Source of the DNA: Gentiana macrophylla
Taxonomy: Eukaryota; Streptophyta; Magnoliopsida; Gentianales; Gentianaceae
NCBI GenBank assembly: GCA_026214975.1
Contig: JAOBSW010000566.1
Location: 1 to 64,000 of the forward strand
Length of the DNA stretch: 64,000 nt
Direction: 5' to 3'
The position numbers and the translations under genes are program-made. The notes beneath the pieces were generated by a model. That model was not told the origin of the DNA and searched no databases. It saw only the letters and a program-made list of their open reading frames with translations. Numbering within the stretch: the stretch's first letter is position 1; every line of letters starts with the position of its first letter. Of the stretch, positions 1-64,000 are shown one piece after another.

Positions 1-200
1 GCACACAAACAATTTGAAAAAATATTACATGTAAGCCGTCTGTCTAAAGCATACATGTGAAGCATGTGAAGAGGGAATCATAAAATAAAAGAGCATCTTC
101 ATTAATGATAAGGGGTAGTTATTTTTTAGCAAACCCGCGGCTTACAACGCCCCTTGGGTTTATCCAAAACAAAGGGGCAAAAAAAAAAACTACTACTTGT

Positions 201-998
201 TCAAGCAAACCCACAGTGGTCCAATGAGTGCGTCGGCACCCTGGCTACACTACATAACCTAGCAATAGGTGAGGTAAAAGGGATACGACGATCAGGATTC
301 ATCGAGACCGCAAAGTTAACTGCCTCGCGGTGAATCAGGACCCCCCAATCAATGTCAACCTGGGGGTCACAAATAGCATGCAGAAGGAGGGCTTCGGCCT
401 CACTGACAACCTTGAAATCCGTGGACGGAAGAGTGCATGAGTTGATAAACCTCTTCCACTCACGATTGCTGCGAGACAATTCAGACGCAGGACCCATGAT
501 GCGAGGCCGTTGGTAATCTAGGAAAAGCTCACGGATTGCCCGGCGTAGGCGAACCTGTCTACTTGCCTCATCTCCAAGGTTCCAGGCAACCTCATAATGA
601 GCAGAGGGATCGATAGCAGGTATGCGAAGAGCCTTATTGATAGCCTTCGGGGTAAAAATGACGGAGACACCATGGAGGGCCACACAACTAACAATTTCTG
701 CGGAAGGAACCTCTGATAGGACAGAGTAAAATTCCCTTACCATCGTAAGGTTGAAGTGTATCGGAGGTGGTGAAACAAAATCTAACCGCCCGGAGAACCG
801 CACCCGGAGCAAAGAGCCGTCACACTCAACTATGCCCTCATTTAAGCCCCTCTCCCTCACCAGCCTGACCACATCGAAATAACGCCAGAAATGATCTTTG
901 GCAGTAAGAGAGGCAGTAAGGAAGAAAGGGGAAACATCACGAGCTGGACGGGCTTCCCACACTCGGACTGCATTACCCTCTCCGGATTGAAAAGACAT
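201..998 (-). CDS. Antisense retrotransposon protein, Transposase_32 (putative plant transposon protein) type
   Basis: An open frame of about 265 residues starts at the ATG at 998 (MSFQSGEGNAV) and ends with TGA at 201-203. The frame also extends three codons upstream to a GTG. Recognisable features of the plant Transposase_32 family are a FDVVRLVRERGL segment near residue 45, a VREFYSVLSEV segment near 90, a GVSVIFTPKAINKALRIP segment near 110-127, and a WKRFINSCTLPSTDF segment near 180 (numbered from the first in-frame codon). The family's function is unknown; it is found in and near plant retrotransposons. A TATA box lies 61 bp upstream of the ATG on the same strand, so this may be an independent antisense transcription unit. 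I see no stop or frameshift inside it. A missing exon cannot be excluded. Confidence 0.6.
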   Translation of the reverse strand: MSFQSGEGNAVRVWEARPARDVSPFFLTASLTAKDHFWRYFDVVRLVRERGLNEGIVECDGSLLRVRFSGRLDFVSPPPIHFNLTMVREFYSVLSEVPSAEIVSCVALHGVSVIFTPKAINKALRIPAIDPSAHYEVAWNLGDEASRQVRLRRAIRELFLDYQRPRIMGPASELSRSNREWKRFINSCTLPSTDFKVVSEAEALLLHAICDPQVDIDWGVLIHREAVNFAVSMNPDRRIPFTSPIARLCSVARVPTHSLDHCGFA

Positions 999-1058
999 GA
1001 ATCTCACAACAAAGATTTGTGCAAAAGAGGAATGGAATAGATCCAGGTTTGCTCTCTC

Positions 1059-1066
1059 CTTTTATA
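1059..1066 (-). promoter_or_regulatory. TATA box of the first antisense gene
   Basis: The minus strand reads CTATAAAAGG here, about 60 bp upstream of the ATG at 998. This is normal TATA-to-start spacing for a short leader. Confidence 0.45.
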
Positions 1067-2340
1067 GCAAAAGAAAGAAAGATAAACGGCCACGATTGAC
1101 AAGATCGGACGACCAGCATCCACGCGGTTTTACCCAAAAATTTGAAATCCAGGGGGCGCATTTAACGCTTGACAATTATCAGCACGAGATTCTAGGCTAT
1201 ATTGACTACGCATGCACCGTTGGTCAAAATATTTCCAGTAGCCTATCCAATCAAATCAGAGCCCTTGCTTTTTTAGCAACACGACAGTCAAGAAAGGTCT
1301 GTCCCTTCCAATCGGTCCAGCCTTTAAGTTTCTGGCAAAACCACTATTTCGCCATAAACTTAAGGGGCCGCAAGCTGAAAATTTCAAACAACAAACTATA
1401 CGCAGCATGGCCTGTCCCAAATCCCCAGCAAGGGTGCGCGTTAAGCTTTATGCCACTTCGCCAAGATACCTCCAACGAACCCATGATGGAATTCTCAAAG
1501 TATAGTCGCACCATAGGTCATCTCAAACTGGGGGCCGCGTTCGGATTCTACGGTCACTTATTTGCCACAAGTCCGCAGCGACCAAAGTTTTTATAAATGG
1601 ACGGAAACTTGTTTCGTTCAGGCCCATCCAGGCCTTGCCCTAAACAAGGGGGCATAAGGAAATTTTAACACACAACAAAAGCAAGTATAAACTTGGTCGC
1701 TGATCCTTGTTCCAAATAAAGAGGGCCGCAACAGGAATTTTCGATCATTTTTATAGATTCTTCGGTTTTATTATTTTAGCGAGCTACTCAAACCTCACCA
1801 AAATAAAGAGGGCCGCACACATACAAAGGATGCAGGAGAAAAATCAAAAGAAACAAGTGCAATACATAAATCATGAGGCCAAAAAATGGCCACAAATCAA
1901 GTTCAACGAGCCAAAACGAGGCCACAGAATCAATGCGGAAAATAAAAACTAAAGTTATTACAATCACATCAAAGGAAAGCGTCGCAATAGTTCAAAAACA
2001 AAAGCAAAAGTTGATTATTACAAGATCGTTGGAAAAAGTTTCAAAGCAAGGGCATAAAATCACTAGGTTGAACCGGGGGGAGTATCAATATACTCGTCGT
2101 CTGGTTGGTCGTCCGCAGCAGCAGGAGGATTCTTTAAAACAACAAAGTTGATGAGGGCTAGCTCTTTGGAGGATCCCAGATGGCGGCGCCGTGCTCTATC
2201 TGCCTATTCTGAATAGCGACGATGTGATCCGCGGCGTAAGGTATATCTGGGTGAAGGGCCAACAGGTCGGGACTTCGTTGAGACATGTTAAGCCACCGGA
2301 GCATTTCCTCAAAGGTAATGCTCTCTTTGCCATGATAAGC
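1067..2340. other. Spacer between the two antisense genes
   Basis: I see no protein similarity in the frames here. The motif AAATAAAGAGGGCCGCA occurs twice, at about 1714-1730 and 1800-1816. Runs resembling GGGGCC occur elsewhere in the spacer. It probably holds the upstream control region of the first gene and the 3' untranslated region of the second. Confidence 0.4.
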
Positions 2341-4964
2341 CTAAAGGCAGCGAGCGAGGTGGTTGAAACCTTGATCGAAGCTCGCCTCCGGGTAATCAAC
2401 AAACTCATCAGAGCGCTTAAAGGCAGCAACGGCCGCAGGACCCGCCTCCTCAGCAGCCTTATTTGCAACAGCGAGCTGCTCCTTTAAACTCGCGATCTCC
2501 CCCTGCGTGGCCGTCAACCCTTCAGCAGATTTATGAGCTTCATCTTTCAGAATTGACACCTTTGCTGCCCATTTCGGCGTCGGCTCTGCACTCTCAATCA
2601 TGGCCTTTTTCATCCGATCTAACTCGGTCAAGGCCTCAGCGCTCTTACTCTCTGAAGCAACCCTAGCCTTATCCGAAGCCCCAAGAGCCGCAGTCACTTT
2701 CTTAAGTTCAGCCTTACGCTTCTCAGCAGCCTCAATGGCCTTGTTTATACGAGTTCCAAGCTGAAAAAGAAGAGAAGTATAAGCCCTCCAGAAAAAACAA
2801 AGTAAGCAAAAATACAAGACAAATAAAAGCTCACCATAGAGGCTGCGATCCCAAACTGGCCGGAAAGATCTTTAAGCTCAACGACTTCGTCTTTGGTGGG
2901 GGCATCGTCTTGAACCACGACGCGTGCAGTGATTCCCCTTCCAATCTCCATCTGAATGCCAGGCGAAGAATCCCAGGCAAGACATCCCAGAGGGATGACG
3001 TCGGCAATTGCCTCCCTGATCTGGCTTGCCTTCGACATATCAAGGCCTTGGACGAAATTAGCATCCAGCCAAACAGCCTCTTTCCCTTTGTAACCTCGGG
3101 GAAGGGTCCCTCCAGGCAACGCCCCCATCTCCTCGACGACCTCTTCAACAATTACCTCTGACCGCACAAAGCCTTTGTCAGAAGGTCGCTTGTCCAGACG
3201 GTCAGAACCTTTGTCAGCTCCACCAGCAGTCTTGTCCTTCTCAGATCTGGATCGCTTTTGGCCCTGAGGCTCTTTAACAGGCACATAAGTCTGCGATCTT
3301 TTTTGGGCCCCACCGGCCTGACTTGAGCTAGCACTATATGGCGCCGCGGTGGTGATTGGGGTAAACGCGTCTCATTTACAACAGAAGCATCCACAATACG
3401 TGGTACCTTCCCTAGGACCTGTTTTAGGGTCGCCTGTCGAGTTTTGGCATGCTCATCAGTGAGCCTCTGTCTTTGAGCCCGGCGAAAGAGTTCGTTAGAA
3501 ACGGGTCCAAAGAAAAAACAAAACCATACAGCTTACAAAGTGATGAAAATAAAAACATGGAAGATTACAAGGTGGTCTTCTATTTGGGTCGCCTCCACAT
3601 ACAGGACATTTAGAAGGAAAACACTTGCCCAAGTGGCAATCTCCTATCCAGTCAGGGTCGCATTCTTCTGGGGCCATGGCAACTAAAGGCTCCGCTCCAG
3701 CCGGCCATGCGTGCCAGGGGAAGAGCCACATCAAGAAGGTTGACCCAAGCCACGTTTCTCAAAGAGGGATCAACCCCGTCAGACTGTATCAGCGTCATGA
3801 GCCCTTTAACAAGGCGATGCTCAGTAACTAGGGGCTCGCCAATAGAAAGGGTGGACTTTCCTTTGCGCTGTGCTGCCTTGGGGAATGGCCAACCAACTTT
3901 GGACTCCACTTTAAGCACTCGTTCTTGCCATCTATGAATCTTATTTGGTAGCAAGAACAGCAGGCGAGGCGTCTTGGTCCTCAAAGATATCTGTCGCGGA
4001 AGGTCCGTCGCACAGAATAAGTGGAATTGACCCAATAGAGAGAGAGTGGGCTCCATCTTCATTGTCCGACACATAACAATGAAGGCCATAATCTGAATAA
4101 CAGCTCCAATAGCAAAATCAGTGGGTAGAGCTCCCATCAGCTCGCAAATCTTGACAAAAAACGGATCGAAAGGGGGTCTGAGCCCCGCATAGAAATGATC
4201 GAAGTGAAGGATCAGGGTATCGTCCGGACGACGGGTGCAAACATAATCCTCGCGGTCTCTGGGTTTAAACTTATCCTCCTCCTTCGAATAATCAAAAAGA
4301 GAAAACCTGTAGACTTTTGTATCAATCTTGTATCGACGCCGGAGAAGGTTGTTAAGGTCATCACTGTCGCGGAGCATCACCCACTCATCCTCCAGAGCCT
4401 TCTCATACGCGGCGGAAGGGTAAACTCACTTAACGCTTCAGGAATATTGGGTTTCGGGTTTTTTTGCCTTCGCCGCCGCTTCACCAACAGTCATTGTTTT
4501 GGGGTCCCTTTTCTTTTTTGGTTTCTTTGGGAGCTCCCAGATAACCTTACGGGTAAAGGCGCGTTCTTGTCCTCGCTCGAGCCCATGAGCTCGTGAAGAG
4601 TGGCGTCCTCAATATATGCCTCGTCATGCTTAACGGCGCCACTAGAGCTGGGTCCGGCGGCCTGATCTTCAGCATCAAACGTCTCCCTTCCTCCGGCCTC
4701 ACTAGTACTGGTCCCTTGATTGCGAGCCATTTCTTTACGACTCTTTTTACGATGCGGCTCGGGATCAGGGAACATAACATCTAAACCAAAAAGATCTCCG
4801 CCTACTTGAACAGTGGCCTCTCCCCCGGTTATCTCAGCAAGCAGATCGTCCCCGGTAGACACATCGGGGCTAGAAGGGTCATCCTCCCCTACATCCAGTG
4901 CATAGTCATAGGCTTCCTGATCCCCTTCGGAGTCGCCCCCTAAAGAATACTCTCCGTCGGACAT
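2341..4964 (-). pseudogene. Antisense multi-exon gene of the Transposase_28 (putative gypsy type transposon) family, decayed
   Basis: The first coding block starts at the ATG at 4964 (MSDGEYSLGGDSEGDQ), just after an acceptor-like TTTTGCAG, and is acidic. The second block (about 4420-3652) carries the family core: DEWVMLRDSDDL, HFDHFYAGLRPPFDPF, ICELMGALPTDF and IQIMAFIVMCRTM. A further block (3284-2835) ends at ATG|GTGAGC and splices cleanly, in phase, across a 74 bp intron to TTTTCAG|CTTGGAACT at 2760. That last block is a coiled coil rich in A, E and K, with a stop at 2341-2343. The frame breaks between the first and second blocks (in-frame stops around 4425-4445), so the gene looks non-functional. 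The family is known from plant gypsy elements; the role is unknown. A 5' UTR intron (about 5337 to 4966) is plausible. Confidence 0.6.
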
Positions 4965-5573
4965 CCTGCAAAAGCAAGAGGAAAAGGTGGAGCTTTGGAC
5001 TGGTATAATGGGGATTAAGCCGGGAAGGTGATCGCACCCATCTCGGCGCCTTCCCTCCATTTTCACATGAGAAATGGAAAGCAATTGCAAACAAAGGAAA
5101 ATACTGAGATCTGAATGAGTGAAGCAGAGAGAGAGAAGGTTTCAAGGCATGCCTCACCCCTCCTCTTTTCAGAAAAATCTTGCCTAAAACGAAAGTGTCA
5201 ACTCAAAAAACCCAGAATTTTGCCTAAAAAACGTCTTAAAGTTGAACGCATTGCCTCACAGCGGATCAAACTTGCTAAAAAGGATCGAAATACGGAAAGA
5301 AAAACAGAGAATGAGGTTAAGGGAAGAAGGATTTACTTGTTTCTGAGAAGAAGCTAAAATCGGTGGCCAGAAGAACGCATCGGAATCCTCAAACTCGTGA
5401 CCAGAATCTTCAAATCCTAGCTTGAAACCGCAAACTTGCTTCAACCACAACCAAATCCTCCTCAAAACCCTCACCGGAAAACCTTTGCACACTCGGTAAC
5501 AATCAAAGTTGCGAGAGGAAAAACTGAAGGGGAAAGAAAGAACGAAAAGTGTGAAGGTTGGAATGATGAGAGC

Positions 5574-5581
5574 CTTATATA
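5574..5581 (-). promoter_or_regulatory. TATA box of the second antisense gene
   Basis: The minus strand reads GCCTATATAAGGC, about 610 bp upstream of the ATG at 4964. The gap fits a leader with one intron, since a possible donor CAA|GTAAATCC lies near 5337. The stretch 4965-5573 holds no coding signal. Confidence 0.45.
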
Positions 5582-5882
5582 GGCAGAGGGAATTTGATCG
5601 TACGGCCAGGGGGCCAGCCATCTAACGATCCAGGTTTGCGCGGCTATTTTCAGTTTTCGAAATTCAAAAACCATCATCATTAAAGCGCGATCATCAATGC
5701 CCACGTAATCAATTACTCAGCCGTTATCCGCCCCGCGTATTTGGGCTATTACAAACGACCTCAATACCCACGCTCTTACGGTTACCAAGAAAGCGGCGCC
5801 CGACAACGATCGGCGATTGAAGCGCCCCACTCGCCAATGGGCGGATAGATTGCCGCCCGGCGACAAGGTCACAACCCAAAGT

Positions 5883-6045
5883 TGCCGAGGCCGTTCGCTT
5901 TAAAAGCGCGTCCTAAGTGAACAAGTCGCATCAGGCAGCGAGGTCGCAAATAGACCGAGTTAGTTGCTTCGAGGCCGTTCGCTTCAAAAGCACGGTCCTA
6001 AGTGAACAAGTCGCGTCAGACGGCGAGTCGCAAATAGATTGAATA
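5883..6045 (+). repeat. Two-copy tandem repeat of about 85 bp next to the LTR
   Basis: The block starting GAGGCCGTTCGCTT and ending GTCGCAAATAGA occurs at about 5887-5955 and again at about 5971-6041 with few differences. It lies just before the presumed polypurine tract. Confidence 0.75.
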
Positions 6046-6104
6046 ATCCTTGAGCTCACTTTACTCCACGCTTAAACATTTCCCACGCGAAAAATGCTCA
6101 AGGC

Positions 6105-6712
6105 CTGAGTAGGGGGCCACCGATACGTACAAATGATATGGCCACATGTGGATCCGGAAATAGCCTATCGACCCACCGGACGGATAAAAGCCCTTGAACC
6201 GGTGTTGCGATCTTTACCCGCCCGTGTCGAAGTCGATTGTCAAACCCGCCGGAATACTCTTATGGATCGGGGCCGACCCGCGACCTCGGACAAAGGTCCT
6301 TGAGAGGTCGCACAAGACTTGATGAGAAGCGACAAGGAGCAAAAGCAAGCGGGACAACAACTCCGCGACCTATGCGATCCCAAGAGTCGCCCCGAGATAT
6401 TCTATCCACTTGCAGTCCAGGATATTTAAGGTTTATTTAGCCACTAAGTAAAACTTAGTGACTAAGTTGTCATATAACAACATCGCCCTTACCATACTCC
6501 TGAAACCTCCTCCTATATAAAAGAAGACATGTATGCGCAGAAAAAGATATATACATTTAATGTAAAGCGGTAAAGCTCTGCGAAAACTCTCTATCATATT
6601 CCTCCCATCGCCGTCATGCCACACCCTGGCTACCATCCATATAACAACCTACATAAAAGCGGATATCCATCAATCGTACACCGCTGAACCTCTGATGATG
6701 ATTTCAACCTCA
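6105..6712 (+). mobile_element. 3' LTR-like block of the gypsy element
   Basis: A G-rich tract (GAGTAGGGGGCC, about 6106-6117) is followed by a promoter-like region with TATATAAA at 6514-6521. The block ends near CCTCATCA. There is no second LTR in the window, so the ends are approximate and I could not define a target duplication. Confidence 0.45.
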
Positions 6713-7984
6713 TCATCGATCACTCCTAAAATTGAATGGCCATAAAAATAAATTCTCAAGGGTCAATTCTACCACTTGAGAATTGCTTCACAATTGCTTC
6801 ATGAATTTGTTGGATCTAGTTCAACCATTAGACAATATGTCCCATACACAAAAAACGTAGTCCCCAGTCTAACTGTCAGCAAGTGGTATAACTTAATTGT
6901 CAAATTTATTGTATTGGTATGGTGGAGCCTGAGGCAGATGAAGTGTGGAGCCACCATGAATATGAACTCATGGATCATGATTGAAAGTCATGGCCAACTA
7001 ATTAATATGATAATAGTGAGAAATAGTACATATTTATATCGTTCTGATCTCTATATGCCGACTAAAATCAGTCGCGTTTATCAAGAACCTCATTTTACTT
7101 AATAACTCCACGGAGGTGAAGTGATAAATGAAATAATCAAAACCATACGGTATATATTATAGATATAAATTGTGTAGTTCTAATCATTTCACGGATCATA
7201 TCAAATACTAAAATTTTTCTCATATCAACGTGCCAAGTAGATGGAAATTATATGGTTTCAGTTGAGTTGACTCAAACGATTACAAAGAAGCTGACATTTT
7301 CTCTTTGCAAGAAAAAAATATTTATTAATTTGATGAGGAAGAAATGAGAATATAATCATCCCTTAATAACAAGTAACCTAATTCCAAAAATCTACCCTGA
7401 AGAAAAAACTTACCTGATTAAAAGGGAGCATTTACGTGCATCTCGATAAATATATTTGGTGTGTCATAATATTCTAAAACATAGCCATTTATCCAAGATA
7501 ACACGCTTTATGTGTGAATTATGACACTTGATCTGGAAAAAAATTACTTGACTAAATTCGATCTTCATTATCTGTTATCACATATGGAATCGAATTTTCA
7601 AAGGCCGATCATATAATTGTTAAATTTATCCCATATTTGACGATTATTGTTTCACATATATATTAAGAAATCAACGTCTCATGATAGATAACAAGTTTTG
7701 AGGTTGAAGGCTCTTATATATTGTTGGTATCATAGCCACACATTTATACCGTTCAAGTGTTGTGTTTTTTTTTAGGCCTACACTTAAAGTTATCTCATAT
7801 TGTACATTTGTTAAAAGTTGTCTCATATTGTATATTTGCTATTGTTCCACCTTCACACGTTAAGAGATGGAATTCTCCAAAACTCCTTCTCTTATATCTT
7901 GTTGGACAAGATTTTATACAATAATCAACTTGCTAATAGTGGATTCTCCTTTAGTCGAGTCTAAGATTGATTTTCGAAAAGTGG
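6713..7984. other. AT-rich intergenic sequence
   Basis: No convincing coding frame, RNA gene or transposon end was seen in this stretch. Confidence 0.4.
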
Positions 7985-8435
7985 TGGGTAGGGTTTGGTG
8001 GGTGAGGTAGACATACCTCACCACCCACCTTATCGTACCAACTTACCCCACCACACCTACCCATCACCCACTCTACCCTACTAATCTACCACATATTTCG
8101 CTTCTTACCACCCACCTTACCCATCACCCTAATGCGCCCACCTCCACACCCCAACATACCTGATCCTACCATCCATGCCACATCCACCCTAGCATACCCA
8201 ACCTCACCTCAACACCCACACTAACCTACCACACTCTTTCTCACCACCCATCTTATCACAACACCCACCTAAGCGACCTAAACTGGCCTTCCCAAACTTA
8301 CCCACTCCACCCAACCTGACCACCCACCCTCACCTCACTGCCCTACCTTACCGCATACCCTACCATACCAGACCGTGCCCTACCTACCAACCTCACCCCT
8401 ACCTTATGACCCATCTTCCGTACCACCCGTACACC
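7985..8435 (+). repeat. C-rich low-complexity island (CCACC/ACCCA type)
   Basis: About 450 bp consist of loosely repeated CACCCACC, TACCCCACC and CCTACC words on the + strand. It has no stable period and no plausible protein. It ends directly at the TTA target site of the next element. Similar islands lie at 55560-56030 and, inverted, at 58375-59215. Confidence 0.7.
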
Positions 8436-8567
8436 TTAGAGCATCTGCATTGTCTTAATGTACCACAATGTGGAAATGCCAAATGAATGTACATTTTGGT
8501 GTGTAGCTCACAATAGCTCAAATTTCCACAGTGTGGAACGTGATAATGTGGGAGTGGTAGTAGATCC

Positions 8568-8979
8568 TAGGCCTGTAAACGAGCCGAACCCTACCGAACC
8601 CTGGCAGGGTTCGGCTCGGCTCGGTATGTTCGAACCTTAGACTCGGCTCGGCTCGAAATGGCCGAGCCTTATATTTTCATTATTCGGCTCGGGTTCGGTC
8701 TGGTATTTGGGGAAAAAAGCTCGGCTCGGTTCGGCTCGAACTGGGTTTAAAAAAAAATCAGAACATGTTCGGCTCGGTTTTAAAAAACATGTTCGGCTCG
8801 AACTGTATATGAATTTATGATATCCGAGCCGAACATGTTCGAACATGTTCGGCTCGACCACCGAATATCTAATTTGTAAGGTTCGGCTCGAAGTTCGAAC
8901 CCACGAAACGAGCCCGAATCGAGCTTTTTCGAGCCGAATACTCCGGATCGAATCGAATACTTAGGTTCATTTATAGCAC
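8568..8979. mobile_element. Non-autonomous hAT-like element with GGCTCG repeats
   Basis: This 412 bp element is flanked by the 10 bp direct repeat TAGTAGATCC (8558-8567 and 8980-8989); eight of these ten bases would be the hAT duplication. The ends are degenerate inverted repeats (TGTAAACGAGCC and TATAAATGAACC). The interior is built of many GGTTCGGCTCGG units on both strands, probably subterminal transposase-binding repeats. Open frames across it are by-products of the repeat. Confidence 0.7.
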
Positions 8980-9244
8980 TAGTAGATCCCCACACATCAA
9001 TCTTTACACCATGCACACAAATCTAGGTATATTTAGTTGTTTCTTTTGAGAACTATGAAACTGTTTCTTGTTACCCACAACCATTGACCGTAGTGGAATA
9101 ATAAAAATACCGAATCATTCCTTTTATTTTATTTTATTTTAAGAGGTGGGGAAAGTGGCTATAGTGTGTCCTAATTTATTAAGATGTGAAATGGTTAAAA
9201 ATGTGGCAGCTTTTGAAGTTGAACACACCACATCGTGTTAGGCC

Positions 9245-10469
9245 TAGACCTGGCCAAATGAAACCGGAAACGGCGGTTTGGTCAACCGTCGGTATGTAAA
9301 CCGGCGGTTTGGGCATTTTGGAAACAGGAACCGGCGGTTGAACCGGTCGACCGGAACCGGAACCGGCCCAACGGTCAGAATTTCAACGGCTATTTTTTTT
9401 TTCTATTCCCAAACACCTCAAAAAAATCCAATAAATACAACACATTCCATTTCAAAAATCCTACACCAATCTCCTCTCAATTCTTACAACTTCTCCTCTC
9501 ATAAAACAACATTTATAATCAACGTATACTTAAAACCGACTCTAAAACTTATTAAAAAAAAACTATAAAAGACTTAAAAAAAACAATAATAAAAAAACTA
9601 TAGAAACATTTACTACAAACTATAAAAGACTAAAAAAAACAATAATAACTACGTTCGTTTTGATTTTTTTATATGTGTTGTGCCTTCGACACGATTACAT
9701 ATAAAAGATACGTATGCAACCGAATTACCAGTACAAGCGTTGAAAAAACAACACAATTTACATATAAGAAAAACAACACAATATATCTCACGTAATATTT
9801 AAAAAAAAAATAACATTTATAATCAACGTATACCTAAAACCGACTCTAAAACTTATAAAAAAAAACTATAAAAGACTTTAAAAAAACAATAATAAAAAAA
9901 AACTATAGAAACATTTACAACAAACTATAAAAATTAAAAAAAAAATAATAACGCTCGTTGCTTTTTTTTTTATATATGTTAATGCTTCCAACACGATTAC
10001 ATATAAAAGATACGTAGGCAACCGAATTACAGGTACAAGCGTTGAAAAAATAATATATTTAAAAATAACATAATTTACATATAAATAAAATAACACAATA
10101 TTAATATTATATTTAAAACCGAATAGAAAACTATTTATAAAAAAATATATATTACATTCGCTTTAGTAATTATAGTGAAAAGTATAATAATTTGTTATTG
10201 TAGTGAAAATAATAAGTATTATATGAAAATGAAAAAAAAAATTAATGAAAATTTTAAAACCGTGATCTGAACCGGGAGCAAATCGAATGAACCGTGAACT
10301 GGCACCAACCGGCAACCGCCGGTTTTGAACCTCCAACCACCGGTTTTTCAACCGGCGGTTCACTCCAACCGCCGGATTCGCTAAACCGCCGTAACTAAAA
10401 CCGTCAGTTGCTCAAGTTCGAGTGCAGTGCTGGTTCGGTCGGTCCGGTTGCACCATTTGGCCAGGTCTA
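9245..10469. mobile_element. Non-autonomous hAT element, complete
   Basis: This 1225 bp element has perfect 16 bp terminal inverted repeats (TAGACCTGGCCAAATG at the left, its complement at the right) and a perfect 8 bp target duplication, GTTAGGCC (9237-9244 and 10470-10477). Many AACCGGCGGTT-type motifs crowd both ends, as in hAT subterminal regions. The AT-rich middle has no transposase. Confidence 0.93.
9506..10110. repeat. Tandem duplication of about 304 bp inside the hAT element
   Basis: The sequence from ATTTATAATCAACGTATAC (9511) to the TACAAGCGTTGAAAAAA region recurs starting at 9815 with minor changes. The period is 304 bp. Confidence 0.85.
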
Positions 10470-10493
10470 GTTAGGCCATAGTGGATGCTTTTA

Positions 10494-11599
10494 TCACATC
10501 CCACACTACCTCACTAACCACATTACCCCATCATACACACCACTCATATGTTTTATCGACCAAACATTAAAATGAAATTAAAATCGTTCACTCAAATTAA
10601 TTCCTAGAAAACAACAAATCATAATTACATTGTATTACCTTCTAGTACTACTAATCAAGATTTTTAGGGAAGGTTTTGCATACACCATACCTACGTGTGG
10701 ATAGCGCAAAGTGGCAGACATCACGCGATTTCATTTCAGACTTAAAGCGCGTGGTTTACGATCGTGTCGCACCACATATCCACACGTAGGTGCGTACTAC
10801 CCAAAAATTTCACAGATTTTTAAGACAATGTGTAATGTTGAGGGTCAAATTACACAATATTCTACGACCACTGATTATTCAAAACCACGTGATCAACATG
10901 TTGACTTGTGGAAAATGTGTTGCCCGACTCCACGTAATTTACTTGCCAATTGCTTATGCTTTCAACATCAAAATATAATGTTATTAATTATTATCGTAAC
11001 AATAACGGGTTTGAGGTATGAATATTATATTAAAAAAAATGATGAATTTATATCTAATCAACAATTAAAATACGTAACACAAAAAAAAAAAACAATTAAA
11101 ATACGTGATGTGTCACTCGTGGTAACACAGCTCATGTAACAATAGAACTTGTTTACATAAAAGGAGATTTTTATTTTATTGTATACCAAAATTGCAACCA
11201 ATCATTACTTATTGTTAAGAGAATGTAGAGGCACTTAACAAATTAAGTTTTTATCCGAAACGATATGATTATTCAACAGGTTCGAATGCAAGTATGCAAC
11301 TACTACTTAATTCGATCGAAATAAGCCACGATTATTGGCTTTTAGATTCAGATACTTAATCGCTACTTAACAATCATATACTTAATTGATTATATTTTCG
11401 AATTTCAGACATCAGATTTTAAAATTAAGACTCCATATTCCATGAGTTCCAAACAAGCAAATAAAAAATTTAAAGAACGCATATATGCATTTGGGATCTT
11501 GTTGTTTGAGGATTGAAATTGGGACTTAGAGTGACAACGGTGGCCACTTTTTCCTTCTCCCTAAATATGATAAGTCTTCTCATGCTGGGACGTAATTTA
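10494..11599. other. Intergenic sequence with one inverted repeat
   Basis: There is no gene. Arms at about 10690-10702 (CCTACGTGTGGAT) and 10778-10790 are perfect complements and extend imperfectly to about 22 bp each, around a loop of about 75 bp. This may be a small foldback MITE. Confidence 0.45.
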
Positions 11600-11653
11600 T
11601 GATTATATATTGTATAACACTTTAGATTCACGATTTTTCTTTGTCGTTGGGGG
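11600..11653 (-). repeat. Inverted fragment of the viral sequence
   Basis: The + strand here matches the reverse complement of about 12776-12828 at roughly 85-90 percent, sharing TATATATTGTATAA and TTTCTTTGTCGTTGGGGG. It indicates a rearranged second viral piece in opposite orientation. The following 11654-12009 stretch is not recognised. Confidence 0.7.
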
Positions 11654-12009
11654 AGACTATGCATTGCAGGTGGAGAAGATGATGAATATGGCATTTCCTG
11701 TGAGGAAAATAATCATGAAGAAAATGAAAAAGGACAAACAAAGTGTTCTTCTCAGAAAATGGAGTAAGAAAAATATTCATCCAATTCACACTGTATCTGA
11801 TAATTCAAATATCCGACATACTGTTTCAATTACTATTGTACAACAGTAAAAGGTAATGATGATGTCGGATGAGAGAGAAATTGTCTGTTGATGACTCACT
11901 GTTCATGTAAATTGAAATTGGATTTTCTCTCAAACCAACCGTTGGATCATGGTGATTTCAGGTGCCTCTGCACGCAAGACCAAGCGACGTTAGTGCAAGC
12001 GACTAAGGT

Positions 12010-12207
12010 TGTCCAAAGACTGAGTCATGTCAACATCCAACAGAAAAATGAGGGATTATCTAGCAAGCACCCGGAGGAATGCATATGCAAGTTTAAAGCG
12101 GAATCTGTTTGGAACAGTTCCTAGGTTTTCTTACAGGGCACCTGCTAGGAGACCAGCTATATTTTATAAAAAAAAACCTTTTTTAGGCAAAAGAAACTTT
12201 CAGAGAG
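12010..12207 (+). repeat. Left copy of the terminal viral repeat (start of the coat-protein gene)
   Basis: The match with 16211-16404 begins at TGTCCAAAGACTGAG and ends around AAACTTTC. Over the first 120 bases I count two substitutions. Small indels cluster after that. Confidence 0.88.
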
Positions 12208-12754
12208 GAGATTGTTAACAATTCATGACAAACTTACAATTGAAAACATAGGTGAATGTAAGTTGTTGAACAATATAAATCAAGGGACTAGTTCTGACCA
12301 AAGACTTGGACATGATATTAATTTATATGGGATTAATATTAAAGGAAAGGTTCATCTTCAAGTTTGTGAGGATTTAACAGGTCTCCATGTGATATGGTTT
12401 TTAATTGTTGATAAAAAACCAAAAGCTACTTCATCAGAAACTTTGAAGATGCAGGATGTTTTCGACATTTATGCTGATGAACCTTCTACTGCAATGATTA
12501 AGGAGGAGATGGTGATGATTCGAGGTATTAAGGCGGGAGTGTATTGGCTTTCAAAGCGGGATCTACTTGGTGGTCGGAAGGAGCAAGTCGTAAAAGAATA
12601 TTGCAACAAAAAAATTCTAGTTAAATATGGAGGTGCAACCACAGACACTATTGATAACATTCATGAAAATGCAGTGTACTTATGTGCAGCAAGTTCAGTG
12701 AAAGGCACATTAGCAGTAATGACATTATCTGTCAGAATGTATTTTTATAGTTGA
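12027..12754 (+). pseudogene. Geminivirus coat protein-like gene, frameshifted
   Basis: The gene encodes a relative of the geminivirus capsid protein (Gemini_coat family), which packages single-stranded viral DNA. The start at 12027 opens a basic, arginine-rich N-terminal segment, as expected for the nuclear-import and DNA-binding end. That frame closes at about 12218 beside an A-rich run. The rest (about 180 residues, 12212-12754) continues in another frame, so one frameshift separates them. The second part has family landmarks at about residues 63-70 (FLIVDKKP), 83-94 (VFDIYADEPSTA), 151-157 (HENAVYL) and the closing RMYFYS. Total length, about 240 codons, is close to the usual 250. The related nuclear shuttle protein was considered, but the EPSTA and C-terminal YFY regions favour coat protein. 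Confidence 0.82.
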
Positions 12755-12932
12755 TGTATTTAATTTGTTTATCACCCCCAACGACAAAGAAAGATTGTGA
12801 ATCTAAGAAGTATTATACAATATATAACTGCAGCGGCTGGCCCAATGTTTTTAATAAAATGGATCTTTTATTTCCAAGTAATAGTGTTTTTGAACTCTTT
12901 TCTTACAATGGTTTTGCGGAGGGACAGAGGGA

Positions 12933-12940
12933 CTTTTATA
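12933..12940 (-). promoter_or_regulatory. Complementary-sense TATA box beside the viral origin
   Basis: The minus strand reads ACTATAAAAGTC about 35 bp to the left of the hairpin. Geminivirus Rep promoters have a TATA box in this position and orientation. No Rep coding frame follows it here. Confidence 0.5.
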
Positions 12941-12974
12941 GTGCCTCTCGATTCGATTTTAATCTGGCGTTCAA

Positions 12975-13009
12975 GTGGCAAAACCAAATAATATTACGAG
13001 TTTTGCTGC
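12975..13009 (+). other. Geminivirus-type origin hairpin with TAATATTAC
   Basis: The nonanucleotide TAATATTAC (12989-12997) sits in a 15-nt loop between arms GTGGCAAAAC (12975-12984) and GTTTTGCTGC (13000-13009). The arms pair over 10 positions with two G-T wobbles. In geminiviruses this is where Rep nicks the DNA to start rolling-circle replication. A GGTGGG / CCCACC inverted motif lies downstream at about 13031-13055 and could be an iteron-like Rep-binding site. Confidence 0.85.
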
Positions 13010-13347
13010 GTGTCGGCATATGATTTTTTTGGTGGGAGCATTTGTCCCCACCCACGTGGATATTGTTTCGATTGTGCATCACATTCCCTTTTACTTTGTT
13101 GTACAATAGTACTTGTCGGTACTTTTCTACTGCTGAGCAATAGTGAAAACGCGTTTTATTTTTAACTTTTCTGCTTTAGCAACTATCGTCTCTCAGACAA
13201 TCATTACTCTTTTTGAAAACTTTTGCCCTAGTACTATTCATAAAGCGACTTTTTACTGTAGCAATTGATCGGAACGAAGAATTTTCTGAGTTTTACTCCG
13301 ATTGATTGGTTATCTGTTGATCTTCTGGGAAAAGCATCTACAAAAGA

Positions 13348-15710
13348 ATGGAAATCCCAATAGCATAGTCCGTTTCTGGTGATTACGAGACTGATTGTAC
13401 TGATATCAAGTCAGGATCATCTGTCGTATCTGTTAAGTTAAAATACCCTAGTTTTATTGACAGGGCATTCAACAAGATGAAGAATCTGTCAGTGATGATA
13501 GATAGTTGTCTGTTGATGTACAGACCTCAATGCCCAATGAATTCTGAAGGTTGTGTGTCTCGGATTTTATCAACGGAAAACAAACAAGTAATAAAAATAA
13601 TCCGGTTTACCCCAAGTGCAGGGATCGTAGTATAGCGATTACAACCGGAGTCGAATCACAGGGAATCGAGGTTGTTTATCTAGTTTATTAATTCTCCTCC
13701 TAGTTGTCACGAAATATAACTAAAAACGAAAACGAAGAACAATAAACTGGACAGAGGGTTGTCAATCCAAAGCCAGGAAAGATAATTGCGAACGAAAATA
13801 ACTCTATCTATAAACTAAAAAGAAAATAAACTTCTAAGAAAACAACGTAGAACAAGGCACAAAGATAATTTCAATTAAGTTAACGAGGAACACGCAATGA
13901 TCCACCTATCTCGCAACTCTCAATTTCTCCTTAGATCGTTTAGTGAAGATTTAATAAAGATGCGGTTCACCTATCAAAGGTATGGACTCCTAATCTCTTA
14001 GAAAAGTTCGCCTATCAATCTTTTATCTTTCGATCTTAAAGATTAACGCTTTCAATTCAGAGGTGTAAGATTTCTCAATCTAACAATCTAGATATTCAAC
14101 CTAATCAACTCTCGTTACTTATAGGTTAAAGATCCAATCTTTCCTGTGGTGATCTAGTGTTTACACCGATTCTCGTCACATAGTAAACATCAATAGCAAA
14201 ACATCTCTCGATTTAAATTTGCATAACACATAAGCATAGAAAAGAAGCAACTTAATTAAAACTCACGAAATCATCCAAAGGAAGAAATAAAAACGCTGCA
14301 GAAAAGTTTCACATGCTTGCCCCAAGTTTGATCGACTTCAAGTCATCCTCATGAATCGAACAAGAAGAAAACAAAATAAATAAAACAACTAATCTAACCC
14401 TCGGTCGACCAAGCACAAGGCTTGGCGACCGAGCACAACTCGGCGAGAATTTAGGGTTTTGCGTTCTTTGTCGATATATGATATGATTAGGGTTGAAATA
14501 ATGCGGCTATATATAGAAAACTAGGTCGGTTATGCGTAAGTCGGCCGTGGGCGCCCGTCTGGATGAGTGGACGACGTCCGTCTTGATAAAATCTTGAATC
14601 GGGCGAAGTGGATCAGACGCGACGTCCCATGCAAAATTGGGCCTTGATTCATCGATTCGTCAAAACTTTGAATCAAACTTCTTCAGCCCGGACGCCCGTC
14701 CAGAATTTCAAACTCCCGTCCAGATGGACGGGACTTCAAACGCACGTTCAGTTAACATCTCGGCTTCACGAATCCAATTGCTCCTCCTGGGCGCTTGATT
14801 CAGTATTTGGGCGCTTCGTCGATCCTTTTTCTTCCAAATTCATCTTGATCTTCATTCCAACTTCATTTCTATCTCTTTCCTTCCATGCAAATCATCACTT
14901 GAACATCTTTTAAGCTCCTTTCATCCCTCTCCATGACATGTAAATGTACCTTCAAAACCATAAGAACACGCAAAGTGTAAAACCATAGATAATTACCAAT
15001 AAAATCACGAAATTAGCTCAAGTTTACACTTAAATACTTTTAAAACTCATATGCTCAATAATTCGATTAAACCCTTAATTTCTATGCAAATAATACGAAT
15101 ATGGAGGAAATCATTATAAAATATAACGATATAAATCGCATAAAATCACCCTTAACATTGTGTTAGGGTTAGAGTTTTTGATAACAGATTATGTGAACCT
15201 GATTGCAAACAGGCAGAGTTCATTTTCCCAGTATCATGTTGTTTGAATATGACCTATTTTGGTAATGCTTATGCCAGTTTGAATGACAAGGAATGTCCTT
15301 GGTCAATTATTTATGTTTTGGAAAATGCTAATATTAAGGCCGATGTTAATTACTGCAAGATGAAAGCTTTTCTAAAGCTGTCCACATTGAAGAGGCCTAA
15401 TGAATTAGCATTTAGAGGTCCAGTAATTGACATAAAGTCTAAAATTTTCAGCAGGGATAATGTTGATGTATGGCACTGTGGATTTAAAAAACCCACTTTG
15501 AGCCGTTGTCTTAGTGCTCGAGCTGACCACATTGGAAAGGCCAAGGCTATAACATGTGGACCTGGAGATGCATTTTCAGATAGCAGATCGTCTTTTAGTC
15601 ATTTGGAGAGGCCTAGTATATGCGACAGGCCCAATAAGCCCAGTACCTCTAGTAATGTTTTATCTCAAACGATTGGCCCATCCAACATTGTTGGGCTTAT
15701 CGGCCAGTGA
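13348..15710 (+). pseudogene. Begomovirus BC1-type movement protein-like gene, interrupted by a solo LTR
   Basis: The gene resembles the movement protein that carries geminivirus DNA between plant cells. A possible start at 13348 is followed by a TAG in the same frame at 13366. The frame then runs open to the LTR insertion site at 13555 and resumes in phase after the second target-duplication copy, closing with TGA at 15708-15710. Excluding the insertion it spans about 250 codons, somewhat short of the usual 290. Family landmarks in the right-hand part (numbered from 15243) are CPWSIIYV at about 18-25, KAFLKLSTLK at 41-50, FRGPVIDIKSK at 57-67, NVDVWHCGFKKP at 73-84 and CGPGDAFSDSRSS at 105-117. 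It lies in the same orientation as the coat protein, unlike bipartite begomovirus DNA-B. Confidence 0.8.
13556..15157 (-). mobile_element. Solo LTR (1602 bp) inserted in the viral movement-protein gene
   Basis: The block begins TGTCTCGG and ends CCTTAACA (TG...CA), with a perfect 5 bp target duplication TTGTG (13551-13555 and 15158-15162). It has no coding content. The orientation is inferred as minus, because the reverse complement carries the conserved plant-LTR stretch ending in GATTCCCTGTGATTCGACTC. It shares several segments with the solo LTR at 61958-63737, including CGAGCACAAGGC-like and GTGGGCGCCCGTC words. Confidence 0.88.
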
Positions 15711-15938
15711 AGATCGATCAAACTTACTGACGAAGTTGTTAAGAAGAATCTTTTGGAAAGTGAAAAAAATAAAATTAAATATGGTGTTGCGTGCAATTGC
15801 AAGCAAGCTAACATTAATAAGTATACCTTCTTTGTTGTTTAGTCATTCGGTCATTGCATGGAAGAAAATGTGTATGCTATAATTTGTGGCTTATTATCTG
15901 TTTATTCACAACAGTCTTAAATTTAATAACTATTTTAA

Positions 15939-16325
15939 ATGGGTTTACGTATATTCGATGTGGGCGAATATCCCACGAGTTGGGAAGGATCAAGAGTGAT
16001 GTGCGTAGATCTTTGGATTTCATCACAATTGGCACAATTAAGTGCCTGTCAAGAGACAGGGGAGAAATTTGTCTGTCAAGGCCCTTTGTTCATGGATCAG
16101 AGGAATCAGTTTCTGTTAATGCAAAGGTTGGCTAAATTTCGTGCTATTAATCGCAGATTTAACAGGCAGAAGTGTAAGTATTTTATTAAGAAGCAGAAAG
16201 CAGAGGTAGATGTCCAAAGACTGAGTCATGTCAACATCCAACAGAAAAATGAGGGATTATCTAGCAAGCACCCGGAGGAATGCATATGCAATTTTAAAGC
16301 GGAATCTGTTTGGAGCAGTTCCTAG
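15939..16325 (+). CDS. Unassigned viral frame in the V2/precoat position
   Basis: A 128-codon frame starts MGLRIFDVGEY and overlaps the second copy of the coat-protein start (ATG at 16228). In many geminiviruses a V2 or precoat ORF begins upstream of coat protein and overlaps it. Similarity to V2 is weak by eye, so the identity rests on position. The last 35 codons read the coat-protein start region in another frame. The stretch 15711-15938 before it is AT-rich and unassigned. Confidence 0.4.
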   Translation: MGLRIFDVGEYPTSWEGSRVMCVDLWISSQLAQLSACQETGEKFVCQGPLFMDQRNQFLLMQRLAKFRAINRRFNRQKCKYFIKKQKAEVDVQRLSHVNIQQKNEGLSSKHPEECICNFKAESVWSSS

Positions 16326-16404
16326 GTTTTCTTACTGAGGCACTGCCAGAGACCGACTATATTTTAAAAAAACATTTTTTAGGCAAAAGAAACTTTCGAG
16401 AGAG
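16211..16404 (+). repeat. Right copy of the terminal viral repeat, cut off 13 bp before the next transposon
   Basis: It matches 12010-12207 and contains the coat-protein ATG (16228). It ends at about AAACTTTCGAGAGAG, and the left TIR of the next element begins at 16418. The rest of the second coat-protein copy is absent. Confidence 0.88.
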
Positions 16405-17276
16405 TTGGTTATTAGTTATAAGGCCGTCGTTAGAGACTTAATGATCATTTAGGACACTCAAAAAACTTATTTAGTTATAAGGACAATCTAAATTTTTTTA
16501 GATAAAATAGCGTTTGAACCGTGGCTCTTCTTCAACATGAAAGACGTTACCACCGTCCCAGTTATTTACCTCGGCAAAATTTCATTGAAATCAGATCCTT
16601 ATACGAATTATAGTTCAATTATACCAGGAATAAGAACAAACGATCTGATTCGAGTTAATATATATACTTGACAAATATCACAAACCGGAAACTATTTAGG
16701 AGAAGGAGAGAGTAGGGAGAAACGGGGGAGCTTTGCCGATCTACCACTACTTTGCCGGGCCATTTGTGCGACTACCACTCTCTTGTCGAAATACCACTCC
16801 CATTTTCGCGTTTTAGGTGTTTTTTGAACCAAACTAAACCCTAATTGGGAAGGGGGAACCCAATAGGGGAAGGGTGTCCCTTAAGATCTTCATTCACTTG
16901 ATTGATGTTTTCAACTCAGAATTCTAACTAAGAAACATGAAAATTAAACTAATAAAAGGTGAAAAATGAGTGGAGAATTTTTCTTAGGAAAGAAAGAAAA
17001 GAAAAGAAAAAAGGGTGAAGAAGGGATGGGCATCAGGTTTGAAACACATGAAAGAGATCAGAGGTCGGTATTTGTTAATATTATCATATTACATCAATAT
17101 TAGAAAAGTTGCGTAAGATTAGATCTTGTAGGAGCAAGATAGCGTAAATAATCAAAAATATACTTCGAAAATGTATTTTCAGGTCATTTTAATACCATTT
17201 ATTTCATGTCAGGACAGTCCTGTCTTGACATTTTTTTTAAAGTCCCCCATTGAAATTTTCCCTCTCGACCTATTGA

Positions 17277-17637
17277 TTGACATGCTACTTGATGGAGTGA
17301 TATTGATGGCGATCTGGGGACATTGATGGTGATGCGATGACATTGCCGACTTATCGCGGTGACATTGATGTCGATCTGGTGACATTGACGACTTATGCAG
17401 TGACATTGCTGACTTATGCAGTGACATTGATGTCTGATGCAGGGACATTGATGACTTATGCAGTGACATTTCTGACTTATGCAGTGACATTGACGACTTA
17501 TGCAGTGACATTGATGACTTATACAGTGACATTGATGTCTGATACAAGGACATTGATGACTTATGCAGGGACATTGATGACTGATGTAGGGACATTGATG
17601 TCCAATGCAGTGACATTGATGAATATCCAGGGACATT
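17277..17637. repeat. 21-bp minisatellite, about 16 units
   Basis: Units of the type GTGACATTGATGACTTATGCA repeat with point variation. Because 21 is a multiple of three, open frames run through on both strands (SMSLHKS-like heptads on the minus strand). These frames are by-products, not genes. A shorter block of the same units lies at 17862-17975. Confidence 0.9.
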
Positions 17638-18189
17638 AAGCTAAACAAGATCGTCAAATGATTCAAGATTGTGTTAAAGAATTGAGGGATTCCACAATGA
17701 ATCCAATTATCAGGAAGGCACAAACAACGTGTGGCCATTACAAGAGTCATAGTGAAGAGTCTTTGTAGTTTCACCAAACTTGTACTTCTATCCATATTAA
17801 AAGCTCCACAATTGGAGAAATGCAAAACAAGAGCAGAGAGTGATCGATGCGATTGTTAGGTTTATGCGGGGACATTGGCGACTTATCTGGTGACATTGGC
17901 GACTTATGCGGTTGACATTGATGTCGATGCAGGGACATTGATGACTTATGCGCATTGACATTGATGCATTTGTATTTACAATTAGATAACTAATGCAATG
18001 ATATTGATGTCACCGCATATACAACTTGATACACACATTTGATAACTTTGTAAAGTAACTTTATTTCTTTGTTATCTTTAAATATTTGATTGGTGTTGGT
18101 TTATTTGATTAGTGTTGGTTTAAATTTTTGATAACTTTGTAAAATAACTGTATTTCTTTTTTTTGTTTAAATGTATTTTTACAACCAAA

Positions 18190-18365
18190 GGTATGAATAA
18201 ATTGTTACAATAACACGTCACTGCATAAATCGTTACAATAACACGTCGGTGCATAATTCGATACAATAAGACATCATTTGCATAGATCGCTACAATAAGA
18301 AGTCATTGCGATAAATCGCTACAATGAGGCGTCATTGCATAAATCGCTACAATGAGATGCCACCG
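18190..18365. repeat. About 30-bp minisatellite, six units
   Basis: Units resemble CATAAATCGCTACAATGAGG plus about ten further bases. They are followed at 18370-18500 by a third array built from GGTCAATGCATC-type words of 18-20 bp. Confidence 0.8.
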
Positions 18366-19023
18366 ATCAAGGTTGTCAATGGATCGCGCGGTCAATACAT
18401 CATGGTAGCCAATGAATCGCGGTGGTCAATGCATCGGGGTGGTTAATGGATCCCGGTGGCCAATGCATCACAGGGTAGGTGGTCAATGCATGACTTGTTA
18501 TCAATACGTCACGTCGATTTTTATGAAGAAAAAAATTGATTTTATGAAATTTATTCAGAAAAATATCAAATTTGATTTTAGAATAAAGAAGACGAAAAAA
18601 TATGAATTTTAGTAAAAAAAATTATGATGATCCGAGTTTTAGATCAAAATATATGACTTTTAGAAATATGGTGAATTATAAAACAAAAAAAACAGAAAAG
18701 AAAAAACCCACGCACACAGTAAGTTTTTTTTTGTTTTGTTTTTTTTTATATATTTTTTTTATTACTTTGAACGCAATTTTTTTTCCTCTTTTTTTTCCTT
18801 CTTCCTCTTTATCCACTTGAAATTAGAATGTCCTTATAACTAAATAAGTTTCCTTCTTAAATTAGAATGTCCTTATAACTAAATAAGATTTCGGAGTGTC
18901 CTATTACCCCTAATAAGTTGAAAATCAGTCCTTTTGAATAATTGGCCTTATGTATATGTGTGTGTGTGTGTGTTTATATATATCTACATATACATATTTA
19001 TATTTAGTGAAATTTTAAAATCT

Positions 19024-19183
19024 GGCCAGTTGTAGGAAGGTTTTCAAAGTGGCATCACATTACAACCACTCATTTCTAAACTCTCACACACGATAAAAGT
19101 GTATTATGTGAAAGAGAGTAAAAATGAATGGGCTACAATGTATTTAAACATGATAACCTTCCTACAACAAATTATCTCTGACT
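19024..19183. mobile_element. Small inverted-repeat MITE-like block present only in copy A
   Basis: GTTGTAGGAAGGTT near the left end is mirrored by AACCTTCCTACAAC at the right. Copy B lacks about 180 bp here. Whether A gained it or B lost it is unclear. Confidence 0.5.
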
Positions 19184-19244
19184 ATAAAATCTACGCACAT
19201 ACAAAAAAACTCTGTGTGTGTTGCATTATTGTGATGTCGTTTTC

Positions 19245-19246
<2 letters not shown>

Positions 19247-19321
<75 letters not shown>
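19247..19321. repeat. (TA)n microsatellite of copy A
   Basis: About 37 uninterrupted TA units. The equivalent tract of copy B lies at about 21000-21083. Confidence 0.95.
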
Positions 19322-19323
<2 letters not shown>

Positions 19324-19390
19324 ATGAATTAACCATAATTATATTCCTAAAAAACCATAATAATATAGTGAAAAAAAGGACATGAATGAG

Positions 19391-19757
19391 CAGGGGCGCC
19401 CCTAAGCCAAAGTAAAGAAAGATTACCTTGTTCCCGAAAATCAATGAATTTGGCTAGTACCTAAATTTTCGACCTAATATTATATATATAATGTATTTAT
19501 ATGAATAAGATATATTACCTTAATAGTTAAAGACTCAAGTATTTTGCATAAGAGACTTGGTTTGAATCTGCAATTTTCACAATATTTTTGCTTTTTTTAA
19601 GCCAGTGACAAGGCAAAATAAGTAGGCTTTTTTTCCTTCCAAACCCATTATTATCACACGCATGATTTTGTTTTATTTTTTATATATGTTTGATTCTTGT
19701 TTTTTCAAAAGCGAGGCTAATTTTTTTGGCCCTGTTCTAAATTTCGAGGGCGACTTG
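19391..19757. mobile_element. Non-autonomous hAT element with an empty site in copy B
   Basis: This 367 bp element starts CAGGGGCG and ends CGACTTG. It is flanked by a perfect 8 bp duplication TGAATGAG (19383-19390 and 19758-19765). The matching position in copy B has a single TGAATGAG and no insert. The segment GTTAAAGACTCAAG ... GGTTTGAATCTG inside it resembles tRNA-type A and B boxes. Confidence 0.88.
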
Positions 19758-20850
19758 TGAATGAGTTGGTAGTTACACACGTTTTGCATAAAATAAGGAA
19801 AGTTGCGGCAACATTAAGTGATAAGCGAGGTATATATCGCTGAAAATTTAACATATAAATTCAAATCCACTTAATCAATTTAGTGGTGTTTAAAATAGCT
19901 ATCAAACAACACTAAAATTAACTACCACTTAAATTATTCAGAATAAGTGATTAGATGTGTAAACAAACAGGCCCTAATTTTGTGATTCCACAATAATTGA
20001 ATTTTGAAAAGTCAAGTATAGCATGTATATTCGAATTTTAAAAAATTGATTTTTATGATTGATTATTCATAAGTTAAACATATGATTTAGAATCGGCTTA
20101 TAAAAATGTTGAATGAGATACTTTTCTATAAATTAAATATTTTGTTATCGTTTGAATTCGGGTTTGATAACAAAACGAAGTTCGGCCTCTGAAGTGATGC
20201 AATCGAATTCATGCATTTGTGAAGTGGTGTACCTCTTCATCCGAATGCATGCATGCATACGTGTGAACGGAGATGACCATTTCGTGTTGGGGTACCTTGG
20301 CCAATAAAAGACACCAGACTACAAACGAAATCATTCCAAGTCCGACAAGCATCATCAGAATTTCTTTAGTGTCTTCGGGTTTGATTCAAACAAGTGACTG
20401 TTTGAATCAAACACCTCCAATATTGTATCCTGAGAGAGATTTCCGTGTGAACCCAAGTGATTTTGAAGGGGCGAAATATCTCTAAAAAGACATCGTATAT
20501 CGCGTGCCTTGGAGTATTGTTTTTTGTCGGTCTTTTTCCTAAGTATTAATTTTTTTCCAACAAATATCATGTATCAAAACAAAAAAAAGAAAAGAAAAAA
20601 AAAACTCACGCACACAATAAGTTTTTTTTTGTTTTGTTTTTTTTTTTAATATTTTTTTTTATTACTTTGAACGCTTTTTTTTTCCTCCTTTTTTTTTCCT
20701 TCTTCCTCTTTATCCACTTGAAATTAGAATATCCTTATAACTAAATAAGTTTTCATCTTAAAATTAGAATGTCCTTATAACTAAATAAGATTTCGGAGTG
20801 TCCTATTACCCCTAATAAGTTGAAAATCAGTTCTTTTAAATAATTGGCCC

Positions 20851-20899
<49 letters not shown>

Positions 20900-20996
20900 G
20901 TGTGTGTGTGTGTGATATCTACATATACATATTTATATTTATACGCACATACATACAAAAACTCTGTGTGTGTTGCATTAGTGTGATGTCGTTTGC

Positions 20997-20999
<3 letters not shown>

Positions 21000-21083
<84 letters not shown>
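21000..21083. repeat. (TA)n microsatellite of copy B
   Basis: About 42 TA units. A further shorter TA tract lies at 20857-20897. Confidence 0.95.
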
Positions 21084-21085
<2 letters not shown>

Positions 21086-22039
21086 ATGAATTAACCATAA
21101 TAATATTCCTAAAAAACCATAATAATATAGTGAAAAAAAAGGACATGAATGAGTTGGCAGTTACACACGTTTTGCATAAAATAAGGAAAGTTGCGGCAAC
21201 ATTTTAGTGATAAGCGAGGTATATATCACTGAAAATTTAACATATAAATTCAAATCCACTTAATCAATTTAGTGGTGTTTAAAACAGCTATCAAACAACA
21301 CTAAAATTAACTACCACTTAAATTCTTCAGAATAAGTGATTAGATGTGTAAACAAACAGGCCCTAATTTTATGACTCCACAATAATTGAATTTTGAAAAG
21401 TCAAGTATAGCATGTATATTCGAATTTTAAAAAATTGATTTTTATGATTGATTATTCATAAGTTAAATATATGATTTAGAATCGACTTATAAAAATGTTG
21501 AATGAGATACCTTTTTATAAATTAAATATTTTGTTATCGTTTGAATTCGGGTTGCCGTAACAAAACGAAGTTCGGCCTCTGAAGTGATGCAATCGAATTT
21601 ATGCCTCTGTGAGTACTGATGCAATCGAATTCATGCATTTGTGAAGTGGTGTACCTCTTCATCCGAATGCATGCATGCATACGTGTGAACGGAGATGACC
21701 ATTTCGTGTTGGGGTACCTTGGCCAATAAAAGACACCAGACTGCAAACGAAATCATTCCAAGTCCAAAAAGCATCATCAGAATTTCTTTAGTGTCTTCGG
21801 GTTTGATTCAAACAAGTGATTGTTTGAATCAAACACCTCCAAAATTGTATCCTGAGAGAGATTTCCGTGTGAACCCAAGTGATTTTGTAGGGGCGAAATA
21901 TCTCTAAAAAGACAACGTATATCGCGTGCCTTGGAGTATTGTTTTTTGTCGGTCTTTTTCCTAAGTATTAATTTTTTTCAACAAATATCATGTATCAAAA
22001 AAGCGAATTTGAAAGAGCTATTGACTAGACTTTCTACCC

Positions 22040-22264
22040 TTAAGTAATAGTCACACTGCAAATTAGTTGGACCAAATTGGTTTGGAGACACTCTGAAAAA
22101 ACTCTATTCTTCACTAGTTTTTGCCACACACACAAAAAAATGTGGCTAATAGCACTTGGTTAGACTATTTTGCCATGCTCATTTGGATAAAAGTAAGTCT
22201 ATAGCAACACTTATTTTGTTGTGTGGCAAACAACGGTGTTCAAAAAACTGTTTTTCTTGTAGTG
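22040..22264 (-). mobile_element. CACTA transposon end fragment
   Basis: The reverse complement begins CACTACAAGAAAAACAG at 22264, the typical CACTA terminus. Repeated TTTGCCACAC-type words behind it suit CACTA subterminal repeats. The opposite end was not found. Confidence 0.65.
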
Positions 22265-22501
22265 AGACCGGGGTTTTTAAGAAAAAAAAAAAGGCTTACA
22301 TACAATACAAAAAGTGAAGGAAATATTAAAATGCGGTGTTGTGTGCATTAAAAATAAACTAATTATACTAAAAATACATATAAAAGTAATGTTTAAATGC
22401 ATCTTAAAAGTATTTGCTACGATGAAAATGTTATATTCAAATAAGAGGCGATCATATAAGAATGGTGAAAGACAAGCTCGAATTATTGTCGAGCTGAATT
22501 G

Positions 22502-22627
22502 CGGGGCAATTCTCCTTTGGCAGCGAGCTAATTATTGTACAAAATTTACAGAAATTAAATAGAATATTGCGATCATTAAATTATGTGTAAGAGAAAATAA
22601 GCTACTGCCAGAGGAGTAGTTGCCCAG
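22502..22627. mobile_element. MITE with GGGCAATTCTCCTTTGGCA ends (member 1)
   Basis: The left end GGGGCAATTCTCCTTTGGCA is mirrored by TGCCAGAGGAGTAGTTGCCC at the right. Related ends occur at 26896-27296 and 37751-37848. The target duplication is not evident. Confidence 0.55.
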
Positions 22628-24554
22628 TAATGCAACTATACACTTAGAAAATTCAAGTGTTGAAATGTGATGGTGAACATGTTTGTAGTTTGAAATGTAT
22701 TTATAGGTAATTAAAGGGCAATATGATTAAATCTTTTTCCTCATGCAACCAGTATATGCTTCAAAAAATCCTTTATTCTTGAAGTTGTAAAGAGAACCCT
22801 AACATGTGCGGATCGATTCTCTTGTTTACGGACGAGGTTAGAAATTTATATTGGGGTGGACGGAACAAAAATAAAAAAATAGGGTTAGAATAACTTTATT
22901 ATATATATAAACTAGTTAACCAAGTAAAAATTATAATAAAAAAAAATAAAAAATAAAAAAACTCGAATGAGCTCAACCCCGAGTCCAATGAATGCATTGA
23001 TTGCGTTATTTCTATACATTTCCTTGTTTTAAGCAATTATTATCATATATTTACTAGTTTTATGGTGTTGGATGCTGGTGTTCTTGCTGATATAGATGAT
23101 GTATTATTACTGGATGTGAGAGAAAAAGAATTAAGATATAACTTTGAGACATATTGCATTTTATTAAGTAAGGTTAATCATATAGTTAAACGACAATGAA
23201 AAGACTACGCAGTAACGGCATTCATTATGACTCAGATAGTATTGATTGACAAAGACGGTGGTCCACCATTAGAAACTTCTACTCGAAAGATATAGTGATG
23301 AGAAATAATGATTTTAAACACGGTAGGTGTCAAATATGAAATCTTTTGATCAGAAGATATTAATGTTGACACATAATAGATTTGATAATAAATTGGTTTG
23401 ACCATGTTTCGTTATACGATGATAATGAGTCTAACATATTGAATTCTTTATTGTCTGACCTAAATTCTATTTCGTTAAAGATATTTCCATGTATTTCCTA
23501 AACTTATTTATCACTCAAGTGACACCGTCTAACCTAAATTCTAGTTCGTTAATGATGTTTTCATGTCTCTCATAAACTTATTTCCATGTCCTCACTCAGG
23601 GTATAATTTGTTGAAATGTTTAATATGTTAATTATGTAAACTTAACCTTCTAAAAGATATGTAATTAAATATTATTGAGGACTTCGAATCATTATTATGC
23701 CATGGAAATTTTTGAGAACATTTGTGTTAAAATGGAATCAAAGTAATAAATAAAATAAATAAACAAGGGTATGAGTATATTGGATATTCTTCAAAATATT
23801 CCACATAGAAGAACTGCACTGTGAAATTTTCCTGAAACAAATACATGATATCAGAACAGAAAACGATTGATTCAAATATATATCTCTATCAACATTGTTT
23901 TACTATTGTTCATTCGTTACACTTTATTGTTGGCCTTGCAGTCATTTATGTGCATTTGCATGTCATGTATCATGTGTCATATACTCTTTGTTATAGACTT
24001 GCACTTGATAAGGTGAGTTGAAGCCAATGGTGTTGTGATGACAGCCTTCCTTTTGAGCTAGGGCGTGAGAATTCGACCATATATATATCGACTTATCTTA
24101 GTAAAAAAAATGTGTATATTGATGTAAGTCAACTAGATGCTACATTTTACGATGTTTTATCCCCATTTCTCATGCGTTTATTGGTGTTTTCGTATCAATT
24201 CGAATAACTATTGTGATAATTTGGTATCTCTTGCGTACATTGTAAATATTATAAAAACGATACTTTTGTCGATTATCTAGGCAATATTGGTCAAGTTTTG
24301 TTATCGGAATCACGTGTGGTAGTCTTGTGATCTTTGAATCTTTATTGGAACAAGTTTCTATCTTTTGGTATAAACTCCATTGCAGCTCTTTTGACATTCA
24401 ATGCGAGTTCTTGAAGTTCATAGCTTTTGGTTGGGTAAATTCTTGAGAAAGACGCGTGAATTTTAACGAATACTCTACTATACAGTTTTAAAACACGTTT
24501 TTCTAGTTTACAGAATCTTTATTTAAGATGAAATGCATCAGACTCTTTAGTTTA
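22628..24554. other. AT-rich intergenic sequence
   Basis: No gene, RNA or clear transposon end recognised. Confidence 0.4.
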
Positions 24555-24690
24555 CATAATGCGGAAGATATAAAGGAAAATTTACAGAATCTAGATGAAT
24601 GCGGTAGATGTAAAAGAAAATTTACAGAATCTAGATGAATGCGGTAGATGTAAAAGAAATTTTACAGAATCTGTAGTTTACAGTAAAAAA
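24555..24690. repeat. Tandem repeat of about 40 bp
   Basis: ATGCGGTAGATGTAAAAGAA plus TTTACAGAATCTAGATGA recurs about three times. Confidence 0.8.
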
Positions 24691-24779
24691 TAGAGTATCT
24701 GCTGTAGTGTTATTTTTCTGTTGAAATCTCTACAATAGAGTTTATAAATGATTTACAGTATCTACTGCAATTGCTCTTA

Positions 24780-25465
24780 GTCTTTACTTGTTATTTAGTT
24801 GTGTTAATAGATATGAAATCCATTTGTGACGTTTGGATTCATAGCTATGAGTGGCTAGTTTCCTTTCTAGCCTGTGATAGTTTTGTATTTATTTGAGTCC
24901 GAAAGGAGATTCTTTGTGTTAGAAAAGAGATAGGAAGACCGAAAGGTAAAACCCACTTTGAGTGGAACTCGGTTTCTTGTTTGGGGTTTATTGTTTATCT
25001 TTGCAACCTTAGAACTTCATCATGTTAAATCATTATGTTTAGAGTTCCTTTAGACCAAGGAGGATACATGGAGTAATCACGGACACTTGTATGAGGGGTG
25101 ATTGCTAGATTAGAGGTTTGCACAGGTAACACTCTTGAGTACTATTGGAAGGTAATTCATTCTCATGATTCTAGTAGATATATAACTTGATCATTGCATT
25201 GTCTTGGCTAGGCCTTTTATCATTTGATATCCGTTTTAGGTCTAGTTTAGTGATTGAACTTCTAGCTTGATCTTTAGACCCTTTATTTTCTTGTTAATTG
25301 TTGACTTGAATCAAGATAATATAGTTAATCGGTACTTAACATCACAATCTTCGTGGGATACAACATTGACTCCACTTACTAGACTACAATTGACCCGGTA
25401 TACTGTTCGGCGATTTTGGACACCTGGAAAAGTTCGATCATATATGCAGCCTTTTCAAACATGAC
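24780..25465 (+). mobile_element. LTR remnant (U5 side)
   Basis: The run CGTGGGATACAACATTGACTC followed by an ACTACAATTGACCCGGTATA-like stretch and a decayed TTTTGGACACC resembles the end of common plant LTRs and the start of the internal region. No left end or coding sequence was found. Confidence 0.35.
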
Positions 25466-25569
25466 AACTAGAGTATAATACTCGATTTACATTTTTACGA
25501 ATCTCTAGAGGCAATGCAGGAAGAACCCTTTGGGTTGAGGCAAAACCTATTTTTTTTCAACGATTAATA

Positions 25570-26279
25570 CAAGGACGGAACCAAGATTTTTTTATCTGGG
25601 TGGGCTTGAATCAAAATTTTAGTAAATTTTACTTTATAGCGTAAAAAAATTTCGAAGTCTACAATTCAACAAAAAATCATTATGAGTCCATAAGACGGGA
25701 TCAGTATCTCTATTCTCAAATAACTAAATTAAATCACAAACTTATATGAATTTAATAAACATTAAGCATCCGACATGTTAACCTGGAAGAGATCTAATTG
25801 ATTTCGGAACAGACGGGCTGGCAAAAACAAAAAATTTGCTCTACATATAAGTTAATAACAAACACAACTTTGTCAATCATCATTCCAAAAAAAAAAAAAA
25901 AATCAAGAAAACATAGAAGAGAATCGGGCAAAAATGATGTTGATTTAAAAGAAATTGAAAAAGAAACTCCTACCAATAATGTAAATTCCTTACAAAAACA
26001 TAAATACAACCACATATAAAAGATTTGTCGGACAATTGAAAAGATGGGCCGACTACTGAAAGTTATAAGTGAAAGGACTGGATTCTAGAGTTATTGGTGG
26101 GCTGTGTTAAAATTGTTGGGGTGGGCTGATTTAAAGCTATATAATTAATTTGTTGTTGTTGTTATTATTATATTATTATTATTATTATATCCTAATGCTA
26201 TATATTTTTAAAAAAAAAATTAAAAAAATTTGTTGGGTGGGCTTAGCACCCCGCACCTTACATGCTAGATACGTCCTTG
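25570..26279. mobile_element. Non-autonomous hAT element
   Basis: This 710 bp element has CAAGGACG at the left and CGTCCTTG at the right. It has a perfect 8 bp target duplication GATTAATA (25562-25569 and 26280-26287). No transposase. Confidence 0.88.
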
Positions 26280-26895
26280 GATTAATATGAAATTAATTAA
26301 TGATCAATATGTATGCTACTAGGTTAAGTAACTTACATGTTTGATTTGCCTTGCTCTCAAATCGAAACCAAACTAAAACCGTAGAAATGAAAGATTAAAT
26401 CAAATCAACCTAATTTCATACGATTAGTTTTGGTTTTTATATTTCAACCCAAAATGTTTGATTTGATTTTGAAAATCCTTAACACCGAACTATATATGAA
26501 CACCTCTAATTAATACAAAATGTTCATCCTCTTCTCTCTAGGGCTCTTCCTCTCCCCAAAGGTTAGTAACATTACATTTCTCAAAAAGAGAAAAATGAAA
26601 ATGATATTCCAATGATATATTCTACAAGATTTTGTGGATTTAAAAGTTAGGACATGCAAAAGGGACTTTTTTGCAAAAGGAATCAGGACCATAAAAGTAT
26701 ACCCTTTATAGAGGTATTTTCACAAGCATATGCTTTTCAAATCCTCAGCATATCCTAACAGAATGTGCTCACAATGTCCTATAAATAGGGTTTTCTTGAT
26801 CCCAATGTTCATGCGGCGAACCGAGCTTGATTTATAGTCCTAGTGTTCAAAAGTGAAATCAAAGAAAGATACGTACGTGGTAGTGTTTAGAATAA

Positions 26896-27296
26896 CAGTG
26901 CAATTCTCCTTTGGCATGGAGAGTGTGTGGTGATATTTTACGTAGGGGCGATACTACTGTCACAACGGTTGTGATACAACGAGTGATACAACATATATGT
27001 ATACTCGTGGGTCCTAACTTAACCAATGGTGTGGAAGTATGCTGTGTCAGTCGTGTGTCATATAACTATTGTAGCGGTAGAATTTTCCTAAGAATAATTA
27101 TACTGTCACAATCATTCTGACACAAGAAATATAATAAAATGATGTGGAAGTGATCATGATACATTTCATGATGTGACGATAGAACTCTAAGTCTGAATGT
27201 CATATCATATATGTTATGATGATTGTGATAGTAACATTATTTTACATCGAAATGTATACTTGCATACTACTCTATTGCCAAAGGAGACTTGCCCTG
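26896..27296. mobile_element. MITE with CAATTCTCCTTTGGCA ends (member 2)
   Basis: CAGTGCAATTCTCCTTTGGC at the left pairs with GCCAAAGGAGACTTGCCCTG at the right. The interior is AT-rich and non-coding. Confidence 0.6.
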
Positions 27297-28721
27297 CCAT
27301 TCAAACCTACTATAATGAACATGGAGCTTCATTTCTACTCAAGAGACATGTGTATAGGAATGGGAAGGTATGTTTTATTTGTGTTGTTATATTGTTATAA
27401 TCAATGAGCTATTATTTACATCCCACCCGATCTATCATTGTACTATATATATATATTGTTTTCAAAGATTCGATTCCTTAATTGAGCTACATTCAGGAGA
27501 GTTGCTTATAATGTAACGCTACTATCACAATCATTTAGCCCACAATGTATGGCGTAACTTTTTTTTTACATAGATGATCATCATGTATGACAATTGATCA
27601 CGATATAAACATTACCTTGGATTGTGAGTAGATGATCGTTTTATAACCGAAGACTTAGAAGAAAAAAAATGTTGAGCACCCGATTATAAGGTAAGGGTAA
27701 AAGTGTAAGGGCCAAATGCAATGGATCTTGGAGTTGATGTATAAGTATCATTATACAGCATAAAATGACATATTCACTCCATGTATCAGTTCACAACTTT
27801 TTTTAGGAACATGTCACGTGTTTATCACCATTGACCAGAGTGTAAGACTCATTGATTAAAATAAGTCCTACCATAATCGGTATTGATAAGAGTGTTGACT
27901 GATATTTGAAATGAATACATAGAGTGTATGTATATCACTACCCTATATATTCGAAAATAATATATATATTCACTCCATTTATCACTTCACGTATTTAACA
28001 TCCAACATCAAAGTGTATGACTCATTGGTGATATAAGTCACACCATAATCGATGGAGGGGGAAATTTGAAAACCAAGTTTGTCACATGTCCGATATTTTT
28101 TTCTCGGGTTGTGCGGAATCGACATTTGTAAATCAACTTATCTGCAGAAAATATCTACAAGAAATAACATTTCTCGTAGATCTTAAGGAAAAAACATTTT
28201 CAAATTTAGCGATTGAGTAGTGATACGGACACAATCGTTTGTATTGTAACGAGTGTCACAACGTATATCTACACCGTTGATTCCTAACGTTAGACTAATT
28301 GATCACCATTACTCCTTCATGATCAATGTCAGATCACGCGTCATGCAAGATTTCGTTGTGTCGTAGCGGTCGTGTCTCTATCATTACTAATAACGAATTT
28401 TTAATTTCTAAGTATTAGGCTAGTCCTTCATAATTTTTCAAAAAGAAGGCTGTTTCTCTTACAAAATTTCTGATGGAAGTTTTCACTCATAAAATTTGTA
28501 AGGGGCGAGAATCTACCCCCCCCAAATTTTCAATCTGGAAGAAATCATCCCCAACAAAATTTCTGAGGAGAGACTAATATTGGGGGTGAGCCTCTTAAGG
28601 TTATATGTAAAAAAATTCTGCAGATAACTTAGTTTACAAATGTCAGATTCTACACAACCTAAAAAAGAATACAGACCTTTGACAACCCTAATTTCCGAAT
28701 TTCCCGCTAAAGAGTGTGGTG
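27297..28721. other. AT-rich intergenic sequence
   Basis: Frames here are short and unlike known proteins. No RNA gene seen. Confidence 0.4.
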
Positions 28722-28916
28722 CAGTGGCGGATCTAGAAAATAAATTTCTTAGTGAAAACACTAGAGCAAAAATAATGATTTATCAATTATCAGAGGCACA
28801 TACCGAAGATATTTCACATTTTTCTACAACAACATTATATCATTTCAATACCAAAAAGAAATCCGTATCTCAATCGGGGCATTGACCCCTCCCTTCATGC
28901 TCTACATCCGCCCCTG
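28722..28916. mobile_element. Short hAT MITE
   Basis: CAGTGGCGGATCTAG at the left and CATCCGCCCCTG at the right are hAT-type ends. The flanking octamers GTGTGGTG and CTGTGGAG match imperfectly. Confidence 0.6.
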
Positions 28917-29186
28917 ACTGTGGAGTGATACATATAGTGAACATATGAACTTGATGTATCACTTCAATGCCATAACTTTTTGTGAGCTACTTCCCTAGAA
29001 ATAAGATTTTGGATTCTCTGCCGTGACAAATTGCTGTTAATTTTGCTGTTACAAGAGGAATTACACAGAACGACGTTGTTTTGTATAATTCCTCTTTTTA
29101 TATGTTGGATCAATACAACGTCGTTTTAATGTCATACATTTACCACAACAGCCTGCTGTGTATTAACCTACGGACGATCTGATCTC

Positions 29187-29194
29187 TATAAATA
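29187..29194 (+). promoter_or_regulatory. TATA box of the UGT pseudogene
   Basis: TATAAATA lies about 130 bp upstream of the decayed start codon. A pyrimidine-rich leader (29235-29290) lies between them. Confidence 0.45.
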
Positions 29195-29316
29195 GATAGA
29201 TTACAAGCTAATGAATACAAGTACACATACTTTGGTCTCAAACACCCCTTCCCTCACCTCCCCTTCCCTCCCCCCTCCCCTCCCTTCCTTGAGAGCAATT
29301 TTAATAACCTAATACA

Positions 29317-30058
29317 ATGAGTGAAAATGGCATGAAGATTAATTGTCATGTACCCATGGTTTGCAATGGGCCATTTCATACCATTTCTTCATTTTGACAA
29401 TAAACTTGCCGAAAGAAATCAAGAAATCTTATTCATTTGACCCATAAAAACACAATCGAAATATATAGCAGCAATTTAATCCAAATTTGATTAAATTTGC
29501 GTATTCCAATTGATGTTCCTCAAGTTGAAGGTGTTCCTTTTGGAGCTAACCCGATTTCCATTCATTGCTGCTTTTAAACCGCACATCGGTCTCAAGACTA
29601 TTGAAGAAGCTTTACCATATGGTTTTGAATCAAGAATTCAAGAAAGAGGAATTGTTTATGGCGGCTGGGTCCCACAACAACCGATTTTATCACATATATC
29701 TATAGGAAGCTTTGTTACACATTGCGGGACAGGGTCGATAACAGAGGCGTTGGTAACCGAATGTAAAATGGTTCTATTACCACATCACGGTGATCAATTC
29801 ATCTTCGCGAGAGCCTTGAGTGGTGATCTTAAAGTCGGGCTAGAGATCGAAACGGGCTATGAAGATGGAAAGTTCACAAAAGATGGTGTTTTTAAAACTA
29901 TGAAGAGTGCAATGGATGTAGAAAATGAGATTGGGGAAAGGGTGAGAGGGAATCATGATAAGTTGAGGCATAATTTTTTGAAGAAAGATGTTGAAAATGG
30001 TTACATTGATGAGTTTGTTGAAAAGATGCAAGCTTTATTGGCATATGATAAGATCTAG
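29317..30058 (+). pseudogene. UDP-glycosyltransferase pseudogene (UGT79/UGT91-like)
   Basis: Family-1 glycosyltransferases move a sugar from UDP-sugar to small molecules such as flavonoids. The original start ATG (29317) is followed by a broken N-terminal region resembling the family's opening, including a recognisable IPIDVPQVEGVPFGAN piece. About 200 codons of the middle are missing. The C-terminal part is open to the stop TAG at 30056. It includes PFIAAFKPHIGLKTIEEALP and the complete 44-residue PSPG box, from W at residue 53 to Q at 96 (numbered from 29510), with HCG at 71-73 and D95/Q96. Q at the last position is usual for glucose donors. Intact enzymes are about 450-470 residues, so this cannot be functional. 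Confidence 0.85.
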
Positions 30059-30956
30059 TATTGGGGTAAGGAAATGTAGTTACCACGATAATATATTTTA
30101 CTTGATTGATCATGATGCAACACTGTGACATTATTTCTTTGTTACGGTCCGGGAAGACGTCTTTTTCCGGACCTCGAAGTATGGATATGAACAAAGTCTC
30201 ATTCCATACCTGATTGTTATTTTTGGTACACCAATAATCCTTCAGTTTAACACAGTCAGTTATCTTAACACAGCCACTCAACCATACATAGATATTTCAC
30301 TAGCCTCACTAGCCCACCTTAAAATAAATTTCTGACTCCGTCATTCCGTAGGTATGATATATATGAACAAAGTTTCATCTCGACAATTGGTCATAAACAA
30401 AGTGTAAAATATACTTGGTGGTTGGAAAACTAGGATGTTTACCTATTGGGAGAGGCTAGTTCTCCTCGAGGTTGTTATAATTAAGAGCTTAGGGTGTACT
30501 GCTTTTCCATGTTTCATGCTCCAACGGATATTATTACCCGAGCGGCGAGTGCCCGTATCTTTTGGTGTGGTTCAGTGTAGGGATGAACAAAAGATGGCTT
30601 GGATTCTTTTGTAGTGGTTCTATGTAGGGATGAACATAATTAAGATGGCTTGAATTTCCTGGCCGACGTCTATTTTAAGAAATTCATAGTAATATCGTGC
30701 ACTTCATTTCATATGCTTGAAAACAAATTAAACCAAAAACAATTTCCTTTCATATGCTTGAAAACAAATTAAACCAAAAACATTTTCCTATCAAGAAAAG
30801 TACAAGTAGCTATGACGCCAAATTTATTACATCACAACAAACAAAACCCGACCACCGTACGAGAAAGAGAAATATAAAACAACGTTCATATACACGCGAC
30901 ACATAACTTGATTAGAAAAACACGGTCTTTTTGGACATAATAGTGAAGTCTATTTC
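30059..30956. other. Intergenic, with a short tandem repeat
   Basis: The region between the UGT pseudogene and the end of the OBAP gene. TTTCATATGCTTGAAAACAA with its following bases (41 bp) is repeated directly at about 30708-30789. No other feature seen. Confidence 0.5.
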
Positions 30957-32222
30957 CTAAACAAAGACTCTTGGAACAGATTCTAGAGGCTGACAATCGA
31001 CTTCCCTCAGCACCGTCTTTAGTCCTTTACCAGCCGCATTAGCTAATGGATGAATACCATGGTCAGGCCCACTCATGTATGCCCTGTTTTCTCTTTCCTT
31101 CTCGTACGAGACGCCATAACGTTTCTCCACATCTGATTTGAAATCAACAAAATCATAAATAAATATAACATAGAAAATCACGATTGTGTCTTCTATTACG
31201 TTAACACTACCCTGTTGTGACAACTGTTATGAGATAATAACAATGCTCATATTCGAATCACTAATATCTCATGTACACAACTGTAACAACTGTTATGATA
31301 GTAACAATGCTCTTACTAGAATCATACCTTCAGCTAGTTGAGGGTAAAGCTGGCCATCCCTAGTAAGACTCATCATAATCTCAGGTATACCAAGCGGAAG
31401 AGTATCCCCTCTATCAACTTGCCAAAAATGGATAGTTTTTCCATAAGTCTTTGCAACTTTCTCCAAGTCTTGCCTCTCCACAGGACCTGGTACCCCAGGC
31501 ATGAACAAGTACCCACCCTTAACCTCATATTCATGACTATGCCACATCGGCTTCTCGTTATCCGGTAACGTCAAGAAAATCGACTCCGTTACGATGTACT
31601 CTATCCCAATCAAACGGCCATCGTCTCCGGGCTTATCGTATATGAGACACTGCCTGAATTCATCAAAGACAGTCTTCAATTCGGTGTGCTAAACTTTTTT
31701 TATAATGCTACTTTATGACAGTGCTACTATCATCACAACATAATAACTAAGCAGTGAAACAACACTAGTTTACCACTATTGATTATGAAAACAAAAAAAT
31801 TACGGGCGACGTTCATAATAAAGTAGTCGCAACAAAATGACAACCAACAAAGCAAGAACGGGGACCAGGCCGTTCATAATATATCTTAGACCAGGGGACG
31901 GATCCAGTAATTTTATGTTGTTAAATATGGAAAGTTTTTCTATGATGAGAATATTTAAGAGTAATACACGTGGATGATTCTGGACCATAAATGTATGGTC
32001 CAGAATCATCCACGTGTATCTACTCTGATAAAAATAGAGTTGAGTGATTATGAAAGAATTACCCGTTAAATAAATCATCTTGTGTAACAAATGGTACAAC
32101 ATAATATGACGATCTTTTCAATATGTGACATTTATATTCAAAACAAAGAGTACGTCTTACTACCAAATCATAAAATCATAAGAAGTACTACCACACATCA
32201 AGGCATAACATTTATCTATATT

Positions 32223-32253
<31 letters not shown>

Positions 32254-32503
32254 ATGACAAATTGATTGAGACTTTATTTATTTATTACCTGAATTCTTGA
32301 TTCTGATGGCCACAGAAATGGTGTGCCTCAACTTGACGAGTCATATCATGTGCATAGAAATGGAAAGCACAGAGATGCTGGTGGATCTTGTTCACCGGAC
32401 CGAACCCTTGGATGGTGGCGGTGGCGGTTTCGACGATGGAAGTGGTGGTTTTCGTGGGCTCTCCGGGGACTTCTTGCGGCGTTGGAACATTGCTAGCTGC
32501 CAT
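30957..32503 (-). CDS. OBAP1-like: Oil body-associated protein 1-like (OBAP, DUF1264), three exons
   Basis: Exons 32503-32289, 31653-31328 and 31132-30957 join to 717 bp, a 238-residue protein. OBAP proteins are seed proteins that help keep oil bodies stable. The splice sites are canonical: TTCAG|GTAATA to TTCAG|GCAGTG, and GAAG|GTATGA to AATCAG|ATGTGG; both joins keep the family's reading (EFRQCLIYD and [12 protein letters not shown]). Conserved blocks include [20 protein letters not shown] (about residues 33-52), [54 protein letters not shown] and HPLANA. Length matches the usual 240-245. The start ATG lies in a MAASNVPTP context and is followed by [18 protein letters not shown]. No damage is visible. 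Intron 1 (635 bp) contains a palindrome and a TA tract. It is the only intact host gene in the window. Confidence 0.92.
31964..32019. repeat. Perfect 26-bp palindrome in OBAP intron 1
   Basis: Arms 31964-31989 and 31994-32019 are exact complements around the 4-nt loop AATG. Pairing extends outward with one bulge (AGAGTA / TACTCT). Each arm holds CACGTG. It could fold as a strong hairpin in RNA or DNA, or be the remains of a foldback MITE. Confidence 0.85.
32225..32252. repeat. (TA)n microsatellite in OBAP intron 1
   Basis: About 14 TA units. Confidence 0.9.
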
Positions 32504-32623
32504 GACTGACCGACTTCTTCTTCTTCTTTATTTTTTATTTTTCTATGTATGTATGTGTGTGTGTGATGAAAAGTATAATCTTTTGGATCCTTTATTATTT
32601 GCGAAAGCGGTTTACATGCGAAG

Positions 32624-32646
32624 TCACACGTTGCATGCTACGTGTC
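32624..32646 (-). promoter_or_regulatory. ABRE and RY motif cluster upstream of OBAP
   Basis: Read on the minus strand, GACACGT is followed by GCATGC and AACGTGTG, about 120-145 bp upstream of the ATG. ABA-responsive ACGTGTC-type sites next to an RY (CATGC) site are typical of seed-maturation promoters bound by bZIP and B3 factors, which fits a seed oil-body gene. Confidence 0.55.
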
Positions 32647-32699
32647 TTACGATTAAGTATTGTTGGGTCACATGTTTTGTAACGTGTCCATAGGACCAA

Positions 32700-33201
32700 G
32701 CTTTGATTGTTGTTACTGCGATCGTGTAATTATTCTGTGGTGTCTTTATTTCATGTGCATTCTAGATTTACATTGTATAACATATGTCTTTTACACTATA
32801 AAATTCACTGATTTTATGATAGTCTGGTCTAAGTTTTGGATCATCATATCATTAATTTTGAAAAAAAAAGTTGTTTGGTGTTTTTTTTTTCTTCTGGGGA
32901 GTGATAGATTTACTCCCTTAAGACTACATCATTTTTATACCATCATCATTTCACCACATATTTTTTACTTATAAAAATACTTTAAAAAAATTGAAACTAT
33001 CACAACCACAAAATTATCTTGGGTGTAAAAATGGTGTAGAGTTAAGAGACTAAGAGAGTAACTCTATCATTATCATTTTTCCCCCTTACAGTTAGAGGCT
33101 ATTTTAAATCCAATAATTCCTATTAGTTTTGGTACATCAAGTAGGATTTGGTTAATGATCAATCTAAATTTTGCCATAATAAACATTTTAAAATTAATAT
33201 A
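32700..33201. other. Intergenic sequence
   Basis: Upstream flank of OBAP. AT-rich, nothing recognised. Confidence 0.4.
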
Positions 33202-33474
33202 CTCCCATCATTCCAAAATAACTCATGCAATTGATAAAAATATGCATATCAAGGAGGTGGATTAATACTTTAATTTGAATATCAAAATGACTAAAAAAAA
33301 ACCCTATGTTATTATTAATGCAATGTTGTTTCTATTCTATCACTACTTAATAAATAAGGGTAAATGTAGAAAGAAAAAAAACTTAATAAATGATATATTG
33401 AAAATGTAACCGTCCCATATAAAATAGAACAAATGATTTCTACAAATGTATCGGTTATTTTAGAACAGAGGAAG
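33202..33474. mobile_element. Stowaway-type (Tc1/mariner) MITE
   Basis: The left end CTCCCATCATTCCAAAATAA pairs with the right end TTATTTTAGAACAGAGGAAG. Both are flanked by TA. Interior AT-rich. Confidence 0.75.
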
Positions 33475-33633
33475 TAAGATTTTACTGTGTAAACAATGGA
33501 AAATAATGCACACGTTTTACGGTATGAGCATTGAAAAACGCATGTGTTTTATGTTGTAAACAATGTAAATTTAATGAGCGTGTGTTTTCCATTGTATAAT
33601 ATACACACGTTTTACATTGTAAATCATTACTTA

Positions 33634-36600
33634 TGTAACGTCCCGTTTCCGGACACCGAGTCCATATCTGGAAAATAAACATGAGGACGTATAATATTAA
33701 TTAGATCAATATTATACGTAAGTCTCTACTACGTCGTATCGAGTTTAGCATTAACGGAAGCTAAAAGACTTGGGTATATATATTTTTTTTTGAATAAGAA
33801 TAACAAGAATAGAAACACAACATTCTAAAGATAGAAAGGTAACTTAAACAACAACGAAATTACAAGCTTTACGGAGGTACGATGTCTTAATAAAAGTACA
33901 CCAACTTATCTTACAACAAGCTCTCTAAAGATAAATACAACAAGTCTTGAAAAGATAAAACAACATAGTCTAGTACAACTCAAAAGAAAAGATAACATAG
34001 AAGCATCAACAAGACATCCTCAAATGTCGTCCTCGAAATCCTCATCGATTTCCAGTTCCATATGTTTATCTTCTCAACCAGGGCCGTCCTGGTGGAATTC
34101 GGGGCGTAAGGCCAAAACTATTTTTCGGGCCTCTTAGATTAGTAAAACAAAAATCAAAATGTAAAATAAAATAAAATATTATAAGCATTACAGTTTTGAA
34201 CATCAAAATAGCTAGCCAAAAGTATCACTTAAACACTTATCTTCTAGCACTTTTATAGACAAAAGTAGTACATCAAAATGGTTAGCAAAGTGTATCATTT
34301 AAACACTTGTCTTCTAGTACTTCTAGAGGCAAAAGTAAGACATCAAAATGGCTAGCAAAATGTATCACTTAAACATTTGTCTTCTAGCACTTTTAGAGGC
34401 AAAAACACTAATTAAACTTGGATAGTAAATGTGGATATGGAATTACTGGATTTTCTTAATTAAGATATGTGTTTTTTTTATTTACCATATATAAATAATA
34501 ACAATAATAAAAAGGAATTCGAACTACATAAGAAAACCGTATGTGAAGGACAAAATGAGTTGGGCTGAATATACTAACCCAAAAGATAATATAAGCATTT
34601 AAAATACACAAACTTCCCTAAAAAAAGGAAAATACATAAACTATATTACTATTGAATTAAAAAATCAGGGGCCTAAAATTTTGCAATTTGGTGGGGGCTC
34701 AAGGCAAAGTCCCGGTGGGCCTACCCACAAGGTCGGCCATGTTCTCAACCCCAAACACACAAAACAAATATGATTCAGAGATAAATCTGAAGGTATTTAA
34801 GAAAAGATAGTGTTTATCAGATTAGACAAGTATATAAAGCGTGATACACGATTATTGAACTATCATTAATAAACCGACTCAATCTAGGGTTCACTTCATT
34901 CTCATTAACATGTCGTAACTTGACGTTTCTAACTTAGTTTATCTTTGTTACGCCCACATTCAAGAGCACTACGCATGGTGTATATCCACCACGAGATGTC
35001 GTTCGCAACCTATAAGTGGATCACACCGATAGCCACGTGTTTAACCCGATAGTGCATGCGTTCGGTGAAGTCCCTTTACCATTCAGCCGTTTATAGGCCA
35101 GTAGAGTTGTTCACTTTTAGTGACCGTCCACACATTGCGATATAGACTTGTGCCTAACCAAAAATGACATGGCATTTAGTCTTTTACTACACAAATATGT
35201 ATTTATTAGTCATTAGCTAACCACCTATGAGTTTTCAAGGCAAACCTCACCTTAGCAGCTCTACTCCCTCACTTAGACAGCTAGACACAACATCCTTTCA
35301 CATACACAAATATTGGTGAATACTAATTCATGAAAACACAAGCCTATCATGTTCTTCCGACGGTCCCGAACTTCAACTCTAATGAAGGAATCCATTCGGT
35401 CACGAGAACCAAACGATCGGTTAAATCAAGGCTTGTTCATGTTCATTTAGTGTTATTAGATCAAGAAATAACATTTAGAATTTAAAACTGGTCTCGGGGC
35501 TTAAAACTCTCTAAAACCCAAAACAGGGCTCAATGCGCACGCATGCCAATCAATGTGCACGCATTGACCGACCGAAAACATTCAGGATGCTTCTGTTCAA
35601 ACAATGCACACGCATGCCCACTCAGGATGCTTCTGTTCAGACGCACAAAGCTCCCAGTATCCGATTCCCACTCTTTGATCCCGCAATGCGCACGCATTAT
35701 TCTCAGTGCGTTAGCATTGGACCCAAAAAAAGCCCTAACATCAGCTTTTTGCACTTTTACAATTCCAAACCCTTTCCAACATGTTCTACATCAAATTTGA
35801 CAGTAAAACAACAGTAAAAACCCAACTTAAACATGCCATAACAAAAAACGCTTCTCTAATCACAATTGCACAAGATTTCTTGCATCAAAACAACTATAAC
35901 ACTTATCCAAACTTTACAAAACTTGGAATAACACAATAGGAAGATCTCTTACCTTCTAGCAAGAAATCCCAACACCAAACTTCAAGAAAAACTGCAGTCT
36001 TTGGCCAAAACTCCAACAAAACCTATTTGATCCGCAATCGATTCACAAACCAATTACGATCAAGGTATCTAAACAACTAGGGCTACGAATTATTCCAAGA
36101 AAAACACTAAAACTTGATCATATCCAGTGATCTTCCTAAAAGGGTGAAATCATACCTTGATGAAGCTTGAAGAACTTGGTATCAAAACGATCCTTGCCTT
36201 CTCACAATATCGGTGCTTTACTTTGATTCGAAATCCGTCAAGAAACGTGTGAGCATTTGAAAGAAGTCTCTAAGTCTGCTCACTTTTGCTCTCAAACTCA
36301 CCGGAGTTCGAACTTTGCACTATATTGGTTTTCTGACAACTTTTCTGATTAGTGGGGATGTTATTTCCCAAATAAAACTTCCCACTAATTAATTATAATT
36401 AAAGCCCCTTAACCTATAATTACCATTAATTCCCTTATTCACAATATATATATATGTGTGTGTGTGTAATACTTTTAATCCAAATAAATTAAATATTATA
36501 TTTCGTTCTCGTAAAATGACACGTCTGTCATTTCCGAGAATTGGAATATCACAACTTCAGAGATAGTTGAGATATTATTTACACTGAAAATTAAGCATAA

Positions 36601-36690
36601 GTTTTACGGTGCTTACACTGAAAAACTCAAGTCTCTACTGCATAGAGACGACCGGAAATTTTCCCATGCGACTATCGATCTTATTGTTAT
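33634..36690 (+). mobile_element. Putative long LTR-class repeat beginning TGTAACGTCCCG
   Basis: The start TGTAACGTCCCGTTTCCGGA is typical of long plant LTRs. The stretch is non-coding, contains a hAT insertion, and changes character near 36690 after AGACGACCGGAAATTTTCCC. I could not find a matching target duplication, so the right end and class are uncertain. The 35520-35710 part holds repeated GCACACGCAT and CAGGATGCTTCTGTTCA words. Confidence 0.35.
34079..34741. mobile_element. Non-autonomous hAT element
   Basis: This 663 bp element has CAGGGCCGTCC at the left and GGTCGGCCATG at the right. It has a perfect 8 bp duplication TTCTCAAC (34071-34078 and 34742-34749). Inside, a unit of about 72 bp ending CTTCTAGCACTT is repeated three times at 34200-34412. 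Confidence 0.88.
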
Positions 36691-36833
36691 CCTTTTCAAT
36701 TATGATCATATTAACACGATCATAAAACATGACGTGACGATGAAATTTTTCATTATGTTGCATTGTAATCTCTCACTAAATAAAAGTCACATCATAAATA
36801 TCATCGCTATATCGTATTGTGGTCAGGGGCGGA

Positions 36834-37092
36834 CCCAGCAGAGGAGAGGGGGTGCATGGACCCCACTCAATATTCCGGGCGAAGTTACTAGTATACCCCT
36901 CTAATAATATTAAACATATGTATGTATACATTTTCAGACACTTTTTAATGTAATTATGTGTTTAGTTCAACTGGTTAAAACCTTTAATATGTACTCTAAG
37001 GTCACTGGTTCGAATCTTGGGTGATGCATGTTTTCTTTAACCTATTTTTTTAATCTGACCCCCACTGGAAAATTTTCCTGGGTCCGCCACTG
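36834..37092. mobile_element. hAT MITE with a tRNA-like internal segment
   Basis: This 259 bp element runs from CAGGGGCGGACCC to GGGTCCGCCACTG. The flanking octamers are ATTGTGGT and ATTTTGGT (one mismatch). At about 36960-37020 the sequence TAGTTCAACTGGTTAAA ... GGTTCGAATCTTGG resembles pol III A and B boxes. Confidence 0.8.
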
Positions 37093-37133
37093 ATTTTGGT
37101 ATTTGTTCTTTCAGAATGGAACACTATAATTAC

Positions 37134-37291
37134 TTTCATTTTGTCTATATTTATTATCATTCTTAGACTTGTACTAACATTTTTTATACACGGTAATTCA
37201 ATACAGAGAAAAAAAAATTGACCATTGTGAACAAAAAATGTTAGTACAAGTCTAGTATGATAATACATGTAGAGTTGTAGACAAAATGAAA
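37134..37291. repeat. Foldback element with arms of about 55 bp
   Basis: 37134-37186 and 37233-37291 are imperfect inverted copies sharing TTTCATTTTGTCTA and AGACTTGTACTAACATTTTT. The loop is about 46 bp. Confidence 0.75.
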
Positions 37292-37750
37292 TTTCACGTA
37301 TATATCATATTATCAGTCCGGCCACAACGGCAAATAAAATTTCTCGATATTTATACGCGTGTACTTCGAAACAAAACATCATTCAAACTCATCGAAAAAT
37401 GCAACAAAACATAGCAGCGTACCTTCGATCATTCAAATATAGTCAATTAATTACCCACCATTATGTCAATCTGTGGCCTCATGTCCGCAAAAGGAAGATT
37501 TCACAACAGAAATATTTCTCGGAATTGCATGGCTACCTGTACAAACCATTTTACGATAGGGGACCATATATACAAATTCAGCATAAAATTCTAGAAACCA
37601 AGTGCTAGAGGCATTGTGCACAGGATATGCCAATTAAGTTTCAGAGAATATCCAATTTTTATATGCGAATAGTTGCAGATAAAATGGTGAATTTCTGTTC
37701 ACAAAATTTGAACAAATTGAAACTACATCCTACAATGTAGAGAAGAATTA

Positions 37751-37848
37751 CAGGGTTGTTCTCCTTTAGCAAAAGATTTTTAAGAATGCAAAAATACAAT
37801 AAAATTGCAGTCGTTTTATATTGTTTTTGCCAAAGGAGAATTGCCCTG
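37751..37848. mobile_element. MITE with CAGGG..TTCTCCTTT ends (member 3)
   Basis: This 98 bp element has CAGGGTTGTTCTCCTTTAGC at the left and GCCAAAGGAGAATTGCCCTG at the right. Confidence 0.65.
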
Positions 37849-38094
37849 CTATTCTATTTCTCTACTATATATTTGAAGAAAAACATGAATTTTATTTTAT
37901 TTTATTTATTCACTGTCGTCTTTTTTTTGGGGTCATCTTAGTGAATGTTTTCATGATATTTGGAGAGTTTTGTATAAAAAAAAAAATCGTTATTCTTTCA
38001 CAAAGTTTTACATGACATTTGGAGCTTTAATTTGGTTGATATTTTAATATTTTATTTTGCTGAGGCACTTTAATTTTGAGGTTAAATTTTCAAT

Positions 38095-38290
38095 TATTGT
38101 GTATAAAGGTGTAACGAGTCGAGTCAAACTGTAATGCTTTAAACAAGTCGAGTATATTAAAATTTTCTCGAGTTCAAGTTTGAGCATGAGTTTTTCAAAA
38201 CGAGTTCAAGCTAAAGTTTGATGAATGTCTAGAAACTCGATCTGAGATCGAGTCTTTTATCAAGCTTATCAAGTTTATAAGACTTGAGAT
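38095..38290. repeat. GAGTCGAG / CTCGAGTT-rich block
   Basis: Scattered direct and inverted GAGTTCAAG/ACGAGTCGAGT words resemble subterminal repeats of hAT MITEs. No ends were defined. Confidence 0.3.
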
Positions 38291-39091
38291 TTAATCCGAA
38301 AATATTTTAATTAAGTTATCACAAGATTGTAAAACGATAGTGTCACTCCGGAATGTTATTCTATGTAAAAATAATAATTTAGGTTGCGATAAAGATATTT
38401 GATTATCATTAAATAAAATATTTTCGTACAAAGAGTTTGATAAAACGATATGATAAAGAAAGATTTAATAATTTTAGTACATAATGATTTGAATTACTTT
38501 TAAGAATTTTTTTCATAGCCTTGACCATGGGCCAAAATTTGGATGGCCCAACTCGAATTTTATTCACAATTTCAGTTTTTTTTTTTTTTTTTTATTTTTT
38601 TTATTTTTAACGGATACAAAACAAAATATACACACGCCCACTTTTTTTCCTCTATTGGAGACGAACCCGAAACTTTTGGGTTAACGACCACAGCAATTAC
38701 CACTTCTTTGTCTCCATTTTTTTTAATAATGAAATTGTTGTATTCTTTGCAACAAATCGCATATGCTGGTTCATACACCCAATACCATTTGAGTTTGAAA
38801 CTTCATGAGGGCAATGGCCCATTAATCAAATATGAAAATGTATTACATCATGAGGGCAATGATCCACTATGTAAAACGAAGTTTACCCTTTACACCGTTA
38901 GATATATATTTCAGTTACATAATTGTCTATCAACGGACGAGATACTTTAGTTATTTGTTTGTTTAAAATCTGTGGTTAAGATCATTTTATATGAACTCCA
39001 GATGGTGTAGATATATCATTCTCCCGTATAAAATATATGGTGCCAAGAGATTTTGATGATGGATGATGATTATTTCGTGTGATACTGGCTA

Positions 39092-39453
39092 CAGGGGCGG
39101 ATGCACACTAGTATATATAAGGTGTATTTTATTTTGTCCCTCAAAAATTTATTTTCGCCCATATATTCATCGTGTGACATAATATGATCAAATGTCGTAA
39201 CATTTTTTTACTAATAATTACCAAGGTAATACATTTAAAAAAATTTATTATAATAATAACAATCGAAAAACAAACTGTGATGTGAACAATATTGTTGTAT
39301 TATATTATTATTCTTAAAAAGTGAACAAATCGTAACTTTTAGGTATAGATTGAAGACAATTTCCTCTATTATCTTTATTATTCAAACAAAAAGTGCTTTT
39401 CAGATTGGGAAAAAAACCCATATTGTTTCGCCGGGGGCTTGCGTCCACCCCTG
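39092..39453. mobile_element. Non-autonomous hAT element
   Basis: This 362 bp element runs from CAGGGGCGGATGCAC to GCGTCCACCCCTG. The flanking octamers are ACTGGCTA and ACTGCCTA (one mismatch). Confidence 0.85.
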
Positions 39454-40110
39454 ACTGCCTACGTACCCTTGTATTGTAAGGGATCAAGCCAAATACGTAG
39501 TTCTGAAGATGAAGGATGAGGATCCTTATATATATACTGTTGGAGAAAAACCGAATCGACGGGGTCGAACGGTCAACTTTAGCGCTAATTTCAGATAGGC
39601 TCCGATGTATATCATCGAGAGTTTTTTATATGGTTAAATTCTACTCACGGAGTAGATAATGATTTGCTTTTAAATCACTTGATTCGGATATCGGGTAAAT
39701 GAGAAATTAATGCCTAAAGTTGGAGTAAAATAAGTCTAACGAAATCAACTTTGCACAATTGAATTACCCCCGACTAAGTAAAGTCGGCTAATTTAATTGA
39801 ACGGGTCGGCTGGTGTTGCTTTTCTTGAGGGAAAAGAAACTTTGTTATTTGTCCAATAAGAATCGAGTATTGACACATCATCTCCACTATATAAAGAGCC
39901 CATGTGAATGAGAATCGATGTTCAATTTTCTTTTGTCTTTTCCACCACAAAGAGTCTATCATATAGATCTAGATATTGTGTCGAAGTGAAGTCGGAGCAC
40001 TCTGTAAGTTCGCCGGAGCTCGGATTTTTGAAGTGCCTCTAAATCTGAGACGTAAAGCTGTTGTATCTTGGGAGACTGTTGCTACTACCCTGGGCACCAT
40101 ACCGGAGTAA

Positions 40111-42400
40111 TTTGATCCAAATCACAAGTGTCAAGGATGTGTTAAAGCCATGTTGGCTAACTCACCGTTTGACCGATAGAAAGAAACACAGAACCTTCAG
40201 ATGCATGCAAACTAAAGGTGATAAAAGTATTATGTACTTTTATTGACTATAGCACCAAATATTGTGATGATTAAATGTTGAAAAGCGAAATAAGGCTCGT
40301 GATGCCTTGAGAGTTGTCAGAATGTAGGTGAGAATAAACATAGCAAACGGATGAGATGTATCCATAGTGATTGTGGTGGTGGAGATGATGTATTATTTCA
40401 TGAGTCTTGCTAAGGGCCCGGCATCATTCATCAAACAACTACACCATACACACCTCAATCAAGTGGTATAGCTAAAATGCAAGAACCAAACTCGTAAAGT
40501 GTTGATGAATGCTATGTTGATAAGTTTGAGTTTACCTCAAAACTTGTGGGGGGAAGTTGTCCTCTCAGCAAAATTCATTCTGAACAAGATCCATTCAAAG
40601 AAGAAGGATGACACCCTGTATGAGTTGTGGAAAGGCCAAGGTCTTGCTATAAATTCTTGGAAATGTGGGGGTGTTTGGCTAAGGTATAAGTACTTAAACC
40701 AAATGTGGGGGAGTGCTTATTAGTTTTGGGTGCATAAAATCGACATCTATGATGTACATGATGATTTCATCATCGAGTCTATGAATGTTGTGTTCTTTGA
40801 AGATCTCATTCCAAATAAGGAAAAAGTGAAATAAGAAGCAAGCATGAGTAAGCAGACATATGAGTCAGAAAGATTCCGAACCTGGGACATGTGATGAGGC
40901 AATGTCTACTACAGAAGCTCATTTCTGGAAAGAGGCCATAAATAGTGAAATGGAGTCCATCATGCAAAACCACACCTAAGAGTTGGTTGGTCTTCCACCA
41001 GGAGATTAACTAACTGGTGCAAGTGGTTCTTCAAGAGGAAGTTAAAGGTTGATGGATTTATTGATAATCGTAAGGCATTGCTGGTAGCCCGAGGGTATCG
41101 ACAGAAAGAAGGCCTTAACTTCTTACTCACCAGTTACGAGAATTACTTATATAAGGGTTCTCATCGATATAGATAGAGTCTATAACCTGGAAATCCATCA
41201 AATGGATGTTTATGGTGAGTTAAAAGAAGAGATGTACTTGGAACAACCCGAGGGGTTCATAGTTCCAGGACAAGAGAGTAAGACGTGTAGACTTGATAAG
41301 TCTCTCTGTGGGCTCGAATATTAGCTGAACAATGGCATATTGAGTTTGACAATGTTATGTTGTCAAGTGGGTAGGATATATATATGTCTACATTAAGAAC
41401 ACACCTTTGTGATAGCATGTCTATGACATGCTAATAATGGGAAGTACTCATGAGAGTATCATGAATATGAAAAAAGATGCTAACAAGGAACTTCGATATG
41501 AAGGACCTAGAGTTGCAGATGTGATACTAGGGATTAAGATCTCTAGAATATTTGATGGACTTGTGTTGGGTCAAACTCATTATGTTGAGTCTGTTTGAAA
41601 AGATTTAATGTCTTTGATGAAAGTCCAGTAAAAAATCCATTTGACCTAAGTATGCATTTAGTCAAGAATAGAGGTGAACCTGTGGATCAATTGAGATACT
41701 CTCAAGTGATTGGAAGTTGGATGTACATAACCAGCTGTACATGACCGGACTTAGTGTGTGCTGTGAATAAATTAAGTAGGTTCACGAGTAATCCAGACCA
41801 TAATCATTGGAATACCGTGAATAGGTTGTTGAGGTACATAAAGTACACTGTGAGTCTGGATTACGATATACAAGATATCTAGTAGTATTAGAAGGATACT
41901 GTGATGCCAACTAGATATCGGATACGGAAGATTTCAAGTCCACCAGTGGATACTTGTTCCCAATTGGTGCTGCTGCTGTGTCCTGGAAGTTTACAAGACA
42001 AACGTGCATAGCTCATTCCACTATGGAAGCTGAGTTTCTTGCCTTGGATAAGGCTGGGGAAGAAGTTGAATGGCTTAGGAATATCCTTGAGGATATTCCA
42101 TGTTGGCCGAACACTGAGGCTGCTATCAGCATACACTGCGATAGTCAGTCGGCTATAGGAAGGGCACAAAGTAATGTGTATAATGGTAAGTCTCGGCATA
42201 TACGCCAAAGACACAATACCATCAAATAATTGATCTCTAATGGTGTGATTTCCATCAATTATGTAAGATCGAAAGAGGTTTGAATGAATGATTTTTCAAT
42301 CTTTTTGACCTTGGTTCCGTAGGAGCAAAGTAAGTCAGAAAGATTGAGAAATAGAACCATTTGACCTTGCGGATCCGCTTACAAATGGTTTAGCTAGAGA
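40111..42400 (+). pseudogene. Copia pol remnant (integrase, reverse transcriptase, RNase H)
   Basis: The order is integrase core remnants (40220-40480), an integrase C-terminal part with SLPQNLWGEVVLSAKFILNK (40499-40723), reverse transcriptase fragments around 41020-41330 including a decayed LVARGYRQKEGL and a QMDV..ELKEEMYLEQPEGF region, and RNase H at 41954-42229. The RNase H part is the best preserved, with VSWKFTRQTCIAHSTMEAEF, AISIHCDSQSAIGRAQS and YNGKSRHIR. Many stops and frameshifts separate these pieces, so no polyprotein can be made. Confidence 0.85.
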
Positions 42401-42995
42401 TCAGATGTCAATCTTGACAAACGGAATGGGACTGAAGCCTATTACGCATGTTTCCTTGTAATGGCATCCCAACCATGTAGACTGGAGATCCCAAGATCAT
42501 GGCTCAAAAGGGACAACTAAGTTATAAGGAACAGTCCAGCACTTACCCATTCTGTTTGAATAAAAGTGCCATCTACAGTGAGGTTAAGCATAGTTTTTAA
42601 TGATTCCTATATCTTGATATTCAAGTGGGGTAGGGAAGAATACTCTTGATAGGAGGTCACCTATGTAAGCACGAAGTGGGGCCGCTTCTGTGAGAATTTT
42701 AAGGCTTGAATTCTCTAAAGCACTTTCTGAAACCAAGTGTTGTCCAGGGCCGAGATGGACACAACCATGAGAACCGAAAGGTGTTTGAGGAAATATTGTG
42801 TGAGTGCTATTGTCTTGTCTACAAAAAGGTGAGCGAGCGATTCAAGACCTAGTTCAGCGATTAGCCGAGTAATCCGATAGTACTTCACTAAAGGCAGGTT
42901 CAAGGCCGAAGCTACCTCTCCGATGCAATATTTTCTTGTCGACTTCTCTTGAGTGCAGATTTGCATGTGCATTAATTTTCATTCATGTGGGGGAT

Positions 42996-43814
42996 TGTTG
43001 GAGAAAAAACGGAATCGACGAGGTCAAACGGTCAACTTTAGCGCTAATTTCGGATAGGCTCCGATGTATATCATCGAGAGTTTTTTATATGGTTAAATTC
43101 TACTCACGGAGTAGATAACGATTGGCTTTTGAATCACTAGATTCAGATATCGGGTGAATGATAAATTAATGCCTAAAGTTGGAGTAAAATAAGTCGAATG
43201 AAATCGACTTTGCACAGTTGAATTACCCCGACTAAGTAAAGTCGGCTAATTTAATTGAATGGGTTGGCTGGTGTTGCTTTTCTTGAGGGAAAAGAAACTG
43301 TGTTATTCGGCCAATAATAATCGAGTATTGACACATCTACTTCACTATTTAAAGAGCCCATGTGAATGAGAATTGATATTCAATTTTCTTTTGTCTTTTC
43401 CACCACAAAGAGTCTATCATATAGATCTAGATATTGAGTCGAAAAGAAGTCGGAACATTCTGTAAGTTCGCCGGAGCTAAGATTTTTTAAGTGCCTCTAA
43501 ATCCAGGACGTAAAGCCGTTGTATCTTGGGAGACTGTTGCTACTACTGCGAACACCATACCGGAGCAATTTGTCTTAAGGAAAGAGTAACTACTCGCATC
43601 GGTTTGATCTCTAGTCTTTTATTTTATGCATCATCCTATTATTGTTCATTGTTCAAGCCAGATCTGTACTGTAGTACTTGTTTTGGTAGATCTAGTAGAT
43701 AAAACCAACTTTATTTACGTGATATTAATTTCTGATTTTATTTTCCGTAATTTCTTTCATAAATTACGGATCTGCATTAAATAAATCGCTTCACACACGA
43801 TAATTTTCCCAACA
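42996..43814 (+). mobile_element. 3' LTR of the copia element
   Basis: Begins TGTTGGAGAAAAAACGG and ends TTTTCCCAACA. The first 570 bp align with 39538-40110 with scattered substitutions, which implies an old insertion. Confidence 0.9.
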
Positions 43815-43819
43815 TATAC

Positions 43820-44534
43820 CTCCGGCGTGGGAGTTACAACACGAATCCATGTAATGGCTCAATGAAACTAAGATCATGAGATGTGATCCAAAGTAGGCAA
43901 TGACAATTAGTTAATATCAATCATGTAGATCTTGCCTACTAACGTTTGGTAGCCCTCTGCAGAGGTCTGAGGCGACCTATTCCACTAAAAAGTGAGTTGT
44001 ATGGCCACGTTAGCTGATTAATACTTGATAAGAGGTCAGCTGAGTTGCGGTGGTCGGATAATCCTAAATTGTCCTTCCATAGATGATGGCCCTAAAATGG
44101 CCTTTATTTTTGGTTAAATGTGAAGTTGTATATTTTTATTTTATTTTTGAAAGGATTAAATGTGAAGTTGTATATTTAACCATGGTATTTACAAGTACAA
44201 CCTATAATAAGGAACCAAGCCTGTAACACAGAGTGCATAAACAAAATTGCATCCCGAATCCTTTACAGAGCATATTACTTTAATAAGAGTATTCAAAGCT
44301 GCTTGGCTCCCACTAGCAGTAGTGCCCTTTAATAAGGGGGTCATATGCTGCAATTCGTAATACAATGGCCTTTTACTGACATGACCTATTAACCATTTGA
44401 CCCGTTTGATATCCAATAATAACAATAATAATATACTTTGAATTATACCGATGTCAAATAAGTAAAAACAACACACCTAAAAGAAACTATTGTTAAAAAG
44501 ACAAAATGATCACTGGATATAAGCGCAGTAGTAG
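43820..44534. other. Unassigned intergenic sequence
   Basis: A minus-strand open frame at 44189-44476 has no recognisable similarity. Nothing else noted. Confidence 0.35.
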
Positions 44535-44755
44535 CAAGCACCGAGGTGGTGTAGTGTGAGTTGTTTCACAAAAGCGGAGGTGAGGTTCGAGTTACGTAAA
44601 GGACCAGTGCTTTTCGATAAAAGAATATATTAAGCGGCCTCATTTCTCAACAACTACTAGTCACTATTAACATCTCATTGTGACACACGTGGAATCGGAA
44701 ATTAGGGGCGCTTACGGTTTAGGTTTAACCTTTTTTTTTTTTTTTTTTTTTTTTT
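44535..44755 (+). mobile_element. Candidate tRNA-derived SINE
   Basis: TGGTGTAGTGT at 44547-44557 fits a pol III A box and GGTTCGAGTTA at 44584-44594 fits a B box, 37 bp apart. A run of 25 T follows at 44731-44755. Target duplications were not found, and the 3' boundary is uncertain. Confidence 0.4.
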
Positions 44756-45404
44756 GGTTAAAAGAACAAAGTGTATTTGTAATCAATTACCTTAGACCAG
44801 TAAATGTGGGCCGGTCATACAAAGAAGGACAAACGCTGCCGGCAGATTGACATAAATGAGGAGTGTCTATTCCTGCTGGCTATTATGCCACCAAATGGAA
44901 GAATTGGATCGATGTTGTTCCAAGAAGTCAAATATAATAATAATTTTTATATTTATTTGAGTGCATAAATTTTAGAGTAATGAGTAGCGCGAGAATAACT
45001 ATTTACAAAATTAGAGAATAGAACAACTTTTAAAAATGTTGCATAAAGGACAAAATTCAGAATAAAAAGACCAATATACCCTAATTATAAACAAATCCTG
45101 TTGTTCACGTCATTCACGCCATTACCGCAAAATTAGGGCTAGGAAGTTGAAGCTCTCTCACTTTCTGCGATTTCCAAAGCAGAGCGGAAATCATCACAAA
45201 AATTGGACGCGAATTCGAGTTTACGCAATCGTTATCCCTAATTTGCAACCATTTATACTCAATCGAACAGACATCGAAGATCTATAATCTCAGATAAGCT
45301 TGAAATATGCAAATTTCAATTTCTTCAAAAAATTAGGGTTCGAATTCACCTTTGCATCTTCCTTTCATACATTAGGGTAACAAAGCGAGTGAATAAATTT
45401 CTCG

Positions 45405-48400
45405 AAATGGCGAAAACAAGATCGAAATCATTTGTGAAGGAAAAAAAGCGATGGTACAATTACTAAGTAAGTACTAAATCGAAGAATTCATCGCTTCGCT
45501 CTGTTTCACCCGTTTACTAGTCGAGATTTGAGATTTCGGCATTTTGATTGTTTTTTAGTGAACATTTACTCAAATTCACTATAATATGCATTGAATTTTT
45601 GTCACAGGTACATTATGCAGCAAACAAGTTCAAAATCAGCTGGGAAGGAAAAAACTGATGGAACAATTACTAAGTAAGTACTAAATCGAAGAATTCACTG
45701 CTCTGTTTCACTTCGTTTACTAGTTGAGATTTTCATCAATTTGATTGTTTTTTAGTGAACATTTACTGAAATTCACTATCATATACACTGAATTTTTACT
45801 AGGAATCATGGTGATATTGTTAGGAATTTTTATTGCAGCAAGTTTTAGTACTCACATTCGCTGCTATGTTTAACTGAATCTACTGGATGATAAATCTATC
45901 AGCTCGATTGTTTTTCTTAGTGAGAAATCAAAAGAATTATTTTTATAAAAATGAATGAATGTTTATAATATGAATTCACTTTGATATAATATGCATTCAC
46001 TTTTTACATGCAATCATGGTGATGTTGTTATGCGATCAACATTTTATGCATGTCGAGATATATGTACAAAAAGTCGATTCACTATGTCAAGAAATATTAA
46101 TGGAAATTCACTTTACCATTTTATTCATGTTTACATACATCCATGCCGATGTTGATTAAATTCAAAAAACTCGATTCTTACTTGTCATCCACTAACTACT
46201 TTAGCTTTAACATAATTGCTTATCATGATCATGTTTAACTAGTTTCTAGCATTTAGGTTCCTCAAAGTTTGATTTACTAAGAATATTCACTACAATGATA
46301 ATTCATGTAATACACATTAAACACCTTGCCGGCGAGATCAGATGTTGCCCATATCACACTTATTATGTGAAGATTGGTACACTTGTTAAAAATTAATGTA
46401 GCTAATTGTCCTACCTGTTTGTCAATTTTTGTGTTTTAGATCGTAAAACCATGATTCACTAAGAAAATTCACCGAGGCAAGTATTGAATGTTAACTCGTT
46501 CACTTTACCATTTATTCATTGTTTGCATGCATTCATGCTGAAGCCCTTTAAATTCAATTCATTCATTACTTGTCATGCCCAATTCAGCTTTAACATGATT
46601 GCTTATCATTGTCATGCTAGCTGATTTTATAACATATGTTCCTGAAAGTTTGATTGACTAAGAATATTCACTACAAGGAATATTGGCATAAAGTGCATGC
46701 ATCCGAATAACATATTGATGACACAAAGCGTGATGCAAATCCCAAACAAATTCACTAACACAAAAATGTATTTATCTGCATTGATTTTTTTCAGTGCAGT
46801 CAATACGAAGCGACATCTCATATCTATTGGATGCATATAACGACATCTGAGGAAAAATTGATGTGAAGTCACGGGAACATTACGCGACAAACTCCTTTTA
46901 AGCTCTTCTTCAAAACTATTGACGAAAAGAGGATATGTTCCAACAGGCGAAAAGACCAAGTTTTGGACAACATCATAACCGCATACGTACCAGAAAAAAG
47001 AGGAATCAAAATTGGAAGAGAATGTTGTCAGATAAGTAGGACTGATATCAAGCTGATTTTTGGAATTATGGATGGCAATTTAAAAGTTGACAAGTCCACG
47101 GGAAGAAGGTGAAATCTGAATTTGCAGATAGAGTATTCCTAAATGCCCAAAACATCACAGCCAAAATGATGAAGGAAAAGTTAGTAAAACTTGTGGACAA
47201 TGAAGACACAACTGCTGTGGAAGACACTGTGAGAGTCCTATGCCTGTTGATTTTCAGGCATGTTTCTTCACAAACACTGGACAGACGATTGCATGGGCAT
47301 ATGTGAAATATGTGGAGGACTTGGACACATTGAAACACTACGATTGGTCTTCTGCCATCTACGACACACTAATTCAGAGCCTTGAAAAAAAGAGCAAAAA
47401 GCCTCATACAGTGCTTGGATGCACTAGTTCACTCTTGGTAAGAAATTCTAGGTTTTTTCCAAATATTTCTTATTACATGTGATTGCATATTAACAATTTC
47501 TTATTCTATTGTAGTATTGGATGTGTGAGCATGATAAAACAATGAAGCCAAGAAAGAGGAGGATCAATAAAGCATCAAAACCAAGAGGACACAACTTCAA
47601 TTCAATATTCAGGAATTCCAAGGTGCACAAAGTGGGACTTGAGCACCTTGAACAAATTTGTGAACAAGGCAACAATCATGGCTTTGCCTAAACAAAGTGT
47701 AAGAACTGCATCTCCTATGCCAAAAAAAATTTCATGCCATACATTTACATTCATTCAACGACAAAATTCTTTGTTTTAAAAATATATACATAGTTCATAT
47801 GGGTGAATTGGAGCCTACACACCGGTGAGCTACAAGCGATGCGGATTTGACAAAGAATCGAGTTGGACACGATTCAGATTTTGAAGATGACATTCCAATG
47901 CAACAACTCAAACTCGAATCAAACTCCAACCAGTGGCAATGCATGAGCAAGACAAAAATGCACAATTCATGGATGAACCATCTGAAGAGGATTCCCTACA
48001 CATAACACAGTTGGAAGAGCAGCAGCAAAATGACACCTATCATTCGAAGAAAATGCGATTTCATGGATGAGGATCCATTTGAACAAAATGTCCAAGGCAT
48101 GTTGGAGTTGAAACAAAGAAAGAGATTCTATTGAGAAGACACTTAAGGTAATTACGGCCTAACAATAACATGAATTCAACTGTAATAATTCCCGTATCAA
48201 TAAATCATTTCATATATTCATCTCATTTAGTCAACGATGCCTTCTTATTCACTTTGTAGGTTGAGATCCACTATTGATAAGCACTCATTGGTCTTCATTA
48301 GTGAATCTCATGAAAAATTATTAAAAAACGCATGCATTTTTTCCGACCAATTGTTGTACTAGATATACTTTTATAACATACAACATTTCATGAATGTAGG

Positions 48401-50480
48401 AAAGGGACGACAAAGCGAGCGTTTGAAAGCAAAAGTTAAGAGGATGAAGAAAAAGTTGAGAAAATTTGGAGCTTAAAAAAGAGCATGAGATAAGCAAGCG
48501 AAGGAAGAAATCGAGAAGAATCAAGAAGCGAGCAGTGAGTCATGAGTCAAAGCGAAAAAAATTTGAGGAAAGGGAGAATGAGATGAAATCCAAGATTTTC
48601 GATGAATTGGAGGAGGTATACAAAGGTGTAGTTGATGGTGCGAAAAAAGAAAATCTTTGGACTTTTAGCTTCACTTACGATGCTTTAATAAAGATCACAA
48701 TCTTGAAACATGTAAATGAAATGAGATCAAGATTGGAGGAATTTGAACAATGAGATGAGAAAGAGTGGTGATGAAGGCCTTTGAAGAGATCGAGCAAGCT
48801 GAACACAAAGTCGACGAGAAAAGTGAAGCATCTTGAGGATGAGAACTGCACAAAAGAAGCAACTATTTTTGAATTGAACTCAACCGTGACTGACCTACAT
48901 AATAGATTGGATGTGTTCGAAGAAATGAAAAAATCGGATGAGAGCAAAATAAAGGAACAACACACAAAAATTGATGCTCTTCATACAGAAATTGAGAATG
49001 CAGCAGTGCATGCAGTGACATAGCAATATGGAAACACAGATGCTAAGCAAGTACAAAAATCTGTGAAGCAAAGTTCACGTGTAAAAGCAATAAAAGAAAG
49101 GAAACGAACAGCAAGAAAGGATGATGACTTTGTATATCCAGAAAATAAGAAAATAAGAACTGAAATTTTGGCCTTGACCAATGAAGCTGCAATAGAAGAT
49201 GTGCAAAGGATGGAAAAAACTGTGAAAGTCAGTTTAAAAAAGAAGAAAGCTGGTTACACATGTGGGGAGAAAATAACCGAAGAAGCATTTAGGTTGTTAC
49301 ACACAACACTGAACAACCATGGAAGATTGTAAAGTAATGATGAGTTAACATATTTCTCGATTACATTTTATTTGGTTTATATGATAATAAAATTGTGTGA
49401 ACCATGTTTTTCGGGGGAAGTATGGTCGGACATTGAGAGTGGTACCACAATCACTTCATCCATGACATGGTGAAATTACTAGAGGATCATTCATTGCGCA
49501 CAAGGTAAACAATTCGATCTAACTACTTTTTCTACGACAACATTCCAAGAAACCAACTAACAAATGAGATGTACATTTACAGTTATCGATGCATTTGCAA
49601 CAATGCTAGCGAGAAATGAAGAAGTCGAAGGAATTTCACATATTGCAAGTGACAACTTGGGTGAGATCAAAATTTCTTGAATGGTCGTTATAAGTATTCA
49701 CCATTCACTTGCAATATACACGAAACATTTACTAAAAAGCAGTGTGAATACATTTTTCATTTGTGTATAATACATAACAAAAATGGTGATTGATTGCAAA
49801 GCGTCTTGCAAGAAATATGAAACAATTGGGAACTACTCAAATAATTTTGTAGATAGCATGAAACCACATCCGGAAGAAGGCAAAAATATTCATTTACGTT
49901 GTGTTGTCCAGGTGTGAAGAATGAATCATATCATTGGATATTACTCACATTTGCTTCGGGTGAAGAAGGAGAATGACACATGTACAACTCATTGGCTAGC
50001 CGGAAAGGTCTTTGTTGACCACTTTGAGAAAAATGCACTTGACATTGTAAGTATTATTTGTATGTGTGTTGTTAATATTACAGTAAAAATTTCTATACTA
50101 ATCAAATGTGTTAAACATGTGTTAATTTTCAGCAAAAATACTTGTGGAAATGCTTATGTCCATCCGGTAAACTAAAAGCTAAAAAAATCAAGAAGGTTGC
50201 AAAGCTTCCACAATGAGGATCGGATACGTAAGTATTATTCATTAGACTTTTGATTCATACATGTAATGGAAATAATGGTGACAAGTTTAATGTGAATGCC
50301 AAAATTTTGTAGGAAGATCTGCGCAATATATGTCATGTACTACATCTGCAGATTGCACTTAATCACCAATTGACAAGAAATGGAACAACGATGGAGTGCA
50401 AGATTTCAAAGCTTTCTTAGTAAATAGTATTACATCTAATAAGATGAACATTGCAATGTTGGCAAACATACTGTTAATGT
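45405..50480 (+). pseudogene. Captured DUF1985 / Ulp1-protease-like gene of the KI-MULE, decayed
   Basis: A first short exon starts MAKTRSKSFVKEKK near 45408 and ends at a GTAAGTA donor; a tandem copy of this exon region lies at about 45625-45790. The middle part (46980-47690) encodes DUF1985-like stretches: ISRTDIKLIFGIMDGN, FFTNTGQTIAWAYVKYVED, DLDTLKHYDWSSAIYDTL and YWMCEHDKTMKP. A charged coiled-coil section follows at 48466-49330. The end (49580-50180) has traces of a Ulp1 C-terminal domain such as VIDAFATMLARNEEVEG and NHIIGYYSHLLRVKKEND. Stops and frameshifts occur throughout. In related elements the product resembles a SUMO protease (cysteine peptidase C48); I cannot see an intact catalytic His-Asp-Cys set here. 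Confidence 0.6.
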
Positions 50481-51299
50481 GTAGATGCCAAGGATCTACA
50501 CAACTTATCTTCATATGAGCACAAACACCACTTTATTAATGTGTATGCCAAGTGAAACCTATTGCTTATTTTCTTATGTCTCATTCTAAAATGACATGAT
50601 TTGAATTATGTGTACAAGATTTGAATTACAAGGAGACAACTATTTCAATCAATGTTTACATATTTCAATTATTAAGTATTCTCTTTTTTTTTGTCTATTG
50701 GTTGATTAGTAAATGTATAATTTTGATTCATAAGTTCAGTTACTACAGTGCTACTGTGAAAATTCGTTTCTTTGAAATTCATTGTTAAAATTCACTGTTA
50801 GTCAAAAATTCACTTTTAATATTCACTAGTGAATTTCGACAGTGAAACTCATGAAAAGTGTTGTAACAATATAAAACCAACTCTCAAAACAAAACAAAGT
50901 TCATTACAATAAAAGTTTGGTGAATTTTTCATCAATTTGGATTGTTTGCATGCATTTCATTTTGTACATAACATATAATACAATAATGCACACAATGCTA
51001 CAAACACAACAGGAAAGAACATTCAAATAAAATACATAAAACACAAAGATATAATTCATAGACTTTGTATGGGACTTGGGGCCTCCAAGATGTACATAAC
51101 CACAATGTAAAATATAAGAGTCAACATATAAGTCACTCAATTAAGAAGAACAAAGTCGCAAAATAATAAGCACACGCTAAAATATGAAAATGTCTAGAAT
51201 AGCAGAGTTATACTAATGAATGTCATCTACATCATAATGAAGCAACACATGTCCTCGATTATGATGCCCCAACTTATGGCACCGACCGCACATCATTTC

Positions 51300-53390
51300 C
51301 GTTTGGATTCACCTCACAGAAGGAATTCGCCTCTTCTTTTGGCCTTCCAGGTTGCCTCTTTGAAATAGGAGGTAAAAGCGGCAACATTGGAATCTGCGGC
51401 TCATAAACCAACGGCAGCGGATGGATTGCGATTCATAACAAGCAAAGATATGAACTCGAGCGGAATCCAACATCAACAAATTCATGCAAGGGAGACCGAC
51501 TTTCATTATCTGACCTACCGCATGATCACAGGGTAACCATTCAATTGCCAAAACTTACAAGAACAAGTAAAATTCTCAAGATCAACCATACAAGATGGCG
51601 TTGAACGCACTTCAAATACATATCCACTTGAGTTGATGATAATCCAATTCTTAGATGCGACAAATGAATCGCTAATATCTTGTCTATACTTGGGCATATT
51701 GCGTAATTCCATGAAGCACAAGCGGACCTACATTCTACAAATAAATCCAATGGATCTCATTATGTAAAAATATACAAGAGCATTTAAAATACTTAATACA
51801 AAAAGCCATTAAACAGAAACATACCAGAAATTTGATTCATAATCTTCAAGCGCAGAGCATCAATCATATTACATACGGGTAATTGCCTCTCTTTTACAAC
51901 CCACGAATTAAATGATTCTGCTGCACTTGAAGACATTTCACCATATCGCATGCCTTTAAAATGAGCATTCGTCCATCTTTCAGCAGGTAAGGCGGTAAAG
52001 AAATCACCTACAATTGTCTTACCCTCTTGTAACATAACACTCATCAAACTATCATATAGATCAATTGTTGGTGCATAAGCACTTTATGCATAAAAGATAA
52101 ACCATACGCTTCTTAAAACCCTTGCTGAATCTGGAACCTCTAAATTTGTCTTTCAAATTCAACTTAATATGAAAAATGCAAAAAACATGGTCTGAATCTG
52201 GGAAAACAATAGGCCTGGAATCTATTAAATTAGTATTTCTATCCGAAATAAGCGTAATTACTTAGTGGGATCAACTATGTTCTTCAAATTCTTAAAGAAC
52301 CAATGCCAGTTCTCAGTATTTTCGGAGTCAACAACCGCAAAACAAAGAGGGTACAAGCCTGATACAAAAAGAACAGATTCATATCAACACGTCAAGTAAT
52401 AAAGAGAAGAAAGTAACACACAAAAAAGAGAAAAATTGAATAAACCAACAACACAACTCTAGCCAAAGAATGAATACTGAGACCTTGATCACCATCTTTC
52501 GCAACTACCGACAAAGTGAGCTTTAAATTGTGTTTTCAAATGAGCTCCATCCAAACACAAACATTGGCGGCAATGCTTAAATCCTCAATCGCGACCATGA
52601 AGCGCAACAAACACCCTCTTTAAAAGCGACTTGAAACCTCATCAACTTCCAATACCACATAAGAGCCGGGGTTCGTTTCACGAATCTTTGACACGTATGA
52701 ATTTAAAAAATTAAAAGATTCTTTCATGTCACCAAACAGAGCATTCTTCGCTTTTTCGATACCGGTCCAAGAATTGTAATATAAAACAGGCAAACCATGA
52801 TTTGAAAAAAGCCGACGCTTAACATCAATAAGCTTTATTGAGGGATCATCACGAACTTCATTACAAACCAAATCACAAACCAAAGTTGAACTCATCCGAT
52901 GCCCTTTGAAAGAACGCGATGACGTACCACATGTATGTAACTCAAGCATCTTCTTAACATAAAAAAATCCATTAATAATTTCCTTTTTCGCACTAACCAT
53001 CCAAGCACAGCCTGTTTCATCCTTCTTTGCACACACTGCCATAATCCTCTTATCATCATTCTTAATGTATATGAAATCAAACCCACTGTGAACAGACATT
53101 TTACACAATGCTTTCCTAAATTCTGTTGCTCCACCAACAAATTTTTGACCAACACATTCTACACACTTATCCCAGTTGATAGACAATTGCATATTCTCCT
53201 TCCGAGGACAAAACGTAGGAAGCAAATTGATCTCCTCATCATCGGATTCAGTAATAGATGATGATGCAACTGATTCAATACTAGTAGAAACCACAGTAGA
53301 AGCCACAGTAGAAACCCACGGTAGAAGCCGCGGTAGAAGCATTACAAACACAACATATGCATGTACACGTGATGCACTAAGCGAAGCGAA
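51300..53390 (-). pseudogene. Mutator-like (MuDR family) transposase, decayed
   Basis: The largest open block (53351-52620) carries the MuDR N-terminal DNA-binding region (VGQKFVGGATEFRKALCKMS, FIYIKNDDKRIMAVCAKK, CAWMV, LHTCG). It is followed by LDGAHLKTQF with the first catalytic Asp near 52548. A 125 bp intron (52483-52359) with clean GT-AG sites keeps the DQG/LYPLCFAVVDSEN reading. The second Asp lies in LISDRN at about 52241, followed by HVFCIFHIK. Downstream are AERWTNAHFKGMRYGEMSS and AAESFNSWV (around 51900), then a SWIM zinc finger at about 51525-51575 (CSCKFW ... CDHA) split by a one-base frameshift. The enzyme would move MULEs by a DDE mechanism. Frameshifts make this copy inactive. 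Confidence 0.82.
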
Positions 53391-54398
53391 GACACGGACA
53401 ACATGATTTCAACATCTTCATTATTGAGAGAAAGCAGTTTGCTTGTTCGGGTAATGAATAATACAAACCGATCATATCTTCTCTCAATAATCTCCATCTC
53501 TCACATATCGTAGCTTAATACTACGTGAAGTATCAAATTCTTTGATTTTCAAAACACATGACTCTCCATTGTAAGTACAAATAAGGAATACCATCTTCAA
53601 AAACCTACACAACAAACGAATCAGAGAAAATCAGCAGCGAATCACATTATTTCAGTATTTCTCATAAACACACAGAGTATATACAAAACAAACATCAAAC
53701 GAAGCATGAAGAACGAAATAAACTTAACAAGCTCAGATTTATGTTCAATTCCATTAGGAAGATTGAAATTTAACTTATAAAACTCAGAATTCTGTTCCAC
53801 TATTGAGGTAAAACATGAATCAGAGAAAATAAGCAGTGAATCAGATTATTTCTCATAAGAAACACATGGTATTCAGAAATTAAACATCAAAGTCAGAATC
53901 AAGAAGCAATTAAACTTAAGAAGCTCGCATTTATGCTCAATTTCATTAGAAGATGGAAATTTAACTTATAAAATTCAGATTTCGGATCTCTAATTCTTTT
54001 GAACAGTAAGATAGAAAAAAATTGCCAAAACATACCTGATGAATAGAGGATCTGCAAAGAACGAATCCTTCCAATTAGATGATCGAACAGCCGAATTAGG
54101 AAACAAAACAATGGAAGTCCGTCGGTGTAAATTTTTTTCTCCGACATTCAGTTTCTTCAAAAGGGATAAAAATGAGCCGACACTGAGTTTATCTTCAAAA
54201 GCTGAAAGATAAGAACAGGTTAAGCAAGGGCAATTTAGTCATATAATTTTAATTATGTCCTTTAGCCTATAAAAAATATTAACTAGGACTGTTAATTAAA
54301 AAAAATATGGAAAATGTCCTAATCCCTAATTTTCCTTAAATTTTAAGAGAATTTTAATCGGCATTAATTTGTTGGGGAGTTGATTCTGATATCACGTA

Positions 54399-54664
54399 CT
54401 CCTTCTGTTCCAATTTATCTGAGGCAGTTGCCAAAATAATTTGTTGTTCCATATTATTTGAGGCAGTTACATTTTCAATGCAACATTAATGATACTTTTC
54501 CTTATTTTACCCTTATTTATTGCAATAGGATAGATAAAAAAACAATGTCACATTAATTATAATCCAAGGACTTTTTAGTCATTTCATTTTAAAGTCAATG
54601 AATTATCTCACTTTCTTGATATGTGTGATTTTGACAATCGCTTGAGATAATTCGAACGGAGGAG
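54399..54664. mobile_element. Stowaway-type MITE
   Basis: CTCCTTCTGTTCCAATTTAT at the left is mirrored at the right by ATAATTCGAACGGAGGAG. TA on both sides. Confidence 0.8.
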
Positions 54665-54767
54665 TATAATGCATTAGAATCGAGTCTAATAGTGAGTGTT
54701 ATTTGACTCTTAATCGTGATTCAATAACTATTTAGATTTATCATCTACGTTAAGTTTGAAATTACTA

Positions 54768-55035
54768 CTCCTTTCGTTTGAAATAATTGAGACGATTGCA
54801 AAAACATGCATATTAAGGATGCGAGTTAATACTTTAATTTGAATGTCAAAATGTCTAAAAAACCTTTAGTCTATAATTAATAAAATATTTTATCTATTCT
54901 CTCACTCCTTAATAAATAAGGGTATAAGTTGGAAAAACACAATAAATCTTCAGATTGGAAAGGTAACTCACGCACTCGATTATTTTGAAACAAGTCTTTT
55001 TGGCAACTGACTCAGTTATTTCAGAGCAGTGGGAG
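54768..55035. mobile_element. Stowaway-type MITE
   Basis: CTCCTTTCGTTTGAAATAAT at the left and TTATTTCAGAGCAGTGGGAG at the right, flanked by TA. It shares internal words (TATTAAGGATGCGAGTTAAT type) with the element at 33202-33474. Confidence 0.8.
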
Positions 55036-55559
55036 TAATGTAAACGTTATTTAATTCACTACGCATCAATTTTTTTAGAGGGAATGAGGGAGAAGGACAA
55101 AAATATTTCATCAATTGAGTAGAAGGGCGAGTTTTTGAAACTTTTGCATAAAGGACAAAACTATTTATCCACTATCGAAATTCACTTGTGTTCGAAATTC
55201 ATTTGTTTAAATTATTGCGCCTTAAATTCACCGTATTTAAATTCACTAATTTTCAAAATTCATTGTCGGGATTCACCGATTTTCGGGATTCACCGTTAAA
55301 TTCACCGATTTCGGGATTCACTAGGGAGATTCACCGATTTTCGGATTCATTGTTTGTTCTTCTCGCTATAAAAATTATGCGATTGTCCTTCTCCTATAAA
55401 AATATGTAGTTGTCCGTTGCTTAATAATATTTCAGATTGTGTCCTTATCCCTAATTTCCCAATTTTTTATGTTGTTTTTTTAATTCATTACACATCAACT
55501 TAAAAGGGCGGAGGTTGTTATAGGCAAGCGTTGTGGCCTAAAGAATCAGCATTACAAGT

Positions 55560-56030
55560 TGTCACTACCAAGTCCACCACCACGGGCCTCAACCTAAGCT
55601 ACGATCACCCGCCACTGCCAACCCCATGACCATTCTCCACAACCTATCCGCCACTTTCTGCCGGCCACAACCACCCCACTACCACCAATACCACAACCAC
55701 TCACTCCACCTCCACCCGTCACATCCTCTACCATGACCATCTTGATCACTCGATCACCTATGCCACCACCATCTACGACTGCCTATATATACCACTACCA
55801 CCCACTACAGTCATCTCCCACCATATGTCATCCGCAACCTACAACTACTCGCCATTACGTACACACGGTATACCTCCACCGCTCACCGCCTCACCCTTTC
55901 ACCATCCATCCCACCACCACCGGTTGGCACCACACATTCCACCACCACTGCCCACACTCCAACCTCACCACCCCACCACAAACACCTAGTGCCACTGCAT
56001 GCCTTACCACCACCCTTACCCCTTATTGAC
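55560..56030 (+). repeat. C-rich low-complexity island inside the MULE
   Basis: CCACCACCA / CACTCCACC-type sequence. The open frame at 55733-56029 is a composition artefact. Confidence 0.7.
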
Positions 56031-56397
56031 ACTACATCAGTATCAATCATGTCATTTGTCACAATATATCGAATGTCGTCAATTTCATTCTATTAGATGT
56101 CAAAGATTGGAATAAAATCTCGTCTATTCCATTACATCTAATTTTATTCTATCAAATTCATTTTATTTCATCCATTTTCAGCGATCCATACGAAACGGAA
56201 GGGTTTAGTCCGGAGGTGCTTTTCCCGTGGGTTTATTAATGCATTTGTAGTTTGTACTCTTTCTATACTCAGACAACTATGATCCTAACAGAAAAATCCA
56301 TGAATAATGTACAAGGCACAATATTGATGACCAAACCGTTGAATAACATAGATTATAATATTTGTTACTGCATGCGTACGGTGTAATTCAATAAGCA

Positions 56398-56426
56398 ATA
56401 TATATATATATATATATATATATATG
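56398..56426. repeat. (AT)n microsatellite
   Basis: About 14 units beside the right TIR of the MULE. A second tract of about 23 units follows the element at 56815-56861. Confidence 0.9.
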
Positions 56427-56811
56427 GAAAATTAAGACACATAATCTAAAATATTTTAAGAATATGAGATGGCATTTACATTTTTTATAGGGAATGACAA
56501 TGCATAATTTTTTATAATGAGAAGACAAACAGTGAATCCTTAAAATCAGTGAATCTCCCATGTGAATCAAAAATCGTGAATTTTGACAATGAATTTTGAG
56601 CGATGAATCCCTAAAATTAGTGAATTTCGACGATGAATTTTGAAAATTAGTGAATTTAAATGGTGAATTTAAATCGGTGAATTTGAGCAATGAATTTTAA
56701 CACAAGTGAATTTCGACAATGAATAAATAGTTTTGTCATCTTTACGCAAAAGTTTCAAAAATCGCCCTTCTACTCAATTGATTTAAATATTTATGTCTCT
56801 TCTCCTCATTC

Positions 56812-56861
<50 letters not shown>

Positions 56862-56865
<4 letters not shown>

Positions 56866-58374
56866 ATTCACGATTTTATTTTCATATATATTATAGATGT
56901 ATAGAGATCACCATTCACCATTTGGTATACCCAAATGAGTCGATCGTTTGAATTAATTTCAATAAGTAAAACAACTTAGCAGTTTGCATGCGGATTTTTA
57001 AATTAGCCAAAACCTTAAATTTAACGTCTGCGTTATTTAAATTAAATACATTATTGTTCAATAATCTTAGACATTTTTGCTAAATATCTCTTATTAGACA
57101 CATTTCAAAACCAAAATATAATTTAATCATCATTTTCCTATATAATTCACTTTTATTTTACTTTATTAATCAAAAGAAAAATGCATTGACTGTACCTGCA
57201 CATTTTAAAATCAGTTTGATATTTTCAGTATTTTTTTTGAGCAGATATATTCAATATTAAAGCTTAAATATTAATGCTAAAACATTTAATTATTTCATTG
57301 ATATGTAGATCACAAAGAGATATAAATTAAGAACTACTGTATATGAGAGTTTATAATTTTAGTTGTAGACGGCAGCATTTAAAACTGCAAGCTACTAACC
57401 AGCAAGAAAATAAATGGCCTGCATAATTTTGGGTTGTGACAAAACAATTTCTTCTTGTCGTTATTAATAATTATTGGAATTATTGACATAATAAATAAAA
57501 CAATAAAAAAGATGCACGCTTGATTGGCTTCTGTGATGTTCTCTACTGTGAATCCATTTGGCTGAATAGTTGAAAGCCGACCAGGGATCGTGTACAAAGT
57601 AATTATATTAAAATATTATTATATATGTGACAAGATAAATGAATAATTTATTTATTATATATGCATAAATTCTAACGATGAAGTAACTTGTAGCTGGATC
57701 CTAAAAGATTCAAGTTCAAGAAGTAGAAAATAACATTTCTTAAAGAATGTCCATTTAAAAATAAAAATAAAAAATTGTCTCATAAAACTTACTATCATTT
57801 AGAAAATCGTACTCCTGTAACATTTATTCATTTCATACTCAACTCATATCCTAAACTATTAGGGTGTACTAGCATCCTGTCTGCTCAAGCGTAAGAAGAT
57901 TCGATTGAGCCGCAGAAAAAAATGTGTTGTGTTAAGAAATAAGTTAGCACATTTATTAATACCAATTAGTGATAGTAAATGAATGTGCTACTATATTTCA
58001 TTATACACTTTAACACGTACGCTCCCTCAAGTATTGGCCCATATCAAAACTACGCCAACTAGACAGACAACAAGCTGAGCCAACTAAGCAAACAAACAAT
58101 TACTAGAGAGGGTATATATGTTCATGTAGCTAGTAAAATAACATATTTATTAAGTTTATTAATCGATATAAGTTAAAGATTTGAGTCTTAGATTTTGTAT
58201 TTTAAATCTTCTATATCTAGATAAGTCAGAAGACAAACACTTATTAAGAGATATAGACCGTACCTGCATGTGGTTAGTTTGGATGGATATAGTGTAATAT
58301 AGCATAGTTGAATGAAAGGAATGTAATGTGATATAATTAATATAATGAAGGCATTACATTTCTATGAGGACATA
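56862..58374. other. AT-rich intergenic sequence
   Basis: No gene or clear transposon end recognised. Confidence 0.4.
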
Positions 58375-58441
58375 TGAACGGGGTAGTATGGTGAGGTGCT
58401 TAGGGACAGTGGTGAGGTGAGAGTGGTAAGCTGGGACAGTG

Positions 58442-58702
58442 CAGGGCGGCGGCACTCAGGGGTTGGGTCAATTGACCCTAAACCAAAAATAAAAAAATAA
58501 TAAAAAAAAATCAGTGTATATTTTTATAATTTTTGAAAATTTTATCACTAATACGTATCTTGGCCATTAAAATTTTAAAATATCGACCTCAACCCAGATC
58601 TACACTTGAAATTTAAAGTTAATGTATTAAAAACTTGTAATAAGATGTGTTATTTTCGAACCTTGACCCGTATATATCTCAAAAATCATGCAGCCGCCCC
58701 TG
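58442..58702. mobile_element. hAT MITE
   Basis: This 261 bp element runs from CAGGGCGGCGGCA to TGCAGCCGCCCCTG. The flanking octamers are GGACAGTG and AGACAATG (two mismatches). Confidence 0.65.
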
Positions 58703-58767
58703 AGACAATGTGACTATAAGCATGGGTGAGGTGAGTGTGAGGGTACGTAGGATGACTTAAGGGTAGT

Positions 58768-58941
58768 CAATGACGGAGGTACTTACATGAATTAGGGGCT
58801 AAGCCCTACATAAACATTTTTTTAATATTAAGAAAATGATATAATACAATACAATCCATTGAATCATCCTAATCTAACTCACCCAACCTTTGAACACGGT
58901 TCATTAGCTCACCCAGACATACATTCATGGCTCTGTCCTTG
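58768..58941. mobile_element. Possible hAT MITE
   Basis: CAATGACGGAGGTACTTA at the left and GGCTCTGTCCTTG at the right are hAT-like. The flanks AGGGTAGT and AGGTAGGT match only partly. Confidence 0.45.
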
Positions 58942-59215
58942 AGGTAGGTGGTTTTGTTGTAATGATGTGTGAGGTGTTAGGGGGTGATGGCATGGTGAGG
59001 GTGTAAGTGAGGCAGGGTGCAAGGTGAAATGGGGCGAAGGTGGTGCGATAGGGTGACTGGGGTAAAGTTTGGGAAAATGGTTGGGTAGTTATAAGTGTGA
59101 GTAAAGTGAGGTGTTGTGTGTGGGATGGGATGATGGATAAAAGTATGGTGTTTTGGATGACAAGGGATAAGGTGCGGGGTGGACCCACATGGGCAAGGGT
59201 GGGGTCCATGGATTT

Positions 59216-59811
59216 TACACATAGGCAAGCTAGCTGTATTCCTATTATTGCAGCATAATTTTTCATTTAGTTCAACTTCATAAAAGATTTATTATCGACT
59301 CGCCGCCATTGTTTCGGCGCCCGAAATCAAGTTTTTCTAAACTTTTTTTTTTGAATTAGTCTCCACTGAAAAAAAAAAAAAAAAAAAAATCCCGGTCCGT
59401 CACTATTTGTTTTATCATTTTTTTTTACATCATACATTCAGTTTTTCGAGATTATAAAAATAAACAATTTCCAGTACGTTTAATAATCATTGCAATCTCA
59501 TGACATTAAACATTTCATCCAAACTAAAGTGGATTTTAGCCTCCTTCCCTATACATAATATTATAAAAAAATAAAAATTAGAAAAAAGGTTTACAAGTCC
59601 ATTACCTATGGCACTCGAGTTTTTTAAGACATACTTCAATTGCTCATGGTCGAAATTTTGATGATTACAACGGCATATATATAATCTTTACAAGCACGAG
59701 GTCACACAAAAACTATTACTTTATTTACTAGATTAATTGATCTGGACGTTTAATGTAAGGTATATGTCACCATTAATTCATAAGTAACATTTCTGATTAT
59801 GTCTTAGTTAT
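59216..59811. other. Intergenic sequence
   Basis: A CGGTCCGTCA-like stretch near 59395 may be another hAT end. Nothing else seen. Confidence 0.35.
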
Positions 59812-60030
59812 TGTTAAGAAATAGATCTATGTTATCATATTTATCATATATACTAGATAGATTTATCTTATTCACAAGAAATGCCGACTTTCGCCACAAG
59901 CCTAGTATAAGCCACTTGGTTTAGTATGTGTAACTACTTATGTGTAATAAACACTATATCTATTACGTGTGAGCCAAAGATAGTATCTTGAAAAACATTT
60001 TCTATCCATTTATGAGATTCGTTGATTTTA
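59812..60030 (+). mobile_element. Possible short 5' LTR of the Ale-type copia element
   Basis: Starts TGTTAAGAAATAGATC and ends near TTTATCTCA, just before the remnant coding sequence. The size suits Ale/Retrofit LTRs. The other LTR lies outside the window, so this is unproven. Confidence 0.35.
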
Positions 60031-60060
60031 TCTCAGATCAGGAGGTGAGGTTCGGCACTT

Positions 60061-61957
60061 ATGGCCACCTCTGAGCAACCACCTGCAAGTGGTGGCACCG
60101 TTCAGCACACCGGCGTTGATCCTGGAGCTGGAACCAGCTCAACAACTGGACCACTTACTTCTGGCAGTAGTTTTGCGTCTATGGCATCCGTCTGGCCGGC
60201 CGGAGTTGTTACCGGATACTGTGAATCGCCTCTCTTCGTCTAATATGTTTTCTCCGCCTTTGTTCGAGCTTTAAAACTCTTGTTGAAACCATTTTCTACT
60301 AAAATTAAGTGTTTTCAATCGATTTGGGGAGGGAATCTGAGACCACTAGAATCTTATCTCAAACTACAAGGAATTGGTTTAGCACCCCCGTCCTCACATC
60401 CATCAACAAAATGGAAGAGCTGAAAGGAAGCACAGACATATAGTGGAACTAGGTTTAACCATGCTTGCTCAAGCATCCCTTCCACTTAGTTATTGGTGGG
60501 ATAGCTTTGTGGAGGCTGTTACTGTCATAAATGCCTTACCTACACTTGTTTTACAAAACAAATCACCTTATGAAACCCTGTTCAACAAGTCTCTTGATTA
60601 TAAATTCTTTAAAGTCTTTGGATGTGCTTGCTTTCCACACTTAAGACCTTTCCTCAAACCTAAGTTTAGGTTTCATACAAGTAAATGTACTATTTAGGTA
60701 TCATCACCTTCCATAAAGGTTACAATTGTCTTGTGAAGACAGGAAGAATCTTCATCACAAGAAACGTTGTCTTCAATGAATCTGAGTTTCCCTTTGAAAA
60801 AGGCTTTACTCAAGGACATCACAAAGAAGTCCCAACTGCTCCTGATGTTGTTTCCTGGTTTTCTACAGTCATCCATGAGTTTCAATTTGTACAAGATGCA
60901 TATGTGCCTATATCTGTGAAGCAAAGTGTCCCTGCTGCTGCTTCATCTCCAGAGTGAATACTAGACCCTGTGTCTCACCCACTGCACCCGTTAACACCAC
61001 ACCTACACATAATTCATTTTCTCCACTAGCCATACATGATCCACAATAGTCCACAGTTTCCCCTAAGTCCAGTTCTGATTCTGCAAGTTCACACAGTGTG
61101 TCACCTCCTACACCTCATCCACAACCTAATCATGGACATCCTATGCAAACTCGATCTAAAAGTGGCATATATAAACCTAAAACCTACTCTGCACAACTGA
61201 TGTCCACTGTCCTTCCTGCTCATCTTTCTGAACCTACTAAGGTCTCAGAAGCATTGGCTTGTGTTGAGTGGAAGAATGCAATGGCGGCTGAGTATGATGC
61301 TTTGCAAAAGAATGACACCTGGATACTTGTACCACCTAGCACAAGTCAGAATCCAGTTAAACATAAGGCTAGATTGGTAGTCAAATTGAAGCCTGATGGG
61401 ACCATACTTAAACATAAGGCTAGATTGGTAGCCAAGGGTTTCCATCAAACTTATGGTGTTGATTTTACAGAAACTTTCAGTGTCCTGTAGCAAAGGCATC
61501 TACTATCAGGTAGTTCTGGCTATAGCAGTTAGCAAAAACTGGCATATTCATCAAGTAGATATTGATAATGCATTCCTCAATGGAGCTCTAATGGAAGATG
61601 TTTACATGGTTCAACCAGAAGGCTTTGTTGATGCACAAAAGCCTCATTATGTGTGCAAGCTCAAGAAAGCCTTATATGGCCTCAAACAAGCACTTAGGGC
61701 TTAGTTTGGAGCTCTGAAAATGCAGATGCTGAGTTGGGGATTTCATCAGTTAGCCTCAGATTCATCCTTATTTATTTTAAAAACTGGCACTAATTTACTC
61801 TATGTTCTTGTTTATATGGATGACATCTTGGTTCTGAGGGATTCACAAGATCTGATCGAAGTTTGTGAAAGCTGCTTCATTCCAAATTCTCTCTCAAAGA
61901 TCTTGGCTCTATTACACACTTTCTAGGCATGGAAGCACATAAAAATCTGATGGTTTA
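60061..61957 (+). pseudogene. Copia (Ale/Retrofit lineage) polyprotein remnant, left part
   Basis: A short gag-like opening (MATSEQPPASGGTV) is followed directly by integrase-like sequence from about 60275, so most of gag, protease and the integrase start are gone. Integrase C-terminal parts are at 60443-60957 (SLPLSYWWDSFVEAVTVINA, FKVFGCACFPHLRP). Reverse transcriptase is at 61098-61940: [69 protein letters not shown] and the YMDD active-site motif at 61813-61824. Several stops and frameshifts interrupt it, and a solo LTR splits it at 61957. The motifs match the Ale lineage. Confidence 0.85.
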
Positions 61958-63737
61958 TGTTGGGAGGATTTTGCATCATAAAAACAAAAGAAAATTTATA
62001 AACCTATACTTAACATGCAAACTAACTCTAACCGACCAAATATCGGGTAGTTGATAGCATAGTAGGGTAAGTCTGTGGTCGATCCACAGGAATTGGGATG
62101 TTGAATCTAATTTCACTAATTCTACCAATTGTTACTAACGAAACAAATAAACGAAAGACAAAACATAAAAAGCAGTAAAAGAACAATCAAAATAAATCTA
62201 AGCTAGAACAAATAATAAAAACCTAAACTAAGGATACATAGGATCAAACAAAATACAAACTAAATGATCTCAATCCTAGTTCATCTCATGACTTTAATTC
62301 AAATTGTGGTTTCACCTTTACACGAGATACAAATTCCTAATTCCTTAGTGGATCTATTCTCAAGCTACGGATTCTAATTCCTTAGTAAATCCAATTTATC
62401 AATCTCTCATCTTCCGAATGTTGAGACTGATTTTCAATACAAAACTCGGTGTAGATTCAAGTTACTCTCGTATAATCGAATCTAACAACCTAGATGATTA
62501 ACCGATTAATTTGTCATCATTAATGATTAAAAATCCTATCTTTCATGGTGATCTAACGTTACTCAACTTCCAGTATTGTAAACATCTATCGTGAACTAAT
62601 TTCTCAATTTATTCACATAGCCATACAAACATAGAAAAACCCAAAAAGAACCAAGATCATGAATAAAAGCGGAATTAAATAAATCAAGAAGAACTCACAT
62701 AGTCTCATACATTGAAGGATCCAAGAACGAAAAGAAAACATCTAATCTACTCAATCTAACCTCGGTTCACCGAGCACAAGGCTCAGGTGACCGCCTTGAA
62801 AATCTCAGAGTGCGCGGTGCTCTCTTGTGTTTGATGTATGAAATTCGAATTAATTAGGGTTTGAAATTATTTAACTTTAAATAGAAAATCGAGGCGATTT
62901 TTCTAATTAACCTAAGTCGGTTTTCAACCAAAAGCGGCGGTGGGCGCCCGTCGATTAAGCTGGGCGCCCGTCCCGAATGCCAGGACGGAGCATGAACGTG
63001 CGTTTGGCTTCTTTCACGAAGACTACGAATGTAAAACACGCGTTTCGACTTTGCATGGGCGCTGATTCACTTACGGACTCAAACTTCTAAAATTCATATC
63101 TTGAGTTGTAGACCTCCAAAAATTATGATCCGAATGTCATAATTAAGCTCTCGGAAAACTCTACAACTTTCATTAAGGACTCTTCTTCGAGAAAACACCT
63201 TTTGATTAGCCCGTCGTAGATACGAGTATATTTGGGATTTTCCACAAGTTTCAGCAACAGCATCCAAACTTGTAACGCTCATATCTCAGGCCTCATAAGT
63301 CGGAATGAAGTGATTCAAAATCCTGTAGAATCCTCTCTTCAAGACCTACAAATCTTCTCTTGAGGTCGAGAGTCAAATCAGTGTATATCATATCAAGAAC
63401 TGCATCGGAAGTTCGGCTGCTTGAAAGCTTCATTCCAAGCTTTATCTCCATCTTCCTTCCATTTCACTTCTCTTCCATGCAAAACCTCATCATTTAATCC
63501 TCTTGCATGCCAAAATATGTATCTATAACATAGGAAAATATACAAAAGCGTAACACAATCCCAAAATAACATAAAATCACAATTTAAGCACATAAATCAT
63601 TACATTTTGCAATTAACCTATTAAAAACACTATTTACTCAATTAATCGATTATAAGCCGATTTCTATGAAAAACATCCATATACGGGGAAATTGATGTAA
63701 AATATATCATTAAAAACACTACAAATTGACCTGAGCA
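61958..63737 (-). mobile_element. Solo LTR (1780 bp) inserted in the copia reverse transcriptase
   Basis: TGTTGGGAGG at the left and CCTGAGCA at the right, with a perfect 5 bp duplication GTTTA (61953-61957 and 63738-63742). The interrupted copia reading resumes correctly after it. Orientation is inferred as minus, because its complement holds the conserved CCTGTGGATCGACCACAGAC-type stretch. It is related to the solo LTR at 13556-15157 (shared GAGCACAAGGCT and GGTGGGCGCCCGTC segments). Confidence 0.9.
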
Positions 63738-63742
63738 GTTTA

Positions 63743-64000
63743 TATATGACTCAAGGTCACTATGCATCCCAAACTCTTGAAGAGGTTACAAGCTCGATCA
63801 TCTCAAGCCTGCTGCAGATCAAATCAAGGTGACCTCATGAACTCTCCAAGTGTATGAAGTACAATTGGAGGCTTACAATATCGACTTGCACTAGACCGAG
63901 ATCTGCATATTCGTAAACTATCTCGATCTTGCTTATAAAAACCAACTCAAGTCCATTGGTATGCCTTGAAAAACTTCGAGATATGTTAAAGGGACTCGTG
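63743..64000 (+). pseudogene. Copia polyprotein remnant, right part, running off the window
   Basis: Continues the reverse transcriptase after the solo LTR (YMTQGHYA). Near the window end it shows LRDMLKGL, close to the family's conserved ILRYLKGT region. Intervening frames are broken. Confidence 0.6.

What the first reader, a model, noticed from the sequence alone, without database searches (positions are those of the whole stretch)
11600..16404. Endogenous geminivirus with coat protein and BC1-type movement protein on one circle of about 2.6 kb
The + strand carries, in order from the origin: origin hairpin, a BC1-type movement-protein frame, a small frame in the V2 position, and the coat-protein frame, which then leads back to the origin. 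All lie in virion sense. Known bipartite begomoviruses put BC1 on a different component and in complementary sense. Citlodaviruses are known to combine a large BC1-related movement protein with coat protein in virion sense on a 3.6-3.8 kb genome. The unit here is about 2.59 kb with no Rep frame. The simplest reading is a citlodavirus-like genome that lost its Rep half. An alternative is a distinct Rep-less component. Endogenous copies of this gene combination are unusual.
Basis: partly seen in the sequence, partly recalled or inferred. Interest (0 to 1): 0.95.

Follow-up and report, generated by a model that had tools for sequence, protein, structure and literature searches.

The report
Rep-deleted endogenous geminivirus plus satellite-like piece
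A plant chromosome carries a broken copy of an unusual geminivirus that has lost its replication gene, and the same genome holds many relatives that keep this gene as well as many copies of a small satellite-like unit that shares the virus's replication origin.

Summary
Window 12010-16397 carries a geminivirus coat protein (Pfam E 6e-21), a BC1/BL1-type movement protein (E 1.6e-21), a V2-position frame and an origin hairpin with TAATATTAC, all in virion sense. The unit is 2.59 kb once a 1.6-kb solo LTR in the movement-protein gene is subtracted. It is not a Rep-less component. The genome (1.79 Gb, a plant, unnamed) has at least 140 movement-protein and 150 Rep matches. In relatives a RepA frame lies in complementary sense where the window has a seam (12877|12878); 1.16-1.18 kb lie between the seam sides in three loci. 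The intact layout is about 3.76 kb: citlodavirus-like in gene content, with a capula-/topilevirus-like RepA. Among 40 scored matches the seam recurs only at one allelic or duplicated locus.

Two probes place it at 38 or more sites, in tandem runs of up to six. It is best read as an endogenous satellite, or a virus/host minicircle that became one, and is the most interesting part.

The parts
11603..12009 (-). Fragment of the ~1.25-kb satellite-like unit (reverse complement of unit positions 475-879)
   Evidence: 85% over 412 nt to one unit of the tandem array in L037; 40 scored of 379 candidate genome matches, 81-100%
11603..11656 (-). Inverted copy of the post-CP segment, part of the satellite-like unit
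   Evidence: 89% to 12772-12827; unit positions 824-900
12027..12754 (+). Coat protein gene, in two frames (break near 12.2 kb)
   Evidence: 63-aa and 180-aa frames; PF00844 E 6.2e-21; 82% to an open CP frame in L007
12772..12877 (+). Post-CP short intergenic segment (A side of the seam)
   Evidence: matches the region after CP in relatives, ending at 12877
12877..12878 (.). Seam: place of the missing Rep module (1,157-1,181 bp in L032, L040, L041)
12877..12954 (-). Leader of the Rep gene: 26 codons of the frame upstream of the RepA start; no RepA coding part is left
   Evidence: tblastn with the stop-to-stop L009 frame, 73%, E 9e-6, its residues 3-28; the L009 RepA start lies further in, at L009:908
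12921..12933 (+). Tandem GGGAC iteron pair (putative Rep-binding site)
   Evidence: sequence; shared with relatives and satellite-like units
12975..13009 (+). Origin stem-loop with TAATATTAC at 12989-12997
13348..13555 (+). Movement-protein gene, 5' part, with a stop at codon 7
   Evidence: 82-96% DNA identity to the 5' part of MP genes in 30 of 30 loci; stop read from the sequence
13556..15157 (.). Solo LTR (TG...CA) inserted in the movement-protein gene, 5-bp target duplication TTGTG
15158..15815 (+). Movement-protein gene, 3' part, with a premature stop at 15708; 3' end placed only by the MP-V2 spacing of L009
   Evidence: PF00845 E 1.6e-21; genome search row C1252 E 3.7e-29 with one TGA; spacing
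15939..16325 (+). V2-position frame, 128 aa, open
   Evidence: no Pfam match for the homologous frame of L016
16229..16397 (+). Second copy of the CP 5' end (start of a next head-to-tail unit, truncated)
   Evidence: 16211-16397 is 93% identical to 12010-12201

Best explanation
The block is one member of a large family of endogenous geminiviruses in this plant genome. The source virus had a single molecule of about 3.76 kb: from the origin rightward in virion sense a 286-aa BC1-type movement protein, a V2-like protein overlapping the coat protein start, and a 244-aa coat protein; leftward in complementary sense a RepA/Rep gene. It integrated many times as whole, partial and tandem copies. At this locus everything between the post-CP segment and the Rep leader is missing, the unit is present head-to-tail for more than one length, a piece of a separate satellite-like unit lies at the left end, and a retrotransposon hit the MP gene and recombined to a solo LTR. 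The copy here is dead. Shown: gene content, the seam, Rep in relatives, the LTR, the satellite piece. Inferred: circular form; whether the deletion arose in viral DNA or after integration (not separable here); that many copies are separate integrations of a diverse virus population.
For: Pfam CP and BL1 matches. MP-V2-CP order in relatives. RepA frames in L009 and L018 with Gemini_AL1 E 1.9e-27 and 1.1e-26 plus Gemini_AL1_M, divergent from MP across the origin; RepA coding next to the origin in 15 of 30 loci; a divergent Rep hit upstream of 36 of 140 MP hits. Seam at 12877: relatives match one side or the other and break at or within three bases of it. Segment lengths: origin side to CP start 1,741 bp (L031), CP start to A end 858 bp (L040), A end to origin side 1,181, 1,157 and 1,172 bp (L032, L040, L041), together about 3.76 kb against 2.59 kb here. 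MP dN/dS median 0.163 over 91 pairs of 14 open frames, median dS 0.6: diversification under constraint, as in a replicating virus.
Against: No circle or episome is observed. Only 36 of 140 MP hits have a listed divergent Rep hit (71 of 140 have any Rep hit within 6 kb); lists were capped (140 of 364 and 150 of 331 candidates scored), and many copies are rearranged. 15 of 30 fetched loci have no RepA coding next to the origin (L002 and L024 keep only the leader, like the window). In L033 the A-to-origin distance is 802 bp because part of RepA is missing there too. The genome-wide CP search did not complete. The dN/dS sample was chosen for open frames, and V2 dN/dS is 0.78 (28 pairs), so constraint on V2 is not shown.
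Confidence: 0.88

Rival explanations
1. A distinct Rep-less component (CP+V2+MP on one 2.6-kb circle) of a multipartite geminivirus, replicated in trans.
For: The unit has origin, iterons, CP, V2 and MP and is repeated head to tail. The seam lies in the Rep leader, so the whole RepA coding part is cleanly absent. Endogenous arrays suggest that small Rep-less molecules with this origin existed. Olive geminivirus DNA-B also has a virion-sense MP without Rep (passages of PMC8540022).
Against: The seam is crossed only here and at C6:118188623, which shares the solo LTR and a 98.6% flank; 0 of 30 other loci show it, with the A side's end in view in 7 of them.
Confidence: 0.07
2. Deletion after integration inside a tandem array of full-length units, rather than integration of a pre-deleted viral molecule (a variant of the best explanation).
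For: The genome has tandem long copies (L032, origin to origin 3,769 bp), and a deletion in such an array would give the same seam. Both assembled copies of the locus share it.
Against: None decisive; molecules lacking parts of the genome also occur in geminivirus infections (passages of PMC6293997).
Confidence: 0.45
3. Assembly artefact joining unrelated copies.
For: The window contig is a small unplaced contig (C1252) and the family is repetitive.
Against: A second assembled sequence on C6 has the same seam, LTR and order at 94.9% identity over 5.2 kb (139 mismatches, 114 gaps), so two differing sequences agree.
Confidence: 0.02
4. For the left-end unit: not a satellite but a defective viral molecule, or host DNA that captured a viral origin.
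For: Beet curly top Iran virus makes 1,241-1,572-nt minicircles with the viral intergenic region plus AT-rich, ORF-less host DNA (passages of PMC6293997); the unit has a like make-up (up to about 200 nt origin side, 77 nt post-CP, about 950 nt with no more than 31-39-nt matches to virus-only loci).
Against: The unit-specific parts are shared among 38 places at 77% identity or more, both specific parts together at 9 of 27 probe-1 places, so this is one lineage that persisted and diversified, as a satellite does. No host source locus without the origin was looked for.
Confidence: 0.4

Closest known systems
Citlodavirus (Geminiviridae)
   Same: Large monopartite genome (3.64 and 3.92 kb in the passages read), large BC1-like MP, CP and V2 in virion sense, RepA/Rep in complementary sense, TAATATTAC (passages of PMC11053556 and PMC10850569).
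   Different: RepA is closest to capula-/topilevirus RepA, while citlodavirus Rep is described as becurtovirus-like; V3 and gene order not tested; the window copy lacks Rep.
Camellia 4.6-kb endogenous geminivirus 'integron' (PMC7758297)
   Same: Endogenous, hundreds of Rep copies, CP + MP + repA/repB, TAATATTAC, Rep sister to citlodavirus-type viruses; copies in hotspots.
   Different: 4.6 kb against about 3.76 kb; the one Camellia RepA in our results is 45% identical (P0020); no satellite-like unit is mentioned in the sections read.
Olea europaea geminivirus DNA-B (PMC8540022)
   Same: BC1-type MP in virion sense, 296 aa.
   Different: Separate component without CP.
BCTIV virus/host hybrid minicircles (PMC6293997)
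   Same: 1.24-1.57 kb, viral origin region plus unrelated AT-rich sequence without reading frames, replicated in trans.
   Different: Found as episomes, each with different host DNA; here one lineage integrated as tandem arrays, which also keeps the post-CP segment.
Deltasatellites (PMC4756297) and SEGS-2 (PMC8513466)
   Same: Small satellites with an origin used by the helper; deltasatellites are non-coding with TAATATTAC; SEGS-2 has relatives in a plant genome.
   Different: Deltasatellites are 633-750 nt with a betasatellite-like SCR and are unrelated to begomoviruses outside the nonamer; SEGS-2 has a 75-aa frame; our unit is 1.22-1.29 kb and shares up to about 200 nt plus 77 nt with the virus.

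Membership tests
Geminiviridae | Geminivirus coat protein | tested here: met
   PF00844 E 6.2e-21; PDB capsid proteins E 1e-16 for the L007 frame
Geminiviridae | TAATATTAC in a stem-loop | tested here: met
Geminiviridae | Rep of the Gemini_AL1 type, complementary sense | tested here: met
   in relatives; absent from the window copy
Citlodavirus | Genome of about 3.6-3.9 kb | tested here: met
   about 3.76 kb summed from segment lengths in L031, L032, L040, L041; the window copy is 2.59 kb
Citlodavirus | Large BC1-like MP, CP and V2 in virion sense | tested here: met
   V2 by position only, it has no Pfam match
Citlodavirus | V3 gene | not tested
   no reference V3 at hand
Citlodavirus | Order of MP and CP as in citlodaviruses | not tested
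   order not given in the passages read
Citlodavirus | Rep grouping with citlodavirus Rep | tested here: inconclusive
   best named matches are capula-/topilevirus RepA at 50-62%; in an 18-row tree the RepA rows fall in a 14-row clade with them (95/99) apart from begomoviruses, but no citlodavirus Rep was in the set
Citlodavirus | 78% genome-wide identity within a species | not testable with these tools
   no citlodavirus genome found in the collections searched; three viral-contig scans gave no relative
Bipartite begomovirus DNA-B | BC1 in complementary sense, NSP in virion sense, on a component without Rep | tested here: not met
   MP is virion-sense; Rep lies across the origin in relatives
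Deltasatellite | Non-coding | tested here: inconclusive
   the longest ATG frame in L037 (82 aa) is open in 1 of 4 full-length matches, but frames of 57 and 50 aa are open in 4 of 5 and 3 of 4, many of them in L037 itself
Deltasatellite | About 0.63-0.75 kb | tested here: not met
   1.22-1.29 kb
Deltasatellite | Betasatellite-like SCR and A-rich region | tested here: inconclusive
   no 100-nt bin above 36% A; SCR not tested

The most novel reading that the evidence does not exclude
The genome preserves a whole helper-satellite system: a citlodavirus-like geminivirus with a capulavirus-type Rep, and a 1.25-kb circle with no clear gene that kept the helper's origin, iterons and post-CP segment (perhaps the start site for second-strand synthesis, as suspected for the mastrevirus SIR), was replicated in trans by the helper Rep, and was endogenised repeatedly as tandem arrays. 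It would be an integrated geminivirus satellite lineage, plausibly a virus/host minicircle that became a stable satellite.
Probability: 0.5. Interest if true: 0.8.

Novelty: new variant of a known kind. Interest (0 to 1): 0.62.

Why it matters
Endogenous copies are the fossil record of geminiviruses. This family joins a BC1-type movement protein and a coat protein with a capulavirus-like Rep in one genome, which bears on how bipartite begomoviruses acquired BC1. The satellite-like arrays would date and document a geminivirus satellite; in macadamia, the one genome for which the papers read here report a search for a betasatellite gene among endogenous copies, none was found (PMC8626973). Where satellites come from (captured host DNA or reduced virus) becomes testable by comparing orthologous loci in related plants.

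Tried and rejected
Rejected: Rep-less component (seam found at one locus and its allele or duplicate only); assembly join (a second sequence agrees); begomovirus DNA-B with complementary-sense BC1. Led nowhere: tblastn against plasmids (no match); viral-contig scans with the MP, CP and Rep alignments (41, 185 and 36 pattern matches, none confirmed). The MP search found one relative, a Rhododendron molle protein at 39% over 55% of the query; the CP search found two unnamed proteins at 54-55%, one on a 3,609-nt contig, so no CP or MP tree across Geminiviridae could be built. A second hairpin in the satellite-like unit is significant in the window copy (z -3.7) but not in L037 (z -1.0), so it is not claimed. 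The host was not identified.

Searches behind 'not in print': (open-licence PMC texts only; listings) showed no report of an endogenous geminivirus satellite; subscription journals and preprints were not searched.
Full report
OBSERVATION. The window's 12010-16397 block carries a coat-protein piece (PF00844, E 6.2e-21) and a movement-protein piece (PF00845, E 1.6e-21) on the + strand. TAATATTAC lies at 12989, in the loop of a 10-bp stem, inside a region conserved with relatives. A 128-aa frame (15939-16325) lies in the V2 position. The CP 5' end is repeated 4,201 bp apart.

INSERTION. The MP gene is interrupted by a 1,602-bp element, TG...CA, flanked by the 5-bp duplication TTGTG: a solo LTR at 13556-15157. 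The MP also has a stop at its seventh codon and a TGA at 15708; the CP is in two frames.

GENOME-WIDE. The window is contig C1252 of a 1.79-Gb assembly. That the host is a plant is shown by plant-type transposon proteins, a UDP-glycosyltransferase piece and two MIR399 loci. PF00845 gave 364 candidates, 140 scored, all over the cut-off, on 13 chromosome-sized contigs (C1-C13) and small ones; 74 of 140 have no stop in the match, and they form 108 clusters at 50 kb. PF00799 (Rep) gave 331 candidates, 150 scored, none on C1252.

WHERE REP WENT. I mapped pieces of the window on 30 loci, the best MP hits with 1.5 kb of flank. Window 12755-13340 falls into two parts: A (after CP) and B (origin and MP leader). 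In none of the 30 do A and B adjoin; the end of A is in view in 7. Matches break at window 12877. The DNA left of B in L009 and L018 is a complementary-sense frame with Gemini_AL1 (E 1.9e-27, 1.1e-26) and Gemini_AL1_M. 15 of 30 loci keep RepA coding sequence in this place; L002 and L024 keep only the leader upstream of the RepA start, as the window does (12877-12954, 26 codons of the frame). So the window lacks the whole RepA coding part. In three of the 12 larger loci fetched, the distance between the A and B sides, with Rep between, is 1,181, 1,157 and 1,172 bp (L032, L040, L041); in L033, where part of RepA is missing, 802 bp. Of 140 MP hits, 36 have a divergent Rep hit within 1.4 kb upstream; 28 of 37 gaps are 567-668 bp. 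Summed segment lengths give about 3.76 kb for the intact layout; in L032 two origins are 3,769 bp apart, though that stretch also holds an inverted origin piece.

IS THE SEAM UNIQUE? A 121-bp probe over the seam gave 149 candidates, 40 scored. Two match across it: the window itself and C6:118188623 (100%). The other 38 match one side and stop at or within three bases of the seam. The C6 place is the same locus or a duplicate: it shares the solo LTR, 94.9% identity over 5.2 kb and 98.6% over 442 bp of left flank; it differs at the left end, where it holds more satellite-like sequence in inverted order. So one deletion event explains what was seen, and there is no sign of a Rep-less family, within the scored list.

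RELATIVES. CP: two unnamed proteins at 54-55% and capsid proteins in the PDB (E 1e-16). PF00844 also covers the nuclear shuttle protein; I call this gene CP because the V2 frame overlaps its start and because the PDB matches are capsids. MP: a Rhododendron molle protein at 39%. RepA: 23 proteins; named capula-/topilevirus-type RepA or Rep at 50-62%, a Malus domestica protein at 57% over 62% of the query, a Camellia one at 45%, begomoviruses at 31-41%. An 18-row tree puts three RepA frames of this genome in one clade (100/100) inside a 14-row group with the capula-/topilevirus-type rows and the Camellia and Malus proteins (95/99); 8 of 15 inner forks are open. Citlodavirus Rep is reported as becurtovirus-like with motif I FLTYSQ (PMC11053556 passages); the alignment of the frames here with their relatives gave the pattern FLTYP[HKQ]C. 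No citlodavirus sequence was available, so the placement is incomplete.

SELECTION. 14 open MP frames: median dN 0.084, dS 0.6, dN/dS 0.163 (range 0.05-0.289; 91 pairs). Eight V2 frames: median 0.78 (28 pairs). The MP figure fits divergence in a replicating virus and many integrations; frames were chosen for being open, which biases against decayed copies.

THE LEFT END. Window 11603-12009 is not part of that genome. It is 85% identical, inverted, to part of a unit that forms a tandem array in L037 (period 1,259, 2.8 copies, 93% matches). The unit holds the origin (positions 1-131, to about 200 against some viral copies) and the post-CP segment (824-900) of the virus; positions 201-823 and 901-1224 have no more than 31-39-nt matches in virus-only loci, but match parts of L001, L005, L006, L007, L013, L016, L033, L035 and the window. 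A probe from the window part gave 379 candidates; 40 were scored, all at 81-100%, in 27 places; in seven places two same-strand copies are 1,235-1,290 bp apart, and in one place three copies are at twice that spacing. A second probe from the other specific part gave 310 candidates, 40 scored, in 20 places, with runs of six, four, three and three copies at 1,219-1,266 bp; same-strand spacings of 1,145 (a partial match) and 1,406 also occur. Nine of 27 probe-1 places are hit by both; 15 of 38 places by either probe lie within 12 kb of a listed MP hit. All 4 unit origins read (three from one array) carry two GGGAC motifs; 13 of 18 viral origins read match the same pair pattern, L031 and L042 are near variants, and three in L041 differ. 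The longest frame is 82 aa, open in 1 of 4 full-length matches; frames of 57 and 50 aa are open in 4 of 5 and 3 of 4, so a small gene is not excluded.

HOW IT PROBABLY WORKED. Inferred: helper Rep binds the shared iterons and nicks the shared nonamer on both molecules. The post-CP segment, 82-98% identical between unit and viral copies (mostly above 90%; [quoted passage not shown] Geminivirus minicircles with host DNA in beet are 1,241-1,572 nt, ORF-less and packaged (passages of PMC6293997), so a captured-host-DNA origin is a serious rival. In macadamia a search for a betasatellite gene found none (section of PMC8626973).

WHAT WAS READ. PMC7758297: abstract, three result sections, passages. 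PMC8540022, PMC8705360, PMC11053556, PMC10850569, PMC4756297, PMC6333858, PMC6293997: passages. PMC8626973: abstract and one section. PMC8513466: abstract and outline. Others: listings only.

VERDICT. That family is a new variant of a known kind, and the satellite-like arrays are the part worth following.

Noticed in passing
11603-12009; L037 6072-9501: Fragment and tandem array of a 1.22-1.29 kb origin-bearing unit without a clear gene, sharing iterons with the endogenous geminivirus.
   Followed up: yes
L041 near 523, 2745, 5962: Origins of this locus carry different iterons (GGCG type) from the GGGAC type of most others read, which suggests at least two replication specificities were endogenised.
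   Followed up: partly
22492-22637 (-) and 37741-37858 (+): Two MIR399 precursor loci (Rfam) about 15 kb apart in the window.
   Followed up: no
17278-17637, 17862-17952 and 18197-18357: Tandem arrays of 21-bp and 28-bp units just right of the viral block.
   Followed up: no
1-7000; 52623-53408: Transposon-like proteins (PF20167 at 204-1061, PF04195 at 3655-4425) in a higher-GC stretch; a MuDR-type protein at 52623-53408.
   Followed up: no
L043 (C6:118184500-118191200): Allele or duplicate of the window locus with extra inverted satellite-like sequence; the window's left edge at 11603 is a rearrangement relative to it.
   Followed up: partly
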